Below are positions 1-64,000 of a DNA stretch of 64,000 bases, one piece after another. This DNA is from Siphonodentalium dalli (taxonomy: Eukaryota; Mollusca; Scaphopoda; Gadilida; Siphonodentaliidae), in assembly GCA_032622095.1 (NCBI GenBank), contig CP136066.1, positions 155,333,152 to 155,397,151 of the forward strand. The letters run 5' to 3'. Numbering within the stretch: position 1 is the stretch's first letter; each line of letters opens with the position of its first letter. Position numbers and translations under genes: made by a program. The notes under the pieces are model-generated. The model was not told the DNA's origin. It searched no databases and saw nothing but the letters and a program-made list of their open reading frames with translations.

Positions 1-1047
1 AGTTATTATGATCGTGCAGCCTGCACGTGCAACAAGTGTTCAAATACAACAGAAAAAAAATACTATGTCAAATAAATAACGTGATCAATGGACAGACAAG
101 TTTCATTTCCGTGGGACACGAAAAAGCGAATTTAATGTCGTCAGTTTCGGCAGTCTGAGGGTTTTAATTAATCTCCTTTACGATATCCCGATAGGACTAT
201 GTTTACTCTATGTTCTCTGAAAAAAAATGGTGTGAATATTCCCGATAGAACTATTTTTATCAGACGTTTTGTAACACATTAAAACATTGAGCAGTTAGCG
301 CAATTTTCTGAAATTTCGGACTATTTCGTCTATAAAAATACGATGAGCAACTGAAAATGTTTTTCAACATTCTGGAAGGGGTATATGTCCATGGTATATA
401 TGTTTAAAATTTCACGCATAAACTATGACAGATAACAAAGTTATAATTAGTTTTATAGGCCCACCATAAATCCCCTATAATAAACGCATGCGGCCGTAAG
501 CACATGGCTTTGCTGTGGATACTTTCGTTCCCAGCATGCATCATTCTCGCTATCTGTAAAATGTCTATGAACAATGGCTGTGCCATGCACTCTTAGCTTT
601 GATCCGCATTTAGAAGCATTCTGGTGTGGCGAATGAGAAACCTGCAGTAATTTATAAGCCGTAGTTCATTGTAATAATTTGAAGAATTACTTGTCTTAAC
701 GGAATTCGGAGGCGGTCCATTCATGTAACCAATATATTTTATATTATGATTTATATTTATGGCTAATAATATGATCTTGGTGGCGTTACCATTTCTGACT
801 ATGGTTTTCTTGTTCCCCACTGTGGACACGTTTTGTTAAGCCTTGTCTTTCGTGTAGCAGAATACACTAAGTGTATCACAGGGATGTTTGTACTATAAAT
901 TGAAGACAAACGTCATACATATACATTTTTTTTAGATAAAATCAATCGAAGGAAAGTTGGAGAAAACTGAACATAAGCCCTTGGGCTTGTTGTATAATTA
1001 ATACCTTTTCCAACCAATCAATCGATTTGTACTAATTTGTTTGTTAA
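1..1047. other. AT-rich non-coding flank
   Basis: No coding exon, RNA gene or complete repeat could be supported here. The short open frames are scattered, lack family resemblance and lack splice context. Confidence 0.5.
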
Positions 1048-1681
1048 TTAAAGGGGTACTGTACCCCAATTTCAATAAATTCCCGGTGACAATAACGATC
1101 TAATATCAATATTATATTTTAAAATAACTAATTTGAGTCGACGATGTCTACTGAAAACGTTCCGGTTAACAGGCTATCACAAAAGTAAAATTTAATTATT
1201 TAATATAAATTCATTTATGGCTGGAGTCATAAAATGGAGAATTATGCCAGTACGAGTTATCGTTCTTGAAATAGTATCTGTTGCGTGTCCTATATCGACG
1301 GTCGTTCGCGAATATTATTGAGTTGCACACATAACATGTTACATGCAAAAGAAAGGCCCACTATAACCGATTCGGAAAAAGGAGAAAGAAACAAGAGTCA
1401 TGAAGCGTCAAGTATTTCGATGGAAGAGATTGGATGCATCAATTGAAGCTGTGAACAATGAACTTCCGGTTCTTCCTGCGACCTGAGTCTTCTCCGGTGA
1501 AGGTCAAAAACATGGCGCGTAGTTTGAAATCGTAATATTTTTGTTTCCAAGATCAATATTTTCTTCGCTAAATTAGGTTTATACGAACCTCATATAACAC
1601 GAACACAATCTAACTTGAAAGTTATTTCAATGGGAGTAAATAAAAAAAATTGTCTATCCCTGTGTACAGTACCCCATTTAA
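1048..1681. mobile_element. TTAA-flanked MITE, family 1, copy 1
   Basis: The element is flanked by TTAA on both sides. Its ends are short inverted repeats, AGGGGTACTGTAC on the left and GTACAGTACCCC on the right. A second copy with the same interior lies at 6054-6694. TTAA target duplications are typical of piggyBac and Kolobok transposons; the AGGGG terminus fits Kolobok-type ends better, but that is inference. No transposase is encoded, so it is non-autonomous. Confidence 0.85.
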
Positions 1682-2355
1682 TGTCGAAACTTATGTAAAA
1701 TGTTTTATATGTTTTTAGGATTGGAATAAAATATAATTACATCAAGATATGTGGACTATTGCACTACATGTACTTGCATAAATTCAGGTACCGCTTCATG
1801 AAGAGTAATCTTCTCTATAGTCAATGAGAGGGTATTCACTTCGCTTTTAAAAACGTGATCGGGTATTGGTCGCTAATATACCAAATAGAGAATGATGCGA
1901 CCAATTACGTCACAACCATTCCAGAAGAAAACCTTTCATGCCAGAAAAAAAGGCTGACATCACTACTCCGATCAACCATGGGCTATGGAGCCATATGTGT
2001 CTGTGACACATACCGACAGCAAAACACTCCCTGTTCTGACGCTATTTACAACTGCGCTACTGGAAACATCACAATCACCAGTGGTAAATGGTTATTTGGA
2101 CATAAGAATATAGATATATTCCATGTTATCTGGGTGAGGTCACACCAATATTATGATAGCTTGGTTTACGTACATTTGGTTTGAAAAAAAGGAGATATAG
2201 GAGGGGGGAAATAAAAATTAAATTATGCACCACTACGACAACATTTGACATATATCAGAATTGTCCGTGAATTTCACAAGATTTTTGGATACGATAATTT
2301 TTACTCAAATTATAAAAATAGTTGAGGTATTTCTTCCCATAACAATGCATACATA
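1682..2355. other. Non-coding stretch with one unexplained open frame
   Basis: An open frame of about 109 codons spans 1855-2184 on +, but it opens with GTG and shows no recognisable domain. It has no convincing splice signals. It may be a chance frame or a decayed repeat. Confidence 0.3.
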
Positions 2356-2731
2356 ATGGATCAAAGAAAAAAAAAAAAAGACTCCGCCATCAAATATTTT
2401 CTTCGCTATTTTGACCACATGCTTCCTATTTTAATCAACTTGAACATAAAATCACTGGAGGCCAGAAGAAATATATCACGGTTGTGTCTCTTCCAAAAAA
2501 ACCATCCAAAACCATGTGGAAATTCAAATTCCAACATATCTTGAAAAGCCCACAAGAAAAACTCGATTCCACCATCAGGAAACATTCAGACGCATTCATA
2601 CAGGCCCAAATTACTTCAGATATTCCTTCTTCCCTGCCACTGCAATTCTCTGGAATAACCTAAACCCTGACCTGGTCACACTCTCAGACCCTGACATGTT
2701 CAGAAAGGGTGTGTACCAGCATATCAAATAA
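2356..2731 (+). pseudogene. C-terminal remnant of a non-LTR retrotransposon reverse transcriptase
   Basis: Two overlapping frames (2356-2544 and 2516-2731) read as one continuous peptide once a frameshift near 2520 is allowed. The first carries SLEARRNISRLCLFQK. The second carries TRKTRFHHQETFRR followed by YSFFPATAILWNNLNPDLV. The order (SLExRR..L..F.K, then a tR..H segment, then FFPxTxxxWNxL) is the usual tail of CR1/L2/jockey-type LINE reverse transcriptases. The catalytic palm is absent and the frame is broken, so this is a dead 5'-truncated fragment. The clade cannot be set from this tail alone. Confidence 0.75.
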
Positions 2732-3727
2732 TTGGCTCAAATTATCATTCTTTTAACCTAGTGTTTTTAACTGTTTTTATCTCTCTTCTGTAACATAAAA
2801 CCTATAAACCTTATTCTCCTATCTCACTGTCATCTCCTTTCTGAACAAACGCTACCTCTATTCTGCACATACGCGCACTGGATAAAATACCCGATAAGGG
2901 GGTCTCCAGTAACGATAGATAGATAAACCATTTATATAAAAAGTTTATTTTTTTACAATATTGAGGAAAAAGTTGTAGGAGGGGTTTGTAAACCAGGCTG
3001 ATAAATTGCTGTTGCCTTGAAGCCCTTTTAAACAAGTCAAATGTGCGTTCAGACATAGTTAGAAACAATTGTTTAAATAGCGCCGAAATTGTTGCAGAAC
3101 TTGCTAGATGTTTTCCCTCCGATGTGTCGCTACTCTTGTCGTTTTAAACGACTGTGTCGTACATATTTCTCAGTTAACAGGAAATTTCTACGTTCAGATT
3201 AGCACAGTGCAATGTGTTGAAAATTAATCGAACACATACCGATTTTAGCGCCACCTATGAAGCGGCATGAACGATTTTCGTGCGATTTTCTTTGACGATT
3301 TTCTGTCTGCTTCGATATATTTGTGTCAATTATCATGTTTCAGTGTCTTATTTATTGGAAAAAGTGATTCGAAATGAATGCCAAACTAAAAATTGAGCGA
3401 TGTTCATTGATGACAACGAACTTTTAGCTAGAACTTCCCTTTTCGCTGTATGTTGACAAAAATGAGAAGCGAAATCGGAAACTCAAATTCTGGAATAAAT
3501 TGAATAATATAATAATTAATATTAATAAACAATTCAGTCCGAGTCTGGAACAATGTTGACATTTCAAATCACACATGGCTCACATTTCAATGTTATTTCT
3601 GACATGTCAACCAGTTGACTATTTTTTTTGCAAAGTTGTGCAAACCGTGAAACTGTGATTGTGAAACCATCATTGTCACGATTGTGTATAATATTAATAA
3701 GGAAAAAACAATTGCTGAGGAATAGTC
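2732..3727. other. Region upstream of TBP, probable promoter and 5' UTR
   Basis: The TBP start codon lies at 3728 and no upstream coding exon was found. This stretch should hold the promoter and 5' UTR. No consensus TATA box or initiator could be assigned with confidence. Confidence 0.35.
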
Positions 3728-3796
3728 ATGGATGGGATGGGCGGTGGCGCTCATTATTCTTCATATGGAACTGGTTTAACACCACAACCACAGCAG
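3728..3796 (+). CDS. TBP: TBP coding exon 1
   Basis: The exon encodes residues 1-23, starting [16 protein letters not shown]. The start has G at +4. The exon ends in phase 0 at CAG, followed by donor GTGACA. The YGTGLTPQP motif matches the N-terminus of metazoan TBPs, which fixes the start. Confidence 0.9.
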
Positions 3797-4072
3797 GTGA
3801 CAATAAAGAGTTCCATTTATATAAATACCACAACATAATACTCTCTTTAATTAAATTAATAGACTCTTGTGTATATATGTTGCATAGCTGCAACCTCGAG
3901 ATTGTGTCTATCTCCACCTTTAGTTAAAGTAGGCGGCAGGGACGACCAGGGTGACATTGTCGTCCCTGCTTCCGCTGGCTGATAAGTCGACGGGAGGGAC
4001 ATCCAGGGTGACATCGGCGTCCCTGCTTCTGATGGTGGTGACAATTGGCTGGTCTTCTAGCCCGGTGGCCAA

Positions 4073-4114
<42 letters not shown>

Positions 4115-7100
4115 GGGCGTCTTTCAGTTCTCCGCTGTCTCCACTTGGCCCTCCTGTTAGCATCCTTTTCCTTCTAGAGGGGGTCTTTTTCTTTCTCTTC
4201 TTCTCACTATGGAGTTAACATCAATATTAGATAAATCCCAATCACTAAGAGTTGTGTTTTAATACACACTGATATTTATAAATGAACCCTTTGCATCAAA
4301 TGTTTGCTTTGAAATGTTTGTTTTGGACGTTTACTCCAGGTCCAGATATTGTGCCACACCCTAGTAATGCCCTTATACGATTAACTGATTATTGATTGAT
4401 GATGACCGAATGATTAATTTGTTTTTGTTTTTTCTATGTTTTTCTTCCATTCTTATCCTTTTTATCCTTTGTTTAGATAGCCAGTCAACTTGTCCTATTA
4501 CCAACTTGATAACTCAACTAAAGCCAATTCTTGTTTTATTTCTAGTGAAGAATATAGGCAGTGAACCACACCAAACTAAATTAAATTTAACCGACTAAGA
4601 GCTCCATTAAAGAATTACATCCCCCTACCTTTGGAATTATTTTATTGATACTACATACATATAAAACAAAAAAAAACATAGTAATGATAATGAAATTTCT
4701 TCAGCTTTTTGACCATTATGTCTACACAACTCATCTTGAGACCAAAATGTAATGAATCAGTATTCTCCGTTCATATAAGGGATAGGAGCTTCTTTAAGTT
4801 CTGTAACTTGTGCTCCGATCCCTTTATCGCCTCTCATCCTTATTCACCAACTGTATTTTCTTTATTTGTATTTTGTTTAATATTGATTGAGGGATAATAA
4901 AATATGTTTAAATCAGTAATGCCCTTGATTTCATTTGGAGGAGTTGGCTTACAGCTGATGCCTTTAGCCCTTTCATGAAGTTCATGACGGGAGCAGCACT
5001 GGTGCAGCATGAAAGATCCTGTGTCAGTGCATTCTCTTATATATGCGAGTCTCCCATACATGTAGGGAGCCTCACATTTATAAGAGAATGCACTGGCTTT
5101 CAAATTCACAGTAAATAATGTTAGGCCAATGTATTCTCTTATATATGTGAGGCTCCCTACATGCAGCCCTCTTAATTCAGATTGTTTGGCTTCGGCAATC
5201 CGCTACGGCAACAGTATGCCGTGGCCCAGTTTGCTTCAGCAAATTGCTTCGGCAATGCTGATTGCCGTAGCCAATTATGAAGGCTGCTACATGTATGGGA
5301 GACTCGCATATATAAGAGAATGCATTGGCACAGTGCTTTCGCAAAATTTCAGGAAGCTCCAGTCATTGAAGGGTTAAGTCACATCTTCACTTTGATAAGA
5401 CTAAATCTTGCATATCACTGATATCAGTAAATTCTGATTGTTGTAGATATTTATTTCTTTGATTTCAGAGCCCGATGATGTCTCCAGCTTTAAGTGGCTA
5501 TGGTGTTCCAGGACCTGCATCAGTACCAAACCCTATGCCACCTCCGTCAAATCTTAGCATGTATCCACCGCCTCAGACACCAGGAGGACCACTGTCACCA
5601 TTCTCTCCTGCGACTCCAGCATCAGAAGGGTCCGGAATAGTTCCTCAATTACAGTAAGTTTGCAGATCTTGTTGTCCAGTAAAATATGGAGTCTATAACG
5701 CTATCTATACTAAATACTCATTGACGAGTAGTTCCCTTAGGAAATTTTCAGATAATAAGTTCAACAAACGACCTAAACATTTCCCACCAATGATTATGAA
5801 TTCATCTACTCTTGTATTATCTGTTTTTATTACCTGAACACCCCTCCAAACGAATAATAAATCATTGCTAGTTATAATTTAATCACTGATGGTAGAATCC
5901 ATTTGGTATAGAATGGGTTAAAGACAAATGTGGTCGTTTTACTATTTCAATCTTAAATTTTTCTCTTCCTCTTCTCTTTAACTATTATTAGCGAACATTT
6001 CAACAGCATCAGCCATACTGTTTTGATAAAAAAAATGACGTTTAAACTTTGCGTTAAAGGGGTACTGTACGCCAATTTCAATAAATTCCCGGTAAAAATT
6101 GCGATCTAATATCAATATTATATTTTAAATTAACGTATTTGAGTCGACGATGTCTACTGAAAACGTTCCGGTTAACAGGCTATCATAAAAGTCAAATTGA
6201 ATTATTTAATATAAATGAATTTATGGCTGGAGTCATAAAATGGCGAATTATGCCATTACGAGTTACCGTTCTTGAAATCTCACATGTTGGGTGTCTTTTA
6301 TCGATGGCCGTTTACGACGAACATTATTGAGTTGCGAACAAAACATGTTACATGCAAAAGGAAGTCCCGCTATAACCAATTTGGAAAAAAAAGAGAAGAA
6401 ACAAGATTCATAAAGCGTCAAGTATTTTTATAGGGGGTGAGATTGTTCGATGGAAGAGATTGCAGGCATCAATTGAACTTCCGGTTCATCCTGCAACCTG
6501 CGTCTTCTCCGGTGAAGGTCAAAAACATGGCGCGTAGTTTGAAATCGTAATATTTTTATTTCCAAGATCAATATTTTCGTCGCTAAATTAGGTTTATACG
6601 AAACTCATATAACACGAACACAATCTAACTTGAAAGTTATGTCAATGGGAGTAAATAAAAAAATTGCCTATCTCTGTGTACAGTACCCCTTTAATGTAAA
6701 TATTTTGTTTCTAATTCTTCCGTGAATCAATCAGTGATATCTAGGCAAATAGAATTGTTTCTGAAATGTTTCACCAAGAAGAGTCACTGAATATAATCAG
6801 TATGGGAAAAAAACTGCATGCCTGTTCCGCCAGTTTGAATGAAATTCCTGCAAGGAGTAAAGTTCTTATGCAAGTTTGAACTCCCCTGCTGTATACAGTA
6901 ATGTCCAAAATAATCGACTCTTTAACCACAGCAGAATTATGGGTAATTTTTCAGGATTTAGTCGGAAATATGGCTTGTTGCCAATGCCATTCATCGGAAA
7001 GCTCTCAGTGAGAGCTTTCTGATGAATGGCAACAAGCCATATTTCCGACTAAATCCTGAAAAATTACGCTGTGGTTAACAAGTCGATTATTTAGGGCATT

Positions 7101-10100
7101 ACTGTATTTCACTTAAACCTTTCTATACTAAATGGATTCTCCCGTCTGTTATAAAAGTATACATTAAAATGTCTTATTATTCATTTGGAGGGTTGCTCAC
7201 TGCTCAGGTAAGATAAGCAGATGAAAGACAGACAAAATGATAATACAAGTGCAGAAGGATTTCTATTAATTGGTTGGAAAATTTCAGAAAATATGTTTAG
7301 CAAACCACATATGGTCGTTTGTTAAACTTATTATCTGAACATTTCATAAGGGAACTACTCGTCAATGAGTATTAAGGATAAAAAAAAAGGCTGGCATTAA
7401 AGTCAACTGATTTATCATGAAATGGGTGAAAATAATTGCTTCATGTTTATTTTAGTAGTTAAACATTGTTACCTAGGGATGGGACGATACACAAATTTCA
7501 CGATGTGATATGTATCGCAATACTGAGGTCACGATATGATATATATCACAATACATTGTACCGTATACGTTGTATTAAAGTCGCAGTCGATTTTTTAACC
7601 GAACATTCTGCTTTTTTGTATAAGATCATGCACCTACAAAGGGACAACAGCATGATAGATTGAGATATTTGTAAGATAACAGGAGTGAGTTACATCATAG
7701 CAAAAATACTTGTTCACAAAAGTAAGCAAGTCTTATTTCTTGATTGGGAGGGCTCTGTGGCTCAGTTGGTAAATAGTACAAATCCAAGCCGTCTCGCCCT
7801 CCAGGGCTGGTTTATATGGGTTCAAATTGACATGTTTCCATCGTGGACTTTGTAACTCAAAATCGTTATGGAGTTGCCAGTTACTAGCCGATGGTTTGCC
7901 GCAAATGGTCAACGATTTTATCAGCCATTGAATTCACTGTTAGATTAGCCGTAAGCGTGCGGAATTCCTCCACCACTAAAACTGGCAATGTCAGATAGAT
8001 AGATAGATAATTTTTTAATGGCTAAAAGATGCAAAATTTGCAGACATGAGCATTTAAAGCATATATACAAAAGTGTAAACACAGTGTGACATTCATATAG
8101 TATAAATATAAAAAGTATAGATATATAAATATAACAAGAATGCAGCTTGACAGTTCTGTAGAGGGACAAGATAGTGAATACACCTAGCTTAGTAATGACT
8201 ACTAAATAGATACTCGTTCCTGTATATATATACACAACATGAAAAATCAACCGTGCTATCCCACCCTCCTCCCTCAACAGGACTGTCATGTTGCTTAAGA
8301 GATACTAGTAATAGAACCAACAGCTCTTCGCCACCTGCATATACACACTGCTGCCATGTATGGCCGGCTTTAGACTGGCATGTCCATGACTGAAAGATGG
8401 AATCCCTAAATACAGGCAGCAGTGACAATATATGCAGCTGGCCAAGTACTGTCATCGTACATAGAAAGGAAAATAGAGTAGTAGAAGAGAAATATACATA
8501 TGAATACGCTCGTCTGACAAGTCATGCCATCGATTGCCATCAAGGAGCGCACAGGAAAGCAAGCCAAAGCTTGCTTATTTCCACTGTGGTCCTTAATGGT
8601 AACCGACCATTCGTGATACATGTATGGCCTTAGTTGCTGAAAGCGACATTAAACACCATTGAATCATATTTCTTGATTGTGATTCTCGTCTGTTGAGTAT
8701 ATCCATCAGAATTCAGTTAAAAATAATAAACGAAAACAGATTGCTTTAATAATTTTTATGGTCTGAGGGAAATACAAAATCTCTTTGTCAGTTATACCGG
8801 TAGAGTAATATTAATTGACATTGGGCATCTTGTTGTTTCAGCGTAATTATACTTTAATTCTAATTGATATATTGTGTTATCATGAACCAAGTTCAGAATA
8901 TTAGTGTTTTACTTCAGTATTTATAACTGTCATACTTGCTCATTTTGGGATAAAGTGTCAACACCTGAGGCCCACACTGTAAATTGTACTGGTATATCAC
9001 AGTTTTCGCTGACAGAGTCACAACATGCATTGGGGCTGTCTGTTCACAGGTGTTTATGTTGATCTTTGTTGACCTGCTTACAGAATTGGATTGTCATAAG
9101 CATAATACAAACATTGGTGGGACTGATGGACAGAGGATAAACAGACATGATGAATATGGAAAACATTTATTTATGAATCAGAGATTACTTTATATCATGT
9201 GGTTTATTATTTCTTGCTGACATCGGTAAAATCCTCTGTCCATATGGGTTACAGTCATTTCGTACCCTCGCAATTTCGTACCCTACCAACTCGTACCCGA
9301 TTTGGTCATCTCGTACCCTCTGGTCGTGAGTCATTTCGTACCCTGTGAGTCATCTCGTACCCTCCTTCAGAAATGACAAGAAGAGCACCATAACACCAGA
9401 CGATGCACTCTAAACGATGAACGAAGCCTAACATAACATCGTGTGGCATTCTGGTGGGCTTCTGTGTCATTTCATGGAGGTAAAACATGACATGCAAGGG
9501 CAGGAAAATACTCACGAACAGAAGCTACGAGATGACCAAATCAGTTACGAGTTGGCAGTTACGTAAGCCCCGCCCCCCCCATAAATCATTCAATATACAT
9601 ACCATCAACCATAAGCTATGCATGATTATCATATTGGCATTTGCAGATGTTGCATACCTGAATCGTCCAGAACTGGTGATGAAAACAAGGGAAACAACGT
9701 CAAGATCGAATTTGGTGCGGGAGAATATGTTATCTATCATGTATTACCATTAACTTTATCACATACAATTTGGGACCCTCAGTCTGCGGATACTAAATGA
9801 CCAACATAAAATATTAATTCAGTTCACAGACCATTTATAATTTCTTTTTAGAAATGGTTATACAAAATGTTTGTTTGACAATTTTAATTGGGTCTCAAGA
9901 CTTTTTATGAACAATCTATACATTGAAAATACTTTAATTTAAACTACTTTGTTTTATTTTAGACGAAAAGAGAAACGTCAGTTGATAGTAAACATACCGT
10001 ATGGATAGATGTGAATAGCGCGACAGTCCATAGAGCAATGGCAGCATTTTCTGATATTTTTACCGCGAAATCACAAGTCACGCCTTAAACCACGCCCACT

Positions 10101-13100
10101 AACTAACTCTGATTCCCATTGGTCATTACAATATCTTGTCACTTTAAGGACAGGTGTCACACCTCTCTTTGTCTTCATCTAAATGAACACCTCCCAAGAT
10201 GAGGGAAACCTCTAATCCTCATTATGTTGTGTTTAAATAAAGTGTAATACATAAAAACAATGATTAAAAATGAAATTGAAGAGGTTAAACTTAAAACATG
10301 CGTTTATCGCTGGATTTGGAAACTAAATTCACAAGATAACTATCACAGAAAACTTCCACCGCCGACTTCAGTATTCTCGTTATTTTATAAAAAATGTTAA
10401 TGCATTTTTTGTTTCATTCGAAGTTCTAAGTTGTAACTGAGACAGACAGTCCAGAATCATTCCAAAGAGTCAATGAATAAATTTTAATGTATATCCATAT
10501 GCATTCTCTCTTCCTATTTATACTAAGATGGCAAATATTACCTGCAGTATATTGAACCATAAAATATACGATTTAAAAACAATAGTGTATCTATTTATTA
10601 CTACATACTGTACACAGACATACATATACATAACAATCACTATTTTAAAACAGCATGACCTGTTGTCTTTTTCATCATTCTGAACTTCTACCTGATAAAT
10701 GATTGTTATGTATATGACGTTCTTGAACTGTTGACAATTCATCGCATGGTTTGTTTTTGCCCCTAAACCCCGCGATTAAAGCGAAACACAGGCACAGTCA
10801 TAACATATGAACGAACGTTACCGACTTCATAGCAATTAATCTTTTTTTGTTTGTTAGCTAAAATGACAGTATTTATCGTGACGGAAACGAGAAAAGCTCT
10901 TTAAGTTTCAACGCCGAATAAGAAGGGATGTTTTGTACTTAATTATAAATACGTTTGTTTATCTTTCCAATACTAAATAGGGTGCATAAATATATAGAAG
11001 TATACCGTTTTATTTCCCGAGCTACATGTATCATCGCCGTCTCTGAATGGTTTAAACAATATTTATTTCTACCCTCAATTAATACATATATACATGAAAC
11101 AAGACATTGATCATTGTGATTTATATGACAGGTTAGAATAGAACAGGGTGAAGAGGACATAACAACAAGCGGGTCACCGCTTATCTGAAGTTATCTCCTC
11201 AGAAAAGAAAAGCATGCAGAATAGTATGTGACTGTCTGCACAACGTTCAACACTAGTTGTTGCGTTTTATTTACGAAAATGGTTCCAATCAATCCATAGT
11301 TTCCATTCTATTTATTTTTGTCAACACTTTTGTTTATATATGTTAAATAGTAGGATTAGAATTAAAGATACGGGCGGCGTTGGCGATGGGTATGCTGTTA
11401 AAATATTCAGCTCCGCCAAAAACCGCCATAAACAGAAAGAATAGTCAAATATAGACAGACTTTGTTCTTATACAATTCAGAAATATGGCATAAACAGTAT
11501 GGTATTGTAAATTTTCCCCTTTATTATGTAAGCAAAAGCAAAAAAACGTAACGTTACCTGGCTTTTGTTTAGATCCGGACATGGTAACATAAAAATAGTT
11601 ATTTGTTACTGCTTTCCTGATATGGAAAAAATAAAGAGCGTTTATATCATTTGTGTGTGATTAGAATTGCGCTGTGTTATGTAAAACTTCTTTAACACGA
11701 GCAGGCTCTTGTTTACTACACCATCGTACGTCTTGATGACAATATAATATTTAGCGCTGATTATGTTTGGCATATGAACAAAGCTATATATATTTTAATA
11801 TTCCTTCTGTTTATGGCGATTTGAACAAATATGAATATTTCTGCAACGAACGCCGCCCGTGCCTTTAAATATGTTTACACTAAAATGGTTCAATAAATAC
11901 AAGACATGCTTAACAAGGGCTTATTAATATGCAAGTCGATCGTTGTAATTTTTACTAGGCTGGCAAAAATTCAAAACGCATTAAAACTTCTTTTTATAGT
12001 CGATATCTGGCCATCACAAGTTCATATTAATTATATCGTGCCTTGGTCCGATATAATTATTTTTCTGATGGTTGTTTTATGATGTCCAATCTGACAGGGC
12101 CTCTTTAATATAAAATAATCAAGATCTCACAGAAGATGTTAAAAATAAAATATATACTCGATATATGATATCACAGAGAAACAAGAGTGGTATATATAAC
12201 GCCATTGATGTCAGCTATTTCGCACCTTTAATGTGTTAAACGTCTCTCACACATGTAAGGTGGACGCTCTTTATTCATTGTGCCAAAAACATTCCCTCTT
12301 CTTTTTTTCCATTTCTGACTGATTCTGGTGTAATTTGTTTTACCACGTTGGTGGATTTAATCAAATGCGCGCACAGTCCTCGTGATGTGCACATGTACAT
12401 GCATGGTAAATAGTATAAACATTTTTTTATTTCCAATTCCAAACAAATAACATAATATACAAATGACACATAAATGCAAAATAGAAGTCTTAATATAATT
12501 ATGGAAACAATTATCAGACAAGCCCGATGGCCTATATGAAGTAATCTCCCATTTGGCTACATGCCCCGTCCCCAATAAGTGATGGGAAGGATTGGAAATA
12601 AAGGTTTTCGGAGAATTGGAGATATATAACATAATCTGAGTTAGGTGTATATGGGAGAAAATGGAAGAAGATATAGTGTTCGGGATAACAGGCGGCAGAG
12701 AAAGAAAAGAAAGGGATGGTAATCACTTCAACTTATTGGCATAGTATGCGGGTGGGCACATGCAGAGTCGGGTTGTACACGTATAACGTGCTCTGTTGCC
12801 CTCGCTCTTTATTAGGAGTTTGGGGAACGGACCTGGGAGGAGTTCGAAGAGGCAAAGCCTCTCCCATACAACCCACTTTGGAAATTTTGGATGAGATCAT
12901 GAGAATGGGATACATCGCACATGACGGGGTGAACATAAAATGAAAAATGCTTTCTTTTTCTTTCTGTTTTCTGTTGCTGTTGCTGTTGGAGGTGATGACA
13001 TAGCCATAACTGCTTTGGATTTGGCTATTTCTTCTTTATATTTGGCTATGTCCTCTTGTGCACCTCTGAGTATGTTCTCAATCTCGGCCGCTGAGTAGGA

Positions 13101-16100
13101 GCCGGTGCTGTTGTTGTTGGTGATGCTGGTCGTGGTGGCGATGGATGACTCCTGGCTGATGTATTCCGGAAGAGTCTCCATCACGGCATCAGCAGCGGCA
13201 GCTTGCTGGGTTACGTCAGTCAGCACTCCAGCGGGGAGGGATTGTCTGGGCGTCTCTCAGACCTCTCCCGGACTGGACTTCCGGTACCATCATCGGTGGT
13301 ACGCAGGCGACCAACAGTCTTCGCAGCCCAGTGGGAATGGGCAGCCAGCCGACCAACAACTGCCTTCTTCTTTCTCCACTCAGCCCTCCGAGCTGATAAA
13401 TTGCATTTATAAAGAGCGTTTATTGTCATATCAGAAAGATATGTGAGAAGATTGGCGCAAAGAGGTAACATGACACGGGGAATGTCACACAATAAGGAAG
13501 GTGGAATTGAATGATGAAAAACAGTATACTGGTACTGATGAAATAACAACCGCAATAGCCATATTAGGATAAAGCAGTATTAATGATGAACACACTTAGT
13601 TCGACAGAGGGAAATCTGGTGCCAAAGATAGACGCGGTTGATATCAATTGTTCATAAAAGACAAGTTCCATATTAAAGGTACTCAATCCGATCAGACGCT
13701 CCTAAACTACTATTTCTTTGGCTTCGGGGGTAACAAATATTTGATTCGAGTCGAGGAACCCACCCATCAAAGCTCAGATTGATTAGATATCGATGTTTGA
13801 AATGTGCTGTTTCTGTTGTTTGTGGCCCAATCTTTTCGAGTACCACGTGCTAAAAACGGACAAATTGCGGCTGTAAGATGGATAACTCTACAATCAAGTT
13901 GTTACCACTTTGTCAAATATTTTTTACCCCCGAAGCCAAATAAATAGTAATTTAGGAGCGCCTGATCCGATTGAGTACCTTTAAAAGGTAAGTCCCAAAC
14001 AATTATAGTCAAGGGGTAAAGGAGAAGATCACTCGATCTACTCACTTTATTTATTATAGTCAATTAACCTACAATGAAGTGACACCATGCACACTGCTTA
14101 GTGAACGTTTTTCCTGCAATCGCCCGTAAGACAATATGAAGCATTGTTTGTTGTTTCAACAATTTTGGACTGTGCTATTTGAGATTGTAATTCTATAATC
14201 CTCACACCTACACCAGATGGCAATTAACACGCTTTTAATAATTAATCCAGATGTGTCCGTTGTGTTTACATCACGTTGAGTCTATCATATTATTTTATGG
14301 ACACTTTCGCATGTTTTGCTCTGAATTACTGTCGATCTAGATATCGTATAACACGATTCTATACATCGAGTCAACTCGTACCAAAGTCGCCGATGTTATT
14401 GCAAAGTGTTCATGGCCGGAAAATATATACACACAAACCAAAGCCACTTGATTTTAGCGTTATCAATTCTTCATCCGCAATTTGGTCCGAGACCGTCACC
14501 TTGACGAATATTTTCCATGCGGAAAAAGTACATATCTCCCGAAATAATTAATTTCAAAAATCGACATCTAATCACTCTGAGCTTTGATGGGTGGGTTCCT
14601 CGACTCGAATTTTTTTTTTTACCACCGAAGCAAAGGAAATAGTAATTTGGGGGCGTTAATTCGGATTATCCCTCTTTATGTTTATTATGCATGTTCGCAT
14701 GTAGGTTTTGCTACGAGTCACGACGATTTAGTCAACTCATACCCTAGGTGTAAAGCTTAACGAATTGGGCCATTTAATTGGGGGCCCCACGAGTCTATGT
14801 AATGAGTCAACTCGTACCTGATTAGCAGGTAAGTTAAATTATTACAAGTTTTTAATTTACTAAATAAAATTTAGTAAGTCAACTATACCTGCATATATAT
14901 ATAAGACACTGCGTGGGGTCGCCAAGGTGTGTGTTTATGGGTGATGTCCAACGTATACGTACATCAATGTACGTTGATGTGCCGATGGAATCATTTATAG
15001 TACACACTATTCGCTGACTAAGTCACCACTTCCCCCGAGTGATTGAGTGACAATTTCATAGGATGATTCACAAGTTTATATACAAATTCATACATACACT
15101 GAAGCAAGGAAGCATTATATTATTTTATGGACACTTTCGCATGTTTTGCTCTGAGATAGCGTCGATCTAGATATCGTCACTCGATTTCTATATATCCAAT
15201 CAACTCGTACCAAGATGTTAAGATCGGTTGATTCAATTATTGCCAAGTGTTAAAAAACTAAGTCAACTCGCACACTGAATGGGGGAAGTGTCACTATGCA
15301 TGGGGCAAACTGTTTATGGACGGATGGCAACGTATGTTTAATTGACCCAACAATTTCACTTGCAAATGATCAGACTTAGTTATCTCGTACCCCGAGTCGC
15401 AATTGCATATATCAAGTGAAACTACTATCATGGGACACATGTTTTAACGCTTGGTTCGACTCGTATAGTATATGGGTGAATATTTTTTACACCCCGAGTC
15501 AACTCGTATACCATAGACTGTCGCCGTTTGCACAATTTTCCACAACAAAGTCAACTCGTACCACGAGTCACAAATTTTACAATTTCGTAGTATACACCTT
15601 GTACAATTATCAAAAACTAAGTCAACTCACAACCTGAGTCACTTTGAGTTTATCATATTCGTTTTGCTCTGAATTACCGTCGATATAGTTATGGTAACGC
15701 GATTTCTATATATTGAGTCAACTCGTACCCAGATGTTCAGATAAGCTAGTTTAATCATTGAGAAGTGTTCATAAACTAAGACGCTCGTACACTGTGGTGG
15801 GATTGTCACTGTGCATGGGACGGGTGACAATTAACGTACGTTTAAATGTTGACACAATGATTTTACTTACGAATGATCAGACTTAGTCAACTCATACCGA
15901 GTCACAATTGCATATTATGTCGAGTGCAACTATTATCATGGGAAACATATCTTGAACGCTTTGATCGACTCGCACGTACATGGTTTCTACATCACGAGTC
16001 AATTCGTATACCAAAGACTGTCGCCGTTTGTGAGTAACGTAAACTCTTGCAAAAGTTTCCACAACAAAGTCAACTCGTACCCTCAGTCACCAATTTTATA

Positions 16101-19100
16101 ATTTCGTGCAATTAATTAATTGTGCAATTATCCTAAAACTAAGTCAACTCGCACCCTGAGTCACTTTGAGGTTATCATATTATTTTTTGGACATTGACAT
16201 AGTCAACTCGTGGAGTGATGTGACTACAGTTTACCAAGACTAAGTCAACTCGTACCCAGATTGTAGGATAGGATAGGATAGGATAATTGTATTTACGATA
16301 TACACACATGGAAAGTACAATTGTATAATGGTATACACAGTTATTTCAATGACTTCGATATACTGAGTCATCTCGAACCCTGCGCTCTTGATGTAAAATT
16401 ATCCAAAAACTAAGTCAACTCGTACCCTGAGTCACTACGCGATTTCTATATATCGAGTCAACTCGTACCCAGATTGTATAATATTATACACAGTTATGTC
16501 AATGACTTCGATATACTGAGTCATCTCGAACCCTGCGCTCTTGATGTACAATTATCCAAAAACTAAACACTCGTACCCTGAGACACTACGCGATTTCTGT
16601 ATATCGAGTCAACTCGTACCCATGTCGCCGATGTTATTGAAAAGTGTTCATCGACATAGTCAACTTGTGGAGTGATGTGACTAGATTTTACCAAGACTAA
16701 GTCAACTCGTACCCTGATTTTATAATGTCATACACAGTCATTTCACTGACTTTAATATACCGAGTCATCTCGTACCCTCCACTCTTGATGTGCTTGTAAG
16801 GTCTCATGCCAATCTGAGGTGGAAATAGTTATGTGACTAGAGTTTACCAAGACTAAGTCAACTCGTACCCTGATTTTATAATGTCATACACAGTCATTTC
16901 ACTGACTTTGATATACTGAGTCATCTCGTACCCTCCACTCTTGATGTGATTGTAAGGTCTCATGCCAATCTGAGGTGGAAATAGTTATGTGACTAGAGTT
17001 TACCAAGACTAAGTCAACTCGTACCCTGATTTTATAATGTCATACACAGTCATTTCACTGACTTTGATATACTGAGTCATCTCGTACCCTCCACTCTTGA
17101 TGTGATTGTAAGGTCTCATGCCAATCTGAGGTGGAATAGTGATGTGACTAGAGTTTACCAAGACTAAGTCAACTCGTACCCTGATTTTATAATGTCATAC
17201 ACAGTCATTTCACTGACTTTGATATACCGAGTCATCTCGTACCCTCCACTCTTGATGTGCTTGGAAGGTCTCATGCCAATCTGAGGTGGAAATAGTGATG
17301 TGACTAGAGTTTACCAAGACTAAGTCAACTCGTACCCTGATTTTATAATGTCATACACAGTCATTTCACTGACTTTGATATACTGAGTCATCTCGTACCC
17401 TCCACTCTTGGTGTGCTTGTAAGGTCTCATGCCAATCTGAGGTGGAAATAGTCATGTGACTGGAGTTTACCAAGACTAAGTCAACTCGTACCCTGATTTT
17501 ATAATGTCATACACAGTCATTTCACTGACTTTGATGTACTGAGTCATCTCGTACCCTCCACTCTTGATGTGCTTGTAAGGTCTCATGCCCAACGATTTTA
17601 CTTCCAAATGATCAGACTGAATCAACTCGTACCCAAGTCACAATTGCATAATGCTGAGTGCAACTATTCTATCATGGTAAACATAATTATCTTGAACGCT
17701 TTGGTGGACTCGTACTGTATATATTGGTGCGCAATTTTAACACCACGAGTCAACTCATATATAATATAGACTGTCGCCGTTCGTGTGTGACATAAACTCT
17801 TTTGAACAACAATTTCGTAGAATAGATATACATCTTGTACACTTATCCAAGAACTAAGTCAACTCATATACCCTGAGTCACTTCGAGTTTATCATATTAT
17901 TTTATGGACAGTTTCGCGTGTTTTGCACTTAGTTATAAAGTCAATCTAGTCATCGTAACGCGATTTCTATATATCGAGTCAACTCGTACCCTAAGTCACA
18001 ACATTTACAGGCTCGTATAATATAAATACATCTTGTACATTTATCCAAGAACTAAGTCAACTCATATACCCTGAGTCACTTCGAGCTTATCATATTATTT
18101 TATGGACAGTTTCGCGTGTTTTGCACTTAGTTATAAAGTCAATCTAGTCATCGTAACGCGATTTCTATATATCGAGTCAATTCGTACCCTAAGTCACAAC
18201 ATTTACAATCTCGTATAATATAAATACATCTTGTACATTTATTCAAGAACTAAGTCAACTCATATACCCTGAGTCACTTCGAGTTTATCATATTATTTTA
18301 TGGACAGTTTTGCGTGTTTTGCACTTAGGTATAAAGTCAATATAGTCATCGTAACGCGATTTCTATATATCGAGTCAACTCGTACCCTAAGTCACAAATT
18401 TTACAATTTCGTATAATATAAATACATCTTGTAGACTTATCCAAGAACTAAGTCAACTCATATACCATGAGTCACTTCGAGTTTATCATATTATTTTATG
18501 GACAGTTTCGCGTGTTTTGAACATATACAGTCGATCTAGTTATCGTAACGCCATTTCTATATATCGAGTCAACTCGTACCCAGATGCTGGGATAGCTGAT
18601 TCAATCATTGTAAAGTGTTCGATCGAACGTACGTTTAATTGACCCAACGATTTTACTTCCAAGTGATCAGACTGAGTCAACTCGTACCCAAGTCACATTG
18701 CATAATACCGAGTGTGACATAAACTCTTCTGAACAACAAAGTCAACTCATACCCTGAGTCACTTCGAGTTTATCATATTATTTTATGGACAGTTTCGCGT
18801 GTTTTGCACTTAGTTATAAAGTCAATCTAGTCATCGTAACGCGATTTATATATATCGAGTCAACTCGTACCCTGAAACACTTTGGGTTTATCATATATTT
18901 TATGAGTTTTTATTAATGGGACGTGAACTATCTAGTCATAAATAATCATCAGTTAACCACCCCTTTGTCCGTTTGAATTATGATGTCAGCGGTATATTAC
19001 CAGCGAGTTTGTTTTGATAGTTAATCCCCCTTTGTCCGTTTGAATTATGATTTCAGCGTTATATTATCAGCGAGTATAAGACAATAGGTTAATCAGCCGC

Positions 19101-22100
19101 GATTGTGAAAGACGACGGATTAATTTATGGATTGTTGCTTTTCCAGTAGCTCGTTTTACGTCTGTGTCATTTGACTTTTATATACCGAGTCATCTCGTAC
19201 CCTGTGCTCTTGGTGTGTTTGGAAGGTCTCTAAGGTGGAAATATGGGTCTGTATCCTAAATAAAATAAGAGGGTACGAAATGACTCAGGAGGGTACGAGT
19301 TGACTCAGCTGGAGGGTACGAGTTGACTCAGAATAGGGTACGAGTTGACTTTTTTCGGAAGGTACGAGTTGGTCAGGGTACGAATTGACTTGTTCCCGTC
19401 CATATATACGACCGCTCAGATACCATATGTACCTGTGGTCACTGTATGTTGTGCAATTTTCGGGGGAATTCAGTCATCTATTAACTTACATGCTGACTTA
19501 CCAATGTGTATAAGTACTATCCGGGATACATTTGAGGGGGAAATTATGTTTAATAGTTGCAAATTAATTTTCTTATACACCGACCGGTTTGTATCGTGAT
19601 GTGGAGATACTACAGCTTGCGATACGATACAATATCGGGAATGACCATATCATGACAGGGCCTGACCCAGCCCGTTTTCGACTCCCGTATTCCGGGTTTG
19701 GGGACATTGAGTTTGGGCGCCCAAACAAATTGAAGGCAAAAAAAAGAAATTTAATTTAAATTTTTTTTTTTTTTTTTTAAATTCAGGTCCCAATTCATAT
19801 TATAACAAGATACACAGCATTTATGTGTATTTATATATATTGACATATTAAGACATTTAAGTTTACAAAAAGATTTAAGTTTAACAGTTGGAATCATACT
19901 GTAAAGTATGTTTGGTTCTATCTAGCTTTCATCTGTGAAAACTTCAAATAGTTCAGGTTTGTTACCATAATACCATTCAGCCTTCAGACTTTAGTATTTC
20001 AATCAAATTAAAGCGAAATTACACAATACAGTATAGGAACAGTGACAAATTGATCAAACCAACCTGGTTATCAGGTGGGATCTCATAATACAAAATGAAT
20101 AATTAACGTAGAGATTAGTTCTAATTACTAGGGCCCTAGCATATACCGGTATATCAATTGGAAACAAATAGAACAACACAACATAATTTTGAGAGTGGCT
20201 AACTACAAACCTAGAATAAGAAATAATGAAAAATGTTGCAGGACTGTTCATTCTATCTTTTTCATCTCAGTCATACAGTGGGGCATATTATACATTATTA
20301 GATTATATTATGCATTATTATGATAATATATTAATCTGTTATCATTTATGTGTGTTTGTTTAATTCTGTTAAAAACAATGTTATCTTGTAAGTTGAAATA
20401 AATATGTTGGTTCATTGTGTCTTTTCTTTTGTGTATAAATATAAAATGAATTGATGTATTAAATGAATTTTGTTTTCTAGCTTAAGTGACTCTGGTCATA
20501 TTAATAGCTACTGAAAGTATAAAATTCTCTTTGGTTAAAAAATGAAAATCATCCTTCAGATATGCCCAAGATCACTCTCAGAGAATTGGAATTTCAAGAA
20601 ATTTCCCGGACCGCCCCAATGAGAGGGGCCACCCCTCTCATACTCTCCCCGGTTCCTGCCTTTGGCAGTCGGCGATGACCTTTGGTCATCGGGAGGTGTC
20701 CCCAAATAAAACCTGGATCAGGCCCTGCATGATGCTTCGATGTATCGTCCCATCCCTATTGTTACTCTATTAGTCACTAGTCAGTGTTTCCACTAGGGGC
20801 CCCTTTTCTTGTGGCTAGGGGAAAAACACAATTGCCATCCCTGCCGATGTTGATGAGGAAGATACTGATTTTTGCTGTTTTATCAGGATTTTCTATTTAT
20901 TTGTTTATTCATCACAAAGATTCTTCTTACAATATTTCAGGAATATTGTGTGTACTGTGAACCTGGGATGTAAACTTGATCTTAAGACGATTGCCCTCCA
21001 AGCCAGAAATGCTGAATACAACCCGAAACGATTTGCTGCAGTCATTATGCGAATTCGAGATCCAAGAACCACTGCATTGATCTTCAGTTCTGGGAAGATG
21101 GTATGCACAGGGGCAAAAAGGTAATTGTTAAATTTAGTCACTTTTTGACTGAAATTACTTCTTAACACATAGGGCAGAATAGGGTGGGAAAAGCTTGAAT
21201 TCTTATGCCAGACTTTAATTTCGTGGCACAAAACACTGACAAATAACGAATTTACAAAGGCTATGAAAAAGAAATAATACTTTATTTTAAAACAGCCAAA
21301 TGAACTCTATGTGTATGTAATTTAGTTTAAAATTAGTATGCATATTGTACACTTAACATTTAAACCCATCCATGACTGGAGCTTCCTGAAATTTTGCAGG
21401 GAGACTCGCATAAATAATGCTCTGGCACAGAATATTTAATGCTGTGCCAGCTCAGCTTCCATCAAGAAAGGGTTAACTGTCGGAAATAAATGTCGAAAGA
21501 CTAGTTCTGAAAAAATTTGTGATAATGATGATGAATTTACAGGTACCAAGTCCGCTAATCTAAAATTGTTAAAACGTTGACTGCTACTACGAGCTATCAT
21601 AATCTCATAGACTCATACTTTCAGGTTACTATCACATTAGTATCATGTCTCTGTATATAATTCCCTTTGTGGCTCTTTCATGTTACCATACAAAGCTACA
21701 TTATTGTATTGGTATTAAGAATTCATTTTGGTTGGTCACAGGGCAGAAAATTTCTCTTCCAGAAAACAATGTCATATCTTTTGTTGCTTTTATTTTGCAG
21801 TGAAGACCTTGCTAAGTTGGCTGCTAGAAAGTATGCAAGAATCGTACAAAAGCTGAGATTTGCTGTAAGTGTGTTTAGTTAATTTATTTTAAAGACATAT
21901 CATGGACTTGTTCGGGTGTGTGAAATTGATAAGTTAGTACTCATGTGCTTGTCAACCTGGGGAAGGTAGCATTCTACTCAGTCTGGGTGAACGTCGACTC
22001 TGTATTTGAAATATAGAGTCTGGAGCTAATGTCGCCAAAACCATTTTATTCAGCGAAGAGCTTCCCCAAAATGACGTCACAGATTTTTTAAAATACATCG

Positions 22101-25100
22101 ATGATTGACAGGACGTGTCCCCACGTGTTATCTGTTGTGCTTCGCAATAATAATAGTGTGGTCGTTGAAGCAGAATTTGGGGATCAACCCGGAATAAATT
22201 GGATACAAGCTGATTTTGGTGTCATTCGACGCGGAAAAGCCTCAGGAACAACATATCAAAAATCCGCTGTGGGGAAACTTTGTTATCCAAGATGGCGTCC
22301 AACATGGTTGTCTATACTACATCAGTTCTCGAAACAAGTCATTATACGATATATTGTGGCATCGGAATTACGCCGTTATACCAGTTTGTGTTAAATTATA
22401 GCACGGGAGCGAATAGAGTGACACGCACAGAAAATCATACAATCGTGGCCATGAAATGGCTGTCAAAATGGCCACAACTGCAAGCAATACAACAAAGAAA
22501 GCAACATATTGGATAACCACATATGAGTGAAAATATGTATTGATAATACACAAGTCGGTTGTTGAATATCTTTAAAGGTACACACATCATTAAACAGATC
22601 CATCTGAAGGATTTATTGGCCACTGTACCGCAAGTCAAACCCCAATGATTTGCGTCTTTAAAGTTTGTGTGTTCTGCTTATCCAACATCCAATTGTCGGG
22701 CCAAAAATAATAATATCTGACATGCAACACACGAACTAATGTTTCACCTCACAGTTCATGGTAGTTTCATTCGGCATGATGATTATGTTTTGAATGTAAC
22801 GCCGAAATTTAAGTGCACACTCTAGCGGTCTAAATGTTAGTTATATTTCCGGAATTGTCAACACTCCCGGTGATATTAAACAATACATATTTGTAGCAAT
22901 GCTTATTATACTGTAAAGAAACACTCATATCTTCAATAGATTAGCACCGCGTCTCACCAGATCAAAGAGACGGTACAACACACATTGTATGTAAGACTAA
23001 TTTTCATGCTGCTAACAAACCGTGTTCTTGGTAGACAATTTTGTTCAAATTACTTCAATCACAACTTTACAACTGGAATATGCAGCTACGCAATGCACAC
23101 TATTAGTTTTCAGTATATTTTTGTTTGAAAATATCTTACCATTACCACCCACATAATCATGCTAAATATCGAGTGATCACCGTTTAAGATGTTATTTCAA
23201 CGTTAAACATTCACGCAATAGTATTAATTGTGGTTCTGTGTGCAGCAGCTATGTGTAACATTAGGGAGAAGGAGTAAACGTGGTGATGCGGTTGAAGAAA
23301 ACGTAGTAAGTTTCGCGTAGATGTGGCCTTGGTGAATTCAACCAAATATAATTTCCAGGTATAAACACAGTCTTTGTCACAGAGTATGTAGGCAATTTTG
23401 GTCAAGTTTAGAATTTATTGACGATAGTCTATGGTACTCATTCGTGTTTTAATAAATTTAGTTCATGGTATACCACCATGCATTCTTGTGATAAAAGCGA
23501 AATATTCGTGTTTTATCACTTGATCTGAGGCAACTATGACCACTATTTTGAGACACGGACAATGGAATATACGCATTTTACCCAGTACTATATGAATATC
23601 TTTCATACCGTTTTATATCAGTTAATTTTTAAAGGTTTCATGCTGTAGATATCAAAATAAATGATGATCGGTCACATTCGTGAGACTGCTCGGAGTACGC
23701 ATTTTTCTGCTTCTAGAAAAAGGTCTCATAGTCAATACATCTCTACTAAATCCCATTTAGCTGTTTAATTACATATATATCACACGATTCAAGATAAGCA
23801 GTACAGAAAAAACTGCGTTATGTTTCCGTTTCTGGGCGTACAAAAGTCAAGATTTAACCGTTTCATAAGACCCTGGTTTCGCTTGCTCTCTCGTGAGATA
23901 CATCAGAGATATTTCGTACATCTCTAATCAAAAGTTTCTCTTATACTCTGCAATCTTTCTTCCTCGCATAATTCGAGAGTTTGTTCACTCGTATAGGACT
24001 AGCTCTTCAATTTTGCACAACATGTAAATTTCATTCGATTTTGTCCATTTTGGCGGCCATTTTGGGAAATACATTCTACAGATATGGTTTACGACAAAGC
24101 ATTGTTTGTATATATTTCAATTTATTACGAATTTGGCATTAATTGGAGCACCTAACGCAGAAATTCAGTATTTTGCGATAACAACAGACATTATGGACGC
24201 CATCTTGGATCCTGAATTTTCCCATGAGCGGATTTTTGCGGATTTTGGATATGTTGTATCTGGTGTTTTTCCGCGTCGAATAACACAAAAATCAGCTTGT
24301 ATCCAATTTATTCCGGGTTCAACTCTCCAACGACCACACTATAATGGCCCGTGTCGCGACATAAACTGACAGAAGATAATATTTGTCGTGTGTGCGACTA
24401 TTCTTTTTCGGGAGATGAACTCGCTGCATCAACCGGAAAGCTGCATCCGAGAGCAAAAAATAAGGTCGTCATAAAAAATGATGCTTTAGAACTATTTAAA
24501 AGCATAAAATTAAGTCATTTCCTCGGTGTTTAACTTTCAGATGACTTTTAATACGACAAATAATTTGATTTGCAAACCATGTTACAATAAAGTAAATCAA
24601 ATACACGGACATGAATGAGTTCTATTTATATTTATGGGAGGCCAAGTTGGTACCATGCGCAGGCCTATCTATCAGGTCTAGCACATCCTTCAAATTAATC
24701 CGAATCGTACCGAATATATAATTTCGAAGCCATTTTTTCTGTCTCTGTTGTATTTGCAAGCATCGCTTCCGATCGGAGAAATACCGACTCTGTTACTATA
24801 TTTAGAGGTGACATTATGGGAGTCTCCGCCCACTAACACTTGTTTATTAACCCATGCGGTTTCATTGGACGGAAAATAATTTACACAATCAATCAGATTA
24901 CGGAATCCCGAGGACTTGGAAATGAGATAGCGATGTTATCCGTCAGACCTAATATTCAATGTTGTAATGAATATTTAGGTATGAGTTTACTCAGACTGCA
25001 TTCTACTAACATCACCGAAAATTTCTAAGAAATTTACCATACTACTCCATAGAAAACATTGTCTGAATTATGCTCAGTTGTAAATATTTACATCTTGATT

Positions 25101-28100
25101 TGAGACGCATCTTTTTGGCCATAAACTTACACAATTGATATTTTTGCCATCAAGAGTCATTGTATTTAATTACTCTCAGGTGCCAAATAAAAGTGCTGGC
25201 CAAATAAAAGTGATGGGTGACATTTTCACCAAAAAAAGAATAATAGTGCTGGTGCACAATAAATGTGCTGGGTTACGGATTTTACTTTTCATGGTAGTAT
25301 GCTTAAAACTCGAGACATGAAGGTGTATGTGTACATTTATATAGTACAGGGAATCATACCTGTGCGGAGGAAGTGACATTTAGGTATTATGCATCATGTA
25401 TCTTAACTATCTTGTTTACCCCATTCATACATTATGTATGACCATGCGTGCAATTACATATTACTCAAATGATATATAGTTGGCATAGATTGTGTTACAT
25501 GTTGATTGTTGTATTCTACAGTACACACTGCACATGACTCTTTTTTCTCTTCTTGTAGGTTGGGTGGTCTTCGGGTACATATGGTTCATTATTCCGATGG
25601 TTAATTATTCTGAGGGTTCATTATTCTGCTTTTCCATGAGCGTTCATAATTTCGACTATTTCAATATTCCGATACCTTCTATATGGCTTAGAATACTAGT
25701 AAATTCCCATGTCGCTGATAATTTGGGATCGGAATAATGAATCAAACAAACATAACAGAAATAACATAAATTACACACCATTTTACCACTTTGTACACTA
25801 TACAGGGATTAGCCATACTTAATAAATAATTAATTAGTTGAAAGTGTGATACACATGTAGCAATAATGTGTTAATGAATATGGTGCTTATGACCTCGGAA
25901 TAATGGACAAAATACAACCCGGAAGTAAATGCAGACGGAAATGATTGACCAAGATTTCGCCGTATTTTCGTATCTATAAATACATTGTCTATTTTAGTAT
26001 TTTCGTCTTAAAACACCGGATAAATAAATCATGAATCGAGAGTTAATTTGTCTAAAAGTAATATGAATAACAAGTTATAAATTATGTACCGTAGGCCTAA
26101 TTGTAAAAGATATCCGCATAATTAACAGTAGGCTCGCAAACTGAATAGCACACGGTTGAATATTGGGCCAGCTTTTCTATCTTTTCGGGTCCCGTGAACT
26201 CGGCCCAGTTCACGTTTTGCACTTTATCACAAACCGAAAGTAGACGAAGTAAAAGACTGGGCGAACCGTGACTCTCAAAATAGGTTTTATATCGAAACGA
26301 TGTCGCATCTCAGCCAACCAAAAACAGTTTTATTTAGTGGTTTGTAACTTCTGATATTGACATAGAACACTCGTGATTCGTTCCATTGTTATATTCGTTT
26401 GTTTATCACCCAAAAAAAGAATAAATGTCACATTATGTGATGGATTTACCCCCAAAAAAATAATAAACGTGATGGGTCACAATAAGCATGATGGTGTGTA
26501 TTTTTGCTCCAAATTAATAAACGTGCCGGCACGTTTATTTGGCACCTAATAATATATAAGAATTTGGATTAATATTCATAAAATTAACAACTTTGAGCAA
26601 GATCACCCTACCAGAGTGTTTCACATCACTTTATCTCATCTAAAATTATGAGACAAATTCCAGCATATATTGCAGATGATGTGGTAAAAAAATTAGACAT
26701 ACCTATTTTTTTCCCTGCTACATCGATACACATAAAAAAGCAGAAATTTCTCGTCTCCACATTTGCCACATTAAACTAATGAGGTATATTTATGTGAATA
26801 TTTATGTGAATATTTATGTGAATTCAAACAATTGTTTGAGTTTATTATGGTATCCAAACTCAAGTGTTCAAATTGTTGACCCCAGTTGGTGGATCTACCA
26901 CATGTTGCTATGTCCCTGTATTGGCTTGTTGAGATAACAGTTGACATCATACTGTATTAGTAGCGCTTGTCCTGCTCTATGTCTGATCTAAAAGATGTGT
27001 GGTGCTAATACAATGAATTTGTCAATTATAATCATGACCAGTTGCTTTACATTGCAGGCAATGACTTAAAGATCTATACATAAATAAAGGCCTGTCGCCT
27101 GAACTTATAGGATAATTTTCAATGGTCGAGGGCTGAATGGGATGTTAAAATTACATGTATTGTTTATGATTATGTAAAATCTTTTGTTATTCCATAATTC
27201 CACACACGGTAACTGAAGCGACACCACTGAATAAATGTTTAAACACCCAGAAGTGAAATTCAATCCCGATATCTTCATGTTGGAATTGTGGTACTTACTC
27301 CCACTTTGTGAGCTTTTTAATTCTTAACTTGTTCTTGTCTTAACCCTTTACCCAACAAAATGGCCAAAAACGCCCAAATAAAGCTTCAACAGCCTAAAAT
27401 ATCTTTGGTCTGTCTCAATAGAACCATACAAATATGGATATCATTGGAACCGGCTCATTGACCACATTGTGATGGTTACAGTTAGGCCCTGTGCCAATGC
27501 ATTCTCTTATATATGCGAGTCGACCATAGGTCGCCTCGCATATATAAGAGAATGCATTGGCCTAAAAAATATGTGTTAAGCCAATGCATTCTCTTATATA
27601 TGCGAGGCGACCTATGGTCGACTCGCATATATAAGAGAATGCATTGGCACAGGCCTTTCTGTTGGGTAAAGGGTTAACTGTCATCACTGTGCTAAATGCA
27701 GCTTTTCACCTTTGAATAAGAAATAGTTGCAAGTAGAATAAGACGTGATGAAAAATATCATTTAGACAAGGTCCGACAGTCAACAGTCAAAAGTCAGAAG
27801 CATTCATACAAATAATATACCTCTTGAAATATGTACATGTATATTAAAGAATCCTCAGGGACCAGCCTAGAGGGCGAAGAAGTCTCCCTATTCAAGTCTC
27901 CCTATTCTTGCTTATTTTGCCCTAATTTTGCAGTCGGGCAAGTCGCCCTGAAAATTCCAAAGCTGAACGACGAAAATCGGCAAAATACCCCAAATAATTC
28001 ATGATAATTTACTTGGTTTACAACTGCCAACTGTGATTGCACACAATAATCCATTATTATGGTATTATAAAAATAATTAACACCTGTATTTATTATACCC

Positions 28101-31100
28101 CCACTTTCGAAGAAAATGGGGGGTATACTGGATTGTCGAGCCGTCGTACCGTCCGTCACACTTTCTCCCTCCGTGTGTTCGTCCGTCCGACCTCATAACT
28201 CGAACAACTATGAACCGATTTCAATAATTTTTTGAATGCAATCTCCTTAGGACCGCCTCTCCGCATGATGCTAATTGCGGTGCGGTCCGACTTTCTTTTT
28301 TTAAGTTACGCCTTACTTTTCGACTTATTTTGACTTAGAAAATTTTGTCCGACTTAATAACTTTAACAAATATGAACCGATTTCAATAATTTTTGGTATA
28401 CATACTTCTCACAACACCCTCTCTACATGATGTGGCTCAGGGTTGGCTCAGATTGTTTTTCCTAACATTACACTTCATTTTCGACTTATTTTGACTTAGA
28501 AAATTTTGGGATTTTTTGTGTGTGGATGCTATCAAGTTAGGGTTTACGGATAATGCGGGTTGAATTTGCCACGGTGGGGGTATGCTAGCACCCGAGTGCA
28601 CACCTCTTGTTAATTCAGGAAGCATGGTTACAACTGAGTCTGATTACTGACAGCTGTGAAAACATCTTCAGGTGCCCTGGCCCAGTGTTAATCTGGTTGT
28701 TGTGATTGACTTGTGAATGTTTTTTCTGAATCCTTGTGTTATTTGCAGGCAAAGTTCAAAGATTTCAAGATTCAAAATATGGTTGGAAGCTGTGATGTAA
28801 AGTTTCCTATTCGACTTGAAGGCTTGGTTCTCGCCCATGGACAGTTCTCTAGGTAAAAATAAATTTATAATGTGCCTTCCATTAGTCACTCTAGCCTTAA
28901 GGTTCTACAAAATCTATTATTTTGATCAAGTCTGGATATAGTGTGCCTGACATTTGCAGAAAATTAAATACACAAGTGTTGCTGTAACATCAAAGAATGC
29001 CAAGAATATTTTTTTGCACAGGATTTCTGTGGATGAAACTACTCCTGCTTTTGAGATCCTGTGCTATATAGTATTAAGTAAAAGAATGCCAGACTAAACT
29101 GGACTACCGGTAAATGCAAAACTTATCCCCAATATGGAGATAAAGGGAAAATACGGTCAATAATAGTTTTCTTATCGGTCAATAACAGTTTTGTTATCCC
29201 ATCTGGATCCTCCAGCACAAACACGTAAAGAACAATGCACATAACACATTTTCCCTCCTAAAATGGATACACCCAACACTCAATTATATTTAACAAGACG
29301 TGGGCTAAAACTCTGCCATAACAGTGGTCCTCACTATAGTTGATTGACTTTATGTCAAGCAACTTTGGTTACAATTGGACAGTGATCGCGACTTATTTCT
29401 GGGCAGCTTTCCTTTAGGTGTTCCATTTGACTCACTGCCAAAGTAATTCATTGTAACATATCACCAATCTTACAGGACCTGTGGACTATGCGTCAAAAAT
29501 TACAATCGAGAAAAAACTCTATGATATAAAATTAAAATCTGATATTCAATATAATTACAGACGATTACCTTCTCAATCACTATATCTGCTGTGATGCCCA
29601 ATGACTTCGGTCTCACCAGTCTGATTGGAATACAGGCTATTGAACATGCAACGCATTCCGTAGTTTAAACGATTTCACCATCATTTATATTACACCGCTA
29701 TAAGTAGCTTCTGCAGAAATCCCTACAGTATGACGTCACTGAGCACAAATAGTTTTATGATTGTGTTTTAACATTATTGGTCAATTCATAGATGCTTTTT
29801 AGTGTTGAATTAATTGTCAGAATCTCTAAACTTGTAAACACTGTAATGTGTAGCTTGTTCAGTCATCTGCATTCATGCACCCATGGAAATGATGGAAAGG
29901 GAATACATCCAGGATCAACTTGCGTTATATTCATAGCTTTGGATTGATTGTGATTACCTCAGGTACAAGGAAATGGCTACTTTTCAATGATAAACATCCA
30001 GATTTATCCCGATGGGGCAAACCATGGTCGGCCCATTGCATTGTGTGTTTCTCCAATACAACCTCATTTAGATTCCCCTGGTGGAGTACTTGGAGGAAGA
30101 ATTGTGTAATCAAGTAGTAACAAGTCATTCCATTAATGAATTGTGTACATACATGTATGTTATTTGCTTTCCAAAGTTGATGTGGGAACTTAAGTTCACT
30201 AGTATTAAGTTGCTGTGTATTAATTAATAGCTTGGGTTGCAATATTGAAAACAACCCTTCAACAATACAATTCATGCTCAGCCAGCCATATTAACCCCTT
30301 TGAGTGCCAGGGGACGATCTCATCGGCCCTAAACCTACAAAATAAGTCTGTTAAAGAATATAAGAATAAATTATTAAAATTGTAAAAAATTGTCAAAAAA
30401 AATAAATTGTTAGGCCAATGCATTCTCTTATATATGTGAGGCGACCTATGGTCGACTCGCATTTATAAGAGAATGCATTGGCACAGGGTATATGGGTTGA
30501 TACAAAAATTGACCTGGCACTCAAAGGGTTAAAACATGTCTCACAGGGCATCGGTTTGCAAAGGTTGTGCTCGTGTACCACAAATTATTTGCAGCAATTA
30601 TCTTCAAAATCATTTACTTAAAATTAGTGGGTATTCTCTTAGGTGTTTGTTTCACCCCAGAATAAATTTAAAAGATGCCCTGTCTGATTTGACGCCATAA
30701 ACCACCATCTATATGATTTCTATTCTTTGAAATATAGATCAAACTCATTAGCATATGAATAGGATGTTTTAGATGGCCAGATATTGACATTCAAGAGGAA
30801 GTTTCAACACATTTTGAGTTATTGTCAGCCTAGCAAAATTTCCACTGATCATCCATGCTTCTATCACCCAGAAGTGGTAGATAATAAATAGTGTTCTCAA
30901 TTACACGCTTTTGTGATCATTTTCGACTTAACTTATGGATGATTTTTTCAATGCATGTGGGATACAAGTATTTTTGTCCTCCGAAAAATTTATTTTTGGG
31001 GGCTATATAAATGGGCTCCGTCCGTCCGTTCGTCCGTCTGTCATACTTTTGAGTACCTTCATAGTGTAATCATCTCCTCCTACAGATTTCATCCCAGAGA

Positions 31101-34100
31101 TTTGAAACTTCAGAATATTGTTGCCCATATATTGAAGATGTGCAACATGTATATAGATGACGGAATTTTTGTTTTTTGACAGAGTTATTAACCCTTTTTG
31201 ACTTAGAAAATTTCAACATTCTTTATAATTTTCTGTATGAGGGTACCTTCATGGTGTAATCAACTCCTCCTACAGTTTTGATTGTAGATATTTGAAACTT
31301 CAGAGTATTGTTACCCACATATTGGAGATGTGCAACATGTATATAGATGACGGAGAAATTATTTTTTTACGGAGTTTTTTACCCTTTTCGACTTAGAAAA
31401 TTAAAAAAAAAAATATATTTCTTTAACAAAGCGGCATCGACTTGCCACGTTTTTCGGGGGACACTGTGGTCTGCTGACCTTTTATTCATTTTTAATTTGC
31501 TTTGAAAGTTGAAAATTAGCTTGGGGAATGTTTTGCCAATTTGGTGTCAAATCAAATTTGGTGTGTTATATTTAATATTTGGTGCTGCATCTTTTTAATA
31601 TACGATATATATGTTGGTAGTTTCTTTGTAATTTAATTTCAACATTTTAGCCAACTATTGGTTGCTAATATTTATAATTCTATCTGGTGATATTTATAAT
31701 TCTATGTTGCAGTTATGAACCTGAGTTATTTCCGGGATTAATATACAGAATGGTCAAGCCAAGGATTGTCTTGCTAATCTTTGTCTCTGGAAAAGTTGTA
31801 CTCACAGGTAAGCAATATTACACATGTCAGCTGGGTATTTTTTCTTTGTAGATCCTTCACCTGAGATAAATGAGCAAGCCGTGAAATAGTGTGCCCCAGA
31901 GGTTGAATTTGGTGATGCTAGCCCGCTATGCGGAGTAGCATCACTAAATTCACCCTCTGGGGACCTCATTCTGCAAATGACAGGCACACTATTTCAAGGC
32001 TTGTAAATTAGGAGTCCTTTCAAATTCGTTTCTACTCTATTATCATTGGACAGGGATATGGGGGGTGTGACATGGGTATTTCAACATTCCCCCAAACATT
32101 AACAGCTGGAAATTTCATGCCTGATTTAACAACATTTGGAAATTTCTTTGGGGAAATTGAAGGAAACTCTCATTTTTTTATCTTTGTTTATATATAATGT
32201 AAAAACTAACCACAGACGCAGGTAAAATGAGCTAGAGTAGCAAGTTAGTATTATTAATAACTATCAATGTAGCAAAATAAAATATCTAAGCGACAATGGA
32301 ATCTACATTTAATATTGCTACAAATATCTTGTCATCAAAGCATACATGTTATTTCTCCCTGTATCCTTGTTGGCAACTAAGAACCACAAATTAATCCGTC
32401 GCCATTCACATTCGGCTGATTAACCTTTTGTCTAAAAGTCTCTGGTCATAAAACACCGACATCATTAATAAATTGTATACAATGTTGCCAATAATATGCA
32501 GTGGTACAATGAATGCATCCATGATCCAAACAGACAAATAGGGATTGACTGAAAACAATTGTATACTAACCTTTAACTGTTTCATGCAAAGTGACAGTAT
32601 CTACATTGAAAGCCTGCTACAAATTACTTATACCAGCCTCAATGAAAATGTTTCAGAACATTGTTTTTTTTTTCTGGCTGTCATGTCGACGAACTGTTTG
32701 ATGAAAGTTTGATTATGATAGAAAGAAGGTATTACCATTTTGTGAAAACTTAAAGAAGATTACATATCACTGCTGACCACACTAGATTGATTGACTTGTT
32801 GATCGGGTTACCATTTGTATTGTCTGTAGTCGGCACATGTAACGAGTAATGATGATGATGATGTTTTGTGACTACATATTTCACATTCCATAACTAAAAA
32901 CCCCAATTGCCAAAATCTTTTGCCAAATGTATTTTTTTTTTTGGCCAAATGAAAATATTTTGCAAGCGGCAGCACGAACCCTATGTTTAAACTAAGTCTG
33001 TGTTAACATACATGTACATTAAGATTCATGCTGATTAACTATGACTCATTCTGCACATTTATTATATATTGTCTGCTTATTTTATCTGAAAACCCCTCCA
33101 GATGAATAATAGACCATTCCAATGTATACTTTATAATTGTGTGGGGGAATCCATTTAGTATAATAAGGGTTAAATGCACCTCACCTGTGTATAATCAGGG
33201 ACCAGCCTAGACCAGATTTTCAGGGCGAAATGACTTCGCCCTACTATAAAAATAAGGCGAAGTGGCCGTTCTATAGGGCGAAGTGAGTCTAAATTGATCA
33301 GTACTACGACATGAGTCGCTATAGAACGAAAATAGGAGAGATGAAATATGTCAATTAAACTTATGAAACAATGGTTGAAATATGGAGTCATTATGTTCAC
33401 TTCATGACCCTAATAACTATTAATAATACCCAAACATAATTGTGAGAAGATAGCAGCATTTTATATCGTAATTGTGAGAGAATGACAGGATTTTATTTCA
33501 TATTTTTATTTCATATTTTTCGGGTTGTTAAAAATGTCAACAATATTTATCAAACAGAAACGAAACGAAATCATGAACACTTTTACTGCGCTCTGTTAGT
33601 AATCCCGTTTGAAATTTTAATATACTTCACAAATGAATTTGTTTTAAAATTTCTTTAACCAAACTCCATAGAGGGAGTGATGAATTGACACATTGTGAGA
33701 GGTGTGAGTTGTAATCTTCATTGTAAGGTGTGGTAATCACGGTAATCTAAAAATAACAACAACCAGATTAACACTTGAGGGCCGACGATGTTTTCACAGC
33801 TGCCAGTAATCAGACTCCGTTGTCAACATGCTTCCAGATTGGAGCATTACAGGTGTTAATTGTTTTATAACACCATGATACACCCTGATAGTGGAGTATT
33901 GTGTGCAATCACAGTTGACAGTTGTAAATTATCATAAATTATTTGGGGCATTTTGCCGAATTTCGTCAGTCAACTTTGGAATTTTTAGGGCGACTTGAAC
34001 TTCGCCCGACTGCAAAAATAAGGCGAAGCGGACGGCGCTAGGGCGAAGAAGTCGCCCACGTCGCCCTCTCGGCTGGTCCCTGTGTATAATTACAACTACT

Positions 34101-35227
34101 TTCGCTTTGACTAAAATGCGTGCATTTGATTGGTCAAGGCCCTTAGATACGCTTGGTAGCGACAATATCTATCAGTGGAGGGAAGTGTCGTTTCCCGCAT
34201 CACTGGGGGTAGTGATACCTTAAAAAGTTCGCAAACCAAGTCGAATATCCATGGGGCGAATTTACCCGGAATTTTATTTTGTCCACCAATCAAATCGCAA
34301 GAAATCACTTCCGTTTCTAGTGGTAACACAAGACGCCAAATCTCAGCGAAAAATGATCGCCGATTAAACAGCAAAATAGTACATTAATTTATTTGGGGAT
34401 AAAAGAATGTATTACATAACTATTCCACCATTAGTATTAGCATTTATCCAGCTTCGTGCCAATACTAATATGACATGGCAGTGGTCATGAGAGCATAGAA
34501 TTCACCTTTGTAGCGATTGTTTACTTTTCGAGTCGCCGGAGACCACAAATTCAGTGGCGAAGTTTGGGAACACCGCTTCGGAATTGCTATCGAATCGGAT
34601 TGCCTTTATGACAATACATGTTCTAGAATCGTTTTAAATAAGTGAAATTTACACCAGCAAGTACAGTTTAATAGTTTACGGGTGTGGTCTCTTGCTTTTG
34701 TGTAGTTGGAATATCGGAAACAGCGATTGAATGTGTGTTCATCTCGAACTTCCGGTCAGTCGCCCAATTTATTCTCGACCCAAATTCCCATTTCGATTAA
34801 AAGAGCAGCTGAGTCCAGACACAAATATCACTTGGGTAGTTTTACCATTTTAGTGTTTTTAATATAGTTTCTTTAAATAGAACTTGTTTAATCACCAACT
34901 AATATGCGGATTGTCGTAATTATAAGCAATCAACGTCGTTTTCGATGCATCTGTCGGCGTATAGAAGTGTCGGATGCCGAACTACATACTTTGTATAATT
35001 TCGCTTCGCGAAATTATACAGTATGTAATTCGGCATCCGACACTTCTATACGCCGACAGATGCATCGAAAACGACGTTGATTGCATATTTATGTTCTTTG
35101 ATTTTGATACTTTCTGACAGGATTGTGATTGATGATCATTTATTTTTCAGGTGCCAAAGTTAGGGGGGAGATTTATGAGGCATTTGAAAATATATATCCG
35201 ATTCTCAAAGGATTCAAGAAGCAGTGA
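3728..35227 (+). CDS. TBP: TATA-box-binding protein (TBP), seven coding exons
   Basis: TBP is the DNA-binding core of TFIID and also serves Pol I and Pol III (SL1, TFIIIB). Coding exons: 3728-3796, 5469-5653, 20941-21120, 21801-21864, 28749-28852, 31713-31807, 35151-35227. All introns are GT/AG and phases match, giving 774 nt and 257 residues. Residues 1-79 are a short Pro/Ser/Gly/Met-rich N-terminus with YGTGLTPQP near residue 18, as in many animal TBPs, but without the long polyQ of vertebrates. Residues 80-257 are the complete two-repeat saddle. The DNA-kinking phenylalanine pairs are present (F116/F133 and F207/F224). The N-terminal half has [20 protein letters not shown]; the C-terminal half has [19 protein letters not shown]. 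No stop or frameshift interrupts it. Introns make up over 97 percent of the 31.5-kb span, and intron 2 alone is 15.3 kb of nested transposons. Confidence 0.97.
3950..4200 (-). pseudogene. Fragment of a gag/ORF1-like basic protein, interrupted by poly-C/G
   Basis: Read on -, this part of TBP intron 1 encodes [14 protein letters not shown] followed by polar sequence, then a proline run made by the homopolymer at 4073-4111. The lysine-rich block plus TPSRRKR resembles KKKKKKSPSRKKRDAERLAAW in the open frame at 58506-59108. It is probably a decayed piece of the same retroelement-like ORF. The call rests on one short motif. Confidence 0.4.
4073..4111 (+). repeat. 39-base guanine homopolymer
   Basis: An uninterrupted run of G lies in TBP intron 1, about 280 bases after the first coding exon. 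It sits on the sense strand and could form G-quadruplexes in DNA or pre-mRNA. The exact length in an assembly is uncertain, because such runs are sequenced poorly. Confidence 0.9.
4964..5377. mobile_element. TTAACCC-type MITE with paired hairpin modules
   Basis: The left end reads TTAGCCCTTTCATGA and the right end TCATTGAAGGGTTAA, both near-copies of a TTAACCC terminus. Inside are palindromic modules built on GCATTCTCTTATATATG and its complement (5028-5100, 5121-5165, 5300-5330). It lies about 90 bases before TBP exon 2. Related copies are at 21360, 27340, 30291, 37322 and 40148. Confidence 0.75.
5469..5653 (+). CDS. TBP: TBP coding exon 2
   Basis: The exon encodes residues 24-84 plus two bases of codon 85. 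It is rich in Pro, Ser, Gly and Met and ends at IVPQL, the start of the saddle domain. Acceptor TTTGATTTCAG and donor GTAAGT flank it. Confidence 0.95.
5704..5921. mobile_element. TTAACCC-type MITE, CTATACTAAAT family
   Basis: The left end carries CTATACTAAATACTCATTGA and the right end TTTGGTATAGAATGGGTTAA. Better preserved relatives with TTAA at both ends are at 7113-7375, 35523-35760 and 38144-38394. No coding capacity. Confidence 0.65.
6054..6694. mobile_element. TTAA-flanked MITE, family 1, copy 2
   Basis: TTAA flanks both ends (6054-6057 and 6691-6694), and the termini are AGGGGTACTGTAC and GTACAGTACCCCT. The interior is closely similar to the copy at 1048-1681 over its whole length. 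The two copies lie in the same orientation on either side of TBP exons 1 and 2. Confidence 0.88.
6894..7107. mobile_element. Palindromic TA-flanked MITE, CAGTAATG family
   Basis: Nearly the whole element is one inverted repeat centred on AGCTCTCAGTGAGAGCT, so the transcript would fold into a long hairpin. The outer ends are TACAGTAATG and CATTACTGTA; a TA duplication with CAGT ends suggests Tc1/mariner mobilisation (inference). A second full copy is at 37517-37732, half a copy at 61482-61560, and pieces are built into the large palindrome at 47-54 kb. Confidence 0.85.
7113..7375. mobile_element. TTAACCC-type MITE, CTATACTAAAT family
   Basis: TTAAACCTTTCTATACTAAAT starts at 7113, and the other end reads ACGAG/CTCGTCAATGAGTATTAAG. 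The interior matches the copy at 38144-38394 in the same orientation. Confidence 0.7.
7747..8666 (+). mobile_element. tRNA-derived SINE with 13-bp target duplication
   Basis: A Pol III A box (TGGCTCAGTTGG, 7758-7769) and a B-box-like GGTTCAAAT (7819-7827) mark a tRNA-derived head. The 3' end reads GAAAGCGACATTAAACACCA, a tail style common in molluscan SINEs. The direct repeat TATTTCTTGATTG flanks it (7734-7746 and 8667-8679). At about 920 bp it is long for a SINE; the middle, with a GATA microsatellite near 7993, may contain another insertion. Confidence 0.8.
9254..9366 (+). repeat. Left terminal array of six TCGTACCC motifs
   Basis: Six units ending TTTCGTACCCT, ACTCGTACCC or ATCTCGTACCCT occur within 113 bases. 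Most are preceded by GTCA or GAGTCA. They mirror six inverted units at 19268-19391. Such clustered terminal motifs are usually transposase-binding sites; that role is inference. Confidence 0.85.
11362..11868. mobile_element. TTAA-flanked MITE, family 2, nested in the 10.15-kb element
   Basis: TTAA lies at both ends, with terminal inverted repeats AAGATACGGGCGGCGTT and AACGCCGCCCGTGCCTT. A subterminal ATAAACAGAAAGAATA is repeated inverted near the other end. A longer relative is at 36332-37151. Confidence 0.8.
12897..13446 (-). pseudogene. Broken gag/ORF1-like remnant
   Basis: Two antisense frames overlap near 13222. The upstream one ends in basic sequence [20 protein letters not shown]. The downstream one reads [10 protein letters not shown] and then a polar helical stretch [20 protein letters not shown]. 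The order (basic block, acidic/proline part with PEYI, terminal coiled-coil-like helix) parallels the intact 200-codon frame at 58506-59108, which has TPEYIEPEPS and a similar final helix. A frameshift separates the two parts. Its function is unknown; it is probably a retroelement structural protein. Confidence 0.5.
13673..13984. mobile_element. TTAA-flanked MITE, family 3
   Basis: TTAA flanks both ends. Terminal inverted repeats of about 60 bp begin AAGGTACTCAATCCGATCAG; the other end reads CTGATCCGATTGAGTACCTT. Both arms contain CTTTGGCTTCGGGGGTAA or its complement. A decayed piece of the same family lies near 14574-14690. It is inserted inside the 10.15-kb element and is therefore younger than it. 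Confidence 0.88.
14574..14690. repeat. Decayed fragment of MITE family 3
   Basis: It shares GATGGGTGGGTTCCTCGACT and the ACCACCGAAGCAAAGGAAAT/AGTAATTTGGGGGCG block with the inverted arm of the copy at 13673-13984. Confidence 0.6.
14720..16690 (+). repeat. Irregular array of AGTCAACTCGTACC motifs
   Basis: The motif AGTCAACTCGTACC (variants GTCATCTCGTACC, GTCAACTCATACC) recurs every 40-150 bases, always in the same orientation. Spacer pieces such as TATCATATTATTTTATGGAC and CGATTTCTATATATCGAGTC recur too, so this looks like a decayed higher-order satellite. A GGATA microsatellite sits at 16264-16285. Confidence 0.8.
16691..17585 (+). repeat. Tandem array, 156-bp unit, about six copies
   Basis: Unit starts were located at 16691, 16847, 17003, 17158, 17314 and 17470. 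Each unit holds two motif copies, AAGTCAACTCGTACCCTGAT and CTGAGTCATCTCGTACCCTC, joined by a shared spacer. Copies are nearly identical, implying recent expansion or homogenisation. Confidence 0.92.
17881..18560 (+). repeat. Tandem array, 198-bp unit, about four copies
   Basis: Units begin with CTTCGAGTTTATCATATTAT at 17881, 18079, 18277 and 18475. Each contains CGAGTCAACTCGTACCCTAA and AACTAAGTCAACTCATATAC. It is a second, independent higher-order expansion of the same motif. Confidence 0.9.
19268..19391 (-). repeat. Right terminal array of six inverted TCGTACCC motifs
   Basis: Six units of the form GGGTACGANNTGACT lie in the opposite orientation to all the internal copies. They mirror the six units at 9254-9366 and define the right end of the 10.15-kb element. 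Confidence 0.85.
19656..20727. mobile_element. 1.07-kb element with CAGGGCCTGA ends
   Basis: The ends read CAGGGCCTGACCCAG and CTGGATCAGGCCCTG, inverted with one mismatch. A 5-bp repeat, CATGA, flanks it (19651-19655 and 20728-20732). The CAGGG start recalls hAT, but an 8-bp duplication is not seen, so the superfamily is open. It contains a T-rich tract near 19760 and hairpins near 20590-20690. It is nested in the right arm of the hAT-like element. Confidence 0.7.
20941..21120 (+). CDS. TBP: TBP coding exon 3
   Basis: The exon encodes residues 85-144 and part of 145, the bulk of the first saddle repeat. It includes [20 protein letters not shown] and [15 protein letters not shown], with both DNA-intercalating phenylalanines. 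Acceptor AATATTTCAG and donor GTAATT. Confidence 0.97.
21360..21476. mobile_element. Short TTAACCC-type MITE copy
   Basis: The ends are TTAAACCCATCCATGACTGG and AAGGGTTAA. The hairpin core is reduced to one GACTCGCATAAATAATGC arm. It lies in TBP intron 3. Confidence 0.6.
21801..21864 (+). CDS. TBP: TBP coding exon 4
   Basis: The exon encodes [20 protein letters not shown] and one further Ala, completing the long helix of the first repeat. It ends in phase 0 before donor GTAAGT. Confidence 0.95.
22155..24340. mobile_element. 2.19-kb element with long inverted ends and 5-bp duplication
   Basis: Both ends begin AGTGTGGTCGTTG and stay similar for about 200 bases, through ATAAATTGGATACAAGCTGA and ATCCAAGATGGCGTCCA. 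The repeat ATAAT flanks both sides (22150-22154 and 24341-24345). The interior has only short unrelated frames, so it is non-autonomous. It occupies a third of TBP intron 4. The superfamily was not assigned. Confidence 0.78.
25179..26546. mobile_element. Element with GGTGCCAAATAAA ends and AATAAACGTG subterminal motifs
   Basis: The ends are GGTGCCAAATAAAAGTGC and its inverse, GCACGTTTATTTGGCACC. Each end region repeats AATAAAnGTGCTGG or AATAAACGTGATGG several times. No clear target duplication was seen. The motif style is shared with the smaller element at 60512-60939. Confidence 0.65.
26547..27339. other. TBP intron 4 sequence without recognised features
   Basis: AT-rich sequence with a small triplication of TTTATGTGAATA near 26789. 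No exon or element boundary was supported. Confidence 0.4.
27340..27677. mobile_element. TTAACCC MITE with double hairpin core
   Basis: TTAA lies at both ends, with TIRs TTAACCCTTTACCCAACA and TGTTGGGTAAAGGGTTAA. The core has two tandem palindromes based on GCCAATGCATTCTCTTATAT, separated by about 15 bases. The whole core is itself an inverted repeat. Confidence 0.85.
27855..28720. mobile_element. Truncated CAGGGACCAGCC hAT-like copy, interrupted
   Basis: CAGGGACCAGCCTAGAGGGC starts the copy, which then follows the reverse of the element at 33196-34082. It is split by a separate repeat at about 28090-28615. It ends within AATCTGGTTGTTGTG without the other terminus, only about 30 bases before TBP exon 5. 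Confidence 0.65.
28090..28615. mobile_element. TATACCCCCAC repeat inserted in the hAT-like copy
   Basis: It starts TTATACCCCCACTTTCGAAG and ends near GAGTGCACACCTCTTG. A CCGTCCGTC stretch is followed by two tandem segments sharing ATGAACCGATTTCAATAATT and TTTGACTTAGAAAATTTTG. The interrupted host sequence resumes on the far side, which defines the insertion. The repeat class is unknown. Confidence 0.6.
28749..28852 (+). CDS. TBP: TBP coding exon 5
   Basis: The exon encodes residues 167-200 and part of 201, including [20 protein letters not shown], the start of the second saddle repeat. Acceptor TATTTGCAG and donor GTAAAA. Confidence 0.96.
28853..30290. other. TBP intron 5, first half
   Basis: No gene or bounded repeat could be supported. 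Open frames here are short and lack splice context. Confidence 0.4.
30291..30532. mobile_element. TTAACCC MITE with different outer arms, same core
   Basis: TTAACCCCTTTGAGTGCCAG and its inverse, CTGGCACTCAAAGGGTTAA, form the ends. The core is the GCCAATGCATTCTCTTATAT palindrome also found at 27340-27677, where the outer arms differ in sequence. Confidence 0.85.
30960..31490. repeat. CCGTCCGTC-type repeat with two internal tandem units
   Basis: CCTCCGAAAAATTTATTTTT opens it and TTTTTCGGGGGACACTG closes it as a loose inverted end. Two units of about 180 bp share CAACATGTATATAGATGACG and CTTCATnGTGTAATCA. The CCGTCCGT and GACTTAGAAAATT blocks recall the repeat at 28090-28615. Confidence 0.55.
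31713..31807 (+). CDS. TBP: TBP coding exon 6
   Basis: The exon encodes residues 202-232 with split codons at both ends, including [20 protein letters not shown] and [11 protein letters not shown]. It carries the second phenylalanine pair (F207, F224). Confidence 0.97.
31875..32003. mobile_element. 129-bp palindromic MITE
   Basis: Terminal inverted repeats CAAGCCGTGAAATAGTGTGC and GCACACTATTTCAAGGCTTG differ by one base. Internal arms share CTCTGGGG and GATGCTA. Parts of the family recur at 41060-41160 and in both arms of the large palindrome (50320-50370, 50968-51010). Confidence 0.75.
32004..33187. other. TBP intron 6, no recognised gene
   Basis: AT-rich sequence with a right half-copy of the CTATACTAAAT MITE near 33060-33173, ending CCATTTAGTATAATAAGGGT. 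Nothing else was supported. Confidence 0.4.
33196..34082. mobile_element. 887-bp hAT-like element, CAGGGACCAGCC family
   Basis: The ends are CAGGGACCAGCC and GGCTGGTCCCTG. A perfect 8-bp duplication, TGTATAAT, flanks it (33188-33195, 34083-34090). Subterminal TTCGCCCT/AGGGCGAA motifs are repeated at both ends. It has no transposase. Confidence 0.88.
34926..35084. repeat. 159-bp near-perfect palindrome just before the last TBP exon
   Basis: The arms run GCAATCAACGTCGTTTTCGA to TCGAAAACGACGTTGATTGC around a TTC loop at 35005-35007. Only a few mismatches and a short indel separate the arms. It ends 66 bases before the exon, so the pre-mRNA hairpin would sit next to the branch-point region. Confidence 0.9.
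35151..35227 (+). CDS. TBP: TBP coding exon 7, with stop
   Basis: The exon encodes residues 234-257 ([20 protein letters not shown], then FKKQ) and the TGA stop at 35225-35227, the usual TBP C-terminus. Acceptor TTATTTTTCAG. Confidence 0.97.
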
Positions 35228-35522
35228 TCATCGGAGTAATTATGGGAGCAACGTTGCTGATAATCTTATCACTTGGCCCTGGAGTGATGTTGACATAGTT
35301 ACAAGGGCAAAGGTGCTGACATTTTGAGAAATCAGTGAATCTTATGTCAAGTAGCCCTTGATGTTCAGATGTCATCCAGTGGTTCTCGAAGAGTCACTAT
35401 GTGTCAAACTTTCACGACAAGGAAGCTGGCACTTAACTAAATGGGTGATAGTAATGTCAAGCAGACAGTTGACAAATTTACTGGAAGGGTGCTGGCATTT
35501 ACAGATAGCAATGATTCTAATG

Positions 35523-35760
35523 TTAACCTTTTCTATACTAAATACTCATTGACAAGTAGTTATCCCTTAGGAAATGTGCAGATAATAAGTTGTTAACTTA
35601 TTATCTGAACATTTCCCACCAATGAATAGGATTTCTTCTGCTCTTCTGTTCTCTGTCATTGTTCATATTTCCTGAATATTTCCCTCCATTGACGAATGAC
35701 CATTCCAATGTATAATTTTATGACTTATTGGGAGAATCCAATTAGTATAGAATGGGTTAA
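35523..35760. mobile_element. TTAACCC MITE, CTATACTAAAT family, near-full copy
   Basis: TTAACCTTTTCTATACTAAAT and TAGTATAGAATGGGTTAA are the ends, with TTAA on each side. It contains a GATAATAAGTTGTTAACTTA palindrome. It lies 300 bases past the TBP stop and may fall within the 3' UTR. Confidence 0.8.
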
Positions 35761-35961
35761 CAACCCTGGTTAGCATGCTGATATTCCTCAGCTCATTAGC
35801 CAGTGACTGGATCAGCCCTCATAATTGGCTACGGCAATCAGAAATGCCAAAGCCATTTGCTGAATCAAATTGGGCCATGGCAAAGTGGTTGCCGTAGCAG
35901 ATTTCTGAAGCCAAACAATCTGAATTAAGAGGGCTGCTGGTTTATATATACTCTGTTATCT

Positions 35962-36185
35962 CTCTCTTTTCTAAATTCTCCTTGACAAGTAATTTCGTAG
36001 AAAAATGTTTGTTGAACTTATTGTCTGAACATTTCCCACCAATTGTTCTGCACTTGTATTGTCAATTTTTCTGTTTGTCGTCTGCTTATATTTCCTGAAC
36101 ATCCCTCCAGATGAACAATTGACCATAGCAATGTATACAATGTATAACTGATGGGAGACTCCATTTCGTAAAGAATAGTGTGTTA
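35962..36185. mobile_element. Degenerate CTATACTAAAT MITE copy
   Basis: It shares CTCCTTGACAAGTAAT, TTATTGTCTGAACATTTCCC and GGGAGACTCCATTTCGTAAA with the family but has lost clean TTAA ends. Confidence 0.5.
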
Positions 36186-36331
36186 CCAAGCCATTTGCCT
36201 GCTGTTGCACACTTGACTTGCACACATACACACCCACTAGTGTAGTTCATTGATGACTTGATATGACAACAGATATGTCCTAAGATAACCAATCTTCCAT
36301 ACAAATTATTACTTTCCACAGTATTGATATA

Positions 36332-37151
36332 TTAAAGGGACAGGCAGCCTTCGTTGTAGGCTATAATCTAGAAATAACATTTATCAAATTATGATAATTT
36401 CTTCAAGAATATACTACATGTAAGTATTGCATAATGATGATGTGAATGCGATGTTATTAACAAAACATGCTTTGTGTCAGAGAAAATGCAGTTCGAGTTT
36501 TGTTTAGTTTCTTGCAAAAAGAGCAGTGAATTGCTTATAAGTAAAGTCACGATATTGCGTCATTTCCTTATTTAGATTCTCGCACATTATACGTCTTGTA
36601 AAACCCCTAATTTGGTGCGTCTACAACTTACAATAATATAGTAAATTCTTTATTTGGTATGTATTACCATATATAGGTGAGAGAAAATACTTACTGGATT
36701 GAAAAATATTCATCTCTTTGCAAGAACAATTATATTATGTGCACGTTTTCTGTCTGATAATTTCCCAATCATGAAGTAACATGGATTAGCTGGATTTTGA
36801 ACTGACAGCGGGTAGAATGGGTTGATTAAAATAAGATTTGGTGTGATTTGAATGCGATTGTTGATGGTGCCAATAATTTTATCTACGCCTTCCACAGCAC
36901 AACAAAACATTTTCATTGGTCGATCTGGTAGTTTCGAGTGTTTGTCTATAAACAAATGGTTCTGTAACTTTTTTGATGTTTGTTTACATAACAAAGCATA
37001 CACACGTGACAATAATATGCACTGTATTCAATATATATGATTGGTATAAGAACAACATCTGTCTATTATATAATATTCTTTCTGTTTATTGCGGGTTTAG
37101 TGAATGTGGCTATTTTAACATACCCACCGCGAAGGCCGCCCGTATCTTTAA
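36332..37151. mobile_element. TTAA-flanked MITE, family 2, long copy
   Basis: TTAA lies at both ends, with termini AAGGGACAGGCAGCCTTCG and CGAAGGCCGCCCGTATCTT. The right end shares TATTCTTTCTGTTTAT and GCCGCCCGT with the element at 11362-11868. Confidence 0.75.
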
Positions 37152-37321
37152 CATTGATGTTATGGGATGTTTGACATACTCAACTGACATTAAGGTACAA
37201 ATATTTCACATTTTATCCATGAAAGTTAATTCCGGAGTATGCTTGTATCAGCTTCATAGTCATTTTTACTGAATTAAAAAAAAGACAATCAAGAGGTTGC
37301 TTCCGCCCAATGTTTTGAGTG

Positions 37322-37514
37322 TTATTCCTTTCATGACTGGATGTTCCTGAATTTTTTTTAAAACCCTTTGCCAATGCATTCTCTTATATATGCTGGTCTC
37401 CCATAGGGAGCCTCGCACATATAAGAAAACACATTGGCCTAACAATATATACCTTGACCTTGTAAGCCAGCGCATATGCTGCACTGATACAGCTCCCATC
37501 ATGGAAAGGGTTAA
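37322..37514. mobile_element. TTAACCC-type MITE, GCATTCTCTTATATATG core
   Basis: The left end TTATTCCTTTCATGACTGGA is degenerate; the right end CCCATCATGGAAAGGGTTAA is intact. It is immediately followed by the TA-flanked MITE at 37517. Confidence 0.7.
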
Positions 37515-37516
37515 AG

Positions 37517-37732
37517 TACAGTAATGCCCTAAGTAATCGACTCCTTAACCACAGCAGAATTATGGGTAACTTTTCAGGATTTAGTAAGAAATATGGCTTA
37601 TTGCCATTCATCGGAAAGCTCTCAGTGAGAGCTTTCCAATGAATGGCAACAAACCATATTTCCAACTAAATCCTGAAAGTTACCCATAATTCTGCTGTGG
37701 TAAAGGAGTTGATTATTTAGGGCATTACTGTA
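37517..37732. mobile_element. Palindromic TA-flanked MITE, second full copy
   Basis: TACAGTAATGCCCTAA and TTAGGGCATTACTGTA are the ends. The body is a single long inverted repeat centred on AGCTCTCAGTGAGAGCT, matching the copy at 6894-7107. Confidence 0.88.
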
Positions 37733-38143
37733 TGTGCAAAGAGAGGTGTGGCTTTGTGTTTATCCTTTGTCGACGTCTATCATAATCAATGTAATTTGCT
37801 GGTGAAGACAAAGAGAACATGTTCTGGCATGCTTAATACCACAGTGCTAATAGCAGCTTAAGATCTTGCTCTTAATTGCAAATTTTTCACCTAATCCTAA
37901 GAATTAACTCCTCTGACTTTAATTCAAGGTCAGAATAGTGAAACACATTTCTCTGGTTAGACAATTATTTTTCTTTACTTTTTTCAAATATCAATTATGT
38001 TCCTCAAATTCCTTGTTTATGCAAACATTACTCAGTCTTTTGGAGTACTATATTATTTTTAGTCTTGAGTGTCAACTCTATTTTTTACAAGAATAGTTTT
38101 GTCCAGTCAAATTTGTGACATGTCTGTTGTAAGGATCATATGC

Positions 38144-38394
38144 TTAACTCTTTCTTTACTGAATGGATTCTCCAACCCAGCTATAAAAATAGATGTTGGA
38201 TTTGTCTATTACTCATTTGGAGGGGTGTTCATGAAAAATGAGCAGACAACAGTATGACAAAAAGATATTAGTGCAGAAAGAGTCATATTTTTTGGTGGGA
38301 AATGTGCAGATAATAAGGTCGTTTGTTGAACTATTATCTAAACATTTCCTAAGGGAACGACTCGTCAATGAGTATTTAGTATAGACAGGGTTAA
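38144..38394. mobile_element. TTAACCC-type MITE, CTATACTAAAT family, reverse copy
   Basis: TTAACTCTTTCTTTACTGAA and TTTAGTATAGACAGGGTTAA form the ends. The interior matches the reverse of 35523-35760. Confidence 0.75.
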
Positions 38395-38892
38395 AGCCAC
38401 ATGGCAGTTTGCACTCCAAAATACACCTAATAAAATTGTTTTTTTAATTTTTCCCGGTATTGAAATGGTTGTTAAATACCTTTCTACCTTTTCTACGAAC
38501 ATTACATTGTATATGTCCCAGAAAGACACATTGATGTCATACAAAATACAACTTCAAACACAAAAATTGGGCCCCAAACAAATCCTGTGCCATTTGTATT
38601 CATTGAATGAATATCTAGAATCGGAAACGGAATAATGCTTAACTTCCCGAAAAGATATCTTCTCAACATGAAGCTAATTAAAAACATGCACTGCTTTCTC
38701 TTAATTTTAATCATCAAAATTATTAAGTACCATAAATGTTTCAGAGCAACAACAGCTCTAGAATTTCTTCACATTGTGCAATTGTTATGCGACCACTGAT
38801 TAAAAAAATTTAACCGGCACAATTCAAACGTTCTTATAAAATTTACCAAAAATATATAAGAAACAAATCGCCACGTATTTTCAATGCTATAT

Positions 38893-40039
38893 TAGTGCTG
38901 GGCGGTATTTCGGTATACCGATTATAGTCGGTAAGATTTTCAATACCGTTACCGTTACCGTCATTCTTTCCCATAATCGGTAAACCTTGAAGACGGTATT
39001 ATCGCGGTTACATATCATACAGGCCCATTACCGAGTATATTGTGGTTTTCGGGATACAAAGAAATTACTTCATTTCTTTACACCGTATTTCATCGAAATC
39101 ACAATTAAGAGGTAGCGAGTTTGTGTCAGGAGACAGCGTTGCTGTAAATTGGGCTGGAGTAGCTACTAGCGTTGCGGATTCTGTTTACCATGTCATCCCC
39201 GAAATTGCCGCGAATATATTTCAAGACTTACGTTGTGTGCCCCATGCACGTGCTGATCGACAATTTTAAAATGACCAGTCCGTTTCAATGATTGGCGTGT
39301 GCAAGTTTATGTCATTTCCAAACAAAATGTATTCCTTCCCCACCTGGGACAAAATCCAGCCCAACATTATATTGCAAGGTATGATTGCATCATTCTGCGC
39401 TATTTTTAATCGACTGCATGCATGGGGCAGCTCATTATTTCAGGGGTGTTAGCGAGTGGGAATAATTGATCACATTCATAAACCTGGATTTAAAAGTATG
39501 ATTTATAATAATGCAACGGTAAGTCAATAATATTTCTAGAAGTTAAATACTTTGGAAGTAATACACTTCATTTCCCGGCATTTAATAAAATCATTGTACT
39601 TATTCTTAAGTTATTCACACCCGGCGGAACATTCCAATATCAACGTCACAGCACGTGCTCTGCAAGTCGGCACTGTCAGTTGGGGATTGTTTCAAAGCTC
39701 TTGGTGTATCCAACTTCGCTGAATGATGCTTGCATTAAGTTGTATAAATCGCAATTATTACCTGTATTTAAGATCAGCTCATGAATCCATGCATGCAGAT
39801 AATGATACATTCATTGATTGCATTCCATAATTTAATAAAACGGAGCGTAAATTTCCTTATTTTATGTAATCTGTGTAGCGATTCGATTTCCCTCCATAAA
39901 TAGTGGACCTGTGTACCAAACGAATGCTACTAAACGGGGGGTCTTAAGGGATTAGTTTAAATAATCGGTAATACCGTATACCGCGGTATTATTTTAGGAT
40001 TACCGCGGTATTTTTATGGTTAAATACCGCCCAGCACTA
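38893..40039. mobile_element. 1.15-kb hAT-like element with TAGTGCTGGGCGG ends
   Basis: The ends are TAGTGCTGGGCGGTATTT and AAATACCGCCCAGCACTA. The perfect 8-bp duplication TGCTATAT flanks it (38885-38892, 40040-40047). Subterminal regions repeat GGTAATACCG-type motifs. No transposase. The termini and duplication are typical of hAT. Confidence 0.9.
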
Positions 40040-40147
40040 TGCTATATCGACAAACTTGTTCGGAAATCTTACATGTAGGTATGTTTTGAAATACCTCTTA
40101 CTAAATTATGTGTACATAATGGTGGGGTTCGAACAAGCCATGTCCGT

Positions 40148-40396
40148 TTAACCCTTCCGTGATTGGAGCTTCCTGAAGTTTTGCGGAAACCGTGTGCCAA
40201 TGCATTCTCTTATATATGTGAGTCTCCCATTGCGAGCATCACATATATAAGAGAATAAATTGGCTTAACAATATTTACCTTGAACTTGTAAGCCAGTGCA
40301 TTCTCTTATAAATGCGAGGCTTGCATATATAAGAGAATGCACTGGCACAGGATCTTTAATGCTGCACCAGCGCAGCTCCCATCATGAAAGGGTTAA
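40148..40396. mobile_element. TTAACCC MITE with ATGACTGGAGC-type arms
   Basis: TTAACCCTTCCGTGATTGGA and TCCCATCATGAAAGGGTTAA are the ends. The core carries two GCATTCTCTTATATATG/CATATATAAGAGAATGC palindromes. Same layout as 4964-5377 without its central insertion. Confidence 0.85.
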
Positions 40397-41887
40397 TGGT
40401 CGTCTAAATACAAGAAAATGCCAGCCTTCAAGCAGAAGGCAACTGATATCCATGCAATTTAATTATTACCTTCATATGACAAAGTTGAAATGTCATGGGT
40501 TTCTTTTTAATTGTCAATCCTTCTGGATACATTATTGTGTTGATATTGGTTTCCTTGAGTCACAGCTCATAGTCTTATTATCACTGGCAGCTCCATAGCC
40601 CGAGTTCCCCTGAGATACTATTTCCTGATATTTGTTTCTAATGCTGTGGTCAGATTATTGACAGAATTCCCAGACTGCCCCATACTCTCCCGATGACAGT
40701 AGTGATAAATGTGATGTAACTTTTATTACGTTTTTATACACCGTTTAAAAAAAACGGGGTGTATTATGCTATTGGTCGGGGCATTTGTCCGTCTGTAACT
40801 TTAGATAGTCTCAACTGAATGGAATCATCAGTTTATATGGCTCTTTTTGTTGAAATTTTCAATCAACACCAGAGTTGTGGTCCTTTGTTGGAAATGTTGC
40901 CATGTGATGCTCTTGTGTTTAATTAGGAAGAGTGATGTAGTTTGGCGTCATCACTATTATTGAAATAAATTTGAGAACTCATAAAATCATAAGAGAACTT
41001 ATACAATCGTTAATGAAACATGCACAGGCCTGAGAATATGTTGCCAAACTTTTTCAGAATAGCCTGCAAATAGTGTGTCTGTCATTTGCAGAATGAGGTC
41101 CCCGCCAGGCTAGCATTACTAAATTCACCATCTGGGGCAGTCTGTAGACCTCATTCTGATTCAGCCTCATTTTCTCTGGAAAGTATCTTGATTATCAAAT
41201 TAACAAGATTTTAGTTTCCTTAGAATTGTTTTTTTTAGTTCAACATAACAAAGTCAAGTTTGAGCTATTGGGTTGGCATCGCCTGTGCAACCATCCGTCA
41301 ACAATATCCTTCAGCACACCCTACAGATCACATCCCTGGTCACCAAACTTCATAAGGTTCTTCAAAGTGACCTCCAGATGGGACACATCAATTTTTTCCT
41401 AAATTAGTTTTAAAATATGGCCGCCAGCAGCCCTCTTGGATTTCACATTTGAATTCATTGACACCCTGCAGCCCACATTTATTGGAGACTTGTTAAACAA
41501 AACTTAGACATGTTTAGGAACGATACAATTTTCTGTGAAAAAAATGTCTGCTGACAACCATTGGATTTTACTCTTTGCATGACTAAATCCTTTGACAATA
41601 TTGCAGCATCTGAAACTTGCCTTGGCTTAAAAATAGCCGACAGAATTTCTTTTACCTCAGCAAATACCCGACGCTCATTAACATGGCTGCACTTAGCACA
41701 TCATATGACGAAAGAGCACATTTGAATCAGTCTGCAAATACTGGAAAAAATGTGTTTTCTCGACCTGCATATATGATACCCACACACCCCGGCCCTGTGT
41801 AAGGAATTTATTTTTGCTGACCCCCTCCCCCAATACAGGTAATACATTTCTTAATTGATACCTGTTCCTTAATAATGTGTTTCGCAG

Positions 41888-43333
41888 CAGGTGGAGGTCC
41901 CAGCTCAAGATTACATGATTTACGCAACTTTTGTGAGCTGATTTTATTTGTGTTTCTCACAATCATGGAATTTTCCCCAGGTAATCAAATTCAGTTCAAT
42001 GTTCATTGTGAAATCGCTAATAAAAGTCAAATAAATATTGCAATCTCAAGCTAGGACCATCCCCTACTATAAACTGCGATGTTTGTTCAATGTTATAAAG
42101 TTCCATTTCAGAACATCAAAAAGATTCCAGGTTTTGAACTGATGGAGTATGATCTGTACGGGCATAGCCAGAGTAGAGATTCATGCCATTGATAAATTAA
42201 ATTATAGCATGCAACATTATTTGATATATAGTAGCAAGCACTGTATTTAAAAGCCATATATTGATTCCAAAACATAACTTGCCTCGATTTGTATGTTTGT
42301 AAGTCCTAGTAATTCATTAAATTAAATTACTGTCTGGCTTATAATAAGAGTACAGAACTGCTCACAATCTTGGTACCTTCACAATTAAAATTTTATTACA
42401 ATTTTTAAGCCTGATAACTTTGATAGAGGCGGTTAGTCCAAGTCTGCTCTTACGTAACCCAGCTAGGATATTGAGATAGCAAGATAAACTAGCATCTTGC
42501 TATCACAATGTCCTACCCGGCTTACATATGAGCCGACTTGGACTAATATGTATTTTGTAACTTTTGCCACAATGGGATACTATATATATATATATTTATT
42601 TATTACATGATCCTACCCTTATTCCATTCAATAAACCCATTCTATGAATTGTGAAATTTAACATTCGTTTAATAACAGGAAATAGTGCCAAGTGACCTTT
42701 GACTTCCGGTTTGTTGTATGTTTACATTCCATATGCTACGTCTCAAAATACTATGACTTCCAATATATTTCCAACAAACTATAATGAATGAAGAGTTTGA
42801 AAAGATATGTCATTAAATATACGCCATTAAATACGCCAAAGAGTGTTTATTTATCTGGGACTATTTCTTTACGCGGGCAAACAACGCATGGTGACGTGAA
42901 ACGTCATTGTGTGACTTATAGAAGCCGATGTGTAGTTTCTTGTCCCATTTATTGATTTAAGTGTGTTTTGTCAAGATTTTGGATCATGTAATAAATAGAA
43001 TCTACAACTCGTCCCCAGTTTATAGCGGAATTTACAAAACTCATATAATGTTGATTGGGGCATCTATTATGACAGCGAACCAAAACAGTCAACTTATGCT
43101 ATTTCTACCAAAATACAGAATAGTGCTCAGTACATTACCAAACATTTTCATGAATGTGCATTCATCACAAATGTATTTACATATCTGTCCATTAGAGGTT
43201 ATCAATACATGATTTCATATGTGAATTATATCAGATTTGTCATGTTTTCAATAAATATTGATGTTTATCACTTCCATCTTTCAGACCCACGACCTTTTGT
43301 GTATGACAAGGATAAAAGACTATATAACCTTTG
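41888..43333 (+). CDS. Candidate unidentified gene, last two exons of a small membrane protein
   Basis: An exon from about 41888 to 41980 (acceptor TTCGCAG, donor CCCCAG/GTAATC) encodes GGGPSSRLHDLRNFCELILF followed by VFLTIMEFSP. The hydrophobic run could be a membrane segment. It joins in phase to an exon at 43285-43333 (acceptor CATCTTTCAG) that encodes DPRPFVYDKDKRLYNL and a stop. An AATAAA lies 180 bases further on. An earlier open frame with ATG at 41683 could be an upstream exon, but its donor phase does not fit directly. I do not recognise the protein. The call is weak and needs transcript evidence. Confidence 0.3.
42433..42546. mobile_element. Palindromic MITE, TTAGTCCAAGTC family, copy 1
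   Basis: TTAGTCCAAGTC and GACTTGGACTAA form the ends, and the body is an imperfect hairpin with ATGCTAG/GATAGCA segments. A second copy lies at 43964-44061. Confidence 0.7.
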
Positions 43334-43763
43334 ATTACCATGGCAGTCCTGATTTCATCAACGAATAATCTTCATTTGCTGATGTACATACGCTGTGTAA
43401 ACATGTACTTAAGCTGTTTAAACACATTGGGGCTAGACCACAAACAGAAGAGATATACCTGAATAGTACAGTACCAGTATAGTACGGCAGTATAGTCTTA
43501 AGATACATACTAAATAAAAAACATGCTGCTGATGTCGAAAACAGTTCTTTGTTGTTGGGGACATATTCAAACAAGTAGAAAAAGGCACACATGCAAAGCT
43601 ACACATTAAAACACAATGTATATGGGGCTCATTCAACTGCATTTGAAGATAATTTTTCAACAACAGTGTGCTACAGATATTTTAATGAACCTAATTTCAA
43701 TGCTGTGGACTTGATTTTCAAGTGTTATGTTGTACTATTTGCTAAACTGAGCATATATATAAA

Positions 43764-43848
43764 GGTGGACTGGATCGCTTTGGACCGGTCCAGGCATGAG
43801 ATCTGGACTGCATAGGGCTGGACCGGACCAGACTGGACCACCTTGTTA
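43764..43848. repeat. Imperfect inverted repeat GGTGGACTGG / CTGGACCACC
   Basis: AGGTGGACTGGATCGC and CAGACTGGACCACCT flank internal GGACCGGTCC and GGACCGGACC blocks, all built from GGACC/GGTCC. Confidence 0.6.
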
Positions 43849-43963
43849 CTGGACCTGGCAAAATACAATAAAAAATGAAAAATAGTTGTAATTATTAATG
43901 TATATTCTCAGAAAAATTGAGCTTCATGAATGCCTCCATTATCCACATTCAGCATCTTAGATG

Positions 43964-44061
43964 TTAGTCCAAGTCTTCTCGTACTAAAACTAGCTAAGAT
44001 TTTTGCTAGCATCTCCATCCCAAAATCTTAGCTAGTTTTAGTACGAGAAGACTTGGACTAC
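43964..44061. mobile_element. Palindromic MITE, TTAGTCCAAGTC family, copy 2
   Basis: TTAGTCCAAGTCTTCTCGTA is mirrored by TACGAGAAGACTTGGACTA, with inner TAGCTAAGAT/ATCTTAGCTA arms; nearly all 98 bases pair. It lies 50 bases past the stop of the C6orf120-like gene, probably within its 3' UTR. Confidence 0.85.
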
Positions 44062-44110
44062 TTAAATGTCAGAATAATATATCTAATATCTGGAAAAATA
44101 TCCTTAATAG

Positions 44111-44656
44111 TCAGAATATTATGTCTAATATCTGGAACAATATTCTTAATAGTTCAAGGAGAAAGTCACTGAGATATGTTTCATTTTGATTTTCCGAACC
44201 ATTGTCTGCTGTAGAGGCACTTGGATCATCTTCTGAAGGCACACCGTCGGGGCTATATTCATTAAGATAATCTGGATAACTGTCAAGTTGGATGGACTTG
44301 TCTGCTAAATACACCACACTCAGTTTGTAAACGGATTTTGCGATGTTAGGGTGAGCATAAACTCCAACACTAACCGGTCGTCTCCATGCACTGTCAATAT
44401 AGGCAGAATCCAAACCGCATGTCTCTGATTTAGCTTCATAATTGTCAAAATTTGGTTTTGTGGTCTCAGACGAGACATAGAAGTCTACGTCCCCTTCCAA
44501 ACTCTCCAGATCAAGGCGAAGATATCCGTTCCTGTTGATTTTGTAGAAAGTCGTATTTCCACCTGGAAGCACATCTGTAACAGACTCCAAGATAATTTCT
44601 GACAAAGCAGAAATTATCAAATGGCTGCTGATCCAGAGGGGTACGTAGTATTTCAT
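44111..44656 (-). CDS. C6orf120: C6orf120 / UPF0669 family secreted protein
   Basis: Intact 181-residue frame. The family (UPF0669) is a conserved, secreted, N-glycosylated animal protein; in mammals it has been linked to apoptosis of immune cells, but no reaction is known. Residues 1-25 are hydrophobic and could be a signal peptide. The family block spans residues 46-103: LRLDLESLEGDVDFYVS, FDNYEAKSETCG and RRPVSVGVYAHP. Sequons occur at N34 (NTT), N152 (NGS) and N158 (NET). An acidic Ser/Asp linker (about 133-160) leads to the hydrophobic tail LLELLRILFQILDIIF that is characteristic of the family. An AG acceptor at 44672-44673 upstream of the ATG suggests an intron in the 5' UTR. It converges on TBP, with no other confirmed gene between. 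Confidence 0.92.
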   Translation of the reverse strand: MKYYVPLWISSHLIISALSEIILESVTDVLPGGNTTFYKINRNGYLRLDLESLEGDVDFYVSSETTKPNFDNYEAKSETCGLDSAYIDSAWRRPVSVGVYAHPNIAKSVYKLSVVYLADKSIQLDSYPDYLNEYSPDGVPSEDDPSASTADNGSENQNETYLSDFLLELLRILFQILDIIF

Positions 44657-44956
44657 AAGGTTGGCACTCTCCTGGAATATATAAAGATTTCATTAACAAT
44701 ACCGGTAGCTGATAGTAATAGGTGATATTAAGTGTATTTTTATAGGGCATGCCGGATGTGCAAATGAATTAAATTAATTATTTTGACCGCAATATCAGAA
44801 TGATGCAAAATAAAATAACGCGCCAACGAAAAATTAGTGCATGGTAATTAGTACATTACGAAATGTGAGCTTGGTATATAGGAGGCGATGATTAATTAGT
44901 TTTGCTCGTACCTCAACAGGCAATATAATAGCATGCAAACTCCCCTCGTCCTTTAC

Positions 44957-45030
44957 CTGACCTTGGTAACTGATCACAAAGAACCTTGACGGAGGTCCCC
45001 GAATTTGCGGAGGTACCCTCAAATGGGCGA
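44957..45030 (-). other. Possible untranslated first exon of the C6orf120-like gene
   Basis: On - a good donor (GGTCAG/GTAAAG, exon end at 44957) lies about 280 bases upstream of the acceptor at 44672-44673 that precedes the coding exon. The 5' limit is unknown. Splice signals are the only evidence. Confidence 0.3.
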
Positions 45031-45574
45031 AATAGTTTTATTTTAACAGTGCAGGTGCAAGTCCGTAGGCAGCCACTAGAAAAGACAGTTCGTCATATAT
45101 AATGAGGGCATTGGACACTAGCTGCGAAGCGACGAGAGGGGGGTGTCCCCATATCGCATTGAGGAGGGGTTCAGGGGTTTCTCCCCCGGGGGAAATTTTT
45201 GGAAAAATATGATGCAAACGGCGTAATTTAGATCTGCCGTGACACAAAGAGTTGAGCTTTGATTTTTCCAAGTTTTCTCTCACAGGCCTGGAATTGAATT
45301 GTATCAAAATATCCTAGCTATTCTGAATGAACCAATTGTCTTGTGGAGGACTAACAGAAACCACTGGGCCAACCAGGGTTCGAACCAGTATCAGAGAAGT
45401 TTGTGACCTGAACCTGAAAATTGCTAAATCGTAACATCGATAGTAGTCTATCTGCAGGGGGGAAATGCCCCCTGATTTGTTTTTCTGATGTTAATTATAA
45501 GTTTTAACTGACCATATAGGAGGGACAAGAGAAGATAGAGCGCCTCGTTCGCGCCACATCTAAAAATAGAATCT

Positions 45575-45790
45575 TTGGGTCTAAAATTGTTTGTACTAAA
45601 ATATTCCCAAAATATCAAAACCCAAAAAAAAATTCAAAAATTCCAAAATTTATTTTTTCCAAAAAATTTCAAAACCCTAAAATTAATTTTTTCCACAAAA
45701 AAATTCAAAACCCCCAAATTTCAAAAAAAGAAAAAATTTCAAAACCCTCAAAATTATTTCTCTAAAAAAAAGTTTAAATAAAAAATTTAT
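45575..45790. repeat. A-rich low-complexity tract with AAAACCC units
   Basis: Units such as TTTCAAAACCC and AAAATTTATTTTTTCC repeat irregularly. The preceding TAAAAATAGAATCTTTGGGT (from 45561) is also present in both arms of the large palindrome (50362 and 50955). Confidence 0.7.
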
Positions 45791-46629
45791 AACGAGTTTT
45801 TTCGGTTTCTGATAATCTCGATATTAAAAAATATCGAATGTTAAATTATTTGCGCGTAATATCTTTCGTTATTTTTTTGTTCAACCAATGTTTCAATGTA
45901 TTTATTAATCGATGTTTAGAAATATCTTTATACCAATTATATGTGTATGGACAGTCGCTGTAATGTTGGACATTGTGACCAACGGTATGAATGCATACAT
46001 TCCAGTGTTTAACGGACGCAGTTCATATAATTGTCATACCTGAAAATAGACACCATTACTTTTTACATAAATAATAAAGAGCGTTTATTCTTTACTTATC
46101 TCTATATGAAGTTATTGAGTATATGACAGGCGTGTATTTTCGTCAATTATTGGAAGTATTGAAATGTACTATGTTGAATCCCTAACGGTCGAAAATTGTA
46201 AGGCGAAATTACAACCCCCCAGAATGAACTGTCATATTGAATGAATGATGATTTAATCTCAGCCATTTTTACATGGAACATGAGCGATGTACACGCAATC
46301 ACACACGCCACATTGGTGTTAACAATGTGTCTTTCACACCTTTGCTTTACCAAATGAATTCTATTATTTCCCCCGTTCACAGCTATATGGTATTCAGAAA
46401 ACATATCGATTTAATGTCAGAACAAACGGGTTAGTATCAATTAAGGTTGATAAACTGTGTCATTCACACGATAATTAGTTAGCCAAAAACATGCATACAT
46501 ATTAAGTCAGGTCGTGAGACACTCAATTATAGAAATTGCTTTGATGACATTGTTATAACAACATTACGTAATAACCCCTTATCACTCCATTCACACTTAC
46601 GACCATTTTGTATGCCGAAAACTCCAGGT

Positions 46630-47225
46630 AGCACCGATGATGTAACATTATATCACTGCTATTGTACCAATGATAGGTTCAGACATGTCAACAGCTACAG
46701 GCATTATCATAGGGTTATACTGTCTTGCATGTACACACGCTATGACATCATTAAAGGCGGACAATCCACTCACGGTGTGACAACAGATACAGACATAGGC
46801 ATAGTGTTATACTATCTTACATGTACACACGCTATGACATCATTCGAAGGGTCAATAGACTCAAGGAGTTAATGTGACACGAAACAAGGGACGTGATGTA
46901 ATATTGGTGTTTGAATCTTAAAGGAACACAAGACACTCTAAAGGGACATGCATTATGAATGAATGTTAACAATACAAACACACGAATGAAGAGCGTTGAA
47001 CATATACAAAATTACTACACGAATGAACCTTGAAATTTATATTTCACATCTTACCAACAACAGTTACAGACATAATCATAGTATTATACTGTCTTGCATG
47101 TACACACGCTATGACATCATTAAAGGCGGACAATCCACTCACGGTGTGACAACAGATACAGACATAGGCATAGTGTTATACAGTCTTCTATGTACCCATG
47201 CGATGACACCATTAAAGTACATTGG
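46630..47225 (+). repeat. Diverged copies of the 460-bp unit outside the palindrome
   Basis: Two units share CATGTACACACGCTATGACA and CACGGTGTGACAACAGATAC with the arrays at 48.2-50.1 kb. They lie beyond the outer ATGAGCAA array, so the tandem family was present before or beyond the palindrome. Confidence 0.8.
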
Positions 47226-47261
47226 ATGTTAGGTCTATGACTCTTGAGTATGCACCAATCA

Positions 47262-47923
47262 ATGAGCAAATGAGCAAATGAGCAAAAAAATGAGCAAATG
47301 AGCAAAAAAATGAGCAAATGAGCAAGAAAATGAGCAAATGAGCAATAAAAATGAGCAAATGAGCAAAAAAATGAGCAAATGAGCAAGAAAATGAGCAAAT
47401 GAGCAAGAAAATGAGCAAAAAATGAGCAAATGAGCAAAAAAATGAGCAAATGAGCAAAAAAATGAGCAAATGAGCAATAAAAATGAGCAAATGAGCAAAA
47501 AAATGAGCAAATGAGCAAGAAAATGAGCAAATGAGCAATAAAAATGAGCAAATGAGCCAAAAAATGAGCAAGAAAATGAGCAAATGAGCAAGAAAATGAG
47601 CAAATGAGCAAGCAAATGAGCAAGAAAATGAGCAAATGAGCAAGAAAATGAGCAAAAAAATGAGCAAATGAGCAAAAAAATGAGCAAATGAGCAAAAAAA
47701 TGAGCAAATGAGCAAGAAAATGAGCAAATGAGCAATAAAAATGAGCAAATGAGCAAAAAAATGAGCAAATGAGCAAAAAAATGAGCAAATGAGCAAGAAA
47801 ATGAGCAAATGAGCAATAAAAATGAGCAAATGAGCAAAAAAATGAGCAAATGAGCAAGAAAATGAGCAAATGAGCAAGAAAATGAGCAAATGAGCAAAAA
47901 AATGAGCAAATGAGCAAAAAAAT
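47262..47923 (+). repeat. ATGAGCAA array, left arm (662 bp)
   Basis: The array alternates an 8-base unit ATGAGCAA with 12-13-base forms ATGAGCAAAAAA, ATGAGCAAGAAA and ATGAGCAATAAAA. The reverse strand is open in all three frames for over 220 codons, rich in Leu, Phe, Cys, Ser, Ala and His. This is a by-product of the repeat, not a gene. Confidence 0.95.
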
Positions 47924-47925
47924 GT

Positions 47926-48230
47926 AATTCTGCTGTGGTTAAGCAGTCCATTATTTAGGGCATACCTGTATGTAGGCCTATCAGTGGATGAATAGTCTGC
48001 CGGAGAAGTACTGTGTAGACAGGTCTTGCCGGTAAGAGAGTCAGACGAGAAGTGAAGGCTCGGCTATTAAAACATAGTAATGCGATAGCGAACATCAAAC
48101 GAGTCTGCGCACGCATATCTGTCAAAAGGATACAATAGCAGCCATTGGTCAATTTATCCCCGGTGTCAGCTCAGTAACCAATCGGGACGAAGCCGAAGGT
48201 CAACTCATTTTTTTTGCTCAATATAGTACG
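47926..48230. repeat. Left-arm unique segment with a MITE terminus
   Basis: The first 46 bases (AATTCTGCTGTGGTTAAGCA to CCTGTA) are an end of the TA-flanked CAGTAATG MITE. The rest is matched inverted at 53600-53905 with a few substitutions. Confidence 0.8.
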
Positions 48231-48239
48231 TCTGACATC

Positions 48240-50160
48240 ATTCGAAGGGGCAATACACTCAAGGAGTTAAAGTGACACGAAACAAGGGACGTGATGTAAT
48301 ATTGGTGTTTGAATCTTAAAGGAACACAAGACACTCTAAAGGGACACTCATTATGAATGAATGTTAACAATACAAGCACACGAATGAAGAGCGTTGAACA
48401 TATACAAAATTACAAGACACTCTAAAGGGACATTCATTATGAATGAATGTTAACAATACAAGCGCACGAATGCAGAGCGTTGAACATATACAAAATTACT
48501 ACACGAATGAATTGAACCTTGAAATTTATATTTCACATCTTACCAACAACAGCTACAGGCATTATCATAGGGTTATACTGTCTTGCATGTACACACGCTA
48601 TGACATCATTAAAGGCGGACAATCCACTCACGGTGTGACAACAGATACAGACATAGGCATAGTGTTATACTATCTTACATGTACACACGCTATGACATCA
48701 TTCGAAGGGGCAATACACTCAAGGAGTTAATGTGACACGAAACAAGGGACGTGATGTAATATTGGTGTTTGAATCTTAAAGGAACACAAGACACTCTAAA
48801 GGGACATTCATTATGAATGAATGTTAACAATACAAGCACACGAATGAAGAGCGTTGAACATATACAAAATTACAAGACACTCTAAAGGGACATTCATTAT
48901 GAATGAATGTTAACAATACAAGCGCACGAATGCAGAGCGTTGAACATATACAAAATTACTACACGAATGAATTGAACCTTGAAATTTATATTTCACATCT
49001 TACCAACAACAGCTACAGGCATTATCATAGGGTTATACTGTCTTGCATGTACACACGCTATGACATCATTAAAGGCGGACAATCCACTCACGGTGTGACA
49101 ACAGATACAGACATAGGCATAGTGTTATACTATCTTACATGTACACACGCTATGACATCATTCGAAGGGGCAATACACTCAAGGAGTTAATGTGACACGA
49201 AACAAGGGACGTGATGTAATATTGGTGTTTGAATCTTAAAGGAACACAAGACACTCTAAAGGGACATTCATTATGAATGAATGTTAACAATACAAGCACA
49301 CGAATGAAGAGCGTTGAACATATACAAAATTACAAGACACTCTAAAGGGACATTCATTATGAATGAATGTTAACAATACAAGCACACGAATGCAGAGCGT
49401 TGAACATATACAAAATTACTACACGAATGAATTGAACCTTGAAATTTATATTTCACATCTTACCAACAACAGCTACAGGCATTATCATAGGGTTATACTG
49501 TCTTGCATGTACACACGCTATGACATCATTAAAGGCGGACAATCCACTCACGGTGTGACAACAGATACAGACATAGGCATAGTGTTATACTATCTTACAT
49601 GTACACACGCTATGACATCATTCGAAGGGGCAATACACTCAAGGAGTTAATGTGACACGAAACAAGGGACGTGATGTAATATTGGTGTTTGAATCTTAAA
49701 GGAACACAAGACACTCTAAAGGGACATTCATTATGAATGAATGTTAACAATACAAGCACACGAATGAAGAGCGTTGAACATATACAAAATTACAAGACAC
49801 TCTAAAGGGACATTCATTATGAATGAATGTTAACAATACAAGCACACGAATGCAGAGCGTTGAACATATACAAAATTACTACACGAATGAATTGAACCTT
49901 AAAATTTATATTTCACATCTTACCAACAACCGCTACAGACATAATCATAGTGTTATACTGTCTTGCATGTACACACGCTATGAAATCATTAAAGGCGGAC
50001 AATCCACTCAAGGAGTTAAAGTGACACGAAACAAGGGACGTGATGTAATATTGGTGGTTGAATCTTAAAGGAACACAAGACACTCTAAAGAGGCACTCAT
50101 TATGAATGAATGTTAACAATACAAGCGCACGAATGAAGAGCGTTAAACATATACAAAATT
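48240..50160 (+). repeat. 460-bp tandem array, left arm
   Basis: Full units start every 460 bases (for example at 48443, 48903, 49363, 49823), nearly identical. Each contains two sub-repeats around CATGTACACACGCTATGACA, one followed by TTAAAGGCGGACAATCCACT and the other by TTCGAAGGGGCAATACACTC. Each full unit has the same 95-codon open frame (MNVNNTSARMQSVEHIQNYY...). No domain is recognisable, so the frame may be incidental. Confidence 0.93.
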
Positions 50161-50459
50161 ACTACACGATTGAATTGAACCTTGAAATTTATATTTCACA
50201 TCTTACCAACAGCTACAGACATAATCATAGGGTTATACTGTCTTGCATGTACCATGCTATGACATCATTAAAGGGGGGATAATACATGCACGGTGTGGAA
50301 TGTTAAAGTGACACGAGATAGCGAGGGGTAGCATCACCAAATTACCCATCTGGGGACCTCATTCTGCCATCTAAAAATAGAATCTTTGGGTCTAAAATTG
50401 GTTGTACTAAAATATTCCCAAAAACCCAAAACTTCAAAAATTTCAAAAAACTTCAAAAA

Positions 50460-50889
50460 TGGCGGCGGTGGCGCCGCCGCCGAGAGCTTTCCGATGAATG
50501 GCAACAAGCCATATTTCCGACTAACTCCTGAAAAGTTACCTATAATTCTGCTGTGGTTAAGGCCGGCGGCGGTGGTGGCGGTGGCATTACGGTATTTTAC
50601 TGCGGGGTCCGCCGGCGGCGGTGGCGGCGGCGGCATTGCTGTATTTTACTGCGGCGGCGGTGCCGCCGCCGCCGGGGTCCGCCGCCGGCGGACCCCGCAG
50701 TAAAATACCGTAATGCCACCGCCGCCACCGCCGCCGGCGGACCCCGCAGTAAAATACCGTAATGCCACCGCCGCCACCGCCTCCGGCCTTAACCACAGCA
50801 GAATTATAGGTAACTTTTCAGGAGTTAGTCGGAAATATGGCTTGTTGCCATTCATCGGAAAGCTCTCGGCGGCGGCGCCACCGCCGCCA
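50460..50889. repeat. CGG/CCG-rich palindrome core
   Basis: A MITE half on each side (GAGAGCTTTCCGATGAATGG inward to CTGCTGTGGTTAAGG) encloses GGC-rich sequence. Two units of about 59 bp per side contain GGCATTACGGTATTTTACTG and GCGGGGTCCGCCGGCGG. The arms meet without a spacer. It is by far the most GC-rich patch in the window. The same 69-residue glycine/arginine-rich frame reads from both strands because of the symmetry. Confidence 0.92.
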
Positions 50890-51189
50890 TTTTTGAAGTT
50901 TTGGGTTTTTGGGAATATTTTAGTACAACCAATTTTAGACCCAAAGATTCTATTTTTAGATGGCAGAATGAGGTCCCCAGATGGGTAATTTGGTGATGCT
51001 ACCCCTCGCTATCTCGTGTCACTTTAACATTCCACACCGTGCATGTATTATCCCCCCTTTAATGATGTCATAGCATGGTACATGCAAGACAGTATAACCC
51101 TATGATTATGTCTGTAGCTGTTGGTAAGATGTGAAATATAAATTTCAAGGTTCAATTCAATCGTGTAGTAATTTTGTATATGTTTAACG

Positions 51190-53220
51190 CTCTTCATTCG
51201 TGCGCTTGTATTGTTAACATTCATTCATAATGAGTGCCTCTTTAGAGTGTCTTGTGTTCCTTTAAGATTCAACCACCAATATTACATCACGTCCCTTGTT
51301 TCGTGTCACTTTAACTCCTTGAGTGGATTGTCCGCCTTTAATGATTTCATAGCGTGTGTACATGCAAGACAGTATAACACTATGATTATGTCTGTAGCGG
51401 TTGTTGGTAAGATGTGAAATATAAATTTTAAGGTTCAATTCATTCGTGTAGTAATTTTGTATATGTTCAACGCTCTGCATTCGTGTGCTTGTATTGTTAA
51501 CATTCATTCATAATGAATGTCCCTTTAGAGTGTCTTGTAATTTTGTATATGTTCAACGCTCTTCATTCGTGTGCTTGTATTGTTAACATTCATTCATAAT
51601 GAATGTCCCTTTAGAGTGTCTTGTGTTCCTTTAAGATTCAAACACCAATATTACATCACGTCCCTTGTTTCGTGTCACATTAACTCCTTGAGTGTATTGC
51701 CCCTTCGAATGATGTCATAGCGTGTGTACATGTAAGATAGTATAACACTATGCCTATGTCTGTATCTGTTGTCACACCGTGAGTGGATTGTCCGCCTTTA
51801 ATGATGTCATAGCGTGTGTACATGCAAGACAGTATAACCCTATGATAATGCCTGTAGCTGTTGTTGGTAAGATGTGAAATATAAATTTCAAGGTTCAATT
51901 CATTCGTGTAGTAATTTTGTATATGTTCAACGCTCTGCATTCGTGTGCTTGTATTGTTAACATTCATTCATAATGAATGTCCCTTTAGAGTGTCTTGTAA
52001 TTTTGTATATGTTCAACGCTCTTCATTCGTGTGCTTGTATTGTTAACATTCATTCATAATGAATGTCCCTTTAGAGTGTCTTGTGTTCCTTTAAGATTCA
52101 AACACCAATATTACATCACGTCCCTTGTTTCGTGTCACATTAACTCCTTGAGTGTATTGCCCCTTCGAATGATGTCATAGCGTGTGTACATGTAAGATAG
52201 TATAACACTATGCCTATGTCTGTATCTGTTGTCACACCGTGAGTGGATTGTCCGCCTTTAATGATGTCATAGCGTGTGTACATGCAAGACAGTATAACCC
52301 TATGATAATGCCTGTAGCTGTTGTTGGTAAGATGTGAAATATAAATTTCAAGGTTCAATTCATTCGTGTAGTAATTTTGTATATGTTCAACGCTCTGCAT
52401 TCGTGCGCTTGTATTGTTAACATTCATTCATAATGAATGTCCCTTTAGAGTGTCTTGTAATTTTGTATATGTTCAACGCTCTTCATTCGTGTGCTTGTAT
52501 TGTTAACATTCATTCATAATGAATGTCCCTTTAGAGTGTCTTGTGTTCCTTTAAGATTCAAACACCAATATTACATCACGTCCCTTGTTTCGTGTCACAT
52601 TAACTCCTTGAGTGTATTGCCCCTTCGAATGATGTCATAGCGTGTGTACATGTAAGATAGTATAACACTATGCCTATGTCTGTATCTGTTGTCACACCGT
52701 GAGTGGATTGTCCGCCTTTAATGATGTCATAGCGTGTGTACATGCAAGACAGTATAACCCTATGATAATGCCTGTAGCTGTTGTTGGTAAGATGTGAAAT
52801 ATAAATTTCAAGGTTCAATTCATTCGTGTAGTAATTTTGTATATGTTCAACGCTCTGCATTCGTGCGCTTGTATTGTTAACATTCATTCATAATGAATGT
52901 CCCTTTAGAGTGTCTTGTAATTTTGTATATGTTCAACGCTCTTCATTCGTGTGCTTGTATTGTTAACATTCATTCATAATGAGTGTCCCTTTAGAGTGTC
53001 TTGTGTTCCTTTAAGATTCAAACACCAATATTACATCACGTCCCTTGTTTCGTGTCACTTTAACTCCTTGAGTGTATTGCCCCTTCGAATGATGTCATAG
53101 CATGGGTACATGTAAGATAGTATAACACTATGACTATGTCTGTATCTGTTGTTGGTAAGATGTGAAAATATAAATTTCAGTTCATTCGTGTAGTAATTTC
53201 GTATATGTTCAACGCTCTTC
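51190..53220 (-). repeat. 460-bp tandem array, right arm
   Basis: Inverted counterpart of 48240-50160, with full units at 51507, 51967, 52427 and 52887 (starts on -). It carries an additional partial unit (53040-53220) missing on the left. Confidence 0.93.
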
Positions 53221-53227
53221 ATTCGTA

Positions 53228-53598
53228 AGAGTAATTACCAACTGGAAGTTGTACTATTTTTGATAAACATCGGATTTGCTCATCAGACGATAAGCTGACA
53301 ATATTTACGTATGGTCTAATTAGATTCATGCATAAATGTAAGGTAATTTTTGTTATGGTCAAGTTTTTTGTTAAGACCATGTTCTAACATAGATCGATAA
53401 ATAAGTTAAAGGTCATTATATTCCACAGTCAAATCTATTGGTGATCGAATTTGATAACTATTTTATTGGAACAACTAAGAGTATTATTTACGTGAGATCA
53501 ATGAGTCCAATTATTATAAATAATAAATTGCAGGCATCGGTGGATACCCGATTGCCACATTTAGTGATCACGTGATAAACTGATAAAATGTCCAAGTG
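53228..53598. other. Segment unique to the right arm
   Basis: This AT-rich sequence interrupts the symmetry. It has no counterpart at the matching left position (48230), which jumps straight into a 460-bp unit. Either it was deleted on the left or inserted on the right. Confidence 0.7.
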
Positions 53599-53903
53599 AC
53601 GTACTATATTGAGCAAAAAAAATGAGTTGACCTTCGGCTTCGTCCCGATTGGTTACTGAGCTGACACCGGGGATAAATTGACCAATGGCTGCTATTGTAT
53701 CCTTTTGACAGATATGCGTGCGCAGACTCGTTTGATGTTCGCTAAATCATTACTATGTTTTAATAGCCGAGCCTTCACTTCTCGTCTGACTCTCTTACCG
53801 GCAAGACCTGTCTACACAGTACTTCTCCGGCAGACTATTCATCCACTGATAGGCCTACATACAGGTATGCCCTAAATAATGGACTGCTTAACCACAGCAG
53901 AAT

Positions 53904-54316
53904 TACATTTTTTTGCTCATTTGCTCATTTTTTTGCTCATTTGCTCATTTTTTTGCTCATTTTCTTGCTCATTTGCTCATTTTTATTGCTCATTTGCTCA
54001 TTTTCTTGCTCATTTGCTCATTTTCTTGCTCATTTGCTCATTTTTTTGCTCATTTGCTCATTTTTATTGCTCATTTTTTTGCTCATTTGCTCATTTTTTT
54101 GCTCATTTGCTCATTTTTATTGCTCATTTGCTCATTTTCTTGCTCATTTACTCATTTTCTTGCTCATTTGCTCATTTTTTTGCTCATTTGCTCATTTTTT
54201 TGCTCATTTGCTCATTTTTTTGCTCATTTGCTTGCTCATTTTCTTGCTCATTTGCTCATTTTCTTGCTCATTTGCTCATTTTTTTGCTCATTTGCTCATT
54301 TTTATTGCTCATTTGC
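53904..54316 (-). repeat. ATGAGCAA array, right arm (about 412 bp)
   Basis: Inverted, shorter counterpart of 47262-47923, directly joined to the MITE end AACCACAGCAGAATTAC. One unit has ACTCAT instead of GCTCAT near 54150. Confidence 0.94.
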
Positions 54317-54872
54317 AAAATCCTAGCACCTATTGAGTAGCCTCAATGTTTCCAAGTGTTATAAAATTCAAACCTGACACACCCTATAAGGTTGGAAAAT
54401 TTCCAATTGATGGTCATTTCGGTCCAAAAGTAGGCAAACATGCAAATGATGGTCTAAAACAAAATATTCCCCACTAATATAAATTGTTGGAAAATCGATC
54501 TACGAAAACGGTTTCAACCTATTGTTTCATGTGAAATTTCCAACTATTGTTGTGTTTGCCATGATATTTCGAACAGTTTGAAAATTTTGACCAAGCTTGA
54601 GAGACATGGCTTAATTGGCGCTATGTAGTGTTTGTGTGTACGGGTCTCTGCCCCGGCTATAGAGTGATGTATGATATTTGCCGGACGTTCGAAGGGATGT
54701 GCTTTACTCGACACCCTTTTGATGTATGCATGGGCCTTTATATCCAGTGATTCCATCAAGCTACTTTTTGTTGGTTATGTTGTTGAACCACATGCAGGTC
54801 GAATTCCGGAGCCTTCAGCTACTTTCACAGAACAGCGGCTGACGCATGCAGCCAATGCATGGGGCTATCGGA

Positions 54873-54970
54873 CGTTTCAAACCATACATATATATCACTG
54901 GGGTTGCGGCTGATGCAGTTAAACGCATCTGTCAGCCGCAACCCCAGTGATATATGCATGGTTTGAAACG
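54873..54970. repeat. 98-bp palindrome
   Basis: CGTTTCAAACCATACATATA to CATGGTTTGAAACG, with a long GC-rich inner arm CACTGGGGTTGCGGCTGATG mirrored by CAGCCGCAACCCCAGTG. The loop is AGTTAAACG. Confidence 0.85.
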
Positions 54971-55407
54971 TTGCGCCTATATAACCTGATAGCCACAGCA
55001 TGCATCAGCAACGCAGCTTTATACCGATATGAGTTGGCGGTCTATATTTATTGAATTTGTGTGCACCGGTCTCTACCCAGACTAAGCCTGCATGTAGTAT
55101 ATGACTATATTTATATACGTCGTTCGTTCAAAGGGAGGTCCCGCTCAGTAATTGCCGTTTGGTCAACTGCTGCACATGACCCGAACGCCGAACAGCAACC
55201 ACTACCACCATCGGGCACATGCAGGAAAAGGGCCATTCGTTCGAAGGGTATGAACCCCCTTGGCTACAGGCTTGAAATGGGTGCGTTTATGTCAACTGAT
55301 ACATATTTTAAACAAATAACGCAATGATCATCATAATAGTGGTTTGTTCTCTCAATTATATGCACCTAGTTCACTTGGCGCAAATCAATACGATGATAAA
55401 CATTCAC

Positions 55408-55865
55408 TATATATAGGCCAATATGTCCCCGTATGCCAGGAGGACTCCTTAAATTTGTGAATAAGATGAAGAATATTGATTAGATTTTATTTATTAAGTC
55501 AATTGAAAGTGTCCTGATTGCAAAAATTAAATCGTGGATGGCCTTAAACTCGCATTCACAATTCGCGGAGGTTGTTGAATATGTATTAACTGTAACAAGT
55601 ATACACCACTTTCCTTTAAAGTTGTTTAGTTTTGATAATTTATAAAGGGACCTCTGCGAATTATGAATGCGAGTTGAAGGACCTCCGCGATTTAAATTGC
55701 GTGATCGGGACATCCGCGCAGCATTCTCCGGGGGTATATATAGGCGCAAGCTAATGAATAATATTGTTTAATTGACTGAATAACATCTATGAAGTATGCT
55801 TCATTTTATTCACAAATTTAAGGGGTACTCCTGGCATATACGGGGACATATATAGGCACATAGCA
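55408..55865. mobile_element. Inverted-end element, TATGTCCCCGTATGCCAGGA
   Basis: CCCCGTATGCCAGGAGGACT near 55424 and CTCCTGGCATATACGGGGAC near 55827 are inverted and continue through AAATTTGTGAATAA. The interior holds repeated GACCTCCGCG/CGCGGAGG pieces. No target duplication was resolved. Confidence 0.6.
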
Positions 55866-55870
55866 AATGT

Positions 55871-56270
55871 GTAACGTTTTATACAAAGATGCACACCGTG
55901 TGCATTCCTATATACATAAATGCACACCAGTCTCGCGTAATATCGCGTGACAGGGGTCAATGTCCTAGTGTTCTCTACATAAATGCACGCGTGTTGATCA
56001 TATTTGTAAGTTCGTGTTTTTCTGTTCATCAATCAAACAACCATGTAGTTCTTTCAGCCCATGTTTAATACTAAGATCAACATGTGACCAATGATCAATT
56101 TTCTCCTTGTGCCGAAAGAAATGTATGCTGTTTACGGTTATCAGAACTTCTGAAGAATTTTGAATTTAATTAGCTGACAGCAATTATTTACGGCAACATT
56201 TCGATCTTGTACTGACGGGACTGGTGTGTGTTTATGTGTACACGGTGTGCATTTATGTATAAAACATTAC
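55871..56270. mobile_element. 400-bp MITE with GTAACGTTTTATACA ends
   Basis: GTAACGTTTTATACAAAGAT and GCATTTATGTATAAAACATTAC are inverted ends; each is followed inward by GCACACCGTG or its complement. Confidence 0.65.
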
Positions 56271-56779
56271 GACAATGACCCCATCAGTATCAGTGAGCTA
56301 CGCGAATATATTATTTTCGTGTAGCTTATTATAGAATTGATGGAACAAGCCACTATTATAAATTTTTGTGTCGTTATTCATTTAAAATAGGTCTAAATTG
56401 ACACAAACCCATTACTCTTTAAAGCCATTTACTTGATTTACGTGACCTCCGCTAATTCGTTGACCTCCGCATAACGGACGGAAAAATACTTGAAATAGCT
56501 CCACCACCAGTCCACTGCACGAGATTATTATTATTAATATTATTGATATGGCCATTAATCATTATATATTTACGGTAACATCTGAGAGTCTAAGCCTACT
56601 ACAAATTGTCGTACGTCAACATCAAATAAATATTCTCAGATGCACGGTAATCATCTTACTGTATATTTACACTAAGTAATTCAAGTTTTTTTTCCTTCAT
56701 CGGTCCAGTGCCGACGGTGGTATCCCAATTTCCGGGTTTGCTTAAGCGACCACGTGATAAATTGGAACTTCGGTTTCTA

Positions 56780-56930
56780 AAAATAGACACCGTGCTCGTG
56801 GTTGGCTAATGGGTTGTTAATTGATTGGTCTACAAAGACACTCTAACATAGAATGACGTCATCGTCAGAATTAGGCACGTTGCGACGAGAATTTTCTGGA
56901 ATCGCTGATATTGTTTTTATATTTTGTTCA
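56780..56930 (+). promoter_or_regulatory. Putative heat-shock promoter of the DNAJA1-type gene
   Basis: GAATTTTCTGGAA at 56889-56901 is a perfect three-unit heat-shock element (GAAnnTTCnnGAA), the site bound by HSF1 trimers. Inverted CCAAT boxes (ATTGG) occur just upstream near 56824. A candidate 5' exon with a strong donor follows within 110 bases. Heat-inducible Hsp40 genes commonly carry such sites. Confidence 0.6.
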
Positions 56931-56999
56931 AACTACACCTTCTCAATTTCCAAAGCTAATTAAAACACCGCTTATACTTTCGTCATTTCATCAAGAACG
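56931..56999 (+). other. Candidate untranslated exon 1 of the DNAJA1-type gene
   Basis: TCATCAAGAACG is followed by the donor GTGAGT at 57000. The next plausible acceptor in the right setting is CTGATCCACAG at 61111, fifteen bases before the DnaJ start codon. The 5' limit is a guess. Confidence 0.45.
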
Positions 57000-57591
57000 G
57001 TGAGTTGAATTTTTAAAAACATTAGATGTCTAAAATGCCTAATAATATAAGAGTAAGTAAAGACCGAATGAAGAAGTAGCGTTTTTATTTTACTGTACTC
57101 TGCAGTGTTGCCGTTGGATTGGAAAAAAGCAGTGTCATTCTTCCCTTCAAATAAAATTCAATTTATTATTGATTCATCATTCAAATATCAATTTGAAAAT
57201 TCTGGAATGTACAAATTATCCAGGGAAAAAATGAATGGATTTTTTTTCACTAGTTTTCGATAAAATAAAATTATAATAACAAAGATTTAGGGGAGGTCCA
57301 TTGATTGAAGTTTGACCAATTTTGAATGCTGTTTCCATGCAAATCTGTGGAGCAAAAGTTACAGAGTTGCACATACTTCTGAGTTTGACTTAATGTGGTA
57401 TTGGAAATAACAGGTATTTATCTGGCAGGTCCGCTTTGAACATGCTCCATTATAATGTTGGTGTATTTATTTTTTAATTTTGGCTCCAGTCGCATGCATT
57501 TACTATCATAGTTAGTATGGGAGATTCAGAGTAGATTGGGATTTACCTTGGTTCATATATGGGCAGAATAGGACAGAGATAAGAGATTTAC

Positions 57592-57605
57592 CCCCCCCCC
57601 CCCCC
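57592..57605 (+). repeat. Short cytosine homopolymer
   Basis: A run of C after GAGATTTAC, in the presumed first intron of the Hsp40 gene. Confidence 0.8.
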
Positions 57606-58505
57606 TACCCACCAGAGCTACCTGTGTATGCTGTTGACTTCAAGTTTGGTACTGGTATAATAATATATAGATTACTAATGATTTCTGGCAGGGTGGAGGT
57701 ATATGAAGGCAATGTTTGGGGCAATAGGGGAGAGTGCAGAGGGGGTTTGGGATAAAAAATTTCAACAGTTGTAAAGGTCATGCCTGATAGGCTGATGCAA
57801 CATCAATTATAAATTAGATTTTCACAACAAACAGAGATTAGAATGGTTCTCATAGATTAAACTGTTGGACCGAAATCGGAAATGACCTCATTTCTTCACT
57901 TTATGTGGGATCCGATGTGAGGTTGGTCACAAATTTAACTTTATGGGGATGTCAGGTTGAATTTTTTTTCCAGTTGTTAAATTCCAACCTTAGAGTAATA
58001 TCACCAGGCCATATTTGAACACCATATTAGAACTTAGCACTGTTGCTCAATTTAGTGTGTGTTTTGTGAATTAAATTAAATTTTGGCATTCCACATTCAT
58101 TATTAATTACATGTAGATGCCTCCAGTACTTTTCACAATGATTTTGAATAGTTTGTTATGTTTTATTATGTATTGTCACATCTTTGGTCTTCAGGACAAT
58201 TTCATTAGGTACTGTTGTTGTTGTGTAGTTTCCGGCCGCAGGCCGGGTAGGATGGTCGGAACGCATTGTGCAATTCCCTTCACCCTTTCTTGATATGTTC
58301 GATGAAAATCGATTGTTGAGGCTGTCGTGGTTGGAGGCAAGGCGGCGAAAGCGTGGTGGAGGAGTCAAAACTCTGGCTGGTGATGCGACTTGTGGTTGTT
58401 GATGCGGACGCTGACTGGAGGCAAAGTGAGGTGGAGTCGTTTAGCTTTTGGTGGTTGCTTTCAGCTTTTTTCTTTTCTTGTTTTTATTTTTTGGTGGTTC
58501 TATTT

Positions 58506-59108
58506 CTACGGTTGACTTAATTTCCTTAATTTCATTCTTGATTCTTCTGTTTTCTTACTTGTTTCTTCTACGCGGGCGAGAAATTTAGCTGTTTCTTTTT
58601 TGTGGTTTTCTATCCATAGGCTGGTGGCATCTGTTGCTTGTTCGGTTACCGGTGATATAGGATTGGCAGTTGAAGGCTCCGGCTCAATGTATTCCGGAGT
58701 CTTCGGGATGAAGTCCATGTCTGGCCGTGGAGGCGATGGTGGTGGTGATTCCATATCCTGGACCGACTGGGCCGTGATTTCGACTGCATGGGAGGAGCTG
58801 GCTGGTGTAATGTCCGTCGCCTTCTTCTCTTTCCATGCGGCTAGTCTCTCGGCATCTCTTTTTTTTCTTGATGGTGATTTCTTTTTCTTCTTCTTTATTT
58901 TTTGTCGAAGTTTCCGTGTTGATCTGGTATTATCCGGTCCACTCCCGGTAGGGAGCCCTGAAAAGGGCTGTGCCGGGCCGGACTGGAAATCCAGAATCAA
59001 CTGGTATCCGCCTTTGTGAGCGTGGAGTGACCAGCTCAGACAAGGCGTGACATGCATGGAGTCCAGCATTGTAGTAACACTAATTGGAATAAGCGGTGGC
59101 GTAGTCAT
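58506..59108 (-). CDS. Gag/ORF1-like basic protein, probable retroelement ORF
   Basis: Open frame of 200 codons, antisense within the presumed intron 1 of the Hsp40 gene. Residues 62-95 are strongly basic (RKLRQKIKKKKKKSPSRKKR, then DAERLAAWKEKK). Residues 117-150 are proline-rich and acidic (SPPPSPPRPDMDF, TPEYIEPEPS). Residues 166-198 would form a charged amphipathic helix (IENHKKETAKFLARVEETSK). The layout suits an RNA-binding structural protein of a retroelement, but there is no zinc knuckle and no reverse transcriptase nearby. Related broken fragments lie antisense at 3950-4200 and 12897-13446. It is not recognised as any host gene; the clade is unknown. Confidence 0.5.
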   Translation of the reverse strand: MTTPPLIPISVTTMLDSMHVTPCLSWSLHAHKGGYQLILDFQSGPAQPFSGLPTGSGPDNTRSTRKLRQKIKKKKKKSPSRKKRDAERLAAWKEKKATDITPASSSHAVEITAQSVQDMESPPPSPPRPDMDFIPKTPEYIEPEPSTANPISPVTEQATDATSLWIENHKKETAKFLARVEETSKKTEESRMKLRKLSQP

Positions 59109-59597
59109 CCTGAGAGGTGGCGATCCAAGCTCTCTGGAGGTCCGAATGTGCCTGTCAGGTCATACATGTAATTCATTAGTGTTTAATTGTCATATTGATT
59201 TAATCAAACCTGTTAATTATGTTGGTAGCTTTTTAAAATTGTTTTGCCTCTTAGCTTATCTAGTTCATTAATCTTAATTGCCGTATTCAATCAGTCAACA
59301 CTTTCTATTTCCATTGACATGTTTTTACTTGTCACCTTTTACTCATTGGTTAAAATGTTCAGCTTGGCATTTCTCACCTCCAGTTGTACAATGTATATAA
59401 AATCCTTCAACTCTTAACTTAAGGAAAGAATATTTTGATCTAGACTAGTCACTATATTGTTTCATGTCATTAGGATTACCATTGGACAACAAGCTAATAT
59501 TATAAGGAATACCTGTTAGGCTGTTACTGTTATATGTTATGTTAATCTTTAGAAATTTTAAGTTGAAGACCTCTGTTCAACGAAGATCCTCCGGCTA

Positions 59598-59972
59598 CCC
59601 CACTGGACAAAACAAGTGTCCATTGGCACCGCGGTGTATTTGCCGTTCGGTCGCGGTGTCAGAGTTTGTAACAGCAGTTGAGCACCGCGGCCGAACGGCA
59701 AGTACACTGCAGCCGAGCGGCAAGTACACCATGGCCGAAAGGCAACTACAACGCGGCCGAATGGCATGTACATCGTGGTTAGATTTCGGGTTTGTATCAT
59801 CTTTTTTCAGTTTAATGAACGTACACCGCGGCAACTACACCATGGCCGAATGGCAAGTACACCGCAGCCCAACTGTTGTTAGCCGGTGGAGCCGCAGTGT
59901 AGTTGCATTTCGGCCGCGGTGGCAACGCTAACCGCACCGCGGTTAAGTGGACACTTGTTTTGTCCAGCAGGG
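59598..59972. mobile_element. TA-flanked MITE with internal GGCCGAAYGGCAAGTACAC repeats
   Basis: The ends are CCCCACTGGACAAAACAAGT and ACTTGTTTTGTCCAGCAGGG, with TA duplicated on both sides (59596-59597, 59973-59974). The interior is GC-rich and built of about 25-30-base repeats GGCCGAACGGCAAGTACACY with AT/GC variants, in both orientations. TA duplication suggests Tc1/mariner-type movement. Confidence 0.82.
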
Positions 59973-60511
59973 TATGTCCCTGTTTAGAACTAATTGTCTT
60001 AAGTAATTTTGACGAGTACTGACAGTTTTAGTCTTCAGAGTCCCAGTCTTCTCAGTCTTGGCAGTCTGGTGATAGACTCCACAATCATTGACTGTCTTGT
60101 TGTACTAAATACTCATTTATGAGTATTCCCTAAGGGCATGTTTTTATACTAACTTCAACAAATTATAATACTTATTATCTTAAACACATATTATGGACTT
60201 TATACTTACAATTGATAAGTTAGTTTCCAAACACTATCTCCTCTGGAAGAATGTAGTAAGCAACTAAGATTGCACCCATAATATAATCATAAGTTGAGTT
60301 TTTCCCAAACAATATGTCATTGTGGGATAGACCTATGTCCATTTACACTTTCACATGCCCATAATTTAACTGAGATGGGAAAGCTTCTAAATATACCTTC
60401 AAGTTCAAATAGTTAAATATTGAATCAATGATTACAGTGACCATGAACATTTTGACAAGATGAATGCAAATTTTAGCACCCTTGAATTAAAAAATGTGAG
60501 AGCATACTCTC

Positions 60512-60939
60512 GGGCTCCAAACAAAAGTGCAGGCCCCAATAATAGTGCAGGGGGGAAATTCCATTGAAAGTTAATAAAAGTGCAGACCCAAATAATAGTG
60601 CAGGGGAAACTGAGCAAAACATCAACTGTTAAACATATTATTTTTACAGTTTGTGTAGGTCAAGTACTACTTATAGGAATCAACATAGTACGGTATGTGT
60701 CATGTGGTGTTTTATTCAGTATTTAAATGTTCACATGTGTGTCATATATTTGAATATGTACATGCATAAAGATATAAACTCATCATTTTGGTATCAGAGT
60801 CATATAGAAATCTTGAGTTTGTGCTGATTTCAATTTTTATAGCCTCAAAATTAATAAACGTGCAGACCCAAATAAGCACTGTGCAGGGGGGAAATTTCCC
60901 AAGAAAATAATAAACGTGCATGCATGTTTATTTTGATGC
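60512..60939. mobile_element. 428-bp element between two palindromic 14-bp repeats
   Basis: Each end region has AATAAAnGTGCAGACCCAAAT and GTGCAGGGGGGAAAT motifs in inverted arrangement. It is flanked by GAGAGCATACTCTC (60498-60511) and GAGAGCAATCTCTC (60940-60953), direct repeats that are each self-complementary hairpins. The motif style is shared with 25179-26546. Confidence 0.6.
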
Positions 60940-61111
60940 GAGAGCAATCTCTCCCGTCTCCTGGGAAGGACTGTAATCCAATGTATACTTTTATACCGTG
61001 GCCGAATAGGAGAATCCATTCAGTACAGAAATGCTTTTGAGGTCTGGTGATTATTATATATTGTGGCTCATTATTCACACTATTAAATCGTTTCTTTTTT
61101 CTGATCCACAG

Positions 61112-61258
61112 TAATTTATTACAAGAATGGTAAAGGAGACTGCATATTATGATATACTCGGTGTCAAACCCACAGCCACTGATGATGAAATTAAGAAAGC
61201 CTATCGTAAGATGGCTTTGAAATATCATCCAGACAAGAATCCAGGTGAAGGGGAGAAG
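61112..61258 (+). CDS. DNAJA1: DNAJA1-type exon 2, start of coding
   Basis: The ATG is at 61127-61129; bases before it are 5' UTR after the acceptor at 61111. The exon encodes 44 residues, [20 protein letters not shown] then [20 protein letters not shown] and EGEK, with the HPD triad that activates Hsp70 ATPase. It ends in phase 0 at donor GTAAAC. Confidence 0.95.
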
Positions 61259-62729
61259 GTAAACTAACTCATAAAATGATTGATCGCACTCACCTAGTAC
61301 CAATCCTTTTATGTGATCTCTTTTTAATGAATAGACTTCAATAGAGCATGGCTTGGAGTTGACTAGGACAATTTAGTGCCCAATGAACTGCGGAAAGGCC
61401 TTCATGTTCCCTCAAATTCATGTCGGTAAATGCTGCCCATAATATTAAAATATGCCCAAAATAAACTTTGGACTGCACTGACATATTTCCAACTAAATCC
61501 TGAATAGTTCCCCATAATTCTGCTGTGGTTAAGGAGTCGATTATTTAGGGCATTACTGTATCTATGGTATTCATGTTACAGAAAAATAATGATATAACTG
61601 CACATATTTATCAATCAAAAATTATCCCATATTCCTTCCTTCACTGAAATTAAATGAGAAATTTTCTCCTACTTGGTCAACCTTAGTTTTGCCCTAATGT
61701 GCCCAAATTACACCAATATAAGCTGCCCACGAAATAAGGAAAAATGGTCGCTGGAGGAAATCTCAGTCCAGCAAAAAATTGCAAAAATATCTAATAGTAA
61801 ATAAGCCAAGTTCTGATTATATATGTAATACAAGTAGATACACATTAGTCAAACAAAGGGCTTCCTGAAGTCTAAACTTGATAACTAGTAGGTGTTAGAT
61901 AAATTATCATAAATATCTCCTTCGTAACTCAGCTTTCACTAACTGTGACGTGCCAGCAAATATGAATCGTAAGCATAAGTTAGATTTCGACAAGAATGCA
62001 TCAGACACACAACATCCTTCTAAAATGAAGAAAGTTACTGATTCAGACATCATCAATGGTCCAAATTAAGTGGTTGATTTGACATCTCCATGTGCTACAC
62101 CACCTAAACCGAGCTACATGCTAGCATTCATGCCACAAGAACCTAAACCGAGCTTCATGCTAGCATTCATGCCACAAGAATGCCACAAAAATCTGCATGT
62201 TTGCCAAAACGAAAACTTTTAAATGATGGTGACAAAACTGTTTTTTTTTGGTGGCAACAGAAAATATATAGGGTTAAAAAATAATGCAATTGGCAACAGT
62301 TTTATCACCTGGGAATGTTGGGCTAGCGCGAACCCTGTTGAGCTGGAGTAGGTTCGTACTCATTACGGTCATACAGGTTGTAGCGAAGAGTTTAGATAAC
62401 GTTAAAGTGCATTTGTTTTCCTCTTCAGTTCAAGCAGATAAGCCAGGTGTACGAAGTCCTCTCTGATCAAAAGAAACGTGAGCAGTATGACCGCGGTGGG
62501 GATGAGTCTATCAAGGGTGGAGGCAGTGGTAGCGGTTTTGATTTCCACTCTCCTATGGATATATTTGATATGTTCTTTGGAGGAGGCGGCGGTCCTGGTG
62601 GAAGAAGTCGAGGTCCACGGAGGGGGAAGGATGTCGTTCACCAGATGAAAGTTACACTAGAGGATCTGTATAATGGCACCACTAGGAAATTGGCTCTGCA
62701 GAAAAACCTAATCTGTGATAAATGTGAAG
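61127..62729 (+). CDS. DNAJA1: DnaJ homolog subfamily A (type I Hsp40), 5' part
   Basis: Two coding exons (61127-61258 and 62429-62729) join in frame to 144 residues plus one base. Type I Hsp40s deliver clients to Hsc70/Hsp70 and stimulate its ATPase through the J-domain HPD motif, mainly in the cytosol. Visible: the complete J domain (residues 1-68, HPD at 34-36, QVYEVLSD near 50), a G/F-rich region (75-110) with [20 protein letters not shown], then the first C-terminal substrate domain ([35 protein letters not shown]). CDKCEG is the first cysteine pair of the zinc finger. This matches DNAJA1/A4 rather than DNAJA2 or DNAJA3. The remaining zinc finger, second domain and CAAX tail lie beyond the window. 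The first intron would contain the gag-like frame and several MITEs. Confidence 0.95.
61482..61560. mobile_element. Half copy of the palindromic TA-flanked MITE
   Basis: It runs from CATATTTCCAACTAAATCCT to TAGGGCATTACTGTA, matching one arm of 37517-37732. It lies in the Hsp40 intron. Confidence 0.8.
62105..62185 (+). repeat. Two-copy tandem repeat of about 42 bp
   Basis: CTAAACCGAGCTACATGCTA and CTAAACCGAGCTTCATGCTA head two adjacent units ending GCATTCATGCCACAAGAA. Confidence 0.8.
62429..62729 (+). CDS. DNAJA1: DNAJA1-type exon 3
   Basis: Acceptor TTTTCCTCTTCAG. The exon encodes [20 protein letters not shown] onward to KNLICDKCE, with a split Gly codon at the donor (GAAG/GTTGGT). 301 bases, ending in phase 1. 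Confidence 0.95.
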
Positions 62730-64000
62730 GTTGGTATCAAGAGTTAGTTATTCGTACTGGGTGTTTCTAACAAACATTGAGGGGTGGGTGGGTTGGCAGT
62801 TGGACACACATACTAGTATATTAGTAATAAATTATATGTAAATGGTTCAAAAAGTTGCTAATCATGTTTTTTGACCAATCACCTTATACAACCACTAAGT
62901 GGTAATAATGAATGTTTAATCAAATGCTTAATCATTGTTCTGGCTCATCGGTTACTGTCAACTGTTATTTGTTTATAAGATTTCATCACCTGGTTCAACT
63001 CCCTGATTACTGGCCTTTCGCAATCTCCTCCAAGTGGGTCATGGCACGATCGAACTGGAACATTTTGTAATTTAGATTTTATTTGGCTTGTGACAATAAT
63101 GAGAACAATTTAACATGGCATAATACTCCAATCTTTCTGTGTGACCTAATGAATTTTATTCTGCCACTAAATTGGTAATATCAATTGCAAACTCCCTTTC
63201 CAGCTATTACCTGCACTTCATTCAAAATTCTTTAATAATGAAAATAATACTTTTAACTCCTCTCATTCTTAGTTTGTTATATTCTACAAATTCAGTATGA
63301 TCAAGCCCCCAATATTTTTCAGTTAATCTTCACTCAGTTACAAGCGCCATATTTTGTTGAATTATACCATGTTTAAATCACTCCAATCTTTACTGGCATT
63401 ATGCACTAATAATGAGCAACTACAATTGTTTGCATATCGTGTTTTGGTGTACTTGATTGAATAATGATTTCAAGAGATAATCAGGAATAGCGAGACAGTC
63501 AAACAATTTCTAGGCAACCTGTTTTCTTCTGCGTGACTTATTTTTCTTTAACATCATTCAGGGTTTCTGCTATACCAGCATGGAATCTCCTCAACGACCC
63601 CCGTTCCCCAAGCCAAGTTTTCCCCTGTCGAACTGAGAGGACAACTTTATTTGATATCTTTGCAAGAATACAGACGCTGAACGAAAGTGCATATCGGAAC
63701 CGACATGGTAGCGACATCACTAGAATACATCTCTTTGGGGTTGAGCTACTTACGTTGCAGTTAGTTTACGAAAAATCGTCAAAAGTTTTAATTGTACTTG
63801 GCGATTGTCTGTTTTATGTCTGAAAATGTAAGCTACTTACGTTGCAGTTAGTTTACGAAAAATCGTCAAAAGTTTTAATTGTACTTGCTGATTGTCTGTT
63901 TTATGTCTGAAAATACATTTCACTTTATATTTTTGCACAGGTTCTACATAATTTATGTTTAAATTCAGATCTCAGATGGGTCAATGTCTTTGCGACTATA
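62730..64000. other. Hsp40 intron, with an 87-bp tandem duplication
   Basis: The next exon was not found before the window ends. From 63744 an 87-base unit beginning AGCTACTTACGTTGCAGTTA is repeated at 63831 with one or two differences. Confidence 0.6.

Follow-up and report, generated by a model that had tools for sequence, protein, structure and literature searches.

The 64-kb window, by which we mean the whole stretch of DNA that was analysed, contains a transposon of about 10 kb that carries mirrored, multi-motif ends and a region of satellite-like internal arrays (Table 1). The reading of positions 9246-19397 as a transposon is well supported, because an exact 8-bp duplication adjoins the mirrored ends. 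The window also contains an exon of the UPF0669/C6orf120 family (E 4e-29) and a fragment that matches the DnaJ domain (E 3e-6, slightly below the curated cut-off); these two matches suggest that the DNA comes from an animal.

Table 1. Features of the transposon and its flanks (window coordinates)
Feature	Position	Strand	Description
Transposon	9246-19397		~10 kb; one insertion; single copy known
Target-site duplication GTCCATAT (8 bp), left copy	9238-9245	.	Directly outside the left tip
Target-site duplication GTCCATAT (8 bp), right copy	19398-19405	.	Directly outside the right tip
Left end	9246-9364	+	GGGTTAC tip; six TCGTACCC motifs; spacings 16, 15, 20, 25, 19
Decayed inverted copy of left end	9497-9558	-	Matches 9283-9344, 84%
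Interior without motif array	9600-14250	.	Three isolated matches at 3-4 mismatches; nested small elements
Internal motif region	14250-19268	+	49 motif copies, none with GGG at -7
~518-bp higher-order unit	15143-16181	+	Two copies, 75% identity; least alike of the unit types seen
153-bp unit	16320-16622	+	Two copies, 94% alike
156-bp array	16671-17589	+	5.9 copies; pairwise identity of the five complete units, 96.8-99.4%
198-bp array	17809-18581	+	3.9 copies; pairwise identity of the three complete units, 94.4-97.5%
Right subterminal stretch	19172-19230	+	Six 156-bp units match over 59 bp, 85-90%
Right end	19269-19397	-	GGGAACA tip; five exact motifs and one variant, all inverted

The original prediction had placed an 8-bp direct repeat at the boundaries, and this is borne out: GTCCATAT occurs twice in the window when both strands are counted, each time directly outside one tip, and the repeat is exactly 8 bp long because the adjoining bases differ. 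The tips read as GGG...CCC. The imperfect 22-bp inverted ends that had been described are also present, with 17 ungapped identities among the outermost 22 bases once one end is reversed, but they form only part of an imperfect mirror of about 120 bp; in a BLAST self-comparison, 9253-9364 aligned with 19390-19269 at 75% identity over 124 columns (E 9e-14). Six motifs had been claimed for the left end and six inverted ones for the right; on the left all six are exact, whereas on the right five are exact and the sixth is a variant of TCGTACCC that ends in T. Counted from the tip, the right-end motifs are spaced by 16, 24, 22, 23, and 20 bp. Each tip consists of GGG and four further bases; at both ends the first 15-bp motif starts 7 bp in, with the second 16 bp behind it. 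Inverted termini together with a short direct target duplication, as found here, are the arrangement of cut-and-paste DNA transposons (TIR order).

The alternative that there is no transposon, and that a local satellite-like cluster happens to be flanked by a chance octamer and by chance similarity of its ends, is hardly credible. It could appeal to the single copy and to the flanks beside the tips, which have no counterpart among the listed self-matches of the window, but it does not account for the exact adjoining of GTCCATAT to the tips and its absence elsewhere, for the equal geometry of the first two motifs at both tips, or for an orientation that flips only at the right end, the decayed left-end copy excepted. 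In 10 dinucleotide-shuffled windows, an exact 8-bp repeat whose copies lie 0.2-15 kb apart and enclose ends that match in inverted orientation at 17 or more of 22 positions arose in one case in total; the unshuffled window gave 111 cases under the same criteria, and among the matches listed all eight came from a palindrome at 48-53 kb. For this statistic the real window gives no clean signal.

The motif is concentrated in the element. Exact TCGTACCC was found 39 times in the window, always inside the element (6 copies in the left end, 28 internally, and 5 in the right end), against an expectation of 0.73, and none of 100 shuffles reached that number. At up to three mismatches, the 15-mer AGTCAWYTCGTACCC has 64 matches in the window, 58 of them within the element. 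The internal motif region holds 49 copies at up to four mismatches, a count that depends on this threshold, and 25 of these are exact. All 49 lie on the plus strand and none on the minus strand. Among 19 representatives with dissimilar flanks, each of the 15 motif columns carried 0.6 to 2.3 bits of information, and the columns outside the motif mostly carried less than 0.5 bits (the exceptions being -4, with 1.3; -11, with 1.0; +16, with 0.7; and -3, with 0.65). The surroundings in which the motif recurs are thus, for the most part, more than plain duplicates of each other.

The satellite-like arrays appear to derive from the end sequence of the element, a reading that is supported by the motif that the units carry and by the 59 bp over which six of the 156-bp units match the stretch just inside the right end. 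This match links the array to subterminal sequence of the element itself. The 156-bp unit matches the left end and the right end alike (20-26 bp each), so that the match does not tell the left end from the right end, turned round, as the source of the array. Several statements of the original prediction can be judged here. Growth of the arrays from the end motif agrees with the shared 59 bp and the motif content, and the announced copy numbers of about six for the 156-bp unit and about four for the 198-bp unit agree with those measured. The two units had been called unrelated, which is incorrect, since the 153-bp unit shares sequence with both: it has 75 bp in common with the 156-bp unit (85-88% identity) and 34 bp with the 198-bp unit (97-100%), and the two arrays therefore have common building blocks. 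Finally, all internal copies were said to face the way of the left end; this is true of the internal motif region, but three decayed motifs (three to four mismatches) in the inverted copy of the left end point the opposite way. That copy, the older units of about 518 bp, and the nested smaller elements had been passed over in the original prediction.

That inverted copy also bears on a different origin of the arrays, in which two short elements captured or came to bracket a pre-existing satellite that already carried the motif, the ends and the array having separate histories. The second left-end copy allows a short element ending at that place to be imagined, and about 5 kb separate the left end from the first internal copy (at 14369). 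We nevertheless consider such a capture very unlikely: there is no GTCCATAT beside the inner copy, and the array has the motif as well as the 59-bp subterminal block in common with the right end, which would not be expected if the two had separate origins.

A search of the six frames of 9246-9500, 9400-14600, and 14500-19390 found no Pfam family above its curated cut-off, although a divergent or exon-split transposase could escape such a search. Specifically, no DDE_Tnp_IS1595-type or MULE transposase exceeded the Pfam cut-off in this copy, nor was a KDZ transposase found in it by a Pfam search that may or may not model KDZ. Three open reading frames on the minus strand at 12733-13579 had no family above the cut-off (RILP, E 0.083, for one of them), and DUF3613, HTH_71, NAAA-beta, and BTB matched weakly (E 0.16-0.24). 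The minus frames of the arrays gave sub-threshold matches to tRNA_int_end_N3 (22.2 bits; cut-off, 26), HTH_17 (18.4 bits; cut-off, 27), and ATE_N (25.6 bits; cut-off, 27), as well as to KDM6_C-hel and HetE-N; no stretch passes by itself, and we take these matches to be artefacts of the repeats.

The termini limit the possible classification. The tips of hAT elements are typically of the CAGNG/TAGNG kind, and members of the P superfamily, Galileo included, typically start with CA; GGGTTAC and GGGAACA fit neither group. Helentrons move by a rolling-circle mechanism and are not known to leave a target duplication, and a Helentron or HINE is therefore disfavoured by the 8-bp duplication, which likewise sets the element apart from the Cg_HINE Helentrons of the Pacific oyster. 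A strict foldback element is disfavoured because the mirror ends are short, at about 120 bp, and are not long TIRs holding tandem repeats; moreover, the arrays face one way. The length of the duplication agrees with that described for hAT elements (usually 8 bp) and KDZ/Zisupton elements (8 bp) (PMC12730594), for MULEs (8-11 bp) (PMC6446971), and for Merlin, which is described as having terminal 5'-GG and duplications of 8-9 bp (PMC8101967). The GGG tips and the 8-bp duplication together agree with both Merlin features. As there is no transposase to go by, we do not claim a superfamily, and MULE, Merlin, and KDZ/Zisupton stand as candidates.

That transposon ends can seed tandem repeats is already known, and the element shows a variant of this in an unusually clear layout. 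Tetris and Galileo seem to us to be close precedents. Tetris of Drosophila virilis is described as a foldback-like, apparently non-autonomous element with duplications of 8-10 bp, whose internal tandem repeats of about 220 bp have 37 bp in common with the outer domain of its ends and have built satellite arrays, as here, but whose TIRs are long (up to 1,735 bp) and contain the tandem repeats (PMC4079207). In contrast, our element has mirrored ends of about 120 bp, and its arrays form one block in one orientation, in which a single short motif underlies several related types of unit. Galileo, of the P superfamily, likewise has extra motif copies in internal tandem repeats, and two tandem-repeat copies of its motif were shown to bind the THAP domain of the transposase; those repeats sit within long TIRs, however, and the site mapped by footprinting is some 70 bp away from the tip (PMC3688188). 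In our element the first motif starts after 7 bp, and no transposase, of the THAP type or another, is known.

Other systems resemble the element in single respects. The MULE Rehavkus has a minisatellite ahead of its 3' TIR but is described with 9-bp duplications (PMC6446971), whereas the element has one of 8 bp and no MULE transposase was found in it. The Cg_HINE elements are non-autonomous, come from an animal, as ours apparently does, and are likewise equipped with satellite-like central arrays, exceptionally from two clusters (PMC7492417). Jozin, a CACTA element of Chenopodium, is also a DNA transposon that supplies satellite monomers, but its monomer is described as coming from transposase coding sequence rather than from an end motif (PMC7320549).

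Relatives were sought among prokaryote genomes and viral contigs and in published text. The exact 15-mer gave 10 single matches in viral contigs, and three close octamers occurred in at least 118 stretches of prokaryote genomes and in 50 of viral contigs. The matches listed comprise 178 prokaryote and viral records, and when up to two mismatches were allowed, the 15-mer was present at most twice in any of them; in one record (L085), the octamers sit in a different repeat in the part that was read. None of the 178 is taken as a relative of the element, and because these collections exclude animal genomes, the search says nothing about copy number. Four motif pieces of 14 or 15 bases did not occur in the literature text searched.

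Our results are best explained by internal duplication of the subterminal repeat of a non-autonomous cut-and-paste transposon, which we regard as likely. A single insertion would have made the 8-bp duplication, and the transposase would have been lost or never carried. The six motifs of about 15 bp, spaced 15-25 bp apart behind the GGG tip, would be bound cooperatively by a transposase provided in trans, as is suggested by where the motif lies, by its being repeated, and by the precedents. A subterminal piece would have been duplicated inward in left-end orientation and then multiplied by several rounds of direct duplication, for example through slippage, unequal exchange, or repair of the excision gap that was interrupted. 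The units of about 518 bp probably came first, and those of 153, 156, and 198 bp, with their common building blocks, later, an order that we infer from an identity of 75% in the former against 94-99% in the latter. The internal arrays would most likely be a by-product of this process: their copies could be bound but, lacking a GGG tip, probably could not be cut.

It is also possible, although unlikely, that the internal array is functional: as a decoy or regulator, it would bind transposase but escape cutting, and would thereby lower the mobility of the family or, by avidity, raise it. The 49 internal motif copies, compared with 12 at the ends, would suit this role, and there is a precedent in piggyBat, the mobility of which is restricted by an extra internal transposase site (PMC11707139). 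The lack of GGG at -7 in all 49 copies fits copies of a binding type without a tip, yet by our estimate it is also roughly what chance would give. Moreover, CA replaces the CG of the motif in 9 of the 49, as expected from decay.

Comparisons within the array did not point to a special role of the motif. In 15 pairs of homologous units, hand-chosen and mostly drawn from 86 segment pairs, the motif columns were 92.9% identical and the flanks 87.4% (477 and 1,879 sites; permutation P 0.001). This difference would favor a functional array, but 24 of 245 similarly chosen non-motif 15-mers, which overlap and hence are not independent, scored at least as high as the motif; the top five of these controls (the best 5 of 245) all include AGTCA. 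As some of the controls do equally well, constraint on the motif is unsupported and was set aside. The motif was also rejected as a recombination breakpoint: when the ends of homologous segments within the array were compared with the motif ± 3 bp, 33 of 162 distinct ends fell in it, against 33.2 expected, which is no enrichment. Another scoring placed 31 of 148 ends in the motif (30.3 expected), and a count by segment pairs, in which both copies had to fall in the motif, gave 40 of 172 ends and 36 of 160, the motif making up 20.5% of the region.

Beyond the reading as a by-product, the element could, by analogy with Galileo and Tetris, plausibly serve as a binding sink or as a seed of satellite DNA. 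More speculatively, and with a low probability in our judgment, it might be a self-regulating transposon, in which the one-way arrays would be binding-only copies of an end that soak up the transposase of the family, or else stand in for the left end in pairing with the genuine right end, and in which arrays would expand and contract as a tunable brake. If this were so, the old and young unit types lying side by side would record successive selection for more sites.

The element adds a case, apparently from an animal, in which an end repeat has seeded several related higher-order arrays inside a transposon. The presumed stages of that process, from the single motif through loose old units to tight young ones, adjoin one another in it. 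If a transposase does bind the motif, the family would allow the effect of internal sites on mobility to be measured directly, a question that work on piggyBat and Galileo has raised.

Outside the transposon (the putative non-autonomous cut-and-paste element), the window contains a near-perfect palindrome, 98.7% identical to its reverse complement across 4.89 kb; a 460-bp unit recurs in both arms, with 3.9 copies in one and 4.0 in the other, and on either side of the arms lies an array built from a 20-bp AAATGAGC-rich repeat, the two arrays being in inverted arrangement. The palindrome may be a foldback element or else an assembly artefact. Also dispersed in the window are a family of palindromic mini-elements, present in several full or partial copies, and a direct repeat of 640 bp (88% identity).

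The transposon itself harbors a nested element with inverted tips of the GGGCGGCGTT type, part of which has a 74% relative outside the transposon, and a TTAA-tipped palindromic mini-element of roughly 310 bp, a partial relative of which lies inverted within the array region. The transposon also contains an inverted copy of its left end; in the alignment the TCGTACCC cores of this copy appear decayed, with many adjacent bases retained.

In the array region, where 49 internal copies of the subterminal motif occur, AGTCA was found 80 times versus 17 for its reverse complement, and AGTCAC directly followed the motif in 16 of the 49 copies. These are perhaps leftovers of a once denser ancestral array.

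Window positions of the repeats and elements described
Feature	Position
Array region (+)	14250-19268
Inverted left-end copy	9497-9558
Nested element, GGGCGGCGTT-type tips	11358-11875
Its relative	36969-37151
TTAA-tipped mini-element	13673-13986
Its partial relative	14551-14667
Large palindrome	48233-53097
Inverted 20-bp arrays	47268-47924; 53906-54316
Mini-element family	6893-7107; 37517-37733; 61482-61561
Direct repeat	1048-1684; 6054-6697
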